The notes under the pieces were generated by a model. The model did not search any database and had not been told where the DNA came from. It saw nothing but the letters and a program-made list of their open reading frames with translations. From Rhytidiadelphus loreus (taxonomy: Eukaryota; Streptophyta; Bryopsida; Hypnales; Hylocomiaceae), in the NCBI GenBank assembly GCA_947034895.1, contig OX344761.1, positions 31,446,863 through 31,510,862 on the forward strand: DNA of 64,000 bases, in the 5' to 3' direction. The position numbers were made by a program, and so were the translations under genes. Positions 1 to 64,000 of this stretch are shown piece after piece; position 1 is the first letter of the stretch, and every line of letters begins with the position of its first letter.

Positions 1-1543
1 TGAAGTGAAGACCTCTAATGGCACCGTATACCATTTCGATCGAGTATTGTTCTGACAGATCTTGAACTCTTCGGGGGATAGCAACTCAGTGAACTTGTCG
101 AGTTCCATAGTCCCGTATTTCTGGACTCGAAAAAGGGTGTGCACGAGATTGGTCTTGACATGATAGCTCTCTGTATGCCTGGATCTCAGAAGACAACACA
201 ATTAGCTTCGGAAAATAATAAATTGATATATTGGAGTTTAAAATCAAAACATAATTGTGATATAAATGCAAAACGGCAAGCTCACTTGTTGATGTCGTGC
301 ATAGCTTGCATGGCAACCCCAATACGTCCTCGTGTATCCAATACGATAGAGTCGACGTTAATGTGCCAACTCCTATCCGTGGCATGTAGCCGAGTAATGT
401 GGTTCATCCACGCAATTCTCCGGTGGTTTCCATCACAAATGAAAAACTTCTGATCCACTAAATGTTTGAGCACAGGGTCAGACCTCAAGAAGTTGTTGAA
501 TTCATCATTAATGGAATTCCACAACACTCCTCATTCAATCTTCTCTACATCAGAGAACACCTCACCGTCCCCATCTTCATTTGAGATGGAAACATAAAAC
601 ACTCGGGCGCCTTCTTCGTACCCCCCCGTGAACTGATGCTCCAACAATGTCAAGTCGCATGCCAGAGTTGGACGCACAATTGGCATAGGCACCAGCCTAC
701 ACAATGGAATCTTCATTCGTGATGCCTCCGTGGATGTCAATCTCAAACCGTGAAGAATTGAAACAGTATCCAGTTTTTGGGACTTCCTGATGTCATCCTC
801 CATCGCATCCTTCCCCACTCCAGGAATATCCATGTCATCATCTTCTGATTCAGAAATAATTTCGGGATTTTTCTCATCCTCCAGCATTGCAGAACTATCA
901 ACAGCAGGGGCTTCAACATTGTCTTCAACCTCATGCTCTCCTGCAACACGGTAGGAATGTCATACATGATTATTATAGTGTAACGAGTACGTGCAAGGAC
1001 AAGTGTCATTTCACACTTCCTCATGAAATTGTGCAAATATGTCTCAACAAAATAAAAACATTTATATCAGATCTTAATTCAAATGCCACAGTTGCATTTG
1101 ACGTTCAATGGTCTATAATGTCCACAACACCAGATCAAGATATCGGCATCCGTGTCAACTGCGGATGTCACCTCTAATTCTGCGTGATCACATGTACAAT
1201 ACTCAATAGTCTCATGAGTTACAGAATTTGAATCACTATCGTTTGTTGATCCAATAGATGAACTCTTGGACCTAGCTCCATCCACACGCCGCACAATGCC
1301 TCTACCACCCCCTTCAAATCGTATTCCATGCTGCCTCGCAGAACTTACTAGTGGTTGTGATGGAATCTGCACTTGGTCACCAGCCTCCGTCTCCGTGTTC
1401 TGAAGGAGCTCGACATTCAACTCTAGTGGCTCCAGGAGGGCATCCACCTCCACTAGATCCACCTCGCCCTCCACTACCAGTTCTTGAACATGAGTATCTT
1501 CATGCGTGGGAATTCCCAAGGGAACCTCTAACTGCGGTGCCAT
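1..1543 (-). pseudogene. Gene with ParB-like DGNHR motif, 3' part truncated by window edge, internal stop
   Basis: The minus strand reads as a multi-exon coding region. One exon runs from about 950 down to 286 and contains an acidic stretch followed by CDGNHRRIAWM, the Asp-Gly-x-His-Arg signature of the ParB/sulfiredoxin fold. A donor (GTGAGC) at 285 and an acceptor at 179 join in phase to an exon from 178 to beyond base 1 (...HTESYHVKTNLVHTLF...). An upstream acidic ORF (ATG at 1543, ending with a Cys-rich tail near 1079) is probably exon 1, but I could not fix its splice phase. The reading frame is broken by TGA at 531-533, so this copy is probably a pseudogene unless an intron removes that stop. 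Function unknown; ParB-like folds can bind or cut DNA, which is family knowledge and not shown here. Confidence 0.45.
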
Positions 1544-1649
1544 CTCAGACAAGACTAGCCCAACCTGATCACCAACGCATCAAAACTGAAGTTAACCCAG
1601 ATAATATCAACATGCCACCCCGCAAGCCCACCCTTGTGGTCATGCGGCC

Positions 1650-3720
1650 CACGAGGGGCCGGGAGGTCTGGGTGCTGGCCTGCCTCGCTGCACCTTTAAA
1701 TAGAACATTGAAATGGGAAGCCGGTCTCCTCGGAGCCCGCGAGCAAGCACTATGGCTTGGATAGGGAGCCCTCGGGGCCGAGAGCACTGGGTGTTGGCCT
1801 GCAAGGCTGCACCCCTAGAAAAGAATTGAAATGGGAAGCCGGTCTCCTCGGAGCCCGCGAGCAAGCACTAAGGCCTGGACAGGGAACCCGCGAGCAAGCA
1901 CTGAGGCGTCTCCAGGGAGCCCTCGAGGCCGAGAGCACTGGGTGCTGGCCTGCAAGGCTGCATCCTTAGAGAAAATTGAAATGGGAAGCCGGTCTCCTCG
2001 GAGCCCGAGAACAAGCACTAAGGCTTGGACAGGGAGCCCGCGAGCAAGCACTATGGCCTCGACAGGGAGCCCTCGGGGCCGAGAGCACTGGGTGCTGGCT
2101 TGCAAGGCTGCACCCTCAGAAAAGAATTGAAATGGGAAGCCAAACTCCACGGAGCCCGCGAGCAAGCACTGAGGCGTCTCCAGGGAGCCCTCGGGGCCGA
2201 GAGCACTGAGTACTGGCCTGCAAGGCTGCACCCTTAGATAAAATTGAAATGGGAAGCCGGTCTCCTCGGAGCCCGCGAGCAAGCACTAAGGCCTAGACAG
2301 GGAGCCCTCGAGGCCGAGAGCACTGGGTGCTGGCCTGCAAGGCTACACCCTTAGATAAAATTGAAATGGGAAGCCGGTCTCCTCGGAGCCTACGAGCAAG
2401 CACTAAGGCCTGGACAGGGAGCCCGCGAGCAAGCACTATGGCCTGGACAGGGAGCCCTCGGGGCCGAGAGCACTAGGTGCTGGCCTACAAGGCTGCACCC
2501 TTAGAAAAGAATTGAAATGGGAAGCCGGTCTCCTCGGAGCCCGAAAGCAAGCACTAAGGCTTGGACAGGGAGCCCGCAAGCAAGCACTATGGCCTGGACA
2601 GGGAGCCCTCGGGGCCGAGAGCACTGGGTGCTAGCCTGCAAGGCTGCACCCTTAGAGAAAATTGAAATGGGAAGCCAGTCTCCTCGGAGCCCGCGAGCAA
2701 GCACTATGGCCTGGACAGGGAGCCCTCGGGGCCGAGAGCACTGGGTGCTGGCCTTCAAGGCTGCACCCTTAGAAAAGAATTGAAATGGAAAGCCAAACTC
2801 CACGGAGCCTGCGAGCAAGCACTAAGGCGTCTCCAGGGAGCCCTTGGGGCCGAGAGCACTGAGTGCTGGCCAGCAAGGCTGCAGCCTTAGATAAAATTGA
2901 AATGGGAAGCCGGTCTCCTCGGAGCCCGCGAGCAAGCACTAAGGCCTGGACAGGGAGCCCTCGGGGCCGAGAGCACTCGGTGCTGGCCTGCAAGGCTGCA
3001 CCCTTAGAAAAAATTGAAATGGGAAGCCAAACTCCACGGAGCCCGCGAGCAAGCACTAAGGCGTCTCCAGGGAGCCCTCGGGGCCGAGAGCACTGGGTGT
3101 TGGCCTGCAAGGCTGCACCCTTAGAGAAAATTGAAATGGGAAGCCGGTCTCCTTGGAGCCTACGAGCAAGCACTAAGGCCTGGACAGGGAGCCCGCGAGC
3201 AAGCACTATGGCCTGGACAGGGAGCCCTCGGGGCCGAGAGCACTGGGTGCTGGCCTGCAAGGCTGCACCCTTAGAAAAGAATTGAAATGGGAAGCCAAAC
3301 TCCACGGAGCCCGCGAGCAATCACTATGGCCTGGACAGGGAGCGCGCGGGCAAGCATTGAGGCGTCTCTAGGGAGCCCCCGGGGCCGAGAGCACTCGGTG
3401 CTGGCCTGCAAGGCTGCACCCTTAGAGAAAATTGAAATGGGAAGCCGGTCTCCTCGGAGCCCAAAAGCAAGCACTAAGGCTTGGACAGGGAGCCCGCAAG
3501 CAAGCACTATGGCCTGGACAGGGAGCCCTCGGGGCCGAGAGCACTGGGTGCTGGCCTCCAAGGCTGCACCCTTAGAAAAAATTGAAATGGGAAGCCGAAC
3601 TCCACGTAGCCCGTGAGCAATCACTATGGCCTGGACAGGGAGCCCGCGAGCAAGCACTGAGGCGTGGATAGGGAGCCTTCGGGGCCGAGAGGTCTGGGTT
3701 CTGTCCTACAAGGCTGCACA
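1650..3720. repeat. Modular GC-rich minisatellite, ~117-bp core with optional 33-bp unit
   Basis: About fifteen tandem copies of a unit containing GAGAGCACTGGGTGCTGGC and a conserved GAAATGGGAAGCC segment. Measured from GAGAGCACTG, successive units start at 2081, 2199, 2316, 2466, 2617 and 2734, giving spacings of 117-118 or 150-151. The longer units carry one extra 33-bp module (CCCGCGAGCAAGCACTATGG...). The outermost units differ from the inner ones: both ends carry GAGGTCTGGGT (near 1665 and 3688) instead of GAGAGCACTGGG. Long ORFs on both strands are a by-product of 117 and 33 being multiples of three. GC content is far above the surrounding DNA. Confidence 0.93.
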
Positions 3721-5568
3721 CTAAACAATGAACAAATTGCCAACTCGATGTCGATTTGCAATAAACATGGACATTTCAGCGAGGCTTTGAGCACGAGATC
3801 ATACCTCTGTATTGCGAGTGGATGCCTCGCGTCCTGTTTCCGCAATTCCTCCGGCTCCATGGTGTCCCCTCTTCGACCGCAAGTTCCGATCCACCATGAC
3901 AAAGATTGTACAACTTGATACAAGCGCCGCGATTGCCCAGTTATGCATACACTCCACTCCGAATGTTCAAGGATTCGGCGAAGAGAACGGCGGATGAGAG
4001 TTAAAGAGATGGTGGCGGCGGCACTTTGGATCCTTAGGGTACACATGCGGAATGTCGACCCCTGTGCGTGGACGTGGGACGGCAGGAAAGGACATCCTGG
4101 ATGATATCCATTCTCTCCGAGATGGCCTCCGCGATATTAAATGGTGGAATAATCTTGTTTCTCTCGGGTTTGGAATTATCTGGTGACGGTAGCTAGGATG
4201 ACATATCGAGAATATTTGGGGAGCAGGGTCTCATGGTACTTTAATATCATGTGGAATTTTCGTCGACGTACAGTATTTAAGTTTTACAGTCTGTAATCGA
4301 TTTAGGGTTAATGGGATATACTATAAGGTACGAGGTCCAGATGTGGAGCATCTTAGTACTAAAATGGAATTATGGGGAAATTAATCATTTGGAAATACTT
4401 TTTAGTGTATTTATATTATTTCCTAGTGGATTCAAAATCTGACTCAGTTCGTTTCATAATGATTGGAAATTTGTGGTATTAGTTACAAATGCTTGAAGGT
4501 TCTAGAATGTGGTCTTCCGTCGTTATCAAAATGGACCACCTCCTAGAATGTTTGTACATTGTACATTGAAAAAATAAAAATGTACCTCTGAGTGATGTTC
4601 CATTTCAATTCCCCCTCCGTTTTACAATCTTCGACCTTACCGGAAATTAATCTAAACTGAGGATACATTCAATTCTTCCTGTAAAATATACTTTTCCGTA
4701 TTTCATTAACTGCATGTTTTAGACTATGTGGGATTCAGTTCTAGAATTTTATCATTGATAACTTCATTTGTTTTAGATACCCTCCTCATGCCTTACTGTA
4801 TTAAACTTTACTTGTCATTGTCATTTGATACTATGGTCATGGATTCCAATAAGCTGATAGGGTTTGAAGTGTCATCATATCATGCAATCGATTTTGAATA
4901 GACTCTTTATAGGTTATGCCGTTTCCCTATGACATTCCTTCTTGTGGATTGAATGCATGTTGGCTTCACTTAGTTCATTCATTGATCACCATATTCCTTC
5001 TACCTTTATATCTCCCTTGTGCGTCTAATATTAGAAAGATGTGTAAGGGGTGTTCATCACCCCACTTTGCCACAACGCTTATATGTGTGATCTCAATTGT
5101 ACATACCTTGTCCATAGAAAATATGTAGTATCAATTGGTTGAAATCATATCTTCAGGGGGCTATGTTATTGGCGGTCTGATGACAGTAAAATTTTGTTAT
5201 TTAATACATGTCGCTCTAGTGCATTTACACATCAGGAATACTCTTAGATGAAGGACAGATAATATACGTGTCCTCATTATGAGTATCAATGCTTGTCGCC
5301 GCCATTTGATGAGGACGTCCTCTCATCAACAATTATGCAGATAAACTGTATTATGTGTTATGAGGTATTGGGTTCATATAACCGTCACAAACATTCAGTT
5401 TATGCAGATATATAAATGCTGTTGTATTCCTTCATCCTTCTTTTCATGTGCCAGCATGCTTCTATTCCTCTACTGATGTTCTTCTTGGACTTCGAACTCC
5501 AAATTCAGTTCATTGCAAAACCTACCTTGGACTCCTTCTTCTCCCTTTTTTTATTCAGTTTCTCTAAC
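3721..5568. other. Intergenic stretch between minisatellite and MULE gene
   Basis: AT-rich with no convincing gene. The first 300 bases after the minisatellite are more GC-rich and hold short overlapping ORFs on both strands (around 3624-4046) with no recognisable domain. The rest is presumably 5' flank of the MULE transposase gene. The open frame upstream of 5569 (from 5416) is hydrophobic and ends in the real-looking start, so I treat it as leader sequence. I did not find the outer terminal inverted repeat of the MULE here. Confidence 0.5.
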
Positions 5569-7208
5569 ATGGAGGACTATACCCATATGGTGGTAATCCG
5601 AGCTGACGATGAAGGTGTGCTTGTGATTTTCCCAGTAGGAGCTAACGGACTTGCCGATGTTTCGGCTTTAAGATTATCTCTAAGATTTCACTTTATGCTT
5701 GATTCCATTCATGTAGATCAAGACGTGTTTGATATTGAGTCAGGTACCCTACTTCACACTATTGGTCAAATGCCGACAACTACTGCTCAGAATAGGTTGT
5801 GGTACTTGAAACCTGGAAGTTATCGAGCCTACGGAGTGCCTATTGTCATTGAGTCCAAGCCTACGGCCACGGGAAGTTTTCCTAGGTCCTCCGCTTCTAG
5901 ATTTCATACTCCGCCTTCGACCAATGTCAAGCTAGAAACTTTTGCAGACATGGTCACCAATTTGAGCTCTGACTCTGATGGTCTTTCTCCAGTACCTCGT
6001 TTCACTTTGAAGACTCCATCTTCGGTAGAGTCATTGCCACCTTCTTCAGTATTGAAGTCAATCGACTCTCCAGACTTAGGTTCATCAAATGAGTCAAAAA
6101 CATCTGTGGTTAATTGCTTGAAGGGCCTGCGTACATTGAAAGGATGTAGAAACGTCTTGTCTAAACTGGACTATGATAATATTGAAGTTCATAAAGTTCC
6201 AGTATTGCCTCCGTCGTTTAATGGCGATGTCATATTTGAATTGCCAGCTCTTGAAAACAGTAGTACCGTCTCTTCAGCGAGACAAATGTCGGGGATGGAC
6301 AAGCGTTACGATGGACAGGTCTGGTCAAAGACTGTGACCACGAATATAGTCAATCCTATGGGCTTGTCGTTCCGCAAATCGGTTTGCGTGGGTCATCTTC
6401 GTTGTGTGAATACTGAATGCGACTTCCTTCATCGAGTTCACAGAATGAGAGATGTAAACGAATTAGAGTGGGAAGGACTATCTCCGCTACCACTAGATGT
6501 TGGACAACCACATCCGCCTAGTTCCACGCTTGTATGCAAGATTTGTAAGGAGCCTCCTGCTTGTGTGGCGCGTTGTAATGTGCACGTGTATTACGTTGCA
6601 GGCAAGTGCACTTTCAGTAGGGCATACGTCCATCTTGGTCATCACGAGCATCCGGTTAAGGATGGTGAACTCAGAGATATGAAATCCATATCACGAACTC
6701 TTATTCGAGAGCAATTGGAAAGGACTCCTTCTGCTACGAATTCCGCTATAGTCCTAGAAGCAACAAAGGAGTTGTTAGGAGGTCTTCTTCTATGTCCTGA
6801 GGGAATGCAACCGAAGAGTATGGACCTTGCCTCCCTTGTTCCTGTACTCGACAAATGCAAATACTTAAGCTCTCCGAGCATAAGGAATGAGGTAACTTCC
6901 TTCAAGTTCTTGCGTAAATTTGGAGTGCTAGATAGCATTACTAGGTTGAGGGGGTCAAGCACATGGGCTTTTGTGAAGGAGAGCAAATTCCCAGGTCAAG
7001 GGACCGACATAGATAAGGTATTCCTTTTCAAAATGTCTGAACTGGGGCCAGGGAGTGGAGTCGATTTGGTGAAGCGAATGCAAACTGGAGGAGACCTTGA
7101 GGAAGCATGGATCATGTTTGATCACGTGAAGCGTGTTAAAGATTGGACGACCATGGCGTGTCACGTTTATGACTCCGGATTCTGTCGGGTGATGACAATC
7201 GCCTGTTG
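5569..7208 (+). pseudogene. MULE-type transposase, 5' part (interrupted by transposon insertion)
   Basis: First 546 codons of a Mutator-like transposase. The ATG at 5569 starts MEDYTHMVVIRADDEG. A zinc-binding N-terminal region has Cys/His pairs in VCVGHLRCVNTECDFLH and in LVCKICKEPPACVARC, followed by HLGHHEHPV. It ends in the transposase core at FDHVKRVKDWTTMACHVYD and then ...MTIAC. The frame breaks at 7209, where a foreign 15.4-kb element begins. Reading resumes in the same frame at 22603, with codon TGT split as TG (7207-7208) plus T (22603). Coding 5569-7208, 22603-23056 and 23409-24860 joins to 3,546 nt (1,182 codons including stop). The family assignment rests on motif recognition; the interruption is directly visible. 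Confidence 0.8.
7203..7208. repeat. Target-site duplication CTGTTG, left copy
   Basis: Six-base CTGTTG immediately left of the 15.4-kb element; the same six bases lie immediately right of it at 22597-22602. Removing one copy with the insert restores the MULE reading frame. Confidence 0.88.
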
Positions 7209-7233
7209 GGTGTACATAAGATAATAGGAGCCA
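7209..7233 (+). repeat. Left terminal inverted repeat of the 15.4-kb transposon
   Basis: GGTGTACATAAGATAA then TAGGAGCCA; pairs with 22572-22596 on the opposite strand with about 5 mismatches in 25. The mismatches suggest an old insertion or a short, loosely conserved TIR. Confidence 0.8.
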
Positions 7234-7238
7234 CAAAA

Positions 7239-7424
7239 GGTGTCACACTTCCTTTTTTTGAGCTTTGATTGTGAATAATTTTAATTGATTCTTGGATATT
7301 TAAAAAAAAATTACACTAGTGTATTCAATATTGTATGTCAATTGTGAAACATGAATTACATCCATATATAGAAATGTGTATGTATTCAAAAAGGACAGAA
7401 ATGTGGGTGTCACACTTGCTTTTT
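7239..7424 (+). repeat. Subterminal direct repeats GGTGTCACACTT(C/G)CTTTTT
   Basis: Near-identical 19-20-base motifs occur at 7239-7258 and 7406-7424, just inside the left end of the transposon. Subterminal repeats of this kind are often transposase-binding sites; that role is inference. I did not find an equally clear copy near the right end. Confidence 0.5.
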
Positions 7425-7694
7425 GTGCTAAATAGTGCTTAATTGGATGAATACTATGACGTTTTGGATGAATACGTGATTGGCGCCTTCACCTGGAAAC
7501 ACATCCCCGTTCATACTTTGTATTGACATTGTAGCCGTTTCTCTCTTCGCTGAGTCCTGGCGCTCTTTCCTTGTCGCCAAACTGTATGTTCAGGGTTTAG
7601 GGTTTCTCCTTGCGTTGAATCGTAGTGCTCTTCCCTTCTTAGCAAGTTCTGGAGAGCACGCTGTTAGAATTTGGGACTACTGTTGTTAAGGTAA

Positions 7695-7855
7695 GCCGCA
7701 ACCACATTGAAGTGGAGGGTTTTGGAGATTAGAAAATCGTTGAAGCCCTGAAGGAATTTCAGCTGCGCGCAGTTTGGCGTGGAGAAGGGCTTCCTTACCG
7801 TAGTTGTTGAATGCCACCAACTCTTAGTGGTTGCCGCAACCACATTGAAGTGGAG
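7695..7855 (+). repeat. 23-bp direct repeat pair inside the transposon
   Basis: GCCGCAACCACATTGAAGTGG(AG) occurs at 7695-7717 and again at 7833-7855, a spacing of 138 bp. The second copy is preceded by GTGGTT, which makes a short near-palindrome with CAACCAC. It lies between the left end and the DDE gene, so it could be part of its 5' leader or promoter. Confidence 0.55.
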
Positions 7856-8510
7856 CATTTGAGGGTGAACATCGGCTGCGGTTCAAGTTTGGGTTGTGCC
7901 TGCAGAGGCGGTGACCATGAGAACTTGGATTTTCATGTACAACTGAATGGGAAGTGCGTTGTTGCAATAGGTTTGGTATCGGAGGTTGCGGTCTTCTCAA
8001 GATCGGACCAGATGCTTTAGGGTTTTGAACAAACGAAGACCCAACATTCTCCAGGTACGACGGTACGTTCTTGGGTTTTGGTCATGGCGCTTGTTTGTTG
8101 TGCATCGCCATTGTTGCGCTACTATCCAATACTTTCATTTTTATGTAGTGCTCTTAGTACGATTTAAGGGCGGCAAAATCACTACTTTATTTGAATCACT
8201 ATTAGTTCTTTCTGCTGGTGCTAGTTGTAGGAAATGTTCTAGTCTTTGGGTTTAGGAGGGATTCGGGGTTTACAATTGTATGGTTTGGAAATTCAGACAT
8301 GAATAGCTAACTTAAACAGTGCATTTCATAGTCTGTTCCAAACTCAAGGCTCTTGCGTGACACGTGATTTCTGTAGCTTTGTACCTTGGTTTTGGCACTA
8401 TGTCTTTAGATGTACCTAGGGTATGCTCCGTGTCTTTCCAGGTGACTGGGAATGGAATTACTGATGTATGTCTTCCTCGGTGGGTGTATTTTCAAAACTG
8501 AACCTTCAGA

Positions 8511-11500
8511 ATGGCTGAATTCCAAAATGGCCAGGGACCTGTAGAAGAAGACGCTTACCAGGCTTGGTCCGCAGAGAAGCGGAAGGCGTTTGCACGTGAG
8601 CGAACGCGGCGATGTCGGGCTAGAAGAAAGGCAGGTTTGGTCGAAAAAGAAGTAGCAATGACATCAAGAACTGAACAGGGAGAATTTGCGAGTTTTGAAC
8701 ATTGTGCCTCTAGGGCCAGTAGAATTAGCCAAGACATTGCCAGGGAGATTGCAGAGTTTGCTTATTCTCGCTTAGGAGAGTACGATGCTAACATTCAGCA
8801 CCTTACTGTGCAGAAGTTTTTGGGTCACAGTTACATGAAAAACATGATTCCACCATTCCTAAGTAACTTGGAAACTATCAAATTGCAACACAATGTTGTT
8901 TCTAGTGTAAGAGAAGGTATGAGAGAACATTTGGTTGGTGTGAAACCATCAAAGATTGTTATTGCTAAGGATATCTTGTGCACCTTTGCTTCATCTTCAT
9001 TGGCTGGGAGTGGTAGAGGGTTGGCTGCTGTGTTGGGGGTAGACAGGAGAAACATATCAAAGGCACGGGGTAGACGGCTTGTTTTGGATGGTACTAAGGA
9101 TGCTTTCTGGCTACATCATCGTAGACAAATTCGCAGCGATTCGCTTGCACAGAATGTGAAGGCCGCAGTGGAGCAGTGGTGGGCTGATGAGACTACGGTG
9201 TCTCCAAATCGGAAGGGTATAGTTAGTTTTCATGAAGGTCTAAAACAATGGATTTCGCATCCAACCCATTTCCTTCAGTGCTCACAGGTATGGCCTTATA
9301 CTTAGGTGTATTTCTTGATGTTGTAATGCGATGCTCAATGCTGAGCTTAAGGGTGTTTTGTTGCTTGTGCTTAGGGTGTACTTGCGTATTGTGCTTAGGG
9401 TGCTTGTGCTTAGGGTGTACCCAAAAGCACCCAAATGCTTTTGTGGAGGTTGTGTTAAAGGTGTTGTGTTGCTTGTGCTTAGGGTGTTTAAACTATTTTC
9501 CTTGTTGTTGTTTGCAACGAATGTTACCACGTGATAATGTTGTTGCTCTTGTGCTGAAGTGGTGTGCTTAGGGTACTGGGTTGCTGGTACTTAGGGTGCT
9601 TATGGTTAAATCCTGTTGCTTGTGCTTAGGGTGTTGGGTTACCTGTACTTAGGGTACTGGTTTACTTGTGCTTAGGGAGAAAGAGTGTTTCTTGTGCTTA
9701 GGGTGCTGGTTTGCTTGTGTTCATGATTAAAGCTTGTTGCTTGTGCTTAGGGTGTTGGGCTTTGGGTGCTTAGGGTGTTGGTTTGCTTGTGCTCAGGGTG
9801 CTTATGGTTAAAGCTTGTTGCTTGTGCTTAGGGTGCTAGGTTGCTTGTACTTAGGTTGCTAGTTTGCTTGTGCTTAGGGTGCTTAGGATGAAAGACTGTT
9901 GTTTGTGCTTAGGGTGCTGGGTTGCTTTTGCTTAGGGCGCTGGTTTGCTTGTGTTTAGGGTGCTTAGGGTGCTGGTTTGCTTTTGCTTAGGGTACTGGGT
10001 TGCTTGTACTTAGGTTGCTAGTTTGCTTGTACTTAGGGTGCTTAGGATGAAAGATTGTTGTTTGTACTTAGGGTGCTAGGTTGCTTTTGCTTAGGGCACT
10101 AGTTTGCTTGTGTTTAGGGTGCTTAGGGTGCTGGTTTGTTTTTGCTTAGGGTGTTGGTTTGCTTGTACTTAGGGTGCTGGGTTGCTTTTGCTTAGGGTGT
10201 TGGTTTGCTTGTGTTTAGGGTGCTTAGGGTGCTGGTTTGCTTTTGCTTAGGGTGCTGGATTGCTTGTACTTAGGTTGCTAGTTTGCTTGTGCTTAGGGTG
10301 CTTAGGATGAAAGATTGTTGTTTATGCTTAGGGTACTGGGTTGCTTTTACTTAGGGCACTGGTTTGCTTGTGTTTAGGGTGCTTAGGGTGCTGGTTTGCT
10401 TTTGCTTAGGGTGAAAGACTGTTGCTTGTGCTTAGGGTGCTTTCACTTTGTTCTACTTTTGTGCGGAAGGTGGCATGCTTAGGATACTAAAAAAGGTAGA
10501 CTGCTTTTGCTTGTAGTGAATGTCAACACATGAATGCTTCTACTGTTGATGTGATTTTTCTGATTTGTGTTAATTGGTGTGCAGCTCGAATTTTATACGG
10601 CTTTCAAGGCTAGGAACCTTAACCTCGTTTGTAGCTTGACTTCTTTTGAGAACCTTAAGCCCTGGTGGGTCAAGCGGTTGAGAATGTGGAACACTTGCTG
10701 CTGCCGATATCACCAGGAGTTGACGGAGTTGATGATTGCTCTCGACATTATGAGGACTGATATACAAGGAATTCATTCAGATTGTTTGTGTGATTGTGAG
10801 ATGCTTTGTGGTGGCTTAGGGTGTGGTGAAGGTTTGGGTAGTATGTGTAAAGCTCATCTTCAAGTGTATGAGAGGTTGACTAACCTTTGGACATCCATTT
10901 TGTGCAAAAAAGAGGAACTGTCAATGTGGCACAAGCGGGATTGTTTAATTGGTAAATGCGTGGATTGTGGAATCCAGTTGCTTCGTATTTGTCCTCAGGA
11001 AATGACATCTGAGCAGATTGTCAAGTGGAAGAGCATCGGATACAAGGTGATGGGTACAACGGAAGAAGGAAATCCAAGGAAAGCTTCAACCTTGGAATAT
11101 AAAGAAACAACTCCCCGTGAGTTGATCAATTACTTGAAACCTAAGTTGCAAGCATTTGTGTTGCATAATTATGTAGCATCTTGGCAGGATTATCAATTTA
11201 AAGAGTTGTTTACCTCTGTTCCGCCTGGCACTTTAATCTCTTGCATTGATTTTTCAGAAAATTATACTTTCAAGATTCAAAATGAGATACAAAGTATGCA
11301 TTGGCATAATGATCAGGTCACCATCTTGGTTCATATTACTTACAAGTTGAACCCTACTTGGAGCAAAGATAGCAATGAGCCTCTTTTGTTGAAAGAGATT
11401 CATTATTATGTATCTAATGATTGAACTCATGATTCTCTTTATGTCCAACATTGTCTTATGCTGAATTGGGAGCATGTGAAGGGCCAAGGTTTCACTCCCA

Positions 11501-12519
11501 ATAACCACATAGTGTGGTCAGATGGATGTAGTGGACAATTCAAGAGTGCACGAGCTTGGTATTTTATTAATAGATACCCTAAGTTGACTAGCAGTGCCAC
11601 ATTGCTAAATGGTTGCCAAATGTCTTGGAATTATTTTGGTTCTGGGCACGGGAAAGGAGAAGTGGATGGTGCAGGTGCCTTGCTCAAGAGAGAGATCCGG
11701 ACGGAGCAGTTGAAAGCGGATGGAAGGAAGCTACAGAGTGCTGCTGAGATTGTTCAGTTTTTAAACGAGCAGGCTATGAAGGTGCATGCAGGTCCTCGAG
11801 GTGCCCGGTGTGAGACACAGAATTTTTTTTGGTTGATTCCCAAAATTGGCTTGGGTAGTGTAGATAGGAGTGACACTAGGCAAGCTGAACGTGTTCCAGG
11901 CAGCATGTCAAACCATCAATGTTGTTCGGTGACTGCTAGAGACCCAACACTTCTCCAATATCGGCATTTGTCTTGTTTTTGCTATGTCTGTTTAGGGTAT
12001 GAGACCCAGTATACTTGTCATCAAATTGATCATGTGCCAGAATTCACTTTGTATAGGTTGAGACCCAAAGCTCCATTCCAAGCTCGGAGACTTTATGATG
12101 CAAATGAGGAAGTTGAAGCTGGTACTGGTGGAGAGTGGATTGCTGATGGTTTGTGCGTGGGGGACAATGTCGCTGTGCGTGCACCACTTGAAGAGGAGCC
12201 GTGGTGGCTCATGATCGTTGTCAAGGCAACGTACATTGTTGAGGAATCCTTCACTGACCCGGATGAGAATGTTTATGTCCCTGGAGATGTTGTTTTCAAT
12301 GGAATATGGTATGAGAGGCTGAAGGAAGGGAGTCGAACTTATTTGCTGAGGAATGATAGAGAACCAAGTACAGTTTATAGCCACATTGTTCTTACTTCCA
12401 AGTTTAGTTTGCCCCCTATTGCACATCCTATCAAGAGTCGTTTATCAGGATTTGAATTGAAGTTAGATGTCAAAGAGATTATAGATGAGGCCCTAAGGGG
12501 TGCTGTGCTACTAGACTAG
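8511..12519 (+). pseudogene. DDE-type transposase of the 15.4-kb element (one nonsense codon)
   Basis: Two exons, 8511-9287 and 10585-12519, join in phase 0 (CAG|GTATGG donor, TGTGCAG acceptor) to 904 codons. The N-terminus is basic (ARERTRRCRARRKAG), a likely DNA-binding region. The middle has dense cysteines (DCLCDCEMLC, later RDCLIGKCVDCG), probably zinc-binding. Three conserved blocks look like an RNase-H-fold catalytic triad: CIDFSENY (D at about residue 481), VWSDGCSGQFKS (about 572) and GHGKGEVDGAG (E or D at about 618-620). This signature resembles a poorly named transposase-like family I recall from metazoan genomes; the match is from memory. The C-terminal 150 residues (GLCVGDNVAVRAPLE...) look like a small beta-barrel reader domain such as BAH; that is tentative. 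TGA at 11422-11424 interrupts the frame, most simply from CGA, so this copy is probably inactive. Confidence 0.68.
9340..10445. repeat. Intronic TTAGGG-rich minisatellite
   Basis: Fills nearly all of the 1.3-kb intron (9288-10584) of the transposase gene. Degenerate units of about 20-35 bases share GCTTGTGCTTAGGGTGCT and GGTTTGCTT, with dozens of TTAGGG cores and some TTTAGGG. It is not a telomere tract: TTAGGG is never in a head-to-tail hexamer run. A G-rich repeat on the transcribed strand could affect splicing, but nothing here shows that. Confidence 0.85.
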
Positions 12520-15500
12520 CCTCTGCTATGTACTTGTAATCTGCCCTTTGCAGCGTATTTTTATTTAATACGATTCAATTTGCAAACGGTTGTACATCAA
12601 AGACTTGGTGGTTTGTGCTTGAATGTTTGAATGCTGGTTCCAAATTTTGCCGATTTGATCTTACTTGCAATGACGTGTACAGTGTACTACATCGAACACT
12701 TCAGTGTTAGAACTAAGACATGGGTTGATGAATTTCGTTGTGTTGACATTTCACGTCCTTGTGATAATTTTGCTAGTAGTTCTTCTTTTGCAGTAAATAA
12801 ATATCCAGCACTGGGGTATTCATTGTGTATATATGCTGTCAGTGGAATTGTAATCGGATGCCATAGCCAACCTGGCAAGGATTTTGGGGGCAATCTTGCA
12901 CCACGATTCAGATGTCAGTATCAATTAAGAAATATCCAACTAGCCATGCTCTTTGAATTTGAAATGTTCAAGTGGACCATAAGGCAAACACCGAAGAGGG
13001 CCACTTTTTGTTACATTTTAGGTACAATTCTTAGATTGATCACATTTGAGCATTTTCTTTTTGGCAAAAGAAATGAGATTTCTATGCACCCAATGACGTG
13101 ATATTTGAATACCAGAGGCAAAAATTGTTCAGGGTTAAAGCCTTATTTGGAGAATTTGCCACTACAATGAATTGTTCTTGAGCTTGGGCAAGGGCAATTA
13201 TGGGCATACAATTCTAGCCCTCTACCGTGCCATGTTGGAGAGTTTTATCAAACTTAGAAAGAAGAGAGTACTAAAATAAGGCTAAGTTGTTCTCCTAGAT
13301 TCACATACCCTATCATAGCCGTCTTTACTGTGCAGTGATGTCAAGATTCTCAAAGTTTAGTTCAAAAACCACCATCATTATCTTGTATATATACCTATTT
13401 TGGAGATGTACAAAAGATGACCATGATGGCGGTTTACGGGTTTTTGGCAACACACCAATTTAAAAGGGTCTACCTTTAATTATGTTAAACTTCTATTTTT
13501 CATTAAAGAGTTTGATTTTTTTTATCATGTTGGCACGCTCATTAGATTCAATTTAGATTCAATTTTTCAAGTGCCATATGTTGCCACGCTGGAAATATTG
13601 AATTTAGAAATGGAACTTCTTGAAAATTAAAAGGGCATTCTAAATTCCTATGGAATGTGAGCCTGTGAGCGTGAGCTGTGAGCTGTGAGCGAGAACATTT
13701 TTTGGGAAATATATGTATGAAGGACCTATGATCGTGGTTTAGGGTAATTTTGATTTTTGGAAAAGGTGAGTACATTTAATAAAAATTAAACTCACTTGTA
13801 CAATTATATTTTTAAATTCTTCACGGCAACAACCGATTGTACTCCATTATGATTAACATCACGCAAAAACAAATTGTACAAGCACATGAATGTATCCAAA
13901 AATATCAAATGAAGTATCCAAAAGTTTGGGCATAATAAATCACACATAGAAGCCTCCATGTTTAACCTACTATATATCATTACTAACTTAAATTAGTGCA
14001 CAATGAACTCACACATGGAAGTCTTGGATTATTAATTGAGAAGCCTCCATGTTGACCTTTTGGCATATGGCCATTAAATTGAATGACCAAGGCATAATCT
14101 ATTCACAAATATTTTTTGAAGAAGCCTCTAACCTCGATGTGCATGGGACTATGATCAAGAGGTTTAGACATGTCTTGATTATCCCATATCATTTGGTACT
14201 AATTGAGTAGGCTCCTATTTATGCACTAGTATGTGTTAGTCACTCAACCCGGAGGCCCAAGGATGGACCATGCCTCAATCTCATTGAGATTGGGGGAATC
14301 TCCATTGGGCCTCCGGACCCCCCACCACCACTTTTTGGTTGAGGCTAAAATTGAGAAGTGGGAATTAGAGTACTTAGGTAAATGTTACATGTCAACCAAT
14401 ATAGTTTAGGTCCCAATTAAAATTCTATTGACACTGATATATAATGTTTTGATTTAAATCCTAGATTTATCACACATAGCCATACATAAAAGTGGTCAAG
14501 AAATAGTACAATTGAATGCAAACAATATGTCTAACATTTGTTGGATGCTCAATGCAATCTTGTGTATTTAGAAGACGCTTCTTCTTTTATTAATTCATAC
14601 AAGGGTAGAGGCCAACAGTCATGGAGAATGTAGAAGGACACCTTTGTGCCCTTAGTCCTCATTAAAATTGAATTAAAAAAATTGCCGATTTCACTAATCT
14701 TTTTAAGAAATGGTCCATATATATGTTCTACATGTATGGAAGACATTGGGATCAATTCATATTTTAGATCACCAATTTGATGGGACTTCTTCCACAAAAT
14801 TGATAATGGCCTTTTAGTCAAGGGTTAGTCAAGGTTTAGTTCATTAGCATTTTGTACATGACTTCATTCCAACTAATTTGGGGAAATTGATTGTACCCTA
14901 TATTGGTAATTTTGATTTCGAGTAGGGTCTCTAGAGTCTCTATAATTACCCTCAAAAGACAAGCCTGTAACAATTATTCCAACTTCAAAATCATTCACTC
15001 GAATGTTACATGCTACCAAATTGACCTTATTGTAAAACCGATCCCTACAAACTCGGGCGACAAAAAATGATAATCCGTTGAACTTGAATACTTAGGATTG
15101 ATTTTTGGTCCACCTATTTTTAGCACTTGAAAATTCATTGTTTTAGATGTTAGCAAAAATATATACTTAAGCTAAGGGAATTTAGAATTTTTTTACAAAT
15201 CCAAAAAATAACAACAAAACTGAAGGCAATTCTATAGTACAAAGTATAAATTGTTAATACTTCCTCATGTTGCTTGAAATTGTTAATGCTTGCTCATATT
15301 CCATTTTTTAATCTCTTATTTTTTTATGATTATAAATCATGAATTTTAGCTTGACAAGTAAATTTTTAAATAAACATGGATCACTTGTGAAATTAGATTT
15401 GACATATAACCTGACATTATTTAAAAGACTTCAATTTACTTTTACCACCTTAGAATTCTGGTTCCATTATAATGATGATTTCAATCTATATGTGATGTTG

Positions 15501-17054
15501 TTGCTAATTTTTTTATCCTAAGTGATTCATAGCACCTAGATGGTTGAAGACCACGCAAATGCTATCAAGACCTTAACTTTTTTTTGAGTTTTGGCACCAA
15601 TTTTAGAACATAAAAAAAACCACGTGCATTTGGAGATTCAATTTTTGAAGCATAAACATTTAGTAAAGTAGCACCAAATGAGCAAGTCTTTCTTGCAATT
15701 ATTTAACTCGCATGAAATGAATCTTGGATTTGTCCACATTAAACTCATAGCTTTATACAATATTTGTCTTGGAAATTGTTTAATTAAGGGTTGACGTGAC
15801 TAGGCTGGTGATTTATAGTTCAAAACATCCTATCGTACGTAACAAACAAAACAAACAACCTAACTTAAAAACCCAAAATGACATTGAGGATAGTCTAAAG
15901 TGTCCTCGACATTTGTCAACCCCAATTTGCAGTCATTTACCAAGCTCAAATGGGAAAATCCAACTTTCAGGTTTAGTACAATTTTGCAATGCCTATCCAA
16001 TGATACCGAATTTGAGAAATTTGAGAAAGTATTGTGATTTCTATGTTGCTTTACAATCTAGACTTGTTAAACGTCTTTCAGTTTGGCCTTGAAATGATGG
16101 ATTTGAGCTTCATTGTTTGAGCTTGCTTTGCAAGCGACCTAGACAATGAAATCACCTTAAATTTTTTTCACAAACTTCCATGAAGTATATTGCTACAAGT
16201 GAAGTTTTCTTCTCTATGTACAATTGAATTTATTTGAAAAGCAATAGATTTGAGCACATAAAATTTCGAAAACAACCACTTATCCTGGAAGTCATTCTAA
16301 AAGAAAGAAAATCCCATGTCACTTTGGGATTAAAGTATGGATTACAAATATAAAATTCAATACTATTGTAAGCTTAAAATTTGTACACAAAGTCATATTT
16401 TAGCACAAAATGGAGATTTAATAGAAATTTATACAATATATATATGGTTCGCATGGAATCTTTAACTTCAAAATGTCCAAGCCCTTTTCTGACTCCAAAC
16501 TCCAAAGCTATTTCCATAAAAATTCAAAAAACAGTCCGCCAACAAAAACATGCTGAGATTGGACTGCGCTGGGCTGGGCCACAGATCCCACCCACACAGC
16601 GCAAATTTTTGAAATTCTAGAAGCAAAAGCTCAATACGTACTTCCTTCTCGAATTCACCGGGTCAATTCTATTTTTTCCAAGTGGTTGCTCTCAATTTTC
16701 TTGCTTTGGAGTTTCTTGTCTGTGCTTTCGTCAGGTCACCTTCACTTCTGTTAAATCAGCTCCAAATTTATCGTTTACTTCAGTTGTGAATGTGTTTGTT
16801 GTTTAGTTTTTTCAATTTAGACAAGCAACAACTATGATCAGAAGCAACACAGTAGGATGTTGTGCAATTTCAAGACAGGGAACTCAATTCAGTAGGAAAA
16901 GTGGGAAAGAGCGTCATCGAATAGTATCATGTATTCTTGCACCACAAATTGATGAATAATTTATACATCTCATACAACAAATTTAATCATGCGTAACAAA
17001 AGAGCAGTTGCACTATATTTAAAAGTCCCGACTTGGACAAGTGCAAAATGGAAA
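12520..17054. other. Gene-free AT-rich interior of the 15.4-kb transposon
   Basis: Between the convergent 3' ends of the two element genes. After about 13.1 kb base composition becomes distinctly AT-rich and no ORF longer than about 100 codons looks coding. The open frame at 12631-13101 has no recognisable domain and weak coding character. A short GTGAGC-rich run (about 13665-13695) resembles runs near 26130 and 63285. The composition change suggests a secondary insertion within the transposon, but I could not find its ends. Confidence 0.5.
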
Positions 17055-20000
17055 TCAAATGTTCTTTACTCTGCTCCTAGTTACCACCTTTTGTATTGTT
17101 TCAACTTGTATACCAATGATTTCTGGCTCCATGTCTCCTTTCCTACATTCATGTCTACGAGAACTTCCATTCTTTGAAGGAGACCGTCTAGACAATCTTG
17201 TGGCTTTATACACATCATTACTCTGGTTGGATGCACATGATTTGCTAACCTTCTTCCTCATGCTGGAATCATCTATACATGGATCACAAGACCTCTTCAC
17301 ACTGAAAGAATATCTTGCAGTACTTGTACCCTCTGCTGGACTAGCCTCTGCTGCACTCGCTGGACTAGCTTCTCCTAGACTTGCCTCTGCTAGACTCGCT
17401 GCAATCCCCATACCCTCCATGGTTGTGGATACAGGATCCACTGGGGTGCAAATTTGTGCTGAGAAAGCCAACAAGAGCAAATTCAAACACTTAATACCCA
17501 CAGCATTCAAGAGCAATTCAGACAGAAGCAATTCAGACATTAGGGACAAACACTAAGATTTAGAACATTGCTATCCTTTGGAAATCAATTGCCACCAAAA
17601 CCAAGCTTACCCGGCTCTTCACTATGGCACAGTAGTGCATCAATATCCTTTGGTGCCAATATTATTGCCAAGTTCGACTTTATTGCATCATCACTTGCAC
17701 CACCTGCTGCCTCCTTTGCTGGGGAGTCTACCTCATCAACACTGTCACTATTAGGACCTGCTTTTGTTTCTCGTTGCACATTATCTCCATGTGATGGTGT
17801 GGCATCCTTCAATCTGCTACCTGAAATGCAAGGGACTCCAGGCTGCACTTGATAGATTGATCCGGATGATCCCCTATCAAATTGTTTCCCCCTAGATTGC
17901 GACCCTACAAACAAAAGACAGAATCACTAAATCAGTCAATCAGTAGTTACAAACAAGCGCCTCCAAAGTATTTATATCTCCAAGCAGCCCACAAAACCAA
18001 TAGGATAATAGGGGCCCAATTATGCACACCCAAAGTACTCAAGTAGCTCAAGATAATGCTTTGGCAAATGTGGAGATCCCAAATGTGATCCATTGCTATC
18101 AAAAACAACATTAAAATTGCTCTAAACACATAGACTAACTCAGAACTACTAATTCCATCACTTCAACTTATTGTGTATCTTTATTAGAATCTGAAGAACA
18201 CATTCCAATATAAAAAACAAATTCATGAGTATTCCAAAACGTAAATACAAACGCATGGGCGTCCAGCACCCCAGCACAGAACAAGTACCCAGTACCCAAC
18301 CCTTGACGCCTGAATATCTAGCACCGAAGCACAAAAAAAGTGAGTACCCACCACCCAAGCCGAAACACATGAATATCCAGCACCCAAGCACAAACTGAAG
18401 CACAAACATGAGAATAACCAGTACCCAAGCACAAACCGAAGTACAAACAGGAAAATAACTAGCACCCAAGTACAAAACCAAGCATAAACAGGAGAAAAAT
18501 CCTAAACTAAAGCACAGAAAAGGTGAGTATTCACCACCCAAGCAGAAACACATGAATATCCAGCACGCAAGCACAAACCAAAGCACAAACAGGAGAATAA
18601 CCAGTAACCAAGCACAAAACCAAGCATAAACACATGACATATCCTAAAGCAAGGCACAGAAAAAGTGAGTACCCACCACCCAAGCCTAAACACATGAATA
18701 TCCAGCACAAACCAAAGTAGAAACCGGAGAATAACCAACAACCAAGCATGAACACATGAGTATCCAACATCCAAGCACAAACCAAAGCAGAAACCGGAGA
18801 ATAACCAGCAACCAAGCATGAACACATGAGTATCCAACACCCAAGCACAAACCAAAGCACAAACCGGAGAATAACCAGCAACCAAGCACGAACACATGAG
18901 TATCCAGCACCCAAGCACAAACCAAAGCAGAAAACGGAGAATAACCAGCAACCAAGCATGAACACATGAGTATCCAGCACCCAAGCACAAACCAAAGCAC
19001 AAACCGGAGAATAACCAACAACCAAGCACGAACACATGAGTATCCAGCACCCAAGCACAAACCAAAGCACAAACCGGAGAATAACCAGCAACCAAGCATG
19101 AACACATGAATATCCAGCACCCCAACACAAACCAAAACACAAACCGGAGAATAACTAGCAACCAAGCATGAACACACCGAATATCCAGCATCCAAGCACA
19201 AACCGAAGCATAAAGAGGAGAATAACTAGCAACCAAGCATGAACACATGAATATCCAGCACCCCAGCACAAACCAAAACACAAACCGGAGAATAACCAGC
19301 AACCAAGCATGAACACATGAATATCCAGCACCCAAGCCTATACCGAAGCACAAACAGGAGAATAACCAACAACCAAGTACTAAACCAAACATGAGTATCC
19401 AACTCCCAAGCACAAACGCAAGAGTCTCCAATACCAAAGCACAAATGCAAGAGTCATTCACACTTGTAAGCAGGATACGCTAGCAACCAAGCACATCAAA
19501 CTGATCATCAACACTTCTAAGAAATAAAGGCCAGAATGATAAACATCAACAATAGAAAAGTGCCGGAAGTAGACATTGGAAGCAATAAAGCATACTTGAG
19601 GGAAGGAAGTTTATACCCATTCTAGTGTGTTGTGTCAGCCTTACCTCAAAAGTGTACAAAAGCACTTCAGTAGGCACATGGTTCAGCAATACCTCCAAAG
19701 TAATAACAGAGGAGGTGACTAAAGCACCAACATAACCTGTTAGCACTTAACTAAATCGGAACCCAACTAAAGGATTGCAATAGTTCTAAAGTAATTAATC
19801 AATCAAATTGTAAGCATTGCCTACAATAAAATTGTATATGCTACCAGATCTAGAAACTAGACAGCAATCACAAAGCACCAAATTAGTTTAGCATAGAAGT
19901 TCAGGATTCACTCACATTCAGGGATTGGAATACCAAAACTATCCTTCAAAGTGTCACTCAACTCCTCCATGGACCTTGCCAACGATGATTTAGCAACGGC

Positions 20001-21975
20001 ATCTTGTACATCTGATTCCCGTGAGCGGAAACCAAACGACCTCCACCATGCAGGATGGAAAGTCTTCTTGCAAATGACACAATCATTTTGAGTCTCTGCA
20101 ACCTTGGCAATGCAAAATGGATGATAAAAATGCCTGCAGCTTGCCATAACAACATCAAATGATGTGTACCATCGGTTACAAAATGAACAAGCTTCCAATT
20201 CAAACACAGTTCCACCCTCATCCGGCACATGAGGATGCAAGCAAGGTTTTGGACAGCAAGTCACTCCTCCTCCCTGCTGCATCATGTGAATCTGATCTGC
20301 AACTGCGTCCTTGTATCGTCGCACCTCTTCCAACTCTCTCTTCACCACTGTAATGTCAGCCTCAAACTTCCACATGTCTAGACCAGCATTAGTATAAATT
20401 TCTCCTGCTTTTTTGGCCCTTCTTTGATAATCTTCTAAACTGAAGTTAGCAAACTCCAGCTTCTTAGATTGCACTTCTCGCTCTAACCTCAACTTGTCTA
20501 ACTTCTGTAATCTAATTGTGAATTCATCATTGCCTTCATCGAGGTTGTCTCTGAATTGCTGCACCTGTCAAGAGAGAAAGCGAAAATGTTCAAACTCAAA
20601 AGACATCACAGAGCTAGTGAATGTTGAATAGGGTGAGATCAATGCAATCAACCGCAACCCTACATTACCAAGAATACCCCGAACTCCTAGGTGCACAAGA
20701 GAGTAGTTTCAGAACTTAAGATCCAGAAGTCCCGAATTCCTTTATGATATGGTTCCACTTCCATTGCATACCTAAAAAAACAAAGATAGAATGAGTAGTA
20801 TAATCTTAAACTTAGCTTGCCAAATCATTTTCAAAGCCAGCCTGTGCAGCCTAACTAATCCCTATCAGAGCTGCAGAGCAGGCTGAGCAATATAAGCGAG
20901 AATTGTGCACCTCAAACCCTAAACCCTAATCCCATCCAGATCATTGAAAGATTGTCTACTACAAACTTAGACCCCTAATCACAACCACATCACACTAATC
21001 AAAGAACCAAACATGTAGCACCACAGATTGTCACCGTGACACCAAAGATTTTTGAAAATTACTCACACTCGTCTCCAATGCCGAGATTAGAAGCCCGTTC
21101 TGCTTCAACCCTTCCTCCACCACCTTCACGTTCTCGGCCGCCTCCTTTGCATCAGCGTTTCTATCGTCCATCCCAAACTTGAATCCGATGATTCTCTCTG
21201 CAATGCTGGTCTTTGAAGCATTCAAAAACCTCTCTTTACTCTCTGTATTTGTCAGCAGCTCACCTTCAACTTGCAGCACCTCTTCTGCTTGAACAACCTC
21301 CGTTACCAATACGGGAGGTACACCGACACCAACACATTTGAATTTTCCAGAGAACAACTTCGATTCCACCGGTTGTGACCCCAAACCGCTGCTCCTTGCA
21401 CTGGCTTTTGAGTGGGAAACGGAAGGCTTCGCAATAGCGTAAGGTGCCAAATGCTTTAAGGCAGCAGCCTCCTCCGAAGTAAGATCTCTCCTCAAAAGTT
21501 CACCCTCTAATCGGCTGACAAGAAGTTGGTTCGTCGATGCAGCAGCGGATGCCCAATTTACATCAAAACCCATCAATTCCGCAATGTAGCCTTTTACCAC
21601 CCAAGCCATAAACTCATTATTTGTAATCTCAACCTTCCCATAAATTTTAGCACACAACTGGAGAAGCTCTGCCCTACTTTGTGGATTCAGAGTACAATTG
21701 GTTGTCTTAAACGTTGAACACTTTCCCCAGACTTCCTCAATTTTCTCAGGGGTCACACAAGCCATATCAACGGAGTGCTTCGGGTTTAGACCACGTCCGC
21801 GTAAACCTCTCTCATTCACAAAAAAATCAGCTGTCTGAACCTTAAGGGCTGCTAACTCTAGAAGCAACTCTGTAACAGACTGAGGGACTTTCACGGCCTT
21901 CTGCTTCTTGTCAAATGATCCCCTCCTCTCTCTTGACAGTTTCGCGGACTCTCCTCGCACCACCTTTGACTCCAT
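17055..21975 (-). CDS. Coiled-coil RING-H2 protein, second gene of the transposon
   Basis: Four exons on the minus strand, 21975-21067, 20564-19916, 17904-17611 and 17458-17055, join in consistent phases (GTGAGT, GTGAGT, GTAAGC donors) to 752 codons with no stop: 751 aa. Residues 1-303 are a helical N-terminal region of unknown family. Residues about 304-400 are charged and heptad-like, probably a coiled coil. Residues about 429-468 fit C-x2-C-x13-C-x-H-x2-H-x2-C-x10-C-x2-C, a RING-H2 arrangement, followed by a conserved-looking KTFHPAWWRSFGF. The tail is low complexity, with Ala-Glu-Ser repeats and a basic end. RING-H2 domains usually recruit E2 ubiquitin enzymes; activity is untested. Its position inside the element boundaries and its intact frame suggest an accessory function for the transposon or a captured host gene. 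Confidence 0.72.
18240..19440. repeat. Intronic minisatellite with 70-bp period
   Basis: Lies in the 2-kb intron (17905-19915) of the RING-H2 gene. The motif CCAAGCACAAACCAAAGCAC recurs at 18771, 18841, 18911, 18981, 19051 and, with variation, 19121, 19192, 19261 and 19332, a period of 70 bp. The part before 18750 is a more degenerate version with longer composite units. The period is not a multiple of three, yet long minus-strand ORFs (for example 18502-19461) run through it because stops are rare in all frames; I regard these as artefacts. Confidence 0.92.
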
Positions 21976-22571
21976 TGTTCGCTATAGACTTACCTAAGTA
22001 CTAAACTTCAATGCAAAAAGAGAACCGATGCCCTTAAATCACAGCTAAATCCTAAATTATACACCATGATTGAAGAGGTTACTAGAACTAATACAATGCA
22101 GAGACACACTCAAAGTAGACCCTAAACCCTAGCGGGTCGACAACAAAACTTCAAGGTAGGAACATCAATAACAAACCATCAGAAGCACTGTAAAAATGAT
22201 CCACCACCGAGATGATGACCTTCAATCGCACCCTAAACCACTGAAGCTCCATAATTCAACCGTAAACACGCGCTGCAAGCCAACCCTACACAAGATTTAC
22301 AAAGTTTTTAAGTTGAGCACATCTCAGTAGCTTGAGCGTAGTCTAAGCGCCGCTTCAGCAAAACATGAAAACCTGCGCAAATACCTAAGTTGGACAACGT
22401 GAGCGGGACCTGAGCGAGAAAATTGAAAAAACCCGTTAGCTGGTTGTCAGGACGTTGGGAAGGCTTGTTGTCAGGGAGTTCCAAATGTGGCGCTGCACAA
22501 TAACTATGCGTACAGCTCATCCAAGTCCTAGTTAAAAGCAGTCATACAAAGCACCTATAGGATGTTGACTT

Positions 22572-22596
22572 TGGCTCATTTTATCTCATGTGTACC
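22572..22596 (-). repeat. Right terminal inverted repeat of the 15.4-kb transposon
   Basis: Ends ...TTATCTCATGTGTACC on the plus strand, the inverted partner of 7209-7233. Confidence 0.8.
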
Positions 22597-22602
22597 CTGT
22601 TG
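22597..22602. repeat. Target-site duplication CTGTTG, right copy
   Basis: Directly abuts the right inverted repeat; identical to 7203-7208. Confidence 0.88.
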
Positions 22603-24860
22603 TGACATGCAATCTGAGGATTGCGCAGCACAGGTTCTTTTTTGGACAAACCTCAATTCAGTTGTAGAACGACATGGTGTGGCAAGGACTCAATTCAAGG
22701 GCTTCATGGCAGACAGCGCGTAAGCAAACTGGAATGCGGTGAGGACGGTGTATGGATCGGGGGATATTTCCGTACCAATGCTCAACCGTGAAAGGACATG
22801 CCTTTTTCACTGGACTCAATCCATGGAAAAGCATACAAAGGCAGATATTCGAGGAGACTTGCAGGATCAACATCGTCTGCTATGTAAGCAGTACAAGAAC
22901 GCCACTTCAACGCATCAATCCGAGGAACGGTACTTAGCCATCAGGGCGTGGTGGTTGTCATCAAGTGCCACCACGGTGGAAGGATTGCGCAAACTAGAGT
23001 TGTGGCTTTCGTTCTGGCATTTCCGTTATCGCCAATGGGGAGGCTTCATGGAACTTGTAATTTCCTCATTGTTTTCTCCTTCATTTGTAACAATGTTTGT
23101 TATGCTTTATGTCAAATTAGTTATGCTGTTACACTGTCAAATATTCCACTTTGGTTAGATGTGGTGCAGACGTAGGTTCCCTATAACAAACGTCTCGGTC
23201 CCGAGACGATGGTCAGTAACCTCAACGGTCTGCACCGTTGACTACTTCAAACTCTAGTTTTCCCATGTCATATGTGGTCATAGTCTACAGCCTCCTCTGG
23301 TCTCTGTCAAATATATTTATGCTTCCGCTTGGCATCCTCGAAAGACTCACATGCAGAGCTAACACATGTATATACCCCCTGTGATTTCAAGATCTAACTG
23401 CATCCGAGAAAGCTGAAATGCCGTCTTGCAACCTTGCGGAAACTGTGCACAATAAGTGGCTTCAGCAATCTAGGAAGCGTGGAAACGACTTATACGTTGC
23501 TACGGTCGATGACTTTGTCAGAGCATTCATGCAAATGGTCAAATATCACCAATATCTAAAGGGAAATGAAGGAGGGACGGGACCAGGGAAGGAAGAGTTA
23601 TTGTTACGAGTTGCCCAACGTTTGGCAGAGCGAACTGGTAACCCGAAATCACTCACTGAAGCACTGTCGTCTATTCCAAGTGTTGAAGCTTTCATCAACA
23701 GAGAGCCTCATCTCGAAGGTCAAGAAGTTTTTGGATCACAGAAGAGGAAAGCAGACATGCCACTTGGATGCGAGTACGACTCACACCGACCAGACAAAGT
23801 GAACTTCTCACATCCTCGTCGGCAAACGAGATCCTTCAAAGCGAGTTCAAGTGTTCAAAATTTGAACACAATAGTGGAGGACATTACTCCAAGTGAAGAT
23901 GTTGAAGTTCTAGACGCATTTTCAGTGGAGGTGAATTTGAGACAAACTACAATTCCAAATTCGACTCATGTATCAGCAGTTCAAGAAACCATGTGTGATG
24001 AGATGCAGTGGCACATTTCACGACTACCAAAGACATCAGCAAAGGCGTGCTTTGTTCTTCAAGCAATGACAAAGAAAAAATGCACAGCTCTAATAGTACA
24101 AAACAGCACTGCAACAGCGGCTCCGACATACACAGGTATGATGGTCAATTACAAGCAAAATCGTAATGATCGTATGCAATTTTTTTTTTGCAATGACGAC
24201 ATTGAACGATGTGTCAAAGGATCACGGCGGAAATGGGTGCTCTCTCTACCACCTGTTCCTGTTATTTGGCCGGTGAAATTAGGCACCCAATTGACGGTGG
24301 CCGAGATTTTAGCACTTGAAGCGGCCGGTTTCCAACTTCCACAACGCCACCTCATTTCCCCAAGGAGGTTGTTTGGTGGAGAAGCGGGCATTGAAATTGT
24401 GTGTAATTATCACATTCCAGATTCAACTGATGAACATCCTACAACTCGGACTGGGAAGGTCGTTCGTCGAAATCCAAAGGCACCCACAACAAAACACCAA
24501 AACAACTGTGCATCGGCCTTAACTCTGAATGCCCGCATTGTAAGCGTAACTATGGTCCCCCACCCAAGTTTTGGATGCATAGTAGCAATGGACTCGGGAA
24601 TAGAGCCCCGGATTGAGAAGTACATGCTTACTATTTCCTCGTTTCCGGACTGCACCTGCCCTTATTTCAAGGAAATGAAGCTGAAGTGCTTGGGGAAGCG
24701 TGGAGCTTGGTCAAATTGCAAGCATCTGTACTTTGTTCTCAATGTCATCTGCAACCTTCAGTCTTCCACGGATGTCTTCATCCATGCCTCAACCTTCAGT
24801 TTCAATGAGGTCAAACGAGTGCTTCTTAGCGGAATCCTAAACCATTTGAGATCGAATTAG
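22603..24860 (+). pseudogene. MULE-type transposase, 3' part with SWIM zinc finger
   Basis: Continuation of the transposase gene that begins at 5569. Exon 22603-23056 starts CDMQSEDCAAQVLFW and includes the catalytic-region motif FKGFMADSA, immediately followed by an in-frame TAA at 22721-22723 (most simply from CAA, Gln), then ANWNAV. It continues through CLFHWTQSMEKHTKA and WLSFWHFRYRQWGGFM. A donor at 23057 (GTAATT) and an acceptor ending at 23408 join in phase to exon 23409-24860. Near the C-terminus, CTCPYF followed by CKHLYFV is a SWIM-type zinc finger, typical of plant MULE/FAR1 transposases. With both the insertion and the stop this copy is dead. Confidence 0.78.
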
Positions 24861-26150
24861 GATTATTTGGAGCAGTCCAACTGTTGTCAATCTGTTGATT
24901 TTGTTTTTCACATACATGAATCAAAATGTAGTGAGACTACAAGGGCCACTACTTCGATACACTGAGCTTGCATTCTATTCACTTTTTGCATGTTGTTAAT
25001 GTATACATGTTCATAGTCATCTTCTGATTTCCTACATGTTCTGACATCCATCCATTTCTCTAATAAATTCAGTGATATCTGAAATGACTGTGTACCTTCA
25101 AATGGGATCTTCATTGTTAGTGTGCTTGGCAATGTCTCAAGTAGTTCGGTGAATTACATTGGAAATAAGTCTTTTGCAGTTTTCCTGAAATGTAGCTGCC
25201 ACTCTGCAATCTGCCATGCCACCACGGTTATAGGGTACTTACTGTAAGCAGTTATAGATCATCCATTACAAGTGTAGACTTTTTGCAGTGGTACCTTCTT
25301 CCTCCATTGGGTTCGAAATATTCATATATTGTCGTAGAGATGTGAAGGTACTCTAAATCCTTTGTGCTATGCAAACCGCCTTAATGTAGGCCATTATTCA
25401 CCCTAATCTTTGATGGATTCTTAATTTATTTTGGAACTACTTTCATCCAATTCTGTAATTTAGTTCCATCGTAAACGAGTACTTCCGTCCTAAACTTTTT
25501 CAAAGTACTTTCTTCGTAACGAGGAGGTAATGTCATCCATTTTATTAATCAAATTTCAACATGATCATAGATTCCTAAACCCTTAAACTTTTATCATTTC
25601 CGTTTATCTTCATTATGCACTACTTCCATCCAAAATGTACATCCAATACATAAACCTAAATTTTTCGTCCATTTTTTCCATCCGTTTCCATAATTCCAAA
25701 ATTTTCATCCAACTTTTTCATCCAATTGTCTGTTTTGTATTTTTCATCCAAATTTTTCATCCTAATTCAATATTTCAATATTTTCATCCAAAATTTTCAT
25801 CCATCTACCTCTTTCACGATTTCTCATCCAAATGTTTCATCCTAAATTTTCATCTACTTTCATCTCAATAGTGAACAACTTTCATCCATTTCTATCATAT
25901 GCTTTCATCCCTGCCTACTCTACTTCCATCTACTTTTGGCATGGTATTTTTCCTATTTTTTTTCCTTTGCCTCTATTTATTTTCATCCATCTTATCATTG
26001 AACTTATTTTTAATTTACGCTAACTTGCATCCAAATTTCACAAAATATACTCAAATTCTATGTCATATTTCCCATTTTTTTCATTAATTATTTCCTATTC
26101 TTTCTTAAATCCCCGCTCCCCGCTCTTCATTCCCCGCTCCCCGCTCTACG
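24861..26150. repeat. Intergenic flank with degenerate TTTCATCCA repeats
   Basis: 3' flank of the MULE gene with no coding region. From about 25440 to 26030, and most densely 25600-25920, the motif TTTCATCC(A/T) recurs at irregular 10-35-base spacing in AT-rich DNA. Short ORFs rich in Phe, Ser, His and Pro across it are products of the repeat. A CCCCGCTC run at 26108-26150 marks the switch to GC-rich sequence. Confidence 0.7.
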
Positions 26151-29100
26151 CTCACGCGCTAGCAACGTTGGAGGAGGCGGAAGCAGAGGAAGCGGAAGCA
26201 GAAGAAGCAGAAGTGGTGGAAGATCCGAAGTCGTTGGAGAAGGTGGACCGGTCTCTCGTCCATACGGACGAGACGGATTCTGACAGTCCTCCGGTCCGGA
26301 AGACGTCGATCATCACCCGGGCGTCCCTCCGTACACCCCAAGGCAAGACTAGCACCCGGGGGTAGTTAGGATTTGACAGTAGTTCGAAGAAACAGCGGAA
26401 GGGAAAGTAGATAGTTAGACTGATAGTGTTTTTAGTTATCTTTTTGTTAGACTTAGAGTTCCGGGTCTCAGTCAGAACCCGGATTCCGGATTTTCAGGGG
26501 TAAGTTTCAGTTAACTTATCCACCCGGACTTTTAGGGCAGTTTAGGATGGCGTTTAGTGGCACTTTCCGCGGGTTTTACGGCATGTTGTTTTGCTTATAA
26601 AAAGAAGGGACCGCTTGTGGTCTTGGATTCCTTTTCTTGCTATTCCTTATTTTGAGTAGTAAATATATGTGTGCATTTTTATTGTCTTTTTACTTATTGC
26701 CTTAGTTTTCTTTGTGGGTCCTTGGTTTCCTGTTCTTTGGGAGTTTGAAGGTTGCTTGGGCGCTTGCTTGAAGGTTTTGGCTACAGAGTAGAGAGGTGGT
26801 AAGGAGGAGTCCGGATTCAGGGTTTCCCGGGTCTGTGAACTGTGTGTTGTCCAGGGAAGCAGTTCTAGCGTGTGTAGGAAGTTGTGCGGAGTCCGGCGTT
26901 GGTGGTGTGGGTGCGAGTCCGGAAGGCCAGGGAGGGTTCCGTGCGGAGATAAGCAACCGTCTGTGGAAAAACCCCGCTCACCCGGAAAGTTCCGTCCGTC
27001 TGCAAAACACAAGTTGGAGTGCTAGTACCGGACCCCATCTCAGTTTCCGGGTAAGTCTTGTATTTGTCATTGTAGCAAGGGGAGTCGGGTTGTATTCTGA
27101 GTGACCTGCTTCTGGAGAAATCCGAAGTTGTGAGGGTCAGCCATTCTATTCCTTGTTTGTGACGGAAAGATCTTTGGGTACGTGTCATTAGGAAGTTAGA
27201 GTTAGTGAAATACAAGGAGCGGTGTTGTCCTTACCCCTCCGGAAAAGTCAGTGAGGACCCTCTGAAGGTAAAATAGAGGTATCGAAAACCGTGTGTTAAA
27301 GTTACGGATCTGGTATTTGTGATAATCCGGATCCGGTAGAGAGTCCGGATAGAGATAGAATCCGGTTGGGGAGTGAAAATTGAAGTAGTTACAATAAACC
27401 GGATTAGACGGAATTTAGAACACCCTCTGGGGTTCCCTGGGACGATATTCCGTGTCATCTTACCACGTTGTTGTGGTTAAGAGCGCTTACTACAGTATTA
27501 CGCTTACGACATCGCCCAAGGCAGACCTGCACGCGCCCACACCCGCAGTCGCCCACGCTGGCTGTCCACGTCAATTTTGAAGCCCTGCCACGTAGGCAAA
27601 ATCTATTTACCATGGGGTAAAATTTTTTACCCTTCCGCGACGCGATGTCAAGTAAACTCGACACTTCGTGACACGCGACACGCGACGTCAGACGTCATAC
27701 ACGACGCCTAAACCCAAAAATATGTCAGACAAGACAACCCTGGTTAGTACCCCTTTTCTACCTTGAGCGCTGAGGCTTGTTTTCACGCTTGGGACTGTTT
27801 TGTGTTTCCTCTTTGTGATTTCTCTTCAGATTTGTGAGGTAGGGCGTCATTAGTGAGTAGTTCTTTTGGGCGCTGTGGGGTTGGACATCCACAGTTGCAA
27901 TTTGTTGCTTTCCGGTCAGGATCAGGAGGGAAAGTAAGGAACGGGGCGTGCGGCTAGGAGTTGAAAGTGAGGTTGTCTCAGGGAGATTCTTGAGCGCCTC
28001 AGAAATGCGCCCATGCCGCGGTTATGTACAAGAAGCCATCCGGTTCCCGGATGGTCCGGATTCTGACAGACTTCGCCGAGAAGGTTGAGGTAGTTATGAG
28101 GGAAGCTTGGGAAGCTGCGGACCGGATGGAGATGAGCAGCGTGAAGCTGACCGGAACTGTACTCTCAAGGAGTATCCGTCTTTCGGATATTTCCTTGCCT
28201 GAGTCGTTTCCGGGAGGAACAGAGTTAAACCAGGGGAAGGATGTTACTCCTCAGTCAAAGAAGGAGCAGAAGCCGAGAGGGACCGGATCTGCTGAGCACA
28301 TTGAGTTGGATTCATCGCCAGAGCGACCGGATCCTCCTACTGGTGAGAGGGCCAGGAACTTGTAGGAGGTCTTCGACGAGCTTCCGCTTGAGACCGTCAG
28401 CGTTACATTGAAGATGGGCATGGGGTCTTAGTGTAAAGTAGTTTTGTAAATACCGGGTGTTATGACCGGGTTGTAGTTAGGAACCGGACCGGATTGGATC
28501 CCGATCTGTTTGTTAGGGACCAGATTAGTATTCCGGTCTGCTAGGGTTTTGAACCAGGTTAGCATTCCGGTTTTGCCAGCGAGGCTTATCCCGGAAATCC
28601 AGCGTGGGTTGCCTGCGAGGATTTTCTGGGGCGCTTTTCGCTTTTTGGCGCTTTACAGTGTATATAAATTCATTCTCTGCGGAGGAGAATGGGAGTCTTC
28701 TTTTGTTCAAACTTCTTTTGTATTCTATTGGCGCCTTGTTTGTGTGTTCTCCCGCGGTTGGCAGTGCAGATTGGTGAGGAGTTAGGAGCGCATTTAGAGT
28801 TTGGATTGGGATTTCTCCCCTTTGTGTTCTTGTTTTGGTTTTGGGTACATGAAGGCAGGTAGTAAGAGTTGGGAGTGCTTTCTAGTGCCTCAGCACTGCT
28901 AGGATTCAGTATTCCAGTTGAGGAAGCCACTGCTAGGCTAGGCGTATAGGGAAGGAGTCCTTAGGTGCGCTAGAACTCCTGGATAGGAAATCCAGTCGAG
29001 TGTCCGAACTGTTGTGAGGCCTCATTGCTGTAGTGGCGAACGGAAGAGTCTTAGTTGATATTGGTATGGACGGTTGTACTTGCAGACACCTATCTTAGTA

Positions 29101-29600
29101 CGGCTGGAACTTGGCATCAAGGTCATTGTAGTATGTGTGGATCGTACGGGGGGTCTTTGTGTGACCTGTGATCTGGATTGTTTTCTGGATTACTGTGAAA
29201 GATCAAACCGGATCCGGATTAGAGTAGGGGAGTAGAATAGAAGAAGTGGGTCTTCAGCCACTATAAGTCACGGAAGGAGCGGCGGGCCTGCCACTCTCAA
29301 ATTCAAGCGGCGACCCCTCTGATGGTAAAACAAAGGCAAAATTAAACCGGATTGGTTACTGGATCGAGTGGGAATAGACCGGAAGTGAGAGGTCTAAGAG
29401 TTGTATCCAGGACCGGAAGTGTAAAGGTCTTGGTTTTGTTGCAGATTGACGGACCGGATTACTTCCTGGTCCGGATTAGGTCCGGAACCGGAAGATTGTA
29501 GGAAGTCTGGTAGTTGTTTCTATGGGTTTTGTTGTTTCCGGTTGCAGTTGTAGGACCGGAAAGGTGTTGTTGGAGATTGACTTAGCTTAGAATCGTAAAT
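26151..29600 (+). mobile_element. CCGG-rich degenerate LTR-retroelement-like region
   Basis: GC-richer than its surroundings and crowded with CCGGAT and TCCGG motifs. Two segments look like diverged copies of one LTR in the same orientation, about 26370-27250 and about 28430-29320. Each has a TATA-like box (CTTATAAAAAG near 26597; GTATATAAATTC near 28662) roughly 650 bases before a shared ACC(C)CTCTGA(A/T)GGTAAAA motif (27247 and 29312). Each is preceded by a short acidic ORF ending in Pro/Ser/Thr-rich sequence (26152-26365; 28024-28365). No reverse transcriptase or integrase was seen, and LTR ends were not identified. Confidence 0.4.
28024..28365 (+). CDS. Short ORF inside LTR-like region, unknown
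   Basis: An open frame of 113 codons starting MYKKPSGSRMVRILTDF. A helical first half with alternating Met, Val, Glu and Lys is followed by a polar Pro/Ser/Glu tail. Base use matches the surrounding CCGG-rich element, and it ends shortly before the second LTR-like segment. It may be a remnant of an element's gag or pol C-terminus. No domain recognised. Confidence 0.3.
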   Translation: MYKKPSGSRMVRILTDFAEKVEVVMREAWEAADRMEMSSVKLTGTVLSRSIRLSDISLPESFPGGTELNQGKDVTPQSKKEQKPRGTGSAEHIELDSSPERPDPPTGERARNL

Positions 29601-29717
29601 AGGGTGAATACTTCACAGAATCTCGTGGGTTCGATCTTTAAAGTCACTTTTGTTATACTTTAGAGTGGTTTTTGGTAGTATAACATGGGAATTGCGTATC
29701 CTGTGCTGCGACAACAG

Positions 29718-32336
29718 ACCCAGAAGATGATGCGGCTGAGCAAGATCAGGAGGTCAAGGATGAAGGTCAGCCGGACATGGTAGAGGACTCAGCCGAAATC
29801 CCGTTCGATCCTGAGACCGAGGATGTAGTGGACAGGATCCCGGCGGAAGGGGTACATGCGGAGCAGTCACAGGACCCTGTGACTGATGCTCCTCCAGGTT
29901 GTTCCTCGTGACTTCTCTTAGCATGTATTTCAACTCGACTCGAGTTGAAGCTCCTTCCGTTGTGCGTGTATGAGTTTCTCTAGGACTGACACTTTCAGTT
30001 AGTTCTAGGGTAGGCCAACCATAGGCATTTTGTATCATTTTCTCCCCTCGTGAGACATTGTAATATATTTTTTTTCTTACCGCAACATTGTCGTGTTCCA
30101 TTTCCACAATCGCAGGGTCTGAATGTCTCGACTTTGTTGCTCTATGTCTTGGGCCTGTTGTGGATGACGCTCCACCAGAGGCGTCTCCTTCGTGTCAAAC
30201 GACTGATCAGGTTCACGATGATCCTCTCCCTCAACACGACGCAGAGGTTGTCGAAGTTATCCCCGATGCTGTGGAGGTTCTCGAAGTCATTCACAAAGTC
30301 GCGGAGGTGGTGATAGATGATGTTCCTTGCGGTGAACAAGAAAATCCTCAAATGTCTCCTCGAAATGTTTCGCTGGAAGATGCGGTATGTACTTTGCCAT
30401 GTTTGTAGTGCTATGGGTGTTGTGTTGGTTGACCGTGGCTCGAACTTCAAAATATTGATTTTTTGTTCGCCTCATCAATGTGTTTTCCAGTCTGACATGC
30501 CCCACTTTGGTGTACCCTTCGCAATTGAGTTTGACCCGGTGTAATTTTCGATGTGTCTCTGTTCCTTATGAGCAGGGGACCAGTGAGGGAGTTGTAGGTG
30601 AAATTGTGGCGTATGTGCATATTCATAGTCCATTCACATCCAGATTCAATAAGAAGTGGCTAAATGTCGTTCTGGATTTGAATGGTCTTCTTTGCTTTTG
30701 TGATGATATGAGATATCACATAAAAGAAAGGAGAGTGTACTCTCTTTATGAAGTAGTCCCGAGAGCGGAGAGGTTCATCTTCCCAATGGAAAGGGTCACT
30801 TTCCGACCCCATGTAAGAAGGTTCGTGCGGGAGTTGACCTCCTTCGCGAACGTCGTAATCTGGAGCTCCATGGATCAATGGTACGCCCAGCTCGCTGTTG
30901 ATTTTCTCTTCCACGGCCTGACGCCCCCCTTCGGTGTCCTCGGCCAAGAACAATGTACTGTCATGAAATCGAGAGACGGGAATGGCATGCTAAGAACTAC
31001 ATGTTGAGGGGATCGCGCAAGGACCTGTTTCTCAAGCCATTGGAGAGGTTGTACAAACTGAAGGGGTCCACCTTTACGCCGGAGAATACTATAATAGTGG
31101 ACGACAGCCCAGAGAAACACTTCATGAATGATCCCTCGAACGTAGTGCTCCTAGACTCGTGGTGTTTTGTCGGACAGGGGTCGAGAGACGGGGTTCTCAT
31201 ATTTGAACTCCTGCCTTGGATTAGGAGACTGCATGTAGAGAGGCTGTGGGAATTTTTTTCTTTCCGTAGAGACAATGCTGTTGGGGGGATTCACCTCAAG
31301 CATCATCTTGACCAATCCATGTACAGGGAACTTCAGAGGGCGCTCGCGGTCTCCATTAGATTTCATACTAAACGGAAAGTGGATGATTTCGGGCGTGTCA
31401 TTCCTTTGATGGAACCACGCACGACGCGCGCAACAAAGCGCAAGGAGCTCACCAAAGAAGACATCTATTTCCGTCCTTGTCCGCCTCCAGAACGTTGTCT
31501 ATAGGAAATCTAGAAATTTGTAGACAACGTAGTTGTGGTGAGAGGGTACGCCTTAAAATGTAATTATTATTGTCAAATAAAATAAAATGAAATTCATCAT
31601 TCATATTTGCACTGGATTATTTTTGTGTTGTGCCCAGGAGTTTAGGAATGCTGTGGCCCCAGTGATTCGGCATGTCATGTACTCCGAGGCCACTTCACAG
31701 TCGACAATGGATTTTTCAATGATGGATATAGACGATGGCGTTGTTGATAGTCCTCCCAATGGAGGGAAGTGCCCCAAAGTAATGCACTCTCCATCTCCTC
31801 TAAAATCTCGTTCACAAACAAACCGGGATCGGCCTGTTGTTAATTTGGAAACGCAGAGGAAGCTCTACGATGAAGAAGCGGGTGTGGTGGCCTTCATGGA
31901 GGTGTGTTATCAGTGATTGAGTGAAATGTTTCTGCAATTGTGTCTGTATTTATGGTTCGCATTGTAATCATTGTGGGTAATGGATCTCTTATTTTCTTGG
32001 TTTTGGTAGGTGGAGGATTCAATGCCTATATCTGTTGCCATGTTGGACAACACTTCCAAAGGCATGAAGAGTATACCATTGGAGAAACGAAATGCAATAG
32101 CTGAAGTGGAGAATTCAATGCCTAAATCTATTGCCATCACGGGCAACACTTCCAAAGGCGTAAAGAGTATAGAGTTGGAGAAGCGGAATGCAATAGCTGA
32201 AGACGCACAACCTCGTCTGTCATCTTTGGATATCGTAAAACGACAATGCAAAAGAAATGATGGATTGCCTCCTCTTCATTATAGGACTCCTACGTGGGAT
32301 GCTTGGGAGCTGAGGTCCTTAAAGAAACAACGGTGA
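29718..32336 (+). pseudogene. FCP1-homology (HAD-type) phosphatase-like gene with a frameshift
   Basis: Exons 29718-29897 and 30116-30384 (acidic, Val/Asp/Pro-rich) join in phase to an exon from 30576 that carries the FCP1 domain. NVVLDLNGLLCF holds the nucleophile-type Asp, but the usual second Asp of DxDx(T/V) is Asn; plant FCP1-like proteins with DLNG are known to me. Later come RPHVRRFVREL, VVIWSSM and IIVDDSPEKHFM. Around 30950-30960 the frame must shift by one base to pass from the GQEQC block to HEIERREWHAKN, too close for an intron. So this is a pseudogene, or the assembly has an indel there. That exon ends with TAG at 31502. Two more candidate exons, 31638-31901 and 32010-32336, join each other in phase 0 but could not be linked to the FCP1 exon. 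The upstream first exon was not found. Confidence 0.58.
32010..32201 (+). repeat. 96-bp in-frame tandem duplication
   Basis: Two consecutive 32-codon units start at 32010 and 32106. They begin VEDSMPISVA and VENSMPKSIA and both end LEKRNAIAE. The period keeps the frame, consistent with a coding exon. Confidence 0.85.
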
Positions 32337-32689
32337 GAGATTGCGCAACAATTATCTGCTAGGAGTACAGGATATAGTCGAGGGCCAGAAATATTGAAGG
32401 CAATGCAAATATTGAGGAGTAGGTCACAGTCATAGCGTGTGGAATTAGCATCATCGTATCGCATTCATAGTATATACAGATAGCATCATGTTCTACCTTC
32501 CATAATACTCAATACATTGTCATTATGATTTTACTTCTAGACATATTGTCTATGTTTGTCTATTAACGGCTCATTCTCTTGTGGTGGTGGGTATGAAATT
32601 GTTCTTGCATTCTTAGTTTATGAAGCTTGTAGAACTCCCATTTCATTGGAAAACTCCCATTTTAATGAATATGATGTTGTTTGTAACCA

Positions 32690-33956
32690 ATAGAAATTCA
32701 TTGCCATATAAATAGCAACAGAAATGAGCAATTGCCCAAATCGTTGCTAAACACTCTCCTTCATACGAGCTTTACGGTGCCTTCGCGTTGTTGTTGGAGC
32801 AACTAGCATAAGCTATTACAAACTCCTTGCCATCATCGTCCATTTGAGTCAACACCGCGCCAATCCCTATTAAGTTCCAATGCGTATGCAATTGATATGT
32901 TCTACCCGAAATTGGTCTCTTTAATATTGATGCCGATGATAAATGTTCCTTCAATTGCTTGAAACAACCTCTTGCTCATCTCCCCACATCTAAGGTTGAT
33001 CATTCTTTGTCAGCATGGTTAATGGCTTTGTGATGGCACTAAACGTTTTCACAAATTTTTGATAGTAATTGCACAACCCCAAAAATGCCCGCAATCTACT
33101 CACATCCTTTAGCCTTGGAATAGAAATCATCACCTCCACCTTACTAGCCACCACACCAAATCCACTAGGATATATCATGTAGCCCAAATTCTCCACACAA
33201 TCATAATAAAACTTACAATTATTCGGATGTAGTTTTTTAACCCATGAAGTCTTAGTCTAGCAATAACCTCTTTCAAGTGAGCTCTATGTTGTTTTTTATA
33301 GACAATAATGTGATCAATGTAGCATTTCACAAAATCCAAGTCAAAAAATATGCGGTCCATAACTCTTTGAAACTCAACAGGTGCATTTTTCAAACCAAAT
33401 GGAAGGAATCTCCATTAATAGAGTCGGTCCTTTTTAGCTTCATTAATTCTCCATAACGCTGTCTTTTCCTTATCACCTTTTTGAATACCAAGTTGGTGAT
33501 ATCCCAACCGGAGATCCAAAATGCTAAGTACCTTAGCGTGGCCGATGTCGTTAAAGTTCTCCTCCGATGTTGGCATTGCATAACGGTCTGACTTCGTGAA
33601 TTTATTAATTCTACGATAGTCCTCCCACATTTTTTTTCCGGTCCAATTACCAAAAATGTCCTTCTTAGATGGCATAATCGTTGTCGATGCATACTCACAA
33701 TTTAATGGTGCTACTTCCACCAATCCAGCCTCCAACAATTCCTTGGTCTGGGCTTGAATCATCTTGCGTTCTACCTCACTATACTTGTACGGCTTGCAAA
33801 GTTGCAATAAATTGGTGCATCATCCGTCAAGTTAATACATACCTCTTGTTCTTTCAATACTTTCAAATCCTTGAGACTAAAGGCAAAACAATCAACATAC
33901 ATCCTGAAGAACTTTTGCTCCCCTTTCTCCTCTACTTCACCTTCCAGACCAACCAA
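32690..33956 (-). pseudogene. Reverse transcriptase and RNase H start (fragmented)
   Basis: Pieces in order are: a segment with DCFAFSLKDL (33956-33771); KELLEAGLVEVAPL, then DYRRINKFTKSDRYAMP and LSILDLRLGYHQLGIQ (33807-33415); FQRVMDRIFFDLDFVKCYIDHIIV (33393-33175); YYQKFVKTFSAITKPL (33196-32990); and the RNase H start HWNLIGIGAVLTQMDDDG (32954-32772). Remnants continue to about 32690 (YEGECLATIWAIAHF). The catalytic YIDD box reads YIDH, which would abolish polymerase activity. The sequence then becomes unrecognisable before any integrase. Confidence 0.82.
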
Positions 33957-34240
33957 CGGTTTCTAAGTTTCCTTGGTCATCTTCTCCTTCCGATCTTCCT
34001 TTGAAGCAAGTTTTTCCACCTTTGACTGCTATTGCACACTATCTGGAGTAGAATCCTTTTGATCCACTCTAGCCACGCCATATTGCTCTTCCACTTGGCT
34101 CAAATGCCATAACTCATTAGTCTGACCTTCAATATGAAGAATAATTTTTTCACATGCTCCTCCAATTCGATTTTGTGTTTGGCCATTTCTTCCCAATTAA
34201 GCCAACTCGTTCTTGGAGTTGTGAAAAATGGAGTATCTTT

Positions 34241-35445
34241 CTATAAATCACATGGATGAGCTATGAAGGCCTCTTCGCCCCCAACCACCATATTTGGACT
34301 ACTAGAACTTGATGGTTTCATGGCCGCTCGTAGCTCATAAAAATCCAAGTGGCTCGATAGTGTTGAAGCTATACGCTTTTGCTCTACCACAACAAGTGAT
34401 ACTATCCAGGAGAGACAATTTAAATCCATGGCCTGGCCAATAAGATATCGTCTTTGGAATTCTGTAATATCTGGGATGTTTGTAATGTCAGTTTGGAACC
34501 CTATAGCCCGTTCCCACTCATCAACATTAGGTTCAATCATTTCTTCAGTGTGAGCATCCCACACTAAACCCGGTCCATTATCTTTAAAGGCATAGGACCT
34601 CGAAAAACTTACCAATGTAGGCAAAGCCCTTCATGGTTCACCTTTGCGGTTGACAACTGCTAACGGAGCTTGATCATCATGATAAACACGCTTGCGTGAT
34701 CGACGGGGATCCAAAATGTCTTTCACATATACATCAAGTCATTGAATATGCTCCACTACTACATGTAACAACTCAGGTGGTGCCATATTGGTTTACCAAA
34801 GTTGTGGGTCTGTGAGCTCGTGAACGGACTACAACCGCATCCAATAGAATGGGAATTCCATGAATGCGATGAATACTCTCAACTGTGTGTATACGTGAAG
34901 TACTTACCACAGGCACATTTTCAATAATATACCTTGGTGGCCACGGTTGAGAAGTCTGAATAGAACGTATCACCCGCACCATATCATAAAATTGTGAAGA
35001 ACAGTTGTCCTTCAAGCCATTTTGTTTACTCACCATAGCCAACCCACAATAATTAAATCCACATGCTCTAATTATACAATGTCTTTATGTGAAATCAAAG
35101 AAATATCGCTTGGTAGTACAACAAATGCGGTCTTGAATTCTTGATAGCATTGGTGCTTAATAATGATGAAAAAACTTGACGCATTCGTCGAGCATGACGC
35201 TTGGCCACTTGTCGTACCATGTTATCGTTGTCCACATAAATATAATGCCTCACTTTTACCCCCGCTTGCAACACTGTAGCCAATCCAATACCAATACCAC
35301 TAAATAACTCCAAAAGTGTAATACCTTCATTTGGCGGCTTCCAATGGATTGTAGAATTATCAGGAGATGGACCAACAACATTTGCACCTCCATCTGCCTC
35401 CTCATTTTGTGGCAACAAGGATTGTTGCCATGCTTCTTGGATCAC
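34241..35445 (-). pseudogene. C5-cytosine DNA methyltransferase domain (DNMT3-like motif order) within the retroelement
   Basis: The motifs appear in canonical linear order on the minus strand. Motif I is LLELFSGIGIGLATVLQAG (near 35315-35260), the SAM-binding loop. Motif II/III follows as YVDNDNMVRQVAKRHA. Near 35045 a DLII-VGW block precedes SKQNGLKDNC; the catalytic Pro-Cys-Gln of motif IV is missing there, with a frame change at that spot. Motif VI is YIIENVPVV (near 34920). Motif VIII is SRAHRP (near 34820), with frame loss just after. Motifs IX/X are LPTLVSFSRSYAF and ERAIGF, then RRYLIGQAMDLNCLSW (34624-34420). The order I-IV-VI-VIII-IX-X and the AHR motif resemble DNMT3 rather than plant DRM enzymes, whose motifs are permuted. 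As it stands the domain cannot be active. Confidence 0.85.
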
Positions 35446-35741
35446 AGATTCTACAACATGTTATAGCTCGACGATACTGTTCTTTGCCAATTCCACCCAG
35501 ATTGATATAATTCTTCACCTCCAGCTTCTAAAGCTTGAACATCATCAGTTTCTGCAACTGAAGTGATTATAGAAGGATTTTCAAAATCCTCTTCAAACCA
35601 AGATGGGCCTTCTGCTACAAGTCTAGAAAAACAATAGAGATCAGCCAAATTACCGATGAGATCTCGTATTAAACGAGCTGGTAGTTGAGCCTTGCGTCCA
35701 TCTCTTGCTTGCCATCCTAGTCTATATGATGATGTCTCCTC

Positions 35742-36110
35742 TCAGAAGTACAAAGTGAAACGCATAGGGTATAATACCATAGCCCCTACCAAAACATCAT
35801 AAGATTTGGCCTCCATGACTATAACTTTCACCTTCATGAAGCTAGCATCTTCAACATAATCATAGTGGAGTTGTAGTGTCGATTCGCTCCTTGTGATGCC
35901 ATTTGCTTGCTCCGTCCCTCCCATAGTAGTAACAATCGTCCACGAACATGTTTCCAACATGTCCTTGGTCAAACCCAAGCCTTCAATGGCTAAATCACCC
36001 AACATCAAGGGTTGTACACCAGAATTCAATAGTACCCGTCGAGGCACAAAAACCTTCCCTTTGGACCCAACTAATTGGAAAATGCCTTGGGAATTGTCAA
36101 ACACCACCAC
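35742..36110 (-). pseudogene. Retroviral-type aspartic protease domain, active-site Asp lost
   Basis: The frame contains VPRRVLLNSGVQPLMLG. Gypsy proteases have (L/V)(L/I)DSGA at this place, so the catalytic Asp has become Asn. Downstream ILVGAMVLYP-like sequence (YDVLVGAMVLYP) matches the (I)ILGxxxL flap-distal motif of the fold. It sits directly before the methyltransferase module. Confidence 0.68.
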
Positions 36111-36533
36111 TCATGGAGTGATGAATGACCTCTCTATTGCCAGACGTGTTGGCATGGTTTTCAACCGGGCAGTTGCTGATAAAAGCCCCTCTGATTCGGT
36201 CCAATCACCATCAGTCACCGTTTGTGGCTCAAGCGTAGTTTTCATGGCACTAACCGATGTTGAGGTGCCTTCCTCATATATGGTAGTTGCCAATTTGAAC
36301 ACTGTAGCAACACTAAACTGTGCATGCGCAATCATGGATGCTGAAAACAACGGAGCATGACAAATGGTGGTAGCTACCTCAAAAAGTGTGCTTGTATCTA
36401 GGCCATTGGTCTTCATAATTTGAGTAGCCTGGCGATTGCTGGAGTTTTGAATTGATGAAACCATGGATGAAGTAGGCACCACATCCTCTAATGTAAATGA
36501 CTCTGGCAACCTAGCTTGTCGGTTGGCTTCACC

Positions 36534-38093
36534 TTAATGTGGATCCAATCCCAGACTTACCCCTCGCGGTGCATCATGCACCACAGTCTTATTTCGTGTT
36601 GTAGCAAAGGCATCCCTTGGCATGCCATTCACATCCACCATACCACATAACATGTGGTCGTCTTCTTTTGCATAAAAGGATGTTGTGGTCTTCTGTAAAA
36701 AAGATCCCTTGGCCTCCATAGTAGCATTCATTACTACCATCTTAGCCTCCAACTTTGTAAATTGGGCCTTCCACGATTTATTCTCTCCTCCCACAGAATT
36801 GTCCTCTTCAAAGTCACTTTCTTTGGCACCTTTGGTTCCTTTAGGCTTGAATTCTGGATGTAGCTTCCAACAGCTAGCCCTTTCCATGGCCCTTAACACC
36901 GCAACTAGAGCAGAATCCACCAATCTTGGCGGTTTCTTTCTTTGGTGTCTTCTTGCAATCCCGTCGACAATGACCAACTCCACCACAATTAAAAGAAGTA
37001 ATGTCCGCATCCTCCACATTAGTTGGAATGCTAGTTTTGGCGGATTTAGTCTTCCCGAGTTGTTTCTCCTCCTTTCCCAAGAATCCCATGGTTGCTTTTT
37101 CCTCCAAGAGATTGATCTCAATTCTCTCAAAGGTCCCAAAAACATACCTGAAGGTAGGTGGGACACTCAACTTCAAGGTCTACCTCGAATAAGAGTTTTG
37201 AGCTCTTTATTCAAGATGTTGTACTAGTGCTGAACAGCTTGTTGGTCAATCACTTCATGAGTAGCGGCAATCAACCGCCTTAGTCTCGAATGTGCCTCTC
37301 GCAACAACTCATCACTTCCAAGTGACGTGCAAAGTGACTTCATTTTATCGGCCCTTTGTCCATAGTAATCCCACTGTAGTTGCAAAAAGAATTGAGCTAT
37401 GAGATTGAATGGAGGTGGATTTGGCACTGGCACTAAGCTCGTAGTCACAGTGGCCTCTTGAACACCCACTCTTGCACCCCCTTCCTCCTGCTTTCCTTTG
37501 CTAGTAGTTACTATGGTAGTTGATCCCCCTCCCCAAACATCAATATAATTTAGAGCATAGTAATCCCGCTAGACTAAGATCTCAATGGAATGAATAAGCT
37601 CAAATTTTCCATAGTCCGCTGAAGGTGCCCCTTTAAGACACTTGAATAATGCCCTCCACACCATATATAGGTTGAAACTAGCATTTCGTGACTTTTGGAG
37701 TTTATACCACATGGTGAACTCCCAGCAGAAGTCATCCACCTTCATGGTGCCATTGGCACTAGAAAACCGCCGAACTCCTTGATCAACACCTCCATATGGT
37801 GTAGTCATCTCGTCCCACACAAATATAAACTCGCTATGAGCAAGTTTCACCCCGTGGTCAACTGCGATGACATGTAGCTCTCTTCCCTCGTTATGTTCAA
37901 TATCTTTCATCCAATCTACTTGCTTGTCAATAGAATCTGGAAATAACTCACTTGGGATCCTCCTACCCAAAAAGGGTCTTTGACTTCGAAGGCGTACTGG
38001 TACAACAACACTAGTGGCTAATGACTCAGAAACAATGTCCCTCGCAAATGGTGTCCCACTTCTAGTATAACTCGGCCTCACAAGTGGATCCAA
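36534..38093 (-). pseudogene. Gag with two zinc-knuckle motifs (fragmented)
   Basis: The frame from 38093 starts MDPLVRPSYTRSG, is rich in Trp and charged residues and resembles a Gypsy gag capsid region (MWYKLQKSRNASFNLYMVW). After a break, 37469-37224 continues with a capsid-like FFLQLQWDYYGQRADKM. Around 37030-36830 are two knuckles: FNCGGVGHCRRDC, whose first Cys appears lost, and CSSCGVKGHGKG, whose last Cys lies across a frameshift before CWKLHPEFKPKG. The tail contains a Lys/Glu-rich helix. No intact gag ORF remains. Confidence 0.65.
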
Positions 38094-38172
38094 TTTTTAC
38101 ATATAAAATAAATTTTATATATAAAGTTGCCAAGCCTCACAAATAGTTGTAGTCTTTTTTTAACAAACCACC

Positions 38173-38296
38173 AGAAGAAAACCAGAAGAAACTGCGTTGT
38201 ACTCAACAAAAAAAGTATCATCTAGATTTTGTTGAGGTCTCCCTTCGTAATACAAAATTTTGTGAAGTAAAACGCAATTTCTTCTGGTTTTCTTCT
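38173..38296. repeat. Inverted repeat (hairpin) next to the retroelement 5' end
   Basis: AGAAGAAAACCAGAAGAAAC at about 38173 pairs with GTTTTCTTCT-type sequence ending near 38296 (AACGCAATTTCTTCTGGTTTTCTTCT). The loop side also pairs (CTCAACAAAA with TTTTGTTGAG). Probably a small foldback element; no clear target duplication seen. Confidence 0.65.
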
Positions 38297-38602
38297 AATG
38301 AACAAAAATTGGGTCTTAAGCGCTCCCAAGCCGTACTTGGGTGACTGGTTGAATCGGTCACCAAAACGTGATCTTCAGCTTGCTCCAAATTGCTCTAAGT
38401 TGTCATCTTCTCCGACTCCTTACGCAAAGCATTGGCTCGAATCAGACTCCCGATGGTGTTGAATGCGGGCTTGATGTCATCCAAACGATTTCCCGACAGT
38501 CTGCTCCCATGACCAAAGGAGTGAAAAAGCCCCATTGTTATTGTCCCGGCATCGTCGTTCTCAAATAAAGAAGTGCGCCTGCGAGGTCAAGTTTAACACC
38601 AA

Positions 38603-38755
38603 CACTATAAGAAACCTATGTTAAATTGGACGTATTTTTTTGGACATCATGTGCACAGTGGATGTCACTTTGGACAACAAGTTGTCATGGATGATGTCAC
38701 TATGGACATGATGTCCAAAAAAATACGTCCAATTTGACACGGGTTTCTTATAGTA
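38603..38755. mobile_element. CACTA-like foldback MITE, 153 bp, TSD CAA
   Basis: The left end CACTATAAGAAACC is inverted at the right end (GGTTTCTTATAGTA; the last base differs from the expected G). Arms continue through AATTGGACGTATTTTTTTGG and its complement. CAA flanks both sides (38600-38602 and 38756-38758), the 3-bp duplication expected for CACTA elements. Confidence 0.82.
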
Positions 38756-39105
38756 CAACTATACGGCATGCAATGTCAACAATTCCGCTTGCTCTCCTAG
38801 TTGTGAAGTTTTATTCCAAGATCTCTCAACATCACGGCTAGCCATTGCTCCATTCATTTCCTTCGTTCTACAAACGCACCATGCAGGCTGCACTCTAACT
38901 AGCTACTTTCTCCATGATAACCGGACAAGACTACCAACTACGGCACTGTAGCTCCCAGCTCACGACCACAGGGGTTTTCTCTCCAAAAACATATTAAAAA
39001 ACGGGCACCCTCAAAGCTGTAAGACCACCGGTCTCCTTCACGTACGTAACGGAAGCGCCCAAAAAAGAAAGCAGGCTTCCTCCTCATGAAGTCTCTCCCC
39101 ACTTT

Positions 39106-39271
39106 CTGTGGGTGGCCCTAACTCCAAGTCCTAATTTAGAATGTTTTTAAGAGAGAGATAGACTTTTCTCCTAAAGTGTTGGGACTTCCTGTGGGTGGCC
39201 CCAACTCCAAGTCCTAACTTAGAGTGTTCTTAGAAGAGAGATAGACTTTTCTCCTAAAGTGTTGGGACTCC
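39106..39271. repeat. 83-bp tandem duplication
   Basis: CTGTGGGTGGCCCTAACTCC at 39106 recurs as CTGTGGGTGGCCCCAACTCC at 39189. Both copies end in CTTTTCTCCTAAAGTGTTGG. Differences are few, so the duplication is fairly recent. Confidence 0.85.
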
Positions 39272-40154
39272 CTTAGATGGCTCATTCCTATCTTATCCTA
39301 ATCCTCAAAGCAAAGCTAATAATGCACCTAACTTCCAAATATGGGTTTAGGACCCATTTTCTAGGCTTAAACCTTCTAAATCTGTGGATATGGTGTCTAA
39401 GCTCCAACTTTGCTTGCAATTCCAGCATACAAAAAACACCTCAAAAACACTTTAAAACTCATTTTTCTACTACCTTAGGTGTCAATTTTCACTACATTTA
39501 CACCTTAAACGTAGTGAGATCTTTTTCATATAACAAAATGTGAGGAAAAGCTTCTAAAGAAACTGAAGAAACCTCACAACAAATTACAAAGTCAAGTCAA
39601 TGCCATTCTTGAAGAATGATCGCATGTTTGGATGAAGCCCACGAGGCAAAACCTCTCATTCCATCACGTGGAAGACTCAACTTGAAAAAGATGAGTCTCC
39701 AACAACTCCATGTCAAGGTCAAGGGGTTTGAACTTTGAAGTCCCTAAAGAAGATGCCAAGTTCCCGTTAGTGTCTTGGACCCTAACTCTGTAAATGTCGC
39801 CTTGATACGGAATCAACGCCCACGCGCCTCTCATGACATATGATTCTACTTCAAATTACCGTACTTAAGTCATAGATGCCTTTCACTAGTCCGTCTTAAG
39901 TTTTCTTCACTTGTAGGCTAACAATTGGGATTTCTACTATTTTGTTGATAGAATGGAAAAATTAAAACCTTTCTTTAGGAATCTATTTTAGGATTTTTAT
40001 ATAGTTCCCAATTGCTATATTGGTATGTGACATACTTATTTTGGTTTTACACTCTTTTGGGGGCTTTTTGTATATTAAACTACACTCAAAAATACAAAAA
40101 ATACAAAAATATAACTTTTGAGTCCCAAGTGACTAATATGGGACTCACAGTCAG

Positions 40155-40375
40155 GTATGAAGTGACATTGTTTGGCCCTTGATGTTTTTGGATGTCCCTA
40201 CTTTAATGCAATGAAAGTTGCAAAATTGTCATGTGATGAAGTGACATCTTTTGGCCTTTGATGTTCCTATGATTATGCAACAAAGGTTATACGTCTATCA
40301 CATAATGAAGTGATACTTTTGACCCTTGATGTTTTGAAATGTCATACCTTCATGCAATGAAGGTTCCCAATTTGT
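40155..40375. repeat. Degenerate triplicated ~70-80-bp unit
   Basis: TGAAGTGACAT or TGAAGTGATAC followed by TTTTGGCCCTTGATGTT occurs three times (about 40158, 40237, 40306), each ending in ATGCAA(T/C)(G/A)AAGGTT-like sequence. AT-rich, no coding sense. Confidence 0.6.
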
Positions 40376-40712
40376 TACTTGTATGTGCTCAAAGGAAAGA
40401 TGTTAAGTCAATTTTGATAATTTTGTAGTTAAAAGGAGTAATACTTCAATATATTTATATCATTCATTCATAGATATAGTTTACTTTTACTTTAAAATAA
40501 ATCATAATAAATAATAGTGATACCTCCAATGTATCTATTTCATTGATATATGTGAGACATTTTTTTTCCTTTCCACTAATATTTATTACAATAGTTTGTT
40601 TCTACTTTTAATCAAAAATGAAATAGAAATGGTGGATTTGTTTTATTTTTTTGAAAGAGAAAGTTCATTAAAAGTTTTAGTCAAGTTCACATATTCTTAT
40701 ATATAATGTATT

Positions 40713-40844
40713 CACTAGTAGAAAATTAGACCCAATTTGTTGTTTTGGTTGCATTGATCATCAACAAATTTCTATTAATCAACAGAACTTTGTTGATGAT
40801 TAACATGACCAAAACAACAGATTGGGCCTAATTTTCTACTAGTG
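40713..40844. mobile_element. CACTA-like foldback MITE, 132 bp, TSD ATT
   Basis: Starts CACTAGTAGAAAATTAG and ends with the inverted CTAATTTTCTACTAGTG. The two arms pair over nearly the whole length (about 66 bases each) with scattered mismatches. ATT flanks both ends (40710-40712, 40845-40847). Confidence 0.88.
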
Positions 40845-43800
40845 ATTGCCTTTCTTCCCAATTTTCAAGCATTGATTTGCTTCAAAAGGTATGGCATCAT
40901 ATAAATGTAGTTTAATTTATTTTTCAAATACACTAATAGAAATTGTATTTCAAAAGCTAAATTTGTTATTATTTATTAATTTTTTGTCATACCAACTTTT
41001 CTACCTTTAGTAATTATTTGATGAGGCTATACAATAACTATTTATAAGCAACCATAATTACCTTATCAAATTAGAAACTTATTCCACAACATCCATATAT
41101 GATGAAGTACATCAATTGAAATTCACCACAAATATGGGCAATTTTGTTTAAATGGTGCCATTCTACCACTTTGGCAATTTTAATAGTTTAGATCGGGTGG
41201 ACTGAAATGTACAATTGTCCCAAATGTCTGAAATTGTTGGAAAATTGGTTTGCAATTTATAAAGAGGAGAAATCTAAAAGTTGAAGTGCTTTTGACACCT
41301 ATATGAATTTAAATGTAGTTGCATAAGTTTTATAAGCTATATTATCATCTATAAGAAAATCATAATTCATTTTGTATGATTGTTGGTACTTTCAAAATGA
41401 AAGCAAAGCTGGAGCATAGATGTAAGTAGTTCTAATAGAGCGGTCCTACATTCATTGGATCGAATTTAGTTGGATGGATTCAATAATAAATGGGCCCCAA
41501 TGGATCCATTATACTAACTTTTTGTCTATAGAATGTGTCACATTACAAAACCCTCTTCAAGACCTCATTGCCCAATGATTTATTGAATCTGTAAACTAAT
41601 TCACTACAATTTGGGTTTCAGAAAGTGACTTGAACAAAGACAAAAGGTTCTCAAAGAAAGTTAACTCTAGATTCCAATCATTACTATGCCAGGTCTTTCT
41701 TGGAGTTCCTTTAAGAATCACAATTTGGAAGAAAAACTAATCTATGTTGGTATCTTTAAAGAATGCATTATACATTGAATAGAACTTGTACAAATTTTTA
41801 TACATATCGTATTCAATTTTCATTCTAATTCACAAATCATTGCATACTAACCAATGTAAACAATTTAAGATATCTCCATCAACCATTATAAGAACATTTA
41901 CATCATTTTGGTACTATCATTGGCTTGTAATACTCAAAAGCTTTTGCCACTATGACCTTGGCCTCTAGAGGAGACAAATGATCAAAATAGACAAAACTAT
42001 CTCCTACAAGCTTTTAATTGCTATCTTTGAATGTCATTGTCATTGTTAAGAATATCTAAACCTAGATAAGAAGCCATGTACAAAAACTCTAGTCAACAAA
42101 GTTAAAATATTTATTTTTCTTTCATTATGAAGATAAATATTAAGAATAGATACAAATACTCCATTTTCCTCCCCAAAAATAAAACCAACACCACTCTCAA
42201 ACATGAATACCTCATAGAAAAAATGTGCACCATAAAGTAGTTGCACATATGAATTATCCTCTTGCAAAACAACGTAGAAGAAAAAATGAACCTTCTAGTC
42301 AATGAACACCACATATAATTAAATAAATCACCTCCCTTTTTTTTCTTCCTTCTTGGTCACTTGCAAGGGGAATTTAATTTTACTAGAAGAAATAAAGTTT
42401 AAAAGATTCAAAATGGCGGTATTATCTTAAATTCCTACTCCTATCCTTTGACCTAAGTTAGAGAGATTGAGATTGCATGCAATTGATGACAAAACAATAA
42501 AGCAAAGACTCTTAATTAGCCATTAATACATTTGAGTGTAGCCTACTTTGTAAACATCTCATGTGGAATGATGCTCAACATTAGATCTCTATTTGGTTAT
42601 GATCTCACTAAAAATATATTATATCATTTGATGGGATTAAGAGGCCTATCAAATAGGGGGTATGCCTTTATCTTCATTTGTAATATATTGAGTCATAATA
42701 TAGCCACTTTGGTTCATTATCCAATGATTGAATAATTGAATTTCACTTGTCACAACACTTCTACCTTTTCTACGCCCTAAATTTATATCATTTTATACCA
42801 AGGATCCAAACTCTCACCAAATAAAAATGTCCGTGCAAATGGTCATTTAGGTCAATTTTATGTCCTTTATTATTTTGTAATTATGTCATAGGTTCTATTT
42901 TTGACTTGAATAGTTTTGAATAATTTACTTGATGCATTAGTGATTAAACTTGTATTCTAGACACATGTTTTATTTGTAACAAGTAACTCTTGAGATTTAC
43001 AACATACTTCTTTAGTGATACAAAATTCTGATTCCATTTGTGGCACCTTTCACTAAAAATAATTTACTTATCTAGTTGCACAATGTTTTGCAATGGTAGC
43101 CGCCCAAGAAGCAATGAAACTCTTATTTTGGCAATTTAAGGTGTCACTACTCTAATAATTATTTATCTCATTTAATTTATCATTAGACAAAGACAAAGAC
43201 ATTTTGGAAGAGTTGCCAATATTAATCATTATTATTTTTAATTGTTTATTTTATTTTATTTTATTGGAATTATTAGGAATTAATAATTGGAACATGATCC
43301 TAAAAGCTTATTTGGACAATTTTAGATGTTATTACTTTATATTGGTGTCTTAACCCCTAAAGGATTGAAAAACCTATAGAGAGAGAGAAAGAGATATATA
43401 GATATAGATATTTACTAGGCTTTTGCATTTTTTGGCCTAGCTATTGTAAAGCTAAAATAATGTATTTTTGAAAATTATTTCTAGGATAATGTCTGTTATA
43501 ATATTAGCTTTCTAATGCACTAATTTACGTCCAAATTATAGGTGTAGAATTATAAGGTGAAATGTGTTTTCAATTTCAACTTGGGCAATCAAAAGAATAA
43601 TTATTTTGATTTAGAAACAAAACAAAATATATAATCATATAACTAACTCATTGAAGTTTTTGTATTAGAATATCAAAGTGAAAACTCTCATTAATTGTAA
43701 GAAATGAGTTACCTTGAAACTTTGAGAATGTTTTTTTTTGTGACTTTGCACTTGTATAGTTCATCTTTCAATTTTTTTCTAAAAAAATGTATGTGTCTCA

Positions 43801-45674
43801 TAACTTGTTTATATTGATGAGTTGATTTAAAATTTAGTTGAAAATCCATGGAAAAATTCAAATGGGATTCAATACTTTCGGAGGGCTATTTCAGGCTACT
43901 TCTCATTGTTGGGAACCAAACAATGTTGTTTGAAATTTTTTAAATTTAAATTTAAATTTAAAAAAATTAATTAACTAATTTTTAAAATATTTACTGATGT
44001 GGTCGTCTCTTGACCATATTAGTAGCCTACATGGTCGAGTTCCCAGAGTTTGGGAACGTAGGGGAACTTGTAGCCTTGTATAGTAGCAAAAACTCATCTA
44101 ATGCATTAACCCAAATTCTATGAAATTTATTTGCATTCAAGACAATTGTTTTGTGCATCTATGTGCAAAATTCCAACTATAGGACCAATAAATTACAATT
44201 GCAATTGTTTGCACAAAGTTGATAAAAGCCTAATCAACACCCCCAAGTCATTTAGGAGTGTTGATAACAAATGTTAGGATAAACCAAATAAGCAATTGAG
44301 CATGCACAAACCATATAGTTTCTACTATTAAACTCCCTCATTTTTTTGTTGAATCTTGTAAGAGTGGTTGTCGTTCATTAATGTTATAAAGGGAACACAA
44401 TTATGTACAATACATGAATGAATTTCTTTTTATCAAATTTATCTAAAATTTTCTAAAACTTTCATCCTAGATTGAAAAATGCATAAAAAATAATTTATTT
44501 ATTTAGAAAGATTGAAAATATCATGACAATCTGCTTAGTTTGTTGACCCAAGGTTTTAGTATTGAGGTTTTTGAGGTTTGTGAAATTTTGCATATTTCAA
44601 ATTTTCTATTTTATTGATGAAGATTAGTCATTTCTAGGGGATTGTCAAATGAATATTGTAGATCTTTTAAAATTGCATTTAATGGACACTACATGAATAT
44701 ATTTCAAATTTTTTAAGTGTTGAACTGAAAAGGAGAATTAAAATGAATGATAGACTCTTGTGAATAGTGGCTATTTATTTTGGGTAAGAATTTATAGCTT
44801 CAATAAGGGCTATTCATTTTAATCAAGATTCTATTGTTTAAACAAAAAGATTTATTATAGATATAATTGCTCAAAATAGCCTAAAAGAACAAACACTTTA
44901 AGAATTCAAATACTTATATACTCAAAAAACTCAAAAGTTTGAAATAGTCCTTTCTTTCATTGACTATAGTATTGGTGACACTTTAAATCAATAAATGCCT
45001 AATACCAACTTTTTATTCTTTTGCCTCCAAACAAATCCATACTTCATTTAAAACATTCAGTCTTGTATTGGGAGTTTGGAAGTTTGTCTAGGTAATCCAC
45101 ATGATTATTTATTGGTGCTAACTTTCATATTTATTTGTCGACTATAGAGAAATATTTTTTTTTTATCAATTTAACATTATAAAAAACCCGCGTTTTAGTT
45201 GGCGTTTTGTAATTTTTTCAGACGGATTTTAGGTGACGTCAAAATAAAACAACTTGTGTTTCTTCACGTCCAATGTAACATCTAGATGCTCGACCAAGTT
45301 ATCAATATGTCTATTCATGGGTGTTTGCTTCAAGGTTCAAACCTTGTTTTTCTCCAATTCAATCTACAAAGTTTCACAACAAGAAACTTTAAAACTTTCT
45401 ACTAGATCTTCTAGGCAACATGAAATTCTTCTGTTCTACAAAAAGGTCTAATTTGGGTAAAAATGTGTCAAAATTGAATTTCCACATTACATTCTCAAGG
45501 GTCTATATCACATTTTCCAAGGTCCATGCCACATTCTCTAGGGGCCACATTACATCACATCAATCACAAGTTGACATATGGCACTTTTAGAACCCCTTAG
45601 AAATAACCTAATTTATGTTGCAAATCTAGCTTTCACATGAGGTCTTCTACTTGCAACACCTTTCACTTCAGTTC

Positions 45675-45866
45675 GACTAGTAGAAAACGCAGGAATTTTG
45701 ACAGAATTCTGTCGATTTGGTCGTGTTGTCCCGGTCACTGTTCTGTTGGTTCCAACAGAAATCTGTTGAAAATTACAGATTTCTGTTGGAATCAACAGAA
45801 CAGTGACCGGGACAACGTGACCAAATCGACAGAATTCTGTCAAAATTCCTGCGTTTTCTACTAATG
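45675..45866. mobile_element. CACTA-like foldback MITE, 192 bp, TSD TTC
   Basis: Starts GACTAGTAGAAAACGCAGG and ends with the inverted CCTGCGTTTTCTACTAATG, so both terminal CACTAG ends carry one change. Arms of about 90 bases pair almost perfectly, through AATTTTGACAGAATTCTGTC and CCCGGTCACTGTTCTGTTG, around a short loop. TTC flanks both sides (45672-45674, 45867-45869). The transcript would form a long near-perfect hairpin. Confidence 0.9.
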
Positions 45867-46245
45867 TTCGTGGACTTATAGCTTCAGCTTAGTTGAGTAA
45901 AAGGGTGAAGGTCGATAAAGTACTTGAGTTCTAAAAGCATCCTCTAAAGTAGACATACATTTTGCTTTTTCATTGCACCAACAATGTACAAATAATGTAT
46001 ATTTTAGGAGGTGGATGCTTTCAATGACTACTACATGTCAACTTCAAAAATTCATAACTAATTCTATAGAACTCCAAAACTCATAGCTAATTCCATGAAG
46101 CCCAAAAAAATATGAAAGAACTTGGATTAGATGCCAATTCCATTTATCTTTCAAGGAAATTCTATTGAAAAATATTTCAAGAAGTTTAACCTTCTTAAGT
46201 TAATTTTCTAGCTCTAAAATGAGTGCTTTTATGAACCTTCTATTT

Positions 46246-46902
46246 TATGAGGAGGATGTTTTTTGTTTGATGGATGACAAAGAATCCTTCTAGTAGGACA
46301 AAAGTACAACTATTCATCCTTGGAATTTTGTTGTGAAAAGGGAAGATCTTCCACAGTAGTTTGACTTCCAATGAGTGCTTTTGCAAATTTTTTTGGAGCG
46401 AATGTTTCAAACAGTAACCAAAGGGATTATTTCCACGGCCTCTATTCTATCCTTTTCACCCATTAACAATGCTTATCAGATGTTTTTTAGTTGATGAATG
46501 ACAAAAAATCTCTCTATGTGGGATAGAAGTGCATCTATTCATGCTCCAAATTTGGTGTGCAAAGGGAATGTCTTCTATAGTAGTTTGACTTTCAATGAGT
46601 GCTTTTTCATTTTTTTAAGCCAACAATTCACACAATTCCAAACAATTGATTTTCATAGTGACTAACTTGTCATTTAACCCTTGAACATCGGGCTAGTCAC
46701 CGTGGAAATCATCTGTTTGGATCCCTTGTAAATTGTTGGCTTAAAAAAAAAGAAAAAACACTCATTGGAAGACAAACTATTGTAGAAGACATTCCCTTTC
46801 TACACAAATTGTGAAAGATGAATAGTTGTACTTTGTCCCACATGGAGAGATTCTTTGTCATTCATTAGCCGAAAAATGTTCTCTGCAACATTTATGGGTT
46901 AA
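46246..46902. repeat. Clustered direct and inverted repeats (large foldback)
   Basis: A left arm (about 46455-46618: ...TTGATGAATGACAAAAAATC... TAGTAGTTTGACTTTCAATG) is inverted at about 46742-46902 (...CTCATTGGAAGACAAACTA... GATTCTTTGTCATTCATTA). The 46619-46741 centre is itself palindromic (AGCCAACAATT at one side, AATTGTTGGCT at the other). A further direct copy of the left arm lies at about 46246-46454. It looks like a foldback transposon that has been partly duplicated. Confidence 0.78.
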
Positions 46903-46948
46903 GGGTTAATTTGAGATGAGGGAGAGAGAGTGTCACCAAAACACTTAC

Positions 46949-47374
46949 TAAGGTAGTATGCTCTAAAAGTGCCCATCTTCTTCAAACCGCCCCTATTTCT
47001 AGATGGAGAATGGGAGATGGGGTGATCCTTAAATGGCCCACTGTAGCAATTGAATGCATTAATGAAAAATTGTTTTTTCTATTGCAAGAGCCAATCATTG
47101 TCTTTGATTTCCGCACATCTCTTTCACAAGTTGCTACAGGACAAATTTTAGAGAGACCTATATGGACACAAATAGGTGCCTATGTCTAGAATCTTTGAAA
47201 ATTTATAACTAATTCAAAAGTACTTGGGAAAAAAATCCAAAACCACTTTCTGTTAGGTTCCACATCTAATTTTTCTTTCTCTGAAAAATGATCGAAAAAT
47301 AATTCTATCTGTGGAAGCTTGTGAAAAAAGGCTGACCAACTCTTAGATGGTCGCTTTTAGAGCATACTACCTTA
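46949..47374. mobile_element. ~426-bp non-autonomous element with ~30-bp TIRs
   Basis: TAAGGTAGTATGCTCTAAAAG at 46949 is repeated inverted at the right end (CTTTTAGAGCATACTACCTTA, ending 47374). Pairing extends to about 30 bases with two or three mismatches (GTGCCCATCT against GCGACCATCT). The interior has no ORF. A target duplication was not clear. Confidence 0.6.
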
Positions 47375-47590
47375 TTGGCCAGGGCCTCATTGCCCCGTTT
47401 TATCCCTAGGTCAACACTGTGAATTTTTTTAATTTGCAATCAAATGATAAAATTTGCAAATTCTGAAGTCAGATATGTCAATCCACCCCGATCCCATTTC
47501 ATAAGTAACATTAAAAAGAAAAGAAAAAAAGGGCTGTCCCCTCCCAAAACTTACCTTATCGGGGGCGTCCCACCCAAGGCGCAGCCCAAT

Positions 47591-48962
47591 AAGGAAATAT
47601 AAATCAATCCGCGCTTCTTATTAGGGAGACAGAGCGCCTCTCTGCCCCTGCCCCTGCAACTTCTGCGTCGTTGCCATTCTCGCGGACATCGTCAGCAGGG
47701 GGAGGGAAGGCTCTCTCTCTCCCTTCCTTTCCCCTTTGACTGCCCGCCTCTTCCCCTTTTTTGTTCTCCCTTCCCCCTTCCCAAGGCCGACGCCATCGCC
47801 AACGCTACCGAAGAAACAACAACAACAAACCAACCCACCCACCCACAAGCCAACAAACAACGAACAACAACAAGCACTTCCCCCAGCCAGTCCTCCCCTT
47901 CCCCTTCCCGTCCCGGCCACTTCACCTCAATAATTTTCCCAATTTCCTCGCCCTTGCCTCAGTAGTCAATCATTTTCCTATTCTCGCTCTTCCCGGAATC
48001 CAGGGCCTCCGTCCCTCTGCTAACTTCCTTCGTTCCTTCGTCGAGTTCTTCTTAGTCGTCGTCGGTGCCGGAAGAAGGAAAGGAATGTGGGACCGAAGAA
48101 GAAGGAACGTGGGCAATCTTTGTGTAGTCCCAATTGTTGTGTAGTGCATATTGGTTTCCGTTCCTTTTTTTTCTTGAAGGTTTGGAGGGATAGTGGGGGT
48201 GGTTGCTCCGTTGGAAGGACGAGGATGGGCGTTCGTGGTTTGGTTTGGTTTGGTTTGGTTTGGTTTGGTTGGTTTGCCAGGTGCGTGCGTTTTGTTGTAC
48301 GCGGGGGGGATTGAGTTTTAGTTGAGAAGAGAGAGCGGAGGACGTCGTTTGGGGGGGAGTAACCCTAACTTGTGTGCTTTTGTTGCGTTTTTTTATGGTG
48401 TGTGTGTGTATCCTGTTCGGGGGATTGCGAGAGCGTTTTTTTGTTTTTTTTAATGAGATTGCTATTTGACTTGATTTTTGGATTATTTTATTGCGTTTGG
48501 ATTTGTATTTTGAAGAGCGGGAGAGTGGAGGGTGGGAAGGTGAGGAAGGAGAAGGAAGGAGAAGGGAAAGGATATTGATTAAGGTAGTTGCGGGGTAGGG
48601 AGAGAGTTCCAATTGGTTGCGTTCGTTCTTTTAGGGTAAGCGAATTCACGGGCGGACGTTTCGGTGGGGTTTTTTTGCATTCTGTTTTTTACATTCTTCT
48701 GTTTTGAAGGGATTGTTTTGGTGTGTGTGTTTGCAACGGGTTTTTTTTTGTACCTCAGGATGGAACACCCGAGATTAATACTCAAGGCGCTTCGTTGTCT
48801 CGGTTTCGGACCGGGACTAGGGGAGCCTCTCGCGGTCTGTGAGAGTATAGATTAGAAACGCGAGGATGGAGGGGAGAGTGCGAAGGAACCGTTCATCATA
48901 ATATTCAATCAAACAAGTAAGTAAGTAGCAGCAATAGGGGTCCGGGCGGGGTTTCCACAAGC
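47591..48962 (+). promoter_or_regulatory. Presumed promoter and 5' leader of the REF6-like gene
   Basis: GC content rises from about 47.5 kb. The sequence has CT-rich tracts (CTCTCTCTCCCTTCC near 47710) typical of plant 5' leaders, a TTTGG pentanucleotide repeat (about seven copies, 48236-48272) and G-rich runs near 48305 and 48350. ORFs here are short and overlapping on both strands. The first ATG in frame with the JmjN domain is 48963. Transcription start and possible leader introns cannot be placed from sequence alone. Confidence 0.5.
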
Positions 48963-58102
<9,140 letters not shown>

Positions 58103-59828
58103 TGGAATTCAAGCTTTCATGGAGAGCATTCAGTAAGTTAGCATTCCGCAATTCAGTTCGTAGGTTATTCTTGGAAGCATGGTTTTGCATTGTTGAGGTT
58201 CGTGGAGGGAGGTTGTTCTTTAGTTGGGGAGGATTATGCTGTCTATTTTGATTATTGGAAGTGATGCGCCATGGCCATTCACTTGGAAGACAAACAAGAA
58301 CCCTTGGCATTCGTTGGGTCCCCACAGCATGGATTTTTTGGTCACTTTCAGATTGTTCTGTAAATCTCCTTATTGTTTTCATTTTTCTGAGGACAGCTGT
58401 AAATGCAAAGGTCATTTTTCTCCCTCCAGTCTTTCTCTGGTTCTTATTGTGTATTACCTTTTGATTTTCTCCCATTTGAGACTCAGGATTGGATAGATGA
58501 CGAAAATCCAAGATTTTTTTCATTCAGTAGAAATTCTTGAATCTGGCAGGCTGCGTATTGTTAGGAAGCGCTAGGCTTCAGTTGCTGTTTGAACCTGTGC
58601 TGCGCAATGGAGCATTTGTGAGCAATGATTTTTGATGAAAATTATTCACTGCTTCGGTCAGACTGTGCATAAGAACTCATTGACAGGTTTCCTGACTTGG
58701 TTTCCTGACATCTAATGGTTTTTGCTCGTGCAAGAGTACTGTGTAGTGTGTACCCTTTGTTCTCCTGCTGTTTAGGATGTGAATCTGATTGCTTCCTGGA
58801 ATATTTTAGTCCCACAGTGCGCTGTTTTACAGATTGAAGGTTTGCTGAATACATGCTACTTGGATTTCTCTTATGTCAGTAAATACTGTTTGACCTCAAG
58901 GTACAGTATTTTATTACCAAATCCTCATCTGCCTGCGGTTTCTAGCAATTCGCCTGTTTGGAGAACTAATCCAACTCACATCTGTCCTCAGTTGTAATGT
59001 TACATCCTTTTCTTGTAATTACGTCATCTCAATGGCAACCTTCAGTAGATAGTTTTGAGATTTGAGGAAACGATGTGTGATTGGAAGTTGTAAGTTGTTG
59101 GAATTGATGGATCAGACCATGCATATTCAAAATCAAATTATAAAAAACTAGGATCATAGAGGAGTTTTTCGAATTAAAATTCATTATTGTGAAGTAAATT
59201 ATTTGTGAAATTCTCATATAATAGAAATGAGATGAAATTTCCTTTTTTCATATTATTGTCATTGTTGTCTAGGTACTTTATTATTATAATAGGCATAATT
59301 AATCAACAACTTGTATTTTTTCAGGAGATTTACACACTGCACACAGTAATGATTAAATACACATTACAGGTTTTTCAAGAGATTTACACACTACACAGTA
59401 ATGATTAAATATGTATTAATATAAAATCAATTTAATCATTATAGGAATTATGTACTTTTAGCTTTTTATTTACTTTCCATATCAATTTAGAAATATGTCA
59501 TTTATTTATTTATTTATTTTACTTCATTTTTATTTTAGGAATATCACACTAAATTTATTCAATTTGCTACTTTTACTTTTACTTTATTTTACTTTAATAT
59601 TGTTGAAATGCTATATATGTTGTGAAATTACATCATTCATTAGTAATTGTAGAGATTGCATCATTTATTAGTTTTTATACAACACAATATAAAAGGCAAT
59701 TGATGAATTTCTTGAACAACCAAATATTAAGATTTAAGTCAACAATTTGTAGATTTAGGATTTGTTTCAACTCTCTTAAGACGAGAAATTGCAAGCAAGA
59801 CTTTACTTTTTGTGGAACATTGAGAACC
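58103..59828. other. 3' flank of REF6-like gene and AT-rich intergenic DNA
   Basis: The first several hundred bases after the stop are presumably 3' UTR; no single polyadenylation site can be chosen. At 59327-59412 a 60-bp unit (GAGATTTACACACT...CAGTAATGATTAAATA) is duplicated in tandem. No gene seen. Confidence 0.5.
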
Positions 59829-60596
59829 ATGAAGACCAAAACCAAAATTGCAATAGAAAGATCAGCTAGGACCAAAACTAGAATTGCTAAAAAAGTAGTG
59901 ACTTCTTATCAACAAGCAAAAAAAGTAGTGAGCACCATAAAGAAGACCAAAACCAAAATTGCAATGGAGAGGTCGGCTAGGACCAAAACTAGAAAAGTAG
60001 TGGCTTTTGATCAACAAGTAGATCAATTCATTAACATAAATGAGAATAGTAGAGAACCAATATTGAAGTTCAAACCAAAGAGTGAGAAGCACAAAGTAGG
60101 TGGAATGTCTTTCAAGAGCAATTTAGTAATTGAAAGTGATTCAATGCTAATAGATTCACATTCCAACCCTACAAATTTGGAGTTTTTGTCAAAAAACATT
60201 TGTGAAGCCAAGAAAGAACTTCATAAGACACAAACTATAGTTACCTTGCTTGAAGCACACATCATGATTGTAAATATGGATGTGGAAACAACTGCCAAGC
60301 GCCTTGAGCTAAATCAACCTCAAAAGAAGAAAAATTGTACGAAGAAATTATCCCAAGAGGTTGTGAATATTGCTAAGGAGTATGGGGTACGTTCGATCAA
60401 TGATTCCATATATACAAAGGCTGTTGCGCAAGATCCTTTAATGTGTGACAAGTATGAAGCCATTGAGACCATGCTTTGTGAAGTCCGAGCAATGGATGTA
60501 GAGCTTTTTAATGAGATTGCCGTGGTAGAAGTTTTGGATGAAGCAAACCAATTATGTAGGGATGTCAAGAGGCTTGTCAATGCCATTTATGAATGA
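59829..60596 (+). CDS. Lysine-rich ORF of unknown family
   Basis: An open frame of 255 codons from the ATG at 59829 (the frame is open from 59622, but the earlier part is AT-rich and looks untranslated). The N-terminal 60 residues are basic and contain a duplicated block (KTKIAIERSARTKTR and KTKIAMERSARTKTR). The rest is helical and charged, with possible heptads around ICEAKKELHKTQTIVTLLEA, and ends LCRDVKRLVNAIYE. No catalytic motif or membrane segment is seen. It stands alone in AT-rich DNA, so it may be a transposon-borne or young gene, or one exon of a larger gene. Confidence 0.4.
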   Translation: MKTKTKIAIERSARTKTRIAKKVVTSYQQAKKVVSTIKKTKTKIAMERSARTKTRKVVAFDQQVDQFININENSREPILKFKPKSEKHKVGGMSFKSNLVIESDSMLIDSHSNPTNLEFLSKNICEAKKELHKTQTIVTLLEAHIMIVNMDVETTAKRLELNQPQKKKNCTKKLSQEVVNIAKEYGVRSINDSIYTKAVAQDPLMCDKYEAIETMLCEVRAMDVELFNEIAVVEVLDEANQLCRDVKRLVNAIYE

Positions 60597-63500
60597 CTAA
60601 TGATCACAACTCTTTGAATGCCCAAATTCCATTTTTGAAATTTTATATCTTTTGGTTTCTTAAATAGTATGTCAACATCACATGGTGTTGGGAACTTTGA
60701 AATAGTCAAGAGTGAATGAAAAGGAGAACTTTAGACTTATTGTATAATAGTAATTCTTAACTTGTAGTGTTGGTTTGGCAAGGAATAGTTCTAGTTATAG
60801 ATGCCAATTTTTGGAAAATTATATGTTAAAAAAATTGTATTAGGGCAAAACATGAATGTTGCTAAATGATTTGTTTTTTAGCATTTGTCAAATTTTTTTC
60901 TTGGAATAATTTGATTGATCAATTAGGATTATTGCTCATTTTGTTCACTTACAATAGAATAAACAAGAATGGCAAAACAACCTTGTTCCTTGATTATTTT
61001 GAAAAGATTAACAATTTCAAGTGCCATTGAAGAGTAAACATTTGTAATATGTCTATTGGCAAGATCTTTGTGTAATAGGGGTTGTCACACCTTCTTTTCT
61101 CCATTCTCATCTTCAAAGAATGGAGACGTGGAATTCTCTCCTTGAATTGTAGAAGCATTGTAAAAAGGGAGTCATTACATTCTCATTCTTTACGTGGTAA
61201 AAAGGGAGTCACCCCTTCTTCATAGAGAAGGGCTTTTATTGGCTCTTCTTTTCACTCCTCACCTTTTCATTTTTTTTTATAGAAGTTTGATTTTTGGATT
61301 TGAACACAAGCCATCTAACAAGGGTTTGTGAAAATGGAAAAATTACATATTGAAGAATTTGATGACTACCTTTAAAGAAGAAAAATAAATTGAATTATCT
61401 AGTTTTTTTAGTAGGTTCAAATACTTCTTATTTCCATTGGAGCCTAGTGTGGCTAGGCCTTCATATTCATTGTTAAAGTAACTTCATTTGAAATTGTCCA
61501 AATAAACATGTAAGCATAGTTTTCATTATTAATTTGTCAACTTTTTGTTGGATCTTGTTAAGATTCTAAATGGAGATTTTAGGAACTCTTTGCATACATT
61601 TTGAAGACTCTATATGAATAAATTGTAAATTTCTAGGACTCCATATGAATAAACTCAAAATTAAATATCAAAGTACTCAAATTTAGTGTACCTAAATTGC
61701 ATCCTAAGCTTATATTTTTCCTAAGGTTTACATTATAGGCAGGAATCTAGATGGGACAATTTTGCAAACATGTTATAATTAAGCAATGAGTTTCTTTGAA
61801 CAATTTATCACTTAAAAGCGATACGATTTTTTAGAGGAAGTATATGACATTATGATCCTATTTTGCAAAGTATAAAATTATTGCATATTAGATGAATGCA
61901 TGCACATTTGCATGCATAAATGAGCTATCATCCATAGATTGCATATTTAATCCATGTCTTTTGATGTAAAGTGCTTCTTGACTCTAGTGAAAATTGCTTT
62001 CTACACTAGCCATAAAATTGACCCCTTCTTCCTAGGGAAGTGCTTGCATATGAGTATAGAATCTATGAGTCTATGAGCCTAGGAGTCTCTTATAGAGATC
62101 TTCTATGGTTTGAGATAACCATGTTATAAGTATTTATATTATATACTCTTTCCATATTATAGTGTATCTATGTTATAGGTATATATACTATGAATGCCTT
62201 CAAATGGTTGTAGATACATACCTTCAACTAGATTCAAGGCACTTAGGTTTACATCTTTGCACTCATGTACTAACATTGTTGCTTTATCCTAAAATTAGCT
62301 ATAATAAATTTATTAAATGTAGCTTTTGTCAATATAAAGCCTCTTGTCCTATAGTTTTGAGCCTCTTTATAGGGTCAATATACCTAATTATCACGTGTTC
62401 CTAATACCTACGTGTACAAATTTTTGCCTAAAATGTAAAACCTTTGTTAATGATTGCCTAGGGTTGATTATTAGTATACTTATTTCTAGCATTTTGAGAA
62501 TTTACAATTTAGCCATGCAGTCTTCCAAAAGCAAATAAGAAGATAGTTTAGAATTTTTTTTTATATCTAGGAATTCCAAAAAGAAAATAATAATTTTACT
62601 AGTTGCATATTTGGAAGTAATTAGGGTAGAATTTCATGCACATAGAATAGGTCAAACCTTATATGAAAGACCAAAAAATATTTATAATCTTACATGGAAG
62701 TATACAATATTTAGAAAAAAATAAAAATAAAAATTTGTTGTCCATTTAATTTTTTAGAGGAGGCTTATGAAAAGTAGGAATGTTTGTGTCTAACTTCTAA
62801 TAAACTATTTTTAACATTGGATTTAAAAATTTTGGTTTTTTTTTGTGTGGTATAAAAACAAAGGCACTCCCACAATATTACTTCTCTATATTCATTGCAT
62901 AGAAGTGAAAGCATCATCAAACTTAGAGAAGACAATTTTGATCCTAAAACTTAAAAATTCATTTTCAATTCTTGCACAACATGGAAGTTTTTGAATATTT
63001 CTTATAATGTACTAAATTAGTTTCATTTCAAAATATTAGCAACACATATTGTAATAAGTTTTATCTTAGGTGTAGTCATTATTTTTTTCACATGAATTTT
63101 CACTACTTCTATACAGAAAAATACAAAGTCTATTTTTTATTTAAGAAATTTTGATTTTATAAAAATGTACCCAAATTTATATTGAATTTTAAAACCAATA
63201 GCCAAAGTTTACCTAGATGTCACTTAAGGTTCACACCCAATATTACATGCTCAATACCACCCATGTATCTTATGTGTACAACGACGCTAGCGTGTGAGCG
63301 TGGAGCGGTGAGCAGTGAGCATTGGAGGAGGAATTTTTAAGACTTTTATACTGAAAACACATATTGTTTAAAAAAAAATCAAAATTTGAAGAAAAATTTC
63401 CTATTTCAAGCAAATTTAAGGACCTATGACCGCTATCCCTATTACCGTGGATTCTAAGGATTTTTGTCCACAAGTCTGTCAAGGTTTATTTCATGTGGAA

Positions 63501-64000
63501 CTTCTTTTAGCCACCACAAAATATAAGAAACTTATTTTCAAGAAAAGAAAAGAAGAAGAACAAAAATTGAGGGAAAGAAATGGAAAAAAAAAATGAATAT
63601 AGAAAGTAAAAAAAAATAATCAACATTGAAAAAAAATGAAAATGAAAACGAAAAAAATGTGAAAAAAAATAGAAAAGGAAAATAAATAAAGGGAAAATCA
63701 TATGGTAAAGAGAAAGACCAAAATGGGTTCGGGATATAGATTTTAGGGTATGCACTTTAGGGTAAGGGCGCGACTTATATCTCTCAACCATTCATACATT
63801 CTATTTGTAAAACATAAGAATTATGACATATATAAGTTAACTTCGTGAACACTTAAGCAAAGTCCTTTCTATAGCCACAAAATTGTTTTGATCGTAATAA
63901 GTAAATGAAAACATTCCAAATGAAGTACAAAGTATGCCTATTCCAAAACTGTGATGATCCCTGCTCGAACTAGAAGTAACTTCAACTCATTGAAGCTATA
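60597..64000. other. AT-rich DNA without recognisable genes
   Basis: No supported ORF. A small GC-rich spot at 63282-63325 (GCTAGCGTGTGAGCGTGGAGC...) resembles sequences near 26150 (inverted) and 13670. From 63535 to 63690 the plus strand is an A/G-rich purine tract. Nothing else identified. Confidence 0.5.

Follow-up and report, generated by a model that had tools for sequence, protein, structure and literature searches.

A 15-kb two-gene cut-and-paste DNA transposon, most likely of the Sola kind, with a RING-H2 partner gene in a plant genome

Organization of the locus

The window, the whole 64,000-nucleotide stretch of DNA that was analysed, contains a gene of a multi-copy family that is split into two parts by an insert of about 15 kb (Table 1). 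The insert carries two genes on opposite strands, one of them with a RING-H2 finger, and in this the initial annotation was confirmed. On a confident structural model of an RNase H fold, the plus-strand gene is a DDD transposase, though the window copy contains an in-frame stop in exon 2 (positions 11422–11424). In the genome, 112 of 339 candidate places for this protein were scored, some of which are pieces of one gene. The C-terminus of the transposase is possibly BAH-like, as judged from the modelled fold, and BAH was not found among the 25 families listed, out of 38, for 55 transposase members (E up to 1), in 9 members scanned singly or in a PDB profile search.

The minus-strand gene encodes a protein of 521 aa from two predicted exons, with the finger at its end, and the spacing C-x2-C-x13-C-x-H-x2-H-x2-C-x10-C-x2-C is kept in 16 of 17 RING loci. 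A database search with the RING protein returned 13 homologues, each spanning 45–60% of the query, and the seven that were read align to exon 1. A search of the genome gave 1093 candidates, of which 150 matches were scored. The product would be an E3 ubiquitin ligase.

Table 1. Coordinates in the window of the element, its parts and the gene that it interrupts
Feature	Position	Strand	Basis or remark
Interrupted gene, 5' part	5569..7207	+	Open frame, paralogue matches
Left TSD, TGTT	7204..7207	+	Flank reading
Whole element	7208..22597	+	15,390 bp, between 4-bp duplications; flanks paired in 7 copies, plus 2 of the second family
Left TIR, GGGTGTACATAAGATAA	7208..7224	+	14/17 match to right TIR
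Transposase exon 1 (predicted), basic N-terminus	8511..9287	+	Open frame and GT donor; splicing inferred
Left tandem array, unit with TTGTGCTTAGGGTGCTGG	9347..10442	+	Within predicted transposase intron
Transposase exon 2 (predicted), RNase H-fold catalytic domain with DDD triad	10585..12519	+	Homologues, alignment, model
Catalytic Asp 1, DFSENY (inferred)	11248..11250	+	D222 of P0001, invariant column; end of model strand 216–222
Catalytic Asp 2, WSDG (inferred)	11521..11523	+	D313, invariant column; follows model strand 307–312
Catalytic Asp 3, HGKGxxDG (inferred)	11665..11667	+	D361, nearly invariant; in model helix 359–376
BAH-like C-terminal domain of transposase (putative)	12130..12477	+	Fold only
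Right tandem array, related unit inverted	18250..19455	-	Downstream of RING gene
RING gene exon 2 (predicted), coiled coil (by eye) then RING-H2	19908..20564	-	Open frame, Pfam, genome homologues
RING-H2 finger, C3H2C3	20067..20192	-	Pfam zf-RING_2, E 1.1e-4, 22.8 bits, under the 27.3 cut-off
RING gene exon 1 (predicted), N-terminal domain of unknown fold	21067..21975	-	Open frame, homologues
Right TIR, minus-strand reading GGGTACACATGAGATAA	22581..22597	-	14/17 match to left TIR
Right TSD, TGTT	22598..22601	+	Flank reading
Interrupted gene, 3' part	22602..24860	+	Damaged: own stop at ~22,721, later frame breaks

The interrupted gene

The interrupted gene had been reported to read on exactly in frame once the insert and a single flanking repeat are taken out, and this was found to hold. 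The empty site was then represented by a 69-aa peptide spanning the restored junction, for which 150 of 1089 candidate places in the genome were scored. Paralogues run through the junction, 16 of these places being identical at 69/69 residues with no stop, and a stop was present in about a dozen weaker rows. The reading frames at the matches range from 150 to 785 aa, many of them single open frames of 755 aa. Judging from these matches, the interrupted gene family is abundant and has probably expanded recently.

As uninterrupted paralogues extend across the junction, the insert is not an intron, and the possibility of an intron carried by the paralogous genes was rejected because the uninterrupted gene is present many times. 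Nothing was found in favour of a large intron or an assembly join in place of a transposon, and both are virtually out of the question, given the 16 paralogues that are identical through the junction in the absence of the insert and the copies with TSDs at unrelated sites described below.

The interrupted gene had been labelled a MULE transposase. In Pfam, neither the 5' part nor a stretch of 181 aa over the junction matched any family, and the 3' part matched SWIM alone, at E 0.3, so the label was not confirmed and MULE is kept here as the name given in the initial annotation, where motifs were its basis.

Boundaries and target-site duplication

The element had been placed at 7209–22596, between two copies of CTGTTG that were taken as a 6-bp duplication. 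The inverted ends GGTGTACATAAG (starting at 7209) and GGTACACATGAG (ending at 22596) were recovered on re-reading of the window, and CTGTTG does flank the insert on both sides (7203–7208 and 22597–22602). However, while the insertion itself stands, its limits move by one base on each side, to 7208–22597, and the duplication is of 4 bp. In the window copy and six sibling copies located elsewhere in the genome, the four bases outside the ends are the same on the left and the right in 7/7 cases (TGTT, TCAA, TAAT, ATTA, TTAG, CTCT and TGAT). A G precedes GGTGTAC in all seven copies, and a C follows the last ACC in six of them, with T in the remaining, older copy. This outer G and C belong to the element and not to the duplication. 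Including two copies of a second family (TSDs TGTT and CGTC; 4 bp in both copies with both ends read), the TSD is 4 bp and exact in 9/9 insertions for which both ends were read.

The 6-bp repeat at the window is thus a coincidence, and the restored target sequence is identical whether the 4-bp or the 6-bp reading is used. It is very improbable that the duplication was 6 bp as first read and that the sibling duplications have mutated since. A literal 6-bp repeat is indeed present in three of the seven copies (the window, C3:14.32M and C1:49.9M), but the other four keep the inner 4-bp match, with a left-hand G and a right-hand C at the outermost positions, and the second family has 4 bp in both of its copies; the flank comparison across copies had already contradicted this reading.

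Right ends were fetched for 12 copies, of which nine were read and six paired with a left end. Left out of the TSD count were three siblings with the right end read and the left not (L040, L046 and L047), three fetched stretches with no recognisable right end (L042, L048 and L050), and one second-family copy in which the left end was not found. The genome contains a 12-mer of the element end 27 times and a reversed control pattern 131 times. By itself the 12-mer is thus uninformative, and the paired flanks were taken as the evidence for insertion.

Sibling copies and a second family

The genome searched comprises 407 Mb in 489 contigs, five of which are of 51 to 94 Mb. Other copies bounded by the same inverted ends were found, and these carry differing flanks, indicating that they lie at unrelated sites. 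They support the view of the initial annotation that a large two-gene cut-and-paste DNA transposon lies inside a repeated gene. The six siblings are 14,203–15,993 bp long. With the left 493 bp of the element as the query, 17 rows including the window were obtained, of which 13 begin at query base 1 or 2 and run to the query end, three begin at base 1 and end early, and one is an internal piece.

Eight core copies are 99.0–99.6% identical over ~4 kb at the transposase locus, and RING loci share 80 to 99% identity among the nine compared. A 364-aa piece of the transposase contains a stop in two of the eight core copies, and the window copy is open in this piece and stopped just upstream. Most of the near-identical siblings keep the transposase frame open where scored. 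From the identity of these sequences, recent movement of the element is likely.

The second family encodes a transposase that is 47–48% identical, and has the ends GGGTCCAAGCA with a TIR of 25 bp (24 matches, by eye) and element sizes of 10,433 and 10,704 bp. In one of its copies (L087, C2:64.45M), the left part is unlike that of the siblings almost as far as the transposase, which suggests a replacement or an interruption. A further GGTGTACATAAG was seen at C1:67283726 (L006), where the interior is only partly similar; this may be a relative that has diverged or is non-autonomous, or a chance match.

Internal inverted arrays

Both tandem arrays inside the element are built on the unit TTGTGCTT...GGGTGCTGG, one being inverted relative to the other, and a comparison of the arrays found 30 shared 9-mers against the reverse complement and 1 in the same sense. 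Of six outer stretches of second-family copies, four lack the core TTGTGCTT and two contain it once, in the other sense. As it is mostly missing in the second family, TTGTGCTT is not a rule of the lineage. In CACTA elements the subterminal repeats bind the transposase, and by analogy the arrays described here might do the same.

Pairing of the two genes and selection

A RING match is convergent with the transposase within 15 kb at 66 of the 112 scored transposase places, in a count that used 133 of the 150 RING rows. The three other gene arrangements were found 1, 1 and 0 times, and 200 shuffles averaged 0.49 and never exceeded 3. Divided by transposase identity, convergent pairs make up 12/15 places at 70% identity or more, 21/28 at 45–69% and 33/69 below 45%, the lowest being 34%. 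At the other 46 places, some of which are fragments, no RING match was in reach among the matches listed.

In pairs with dS above 0.1, dN/dS is 0.20–0.28 for the RING gene and 0.13–0.18 for the transposase, with dS values of 1.6 being near saturation. Recent pairs range from 0.14 to 0.83, and the core siblings have mean values of ~0.5 for the transposase and ~0.4 for the RING gene; dS was not estimable for 4 of the 19 listed pairs. Both genes are thus under purifying selection in diverged pairs, and selection is weaker or unclear among recent copies.

The convergent pairing across the genome, together with dN/dS in the diverged pairs, indicates that the RING gene is part of the element. RING fingers are common, and some weak RING matches sit in long frames resembling host or other proteins, as might be seen if the element had picked up a host gene as a passenger. 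However, the retention of the convergent pair across families at 34–56% transposase identity and the purifying selection in diverged pairs make a passenger quite unlikely, and the RING gene is treated below as a component of the element.

Assignment to a superfamily

The kind of element had been considered unrecognisable, with the 6-bp duplication as one hallmark. At 4 bp, the main reason for this view is gone, as the DDD transposase, TSD, size and presence in moss fit the available part of the Sola description. This correction alters the superfamily call and so matters for annotation. Sola elements are described there as having a DDD transposase, a 4-bp TSD and TIRs, with most being 2–9 kb and some exceeding 15 kb, and their hosts include the moss Physcomitrella, animals and also bacteria (PMC10741241). 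In common with that account, the present element has the 4-bp TSD (9/9 insertions), a DDD triad on an RNase H fold, TIRs, a length above 15 kb, and moss and animal hosts. Its TIRs, of 17 bp (14 matches) and in the second family 25 bp, are within the range of 11–1124 bp given for Sola. The Sola2 subgroup has ends 5'-GRG, and the ends of the element are GGG. It is likely that the element belongs to Sola or to a Sola sister group, to which it is likened by description.

A separate DDD superfamily, with 4-bp duplications that resemble those of Sola by chance, is distinctly less probable but deserves consideration. With an E limit of 1, the three transposase pieces drew no family from Pfam or NCBIfam, and the relatives of the transposase show only scattered weak family matches. 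Those relatives that are named are hypothetical proteins from plants and animals, there was no named Sola sequence among the database matches, and prokaryotic genome contigs scanned with two patterns yielded no relative, whereas Sola has been described in bacteria (PMC10741241). The convergent RING-H2 gene, the possible BAH-like C-terminus and the inverted arrays are points of difference from Sola, none of them being named in the portion of the Sola description that is available (PMC10741241). Against a separate superfamily stands the agreement with that same partial description in the DDD triad, the size, the 4-bp TSD and an occurrence in metazoans as well as moss, and assignment to Sola or a sister group is preferred.

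Among other large plant elements, the size, two genes and repeats resemble those of CACTA/En-Spm. However, CACTA/En-Spm elements, which are large and carry two genes and subterminal repeats, have CACTA ends and a 3-bp TSD, whereas the ends here are GGG and the TSD is 4 bp. AcademX elements, as far as the source text used here describes them, have 3- or 4-bp TSDs and encode a nuclease (PMC10045372). The 4-bp TSD is compatible with this, but no nuclease family was recognised among the Pfam matches of the larger ORFs, to which the search was confined. Kolobok and piggyBac elements also produce 4-bp duplications, which are given as TTAA in the part of the source drawn on here (PMC9587614). These families are TTAA-specific, and elements of the TTAA type were rejected because none of the nine TSDs is TTAA.

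Proposed mechanism and significance

Taken together, in this plant (bryophyte-like) genome the locus very probably holds a ~15-kb cut-and-paste DNA transposon of the autonomous type, with a RING partner and most likely belonging to the Sola kind. The DDD transposase would recognise the GGG-ended inverted repeats, and perhaps also the inner inverted arrays, excise the element and attach it to both target strands at positions staggered by 4 bp, after which repair would yield the 4-bp duplication that is observed. The RING-H2 product may serve the element as a ubiquitin ligase, for example by acting on transposase stability or on host silencing factors. The window copy inserted into a different repeated gene, and a stop now breaks the transposase frame of this copy.

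A more far-reaching proposal is speculative and, as a whole, rather unlikely. It envisages large DDD transposons of a plant lineage, Sola-like or a sister, with a two-part chromatin kit in which the BAH-like part of the transposase would read histone marks for site choice or recognition, the conserved, convergent RING E3 ligase would remove host silencing proteins or control the transposase, and the inverted arrays would serve as end-pairing platforms. The RING partner, the possible BAH-like C-terminus and the inverted internal arrays are the new points here, and to our knowledge few DNA transposons keep a selected gene of the ubiquitin-ligase type. As the lineage is diverse, with 112 transposase places scored in a single plant genome, and includes nearly identical copies and frames that are open, the use of ubiquitin or histone reading in transposition or in resistance to silencing is testable. 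The genes inside the element could otherwise be annotated as host genes.

Other features of the window

Upstream of the interrupted gene (1655–3731) lies a tandem array that is rich in G+C, its units being 33, 117 and 150 bp long. An 89-bp inverted repeat, 97% complementary and with an 8-bp loop, is present at 45678–45863, and more inverted repeats were found at 46252–46883 and 40705–40852. Long plus-strand open frames of up to 524 aa at 52007–58102 possibly belong to another mobile element.
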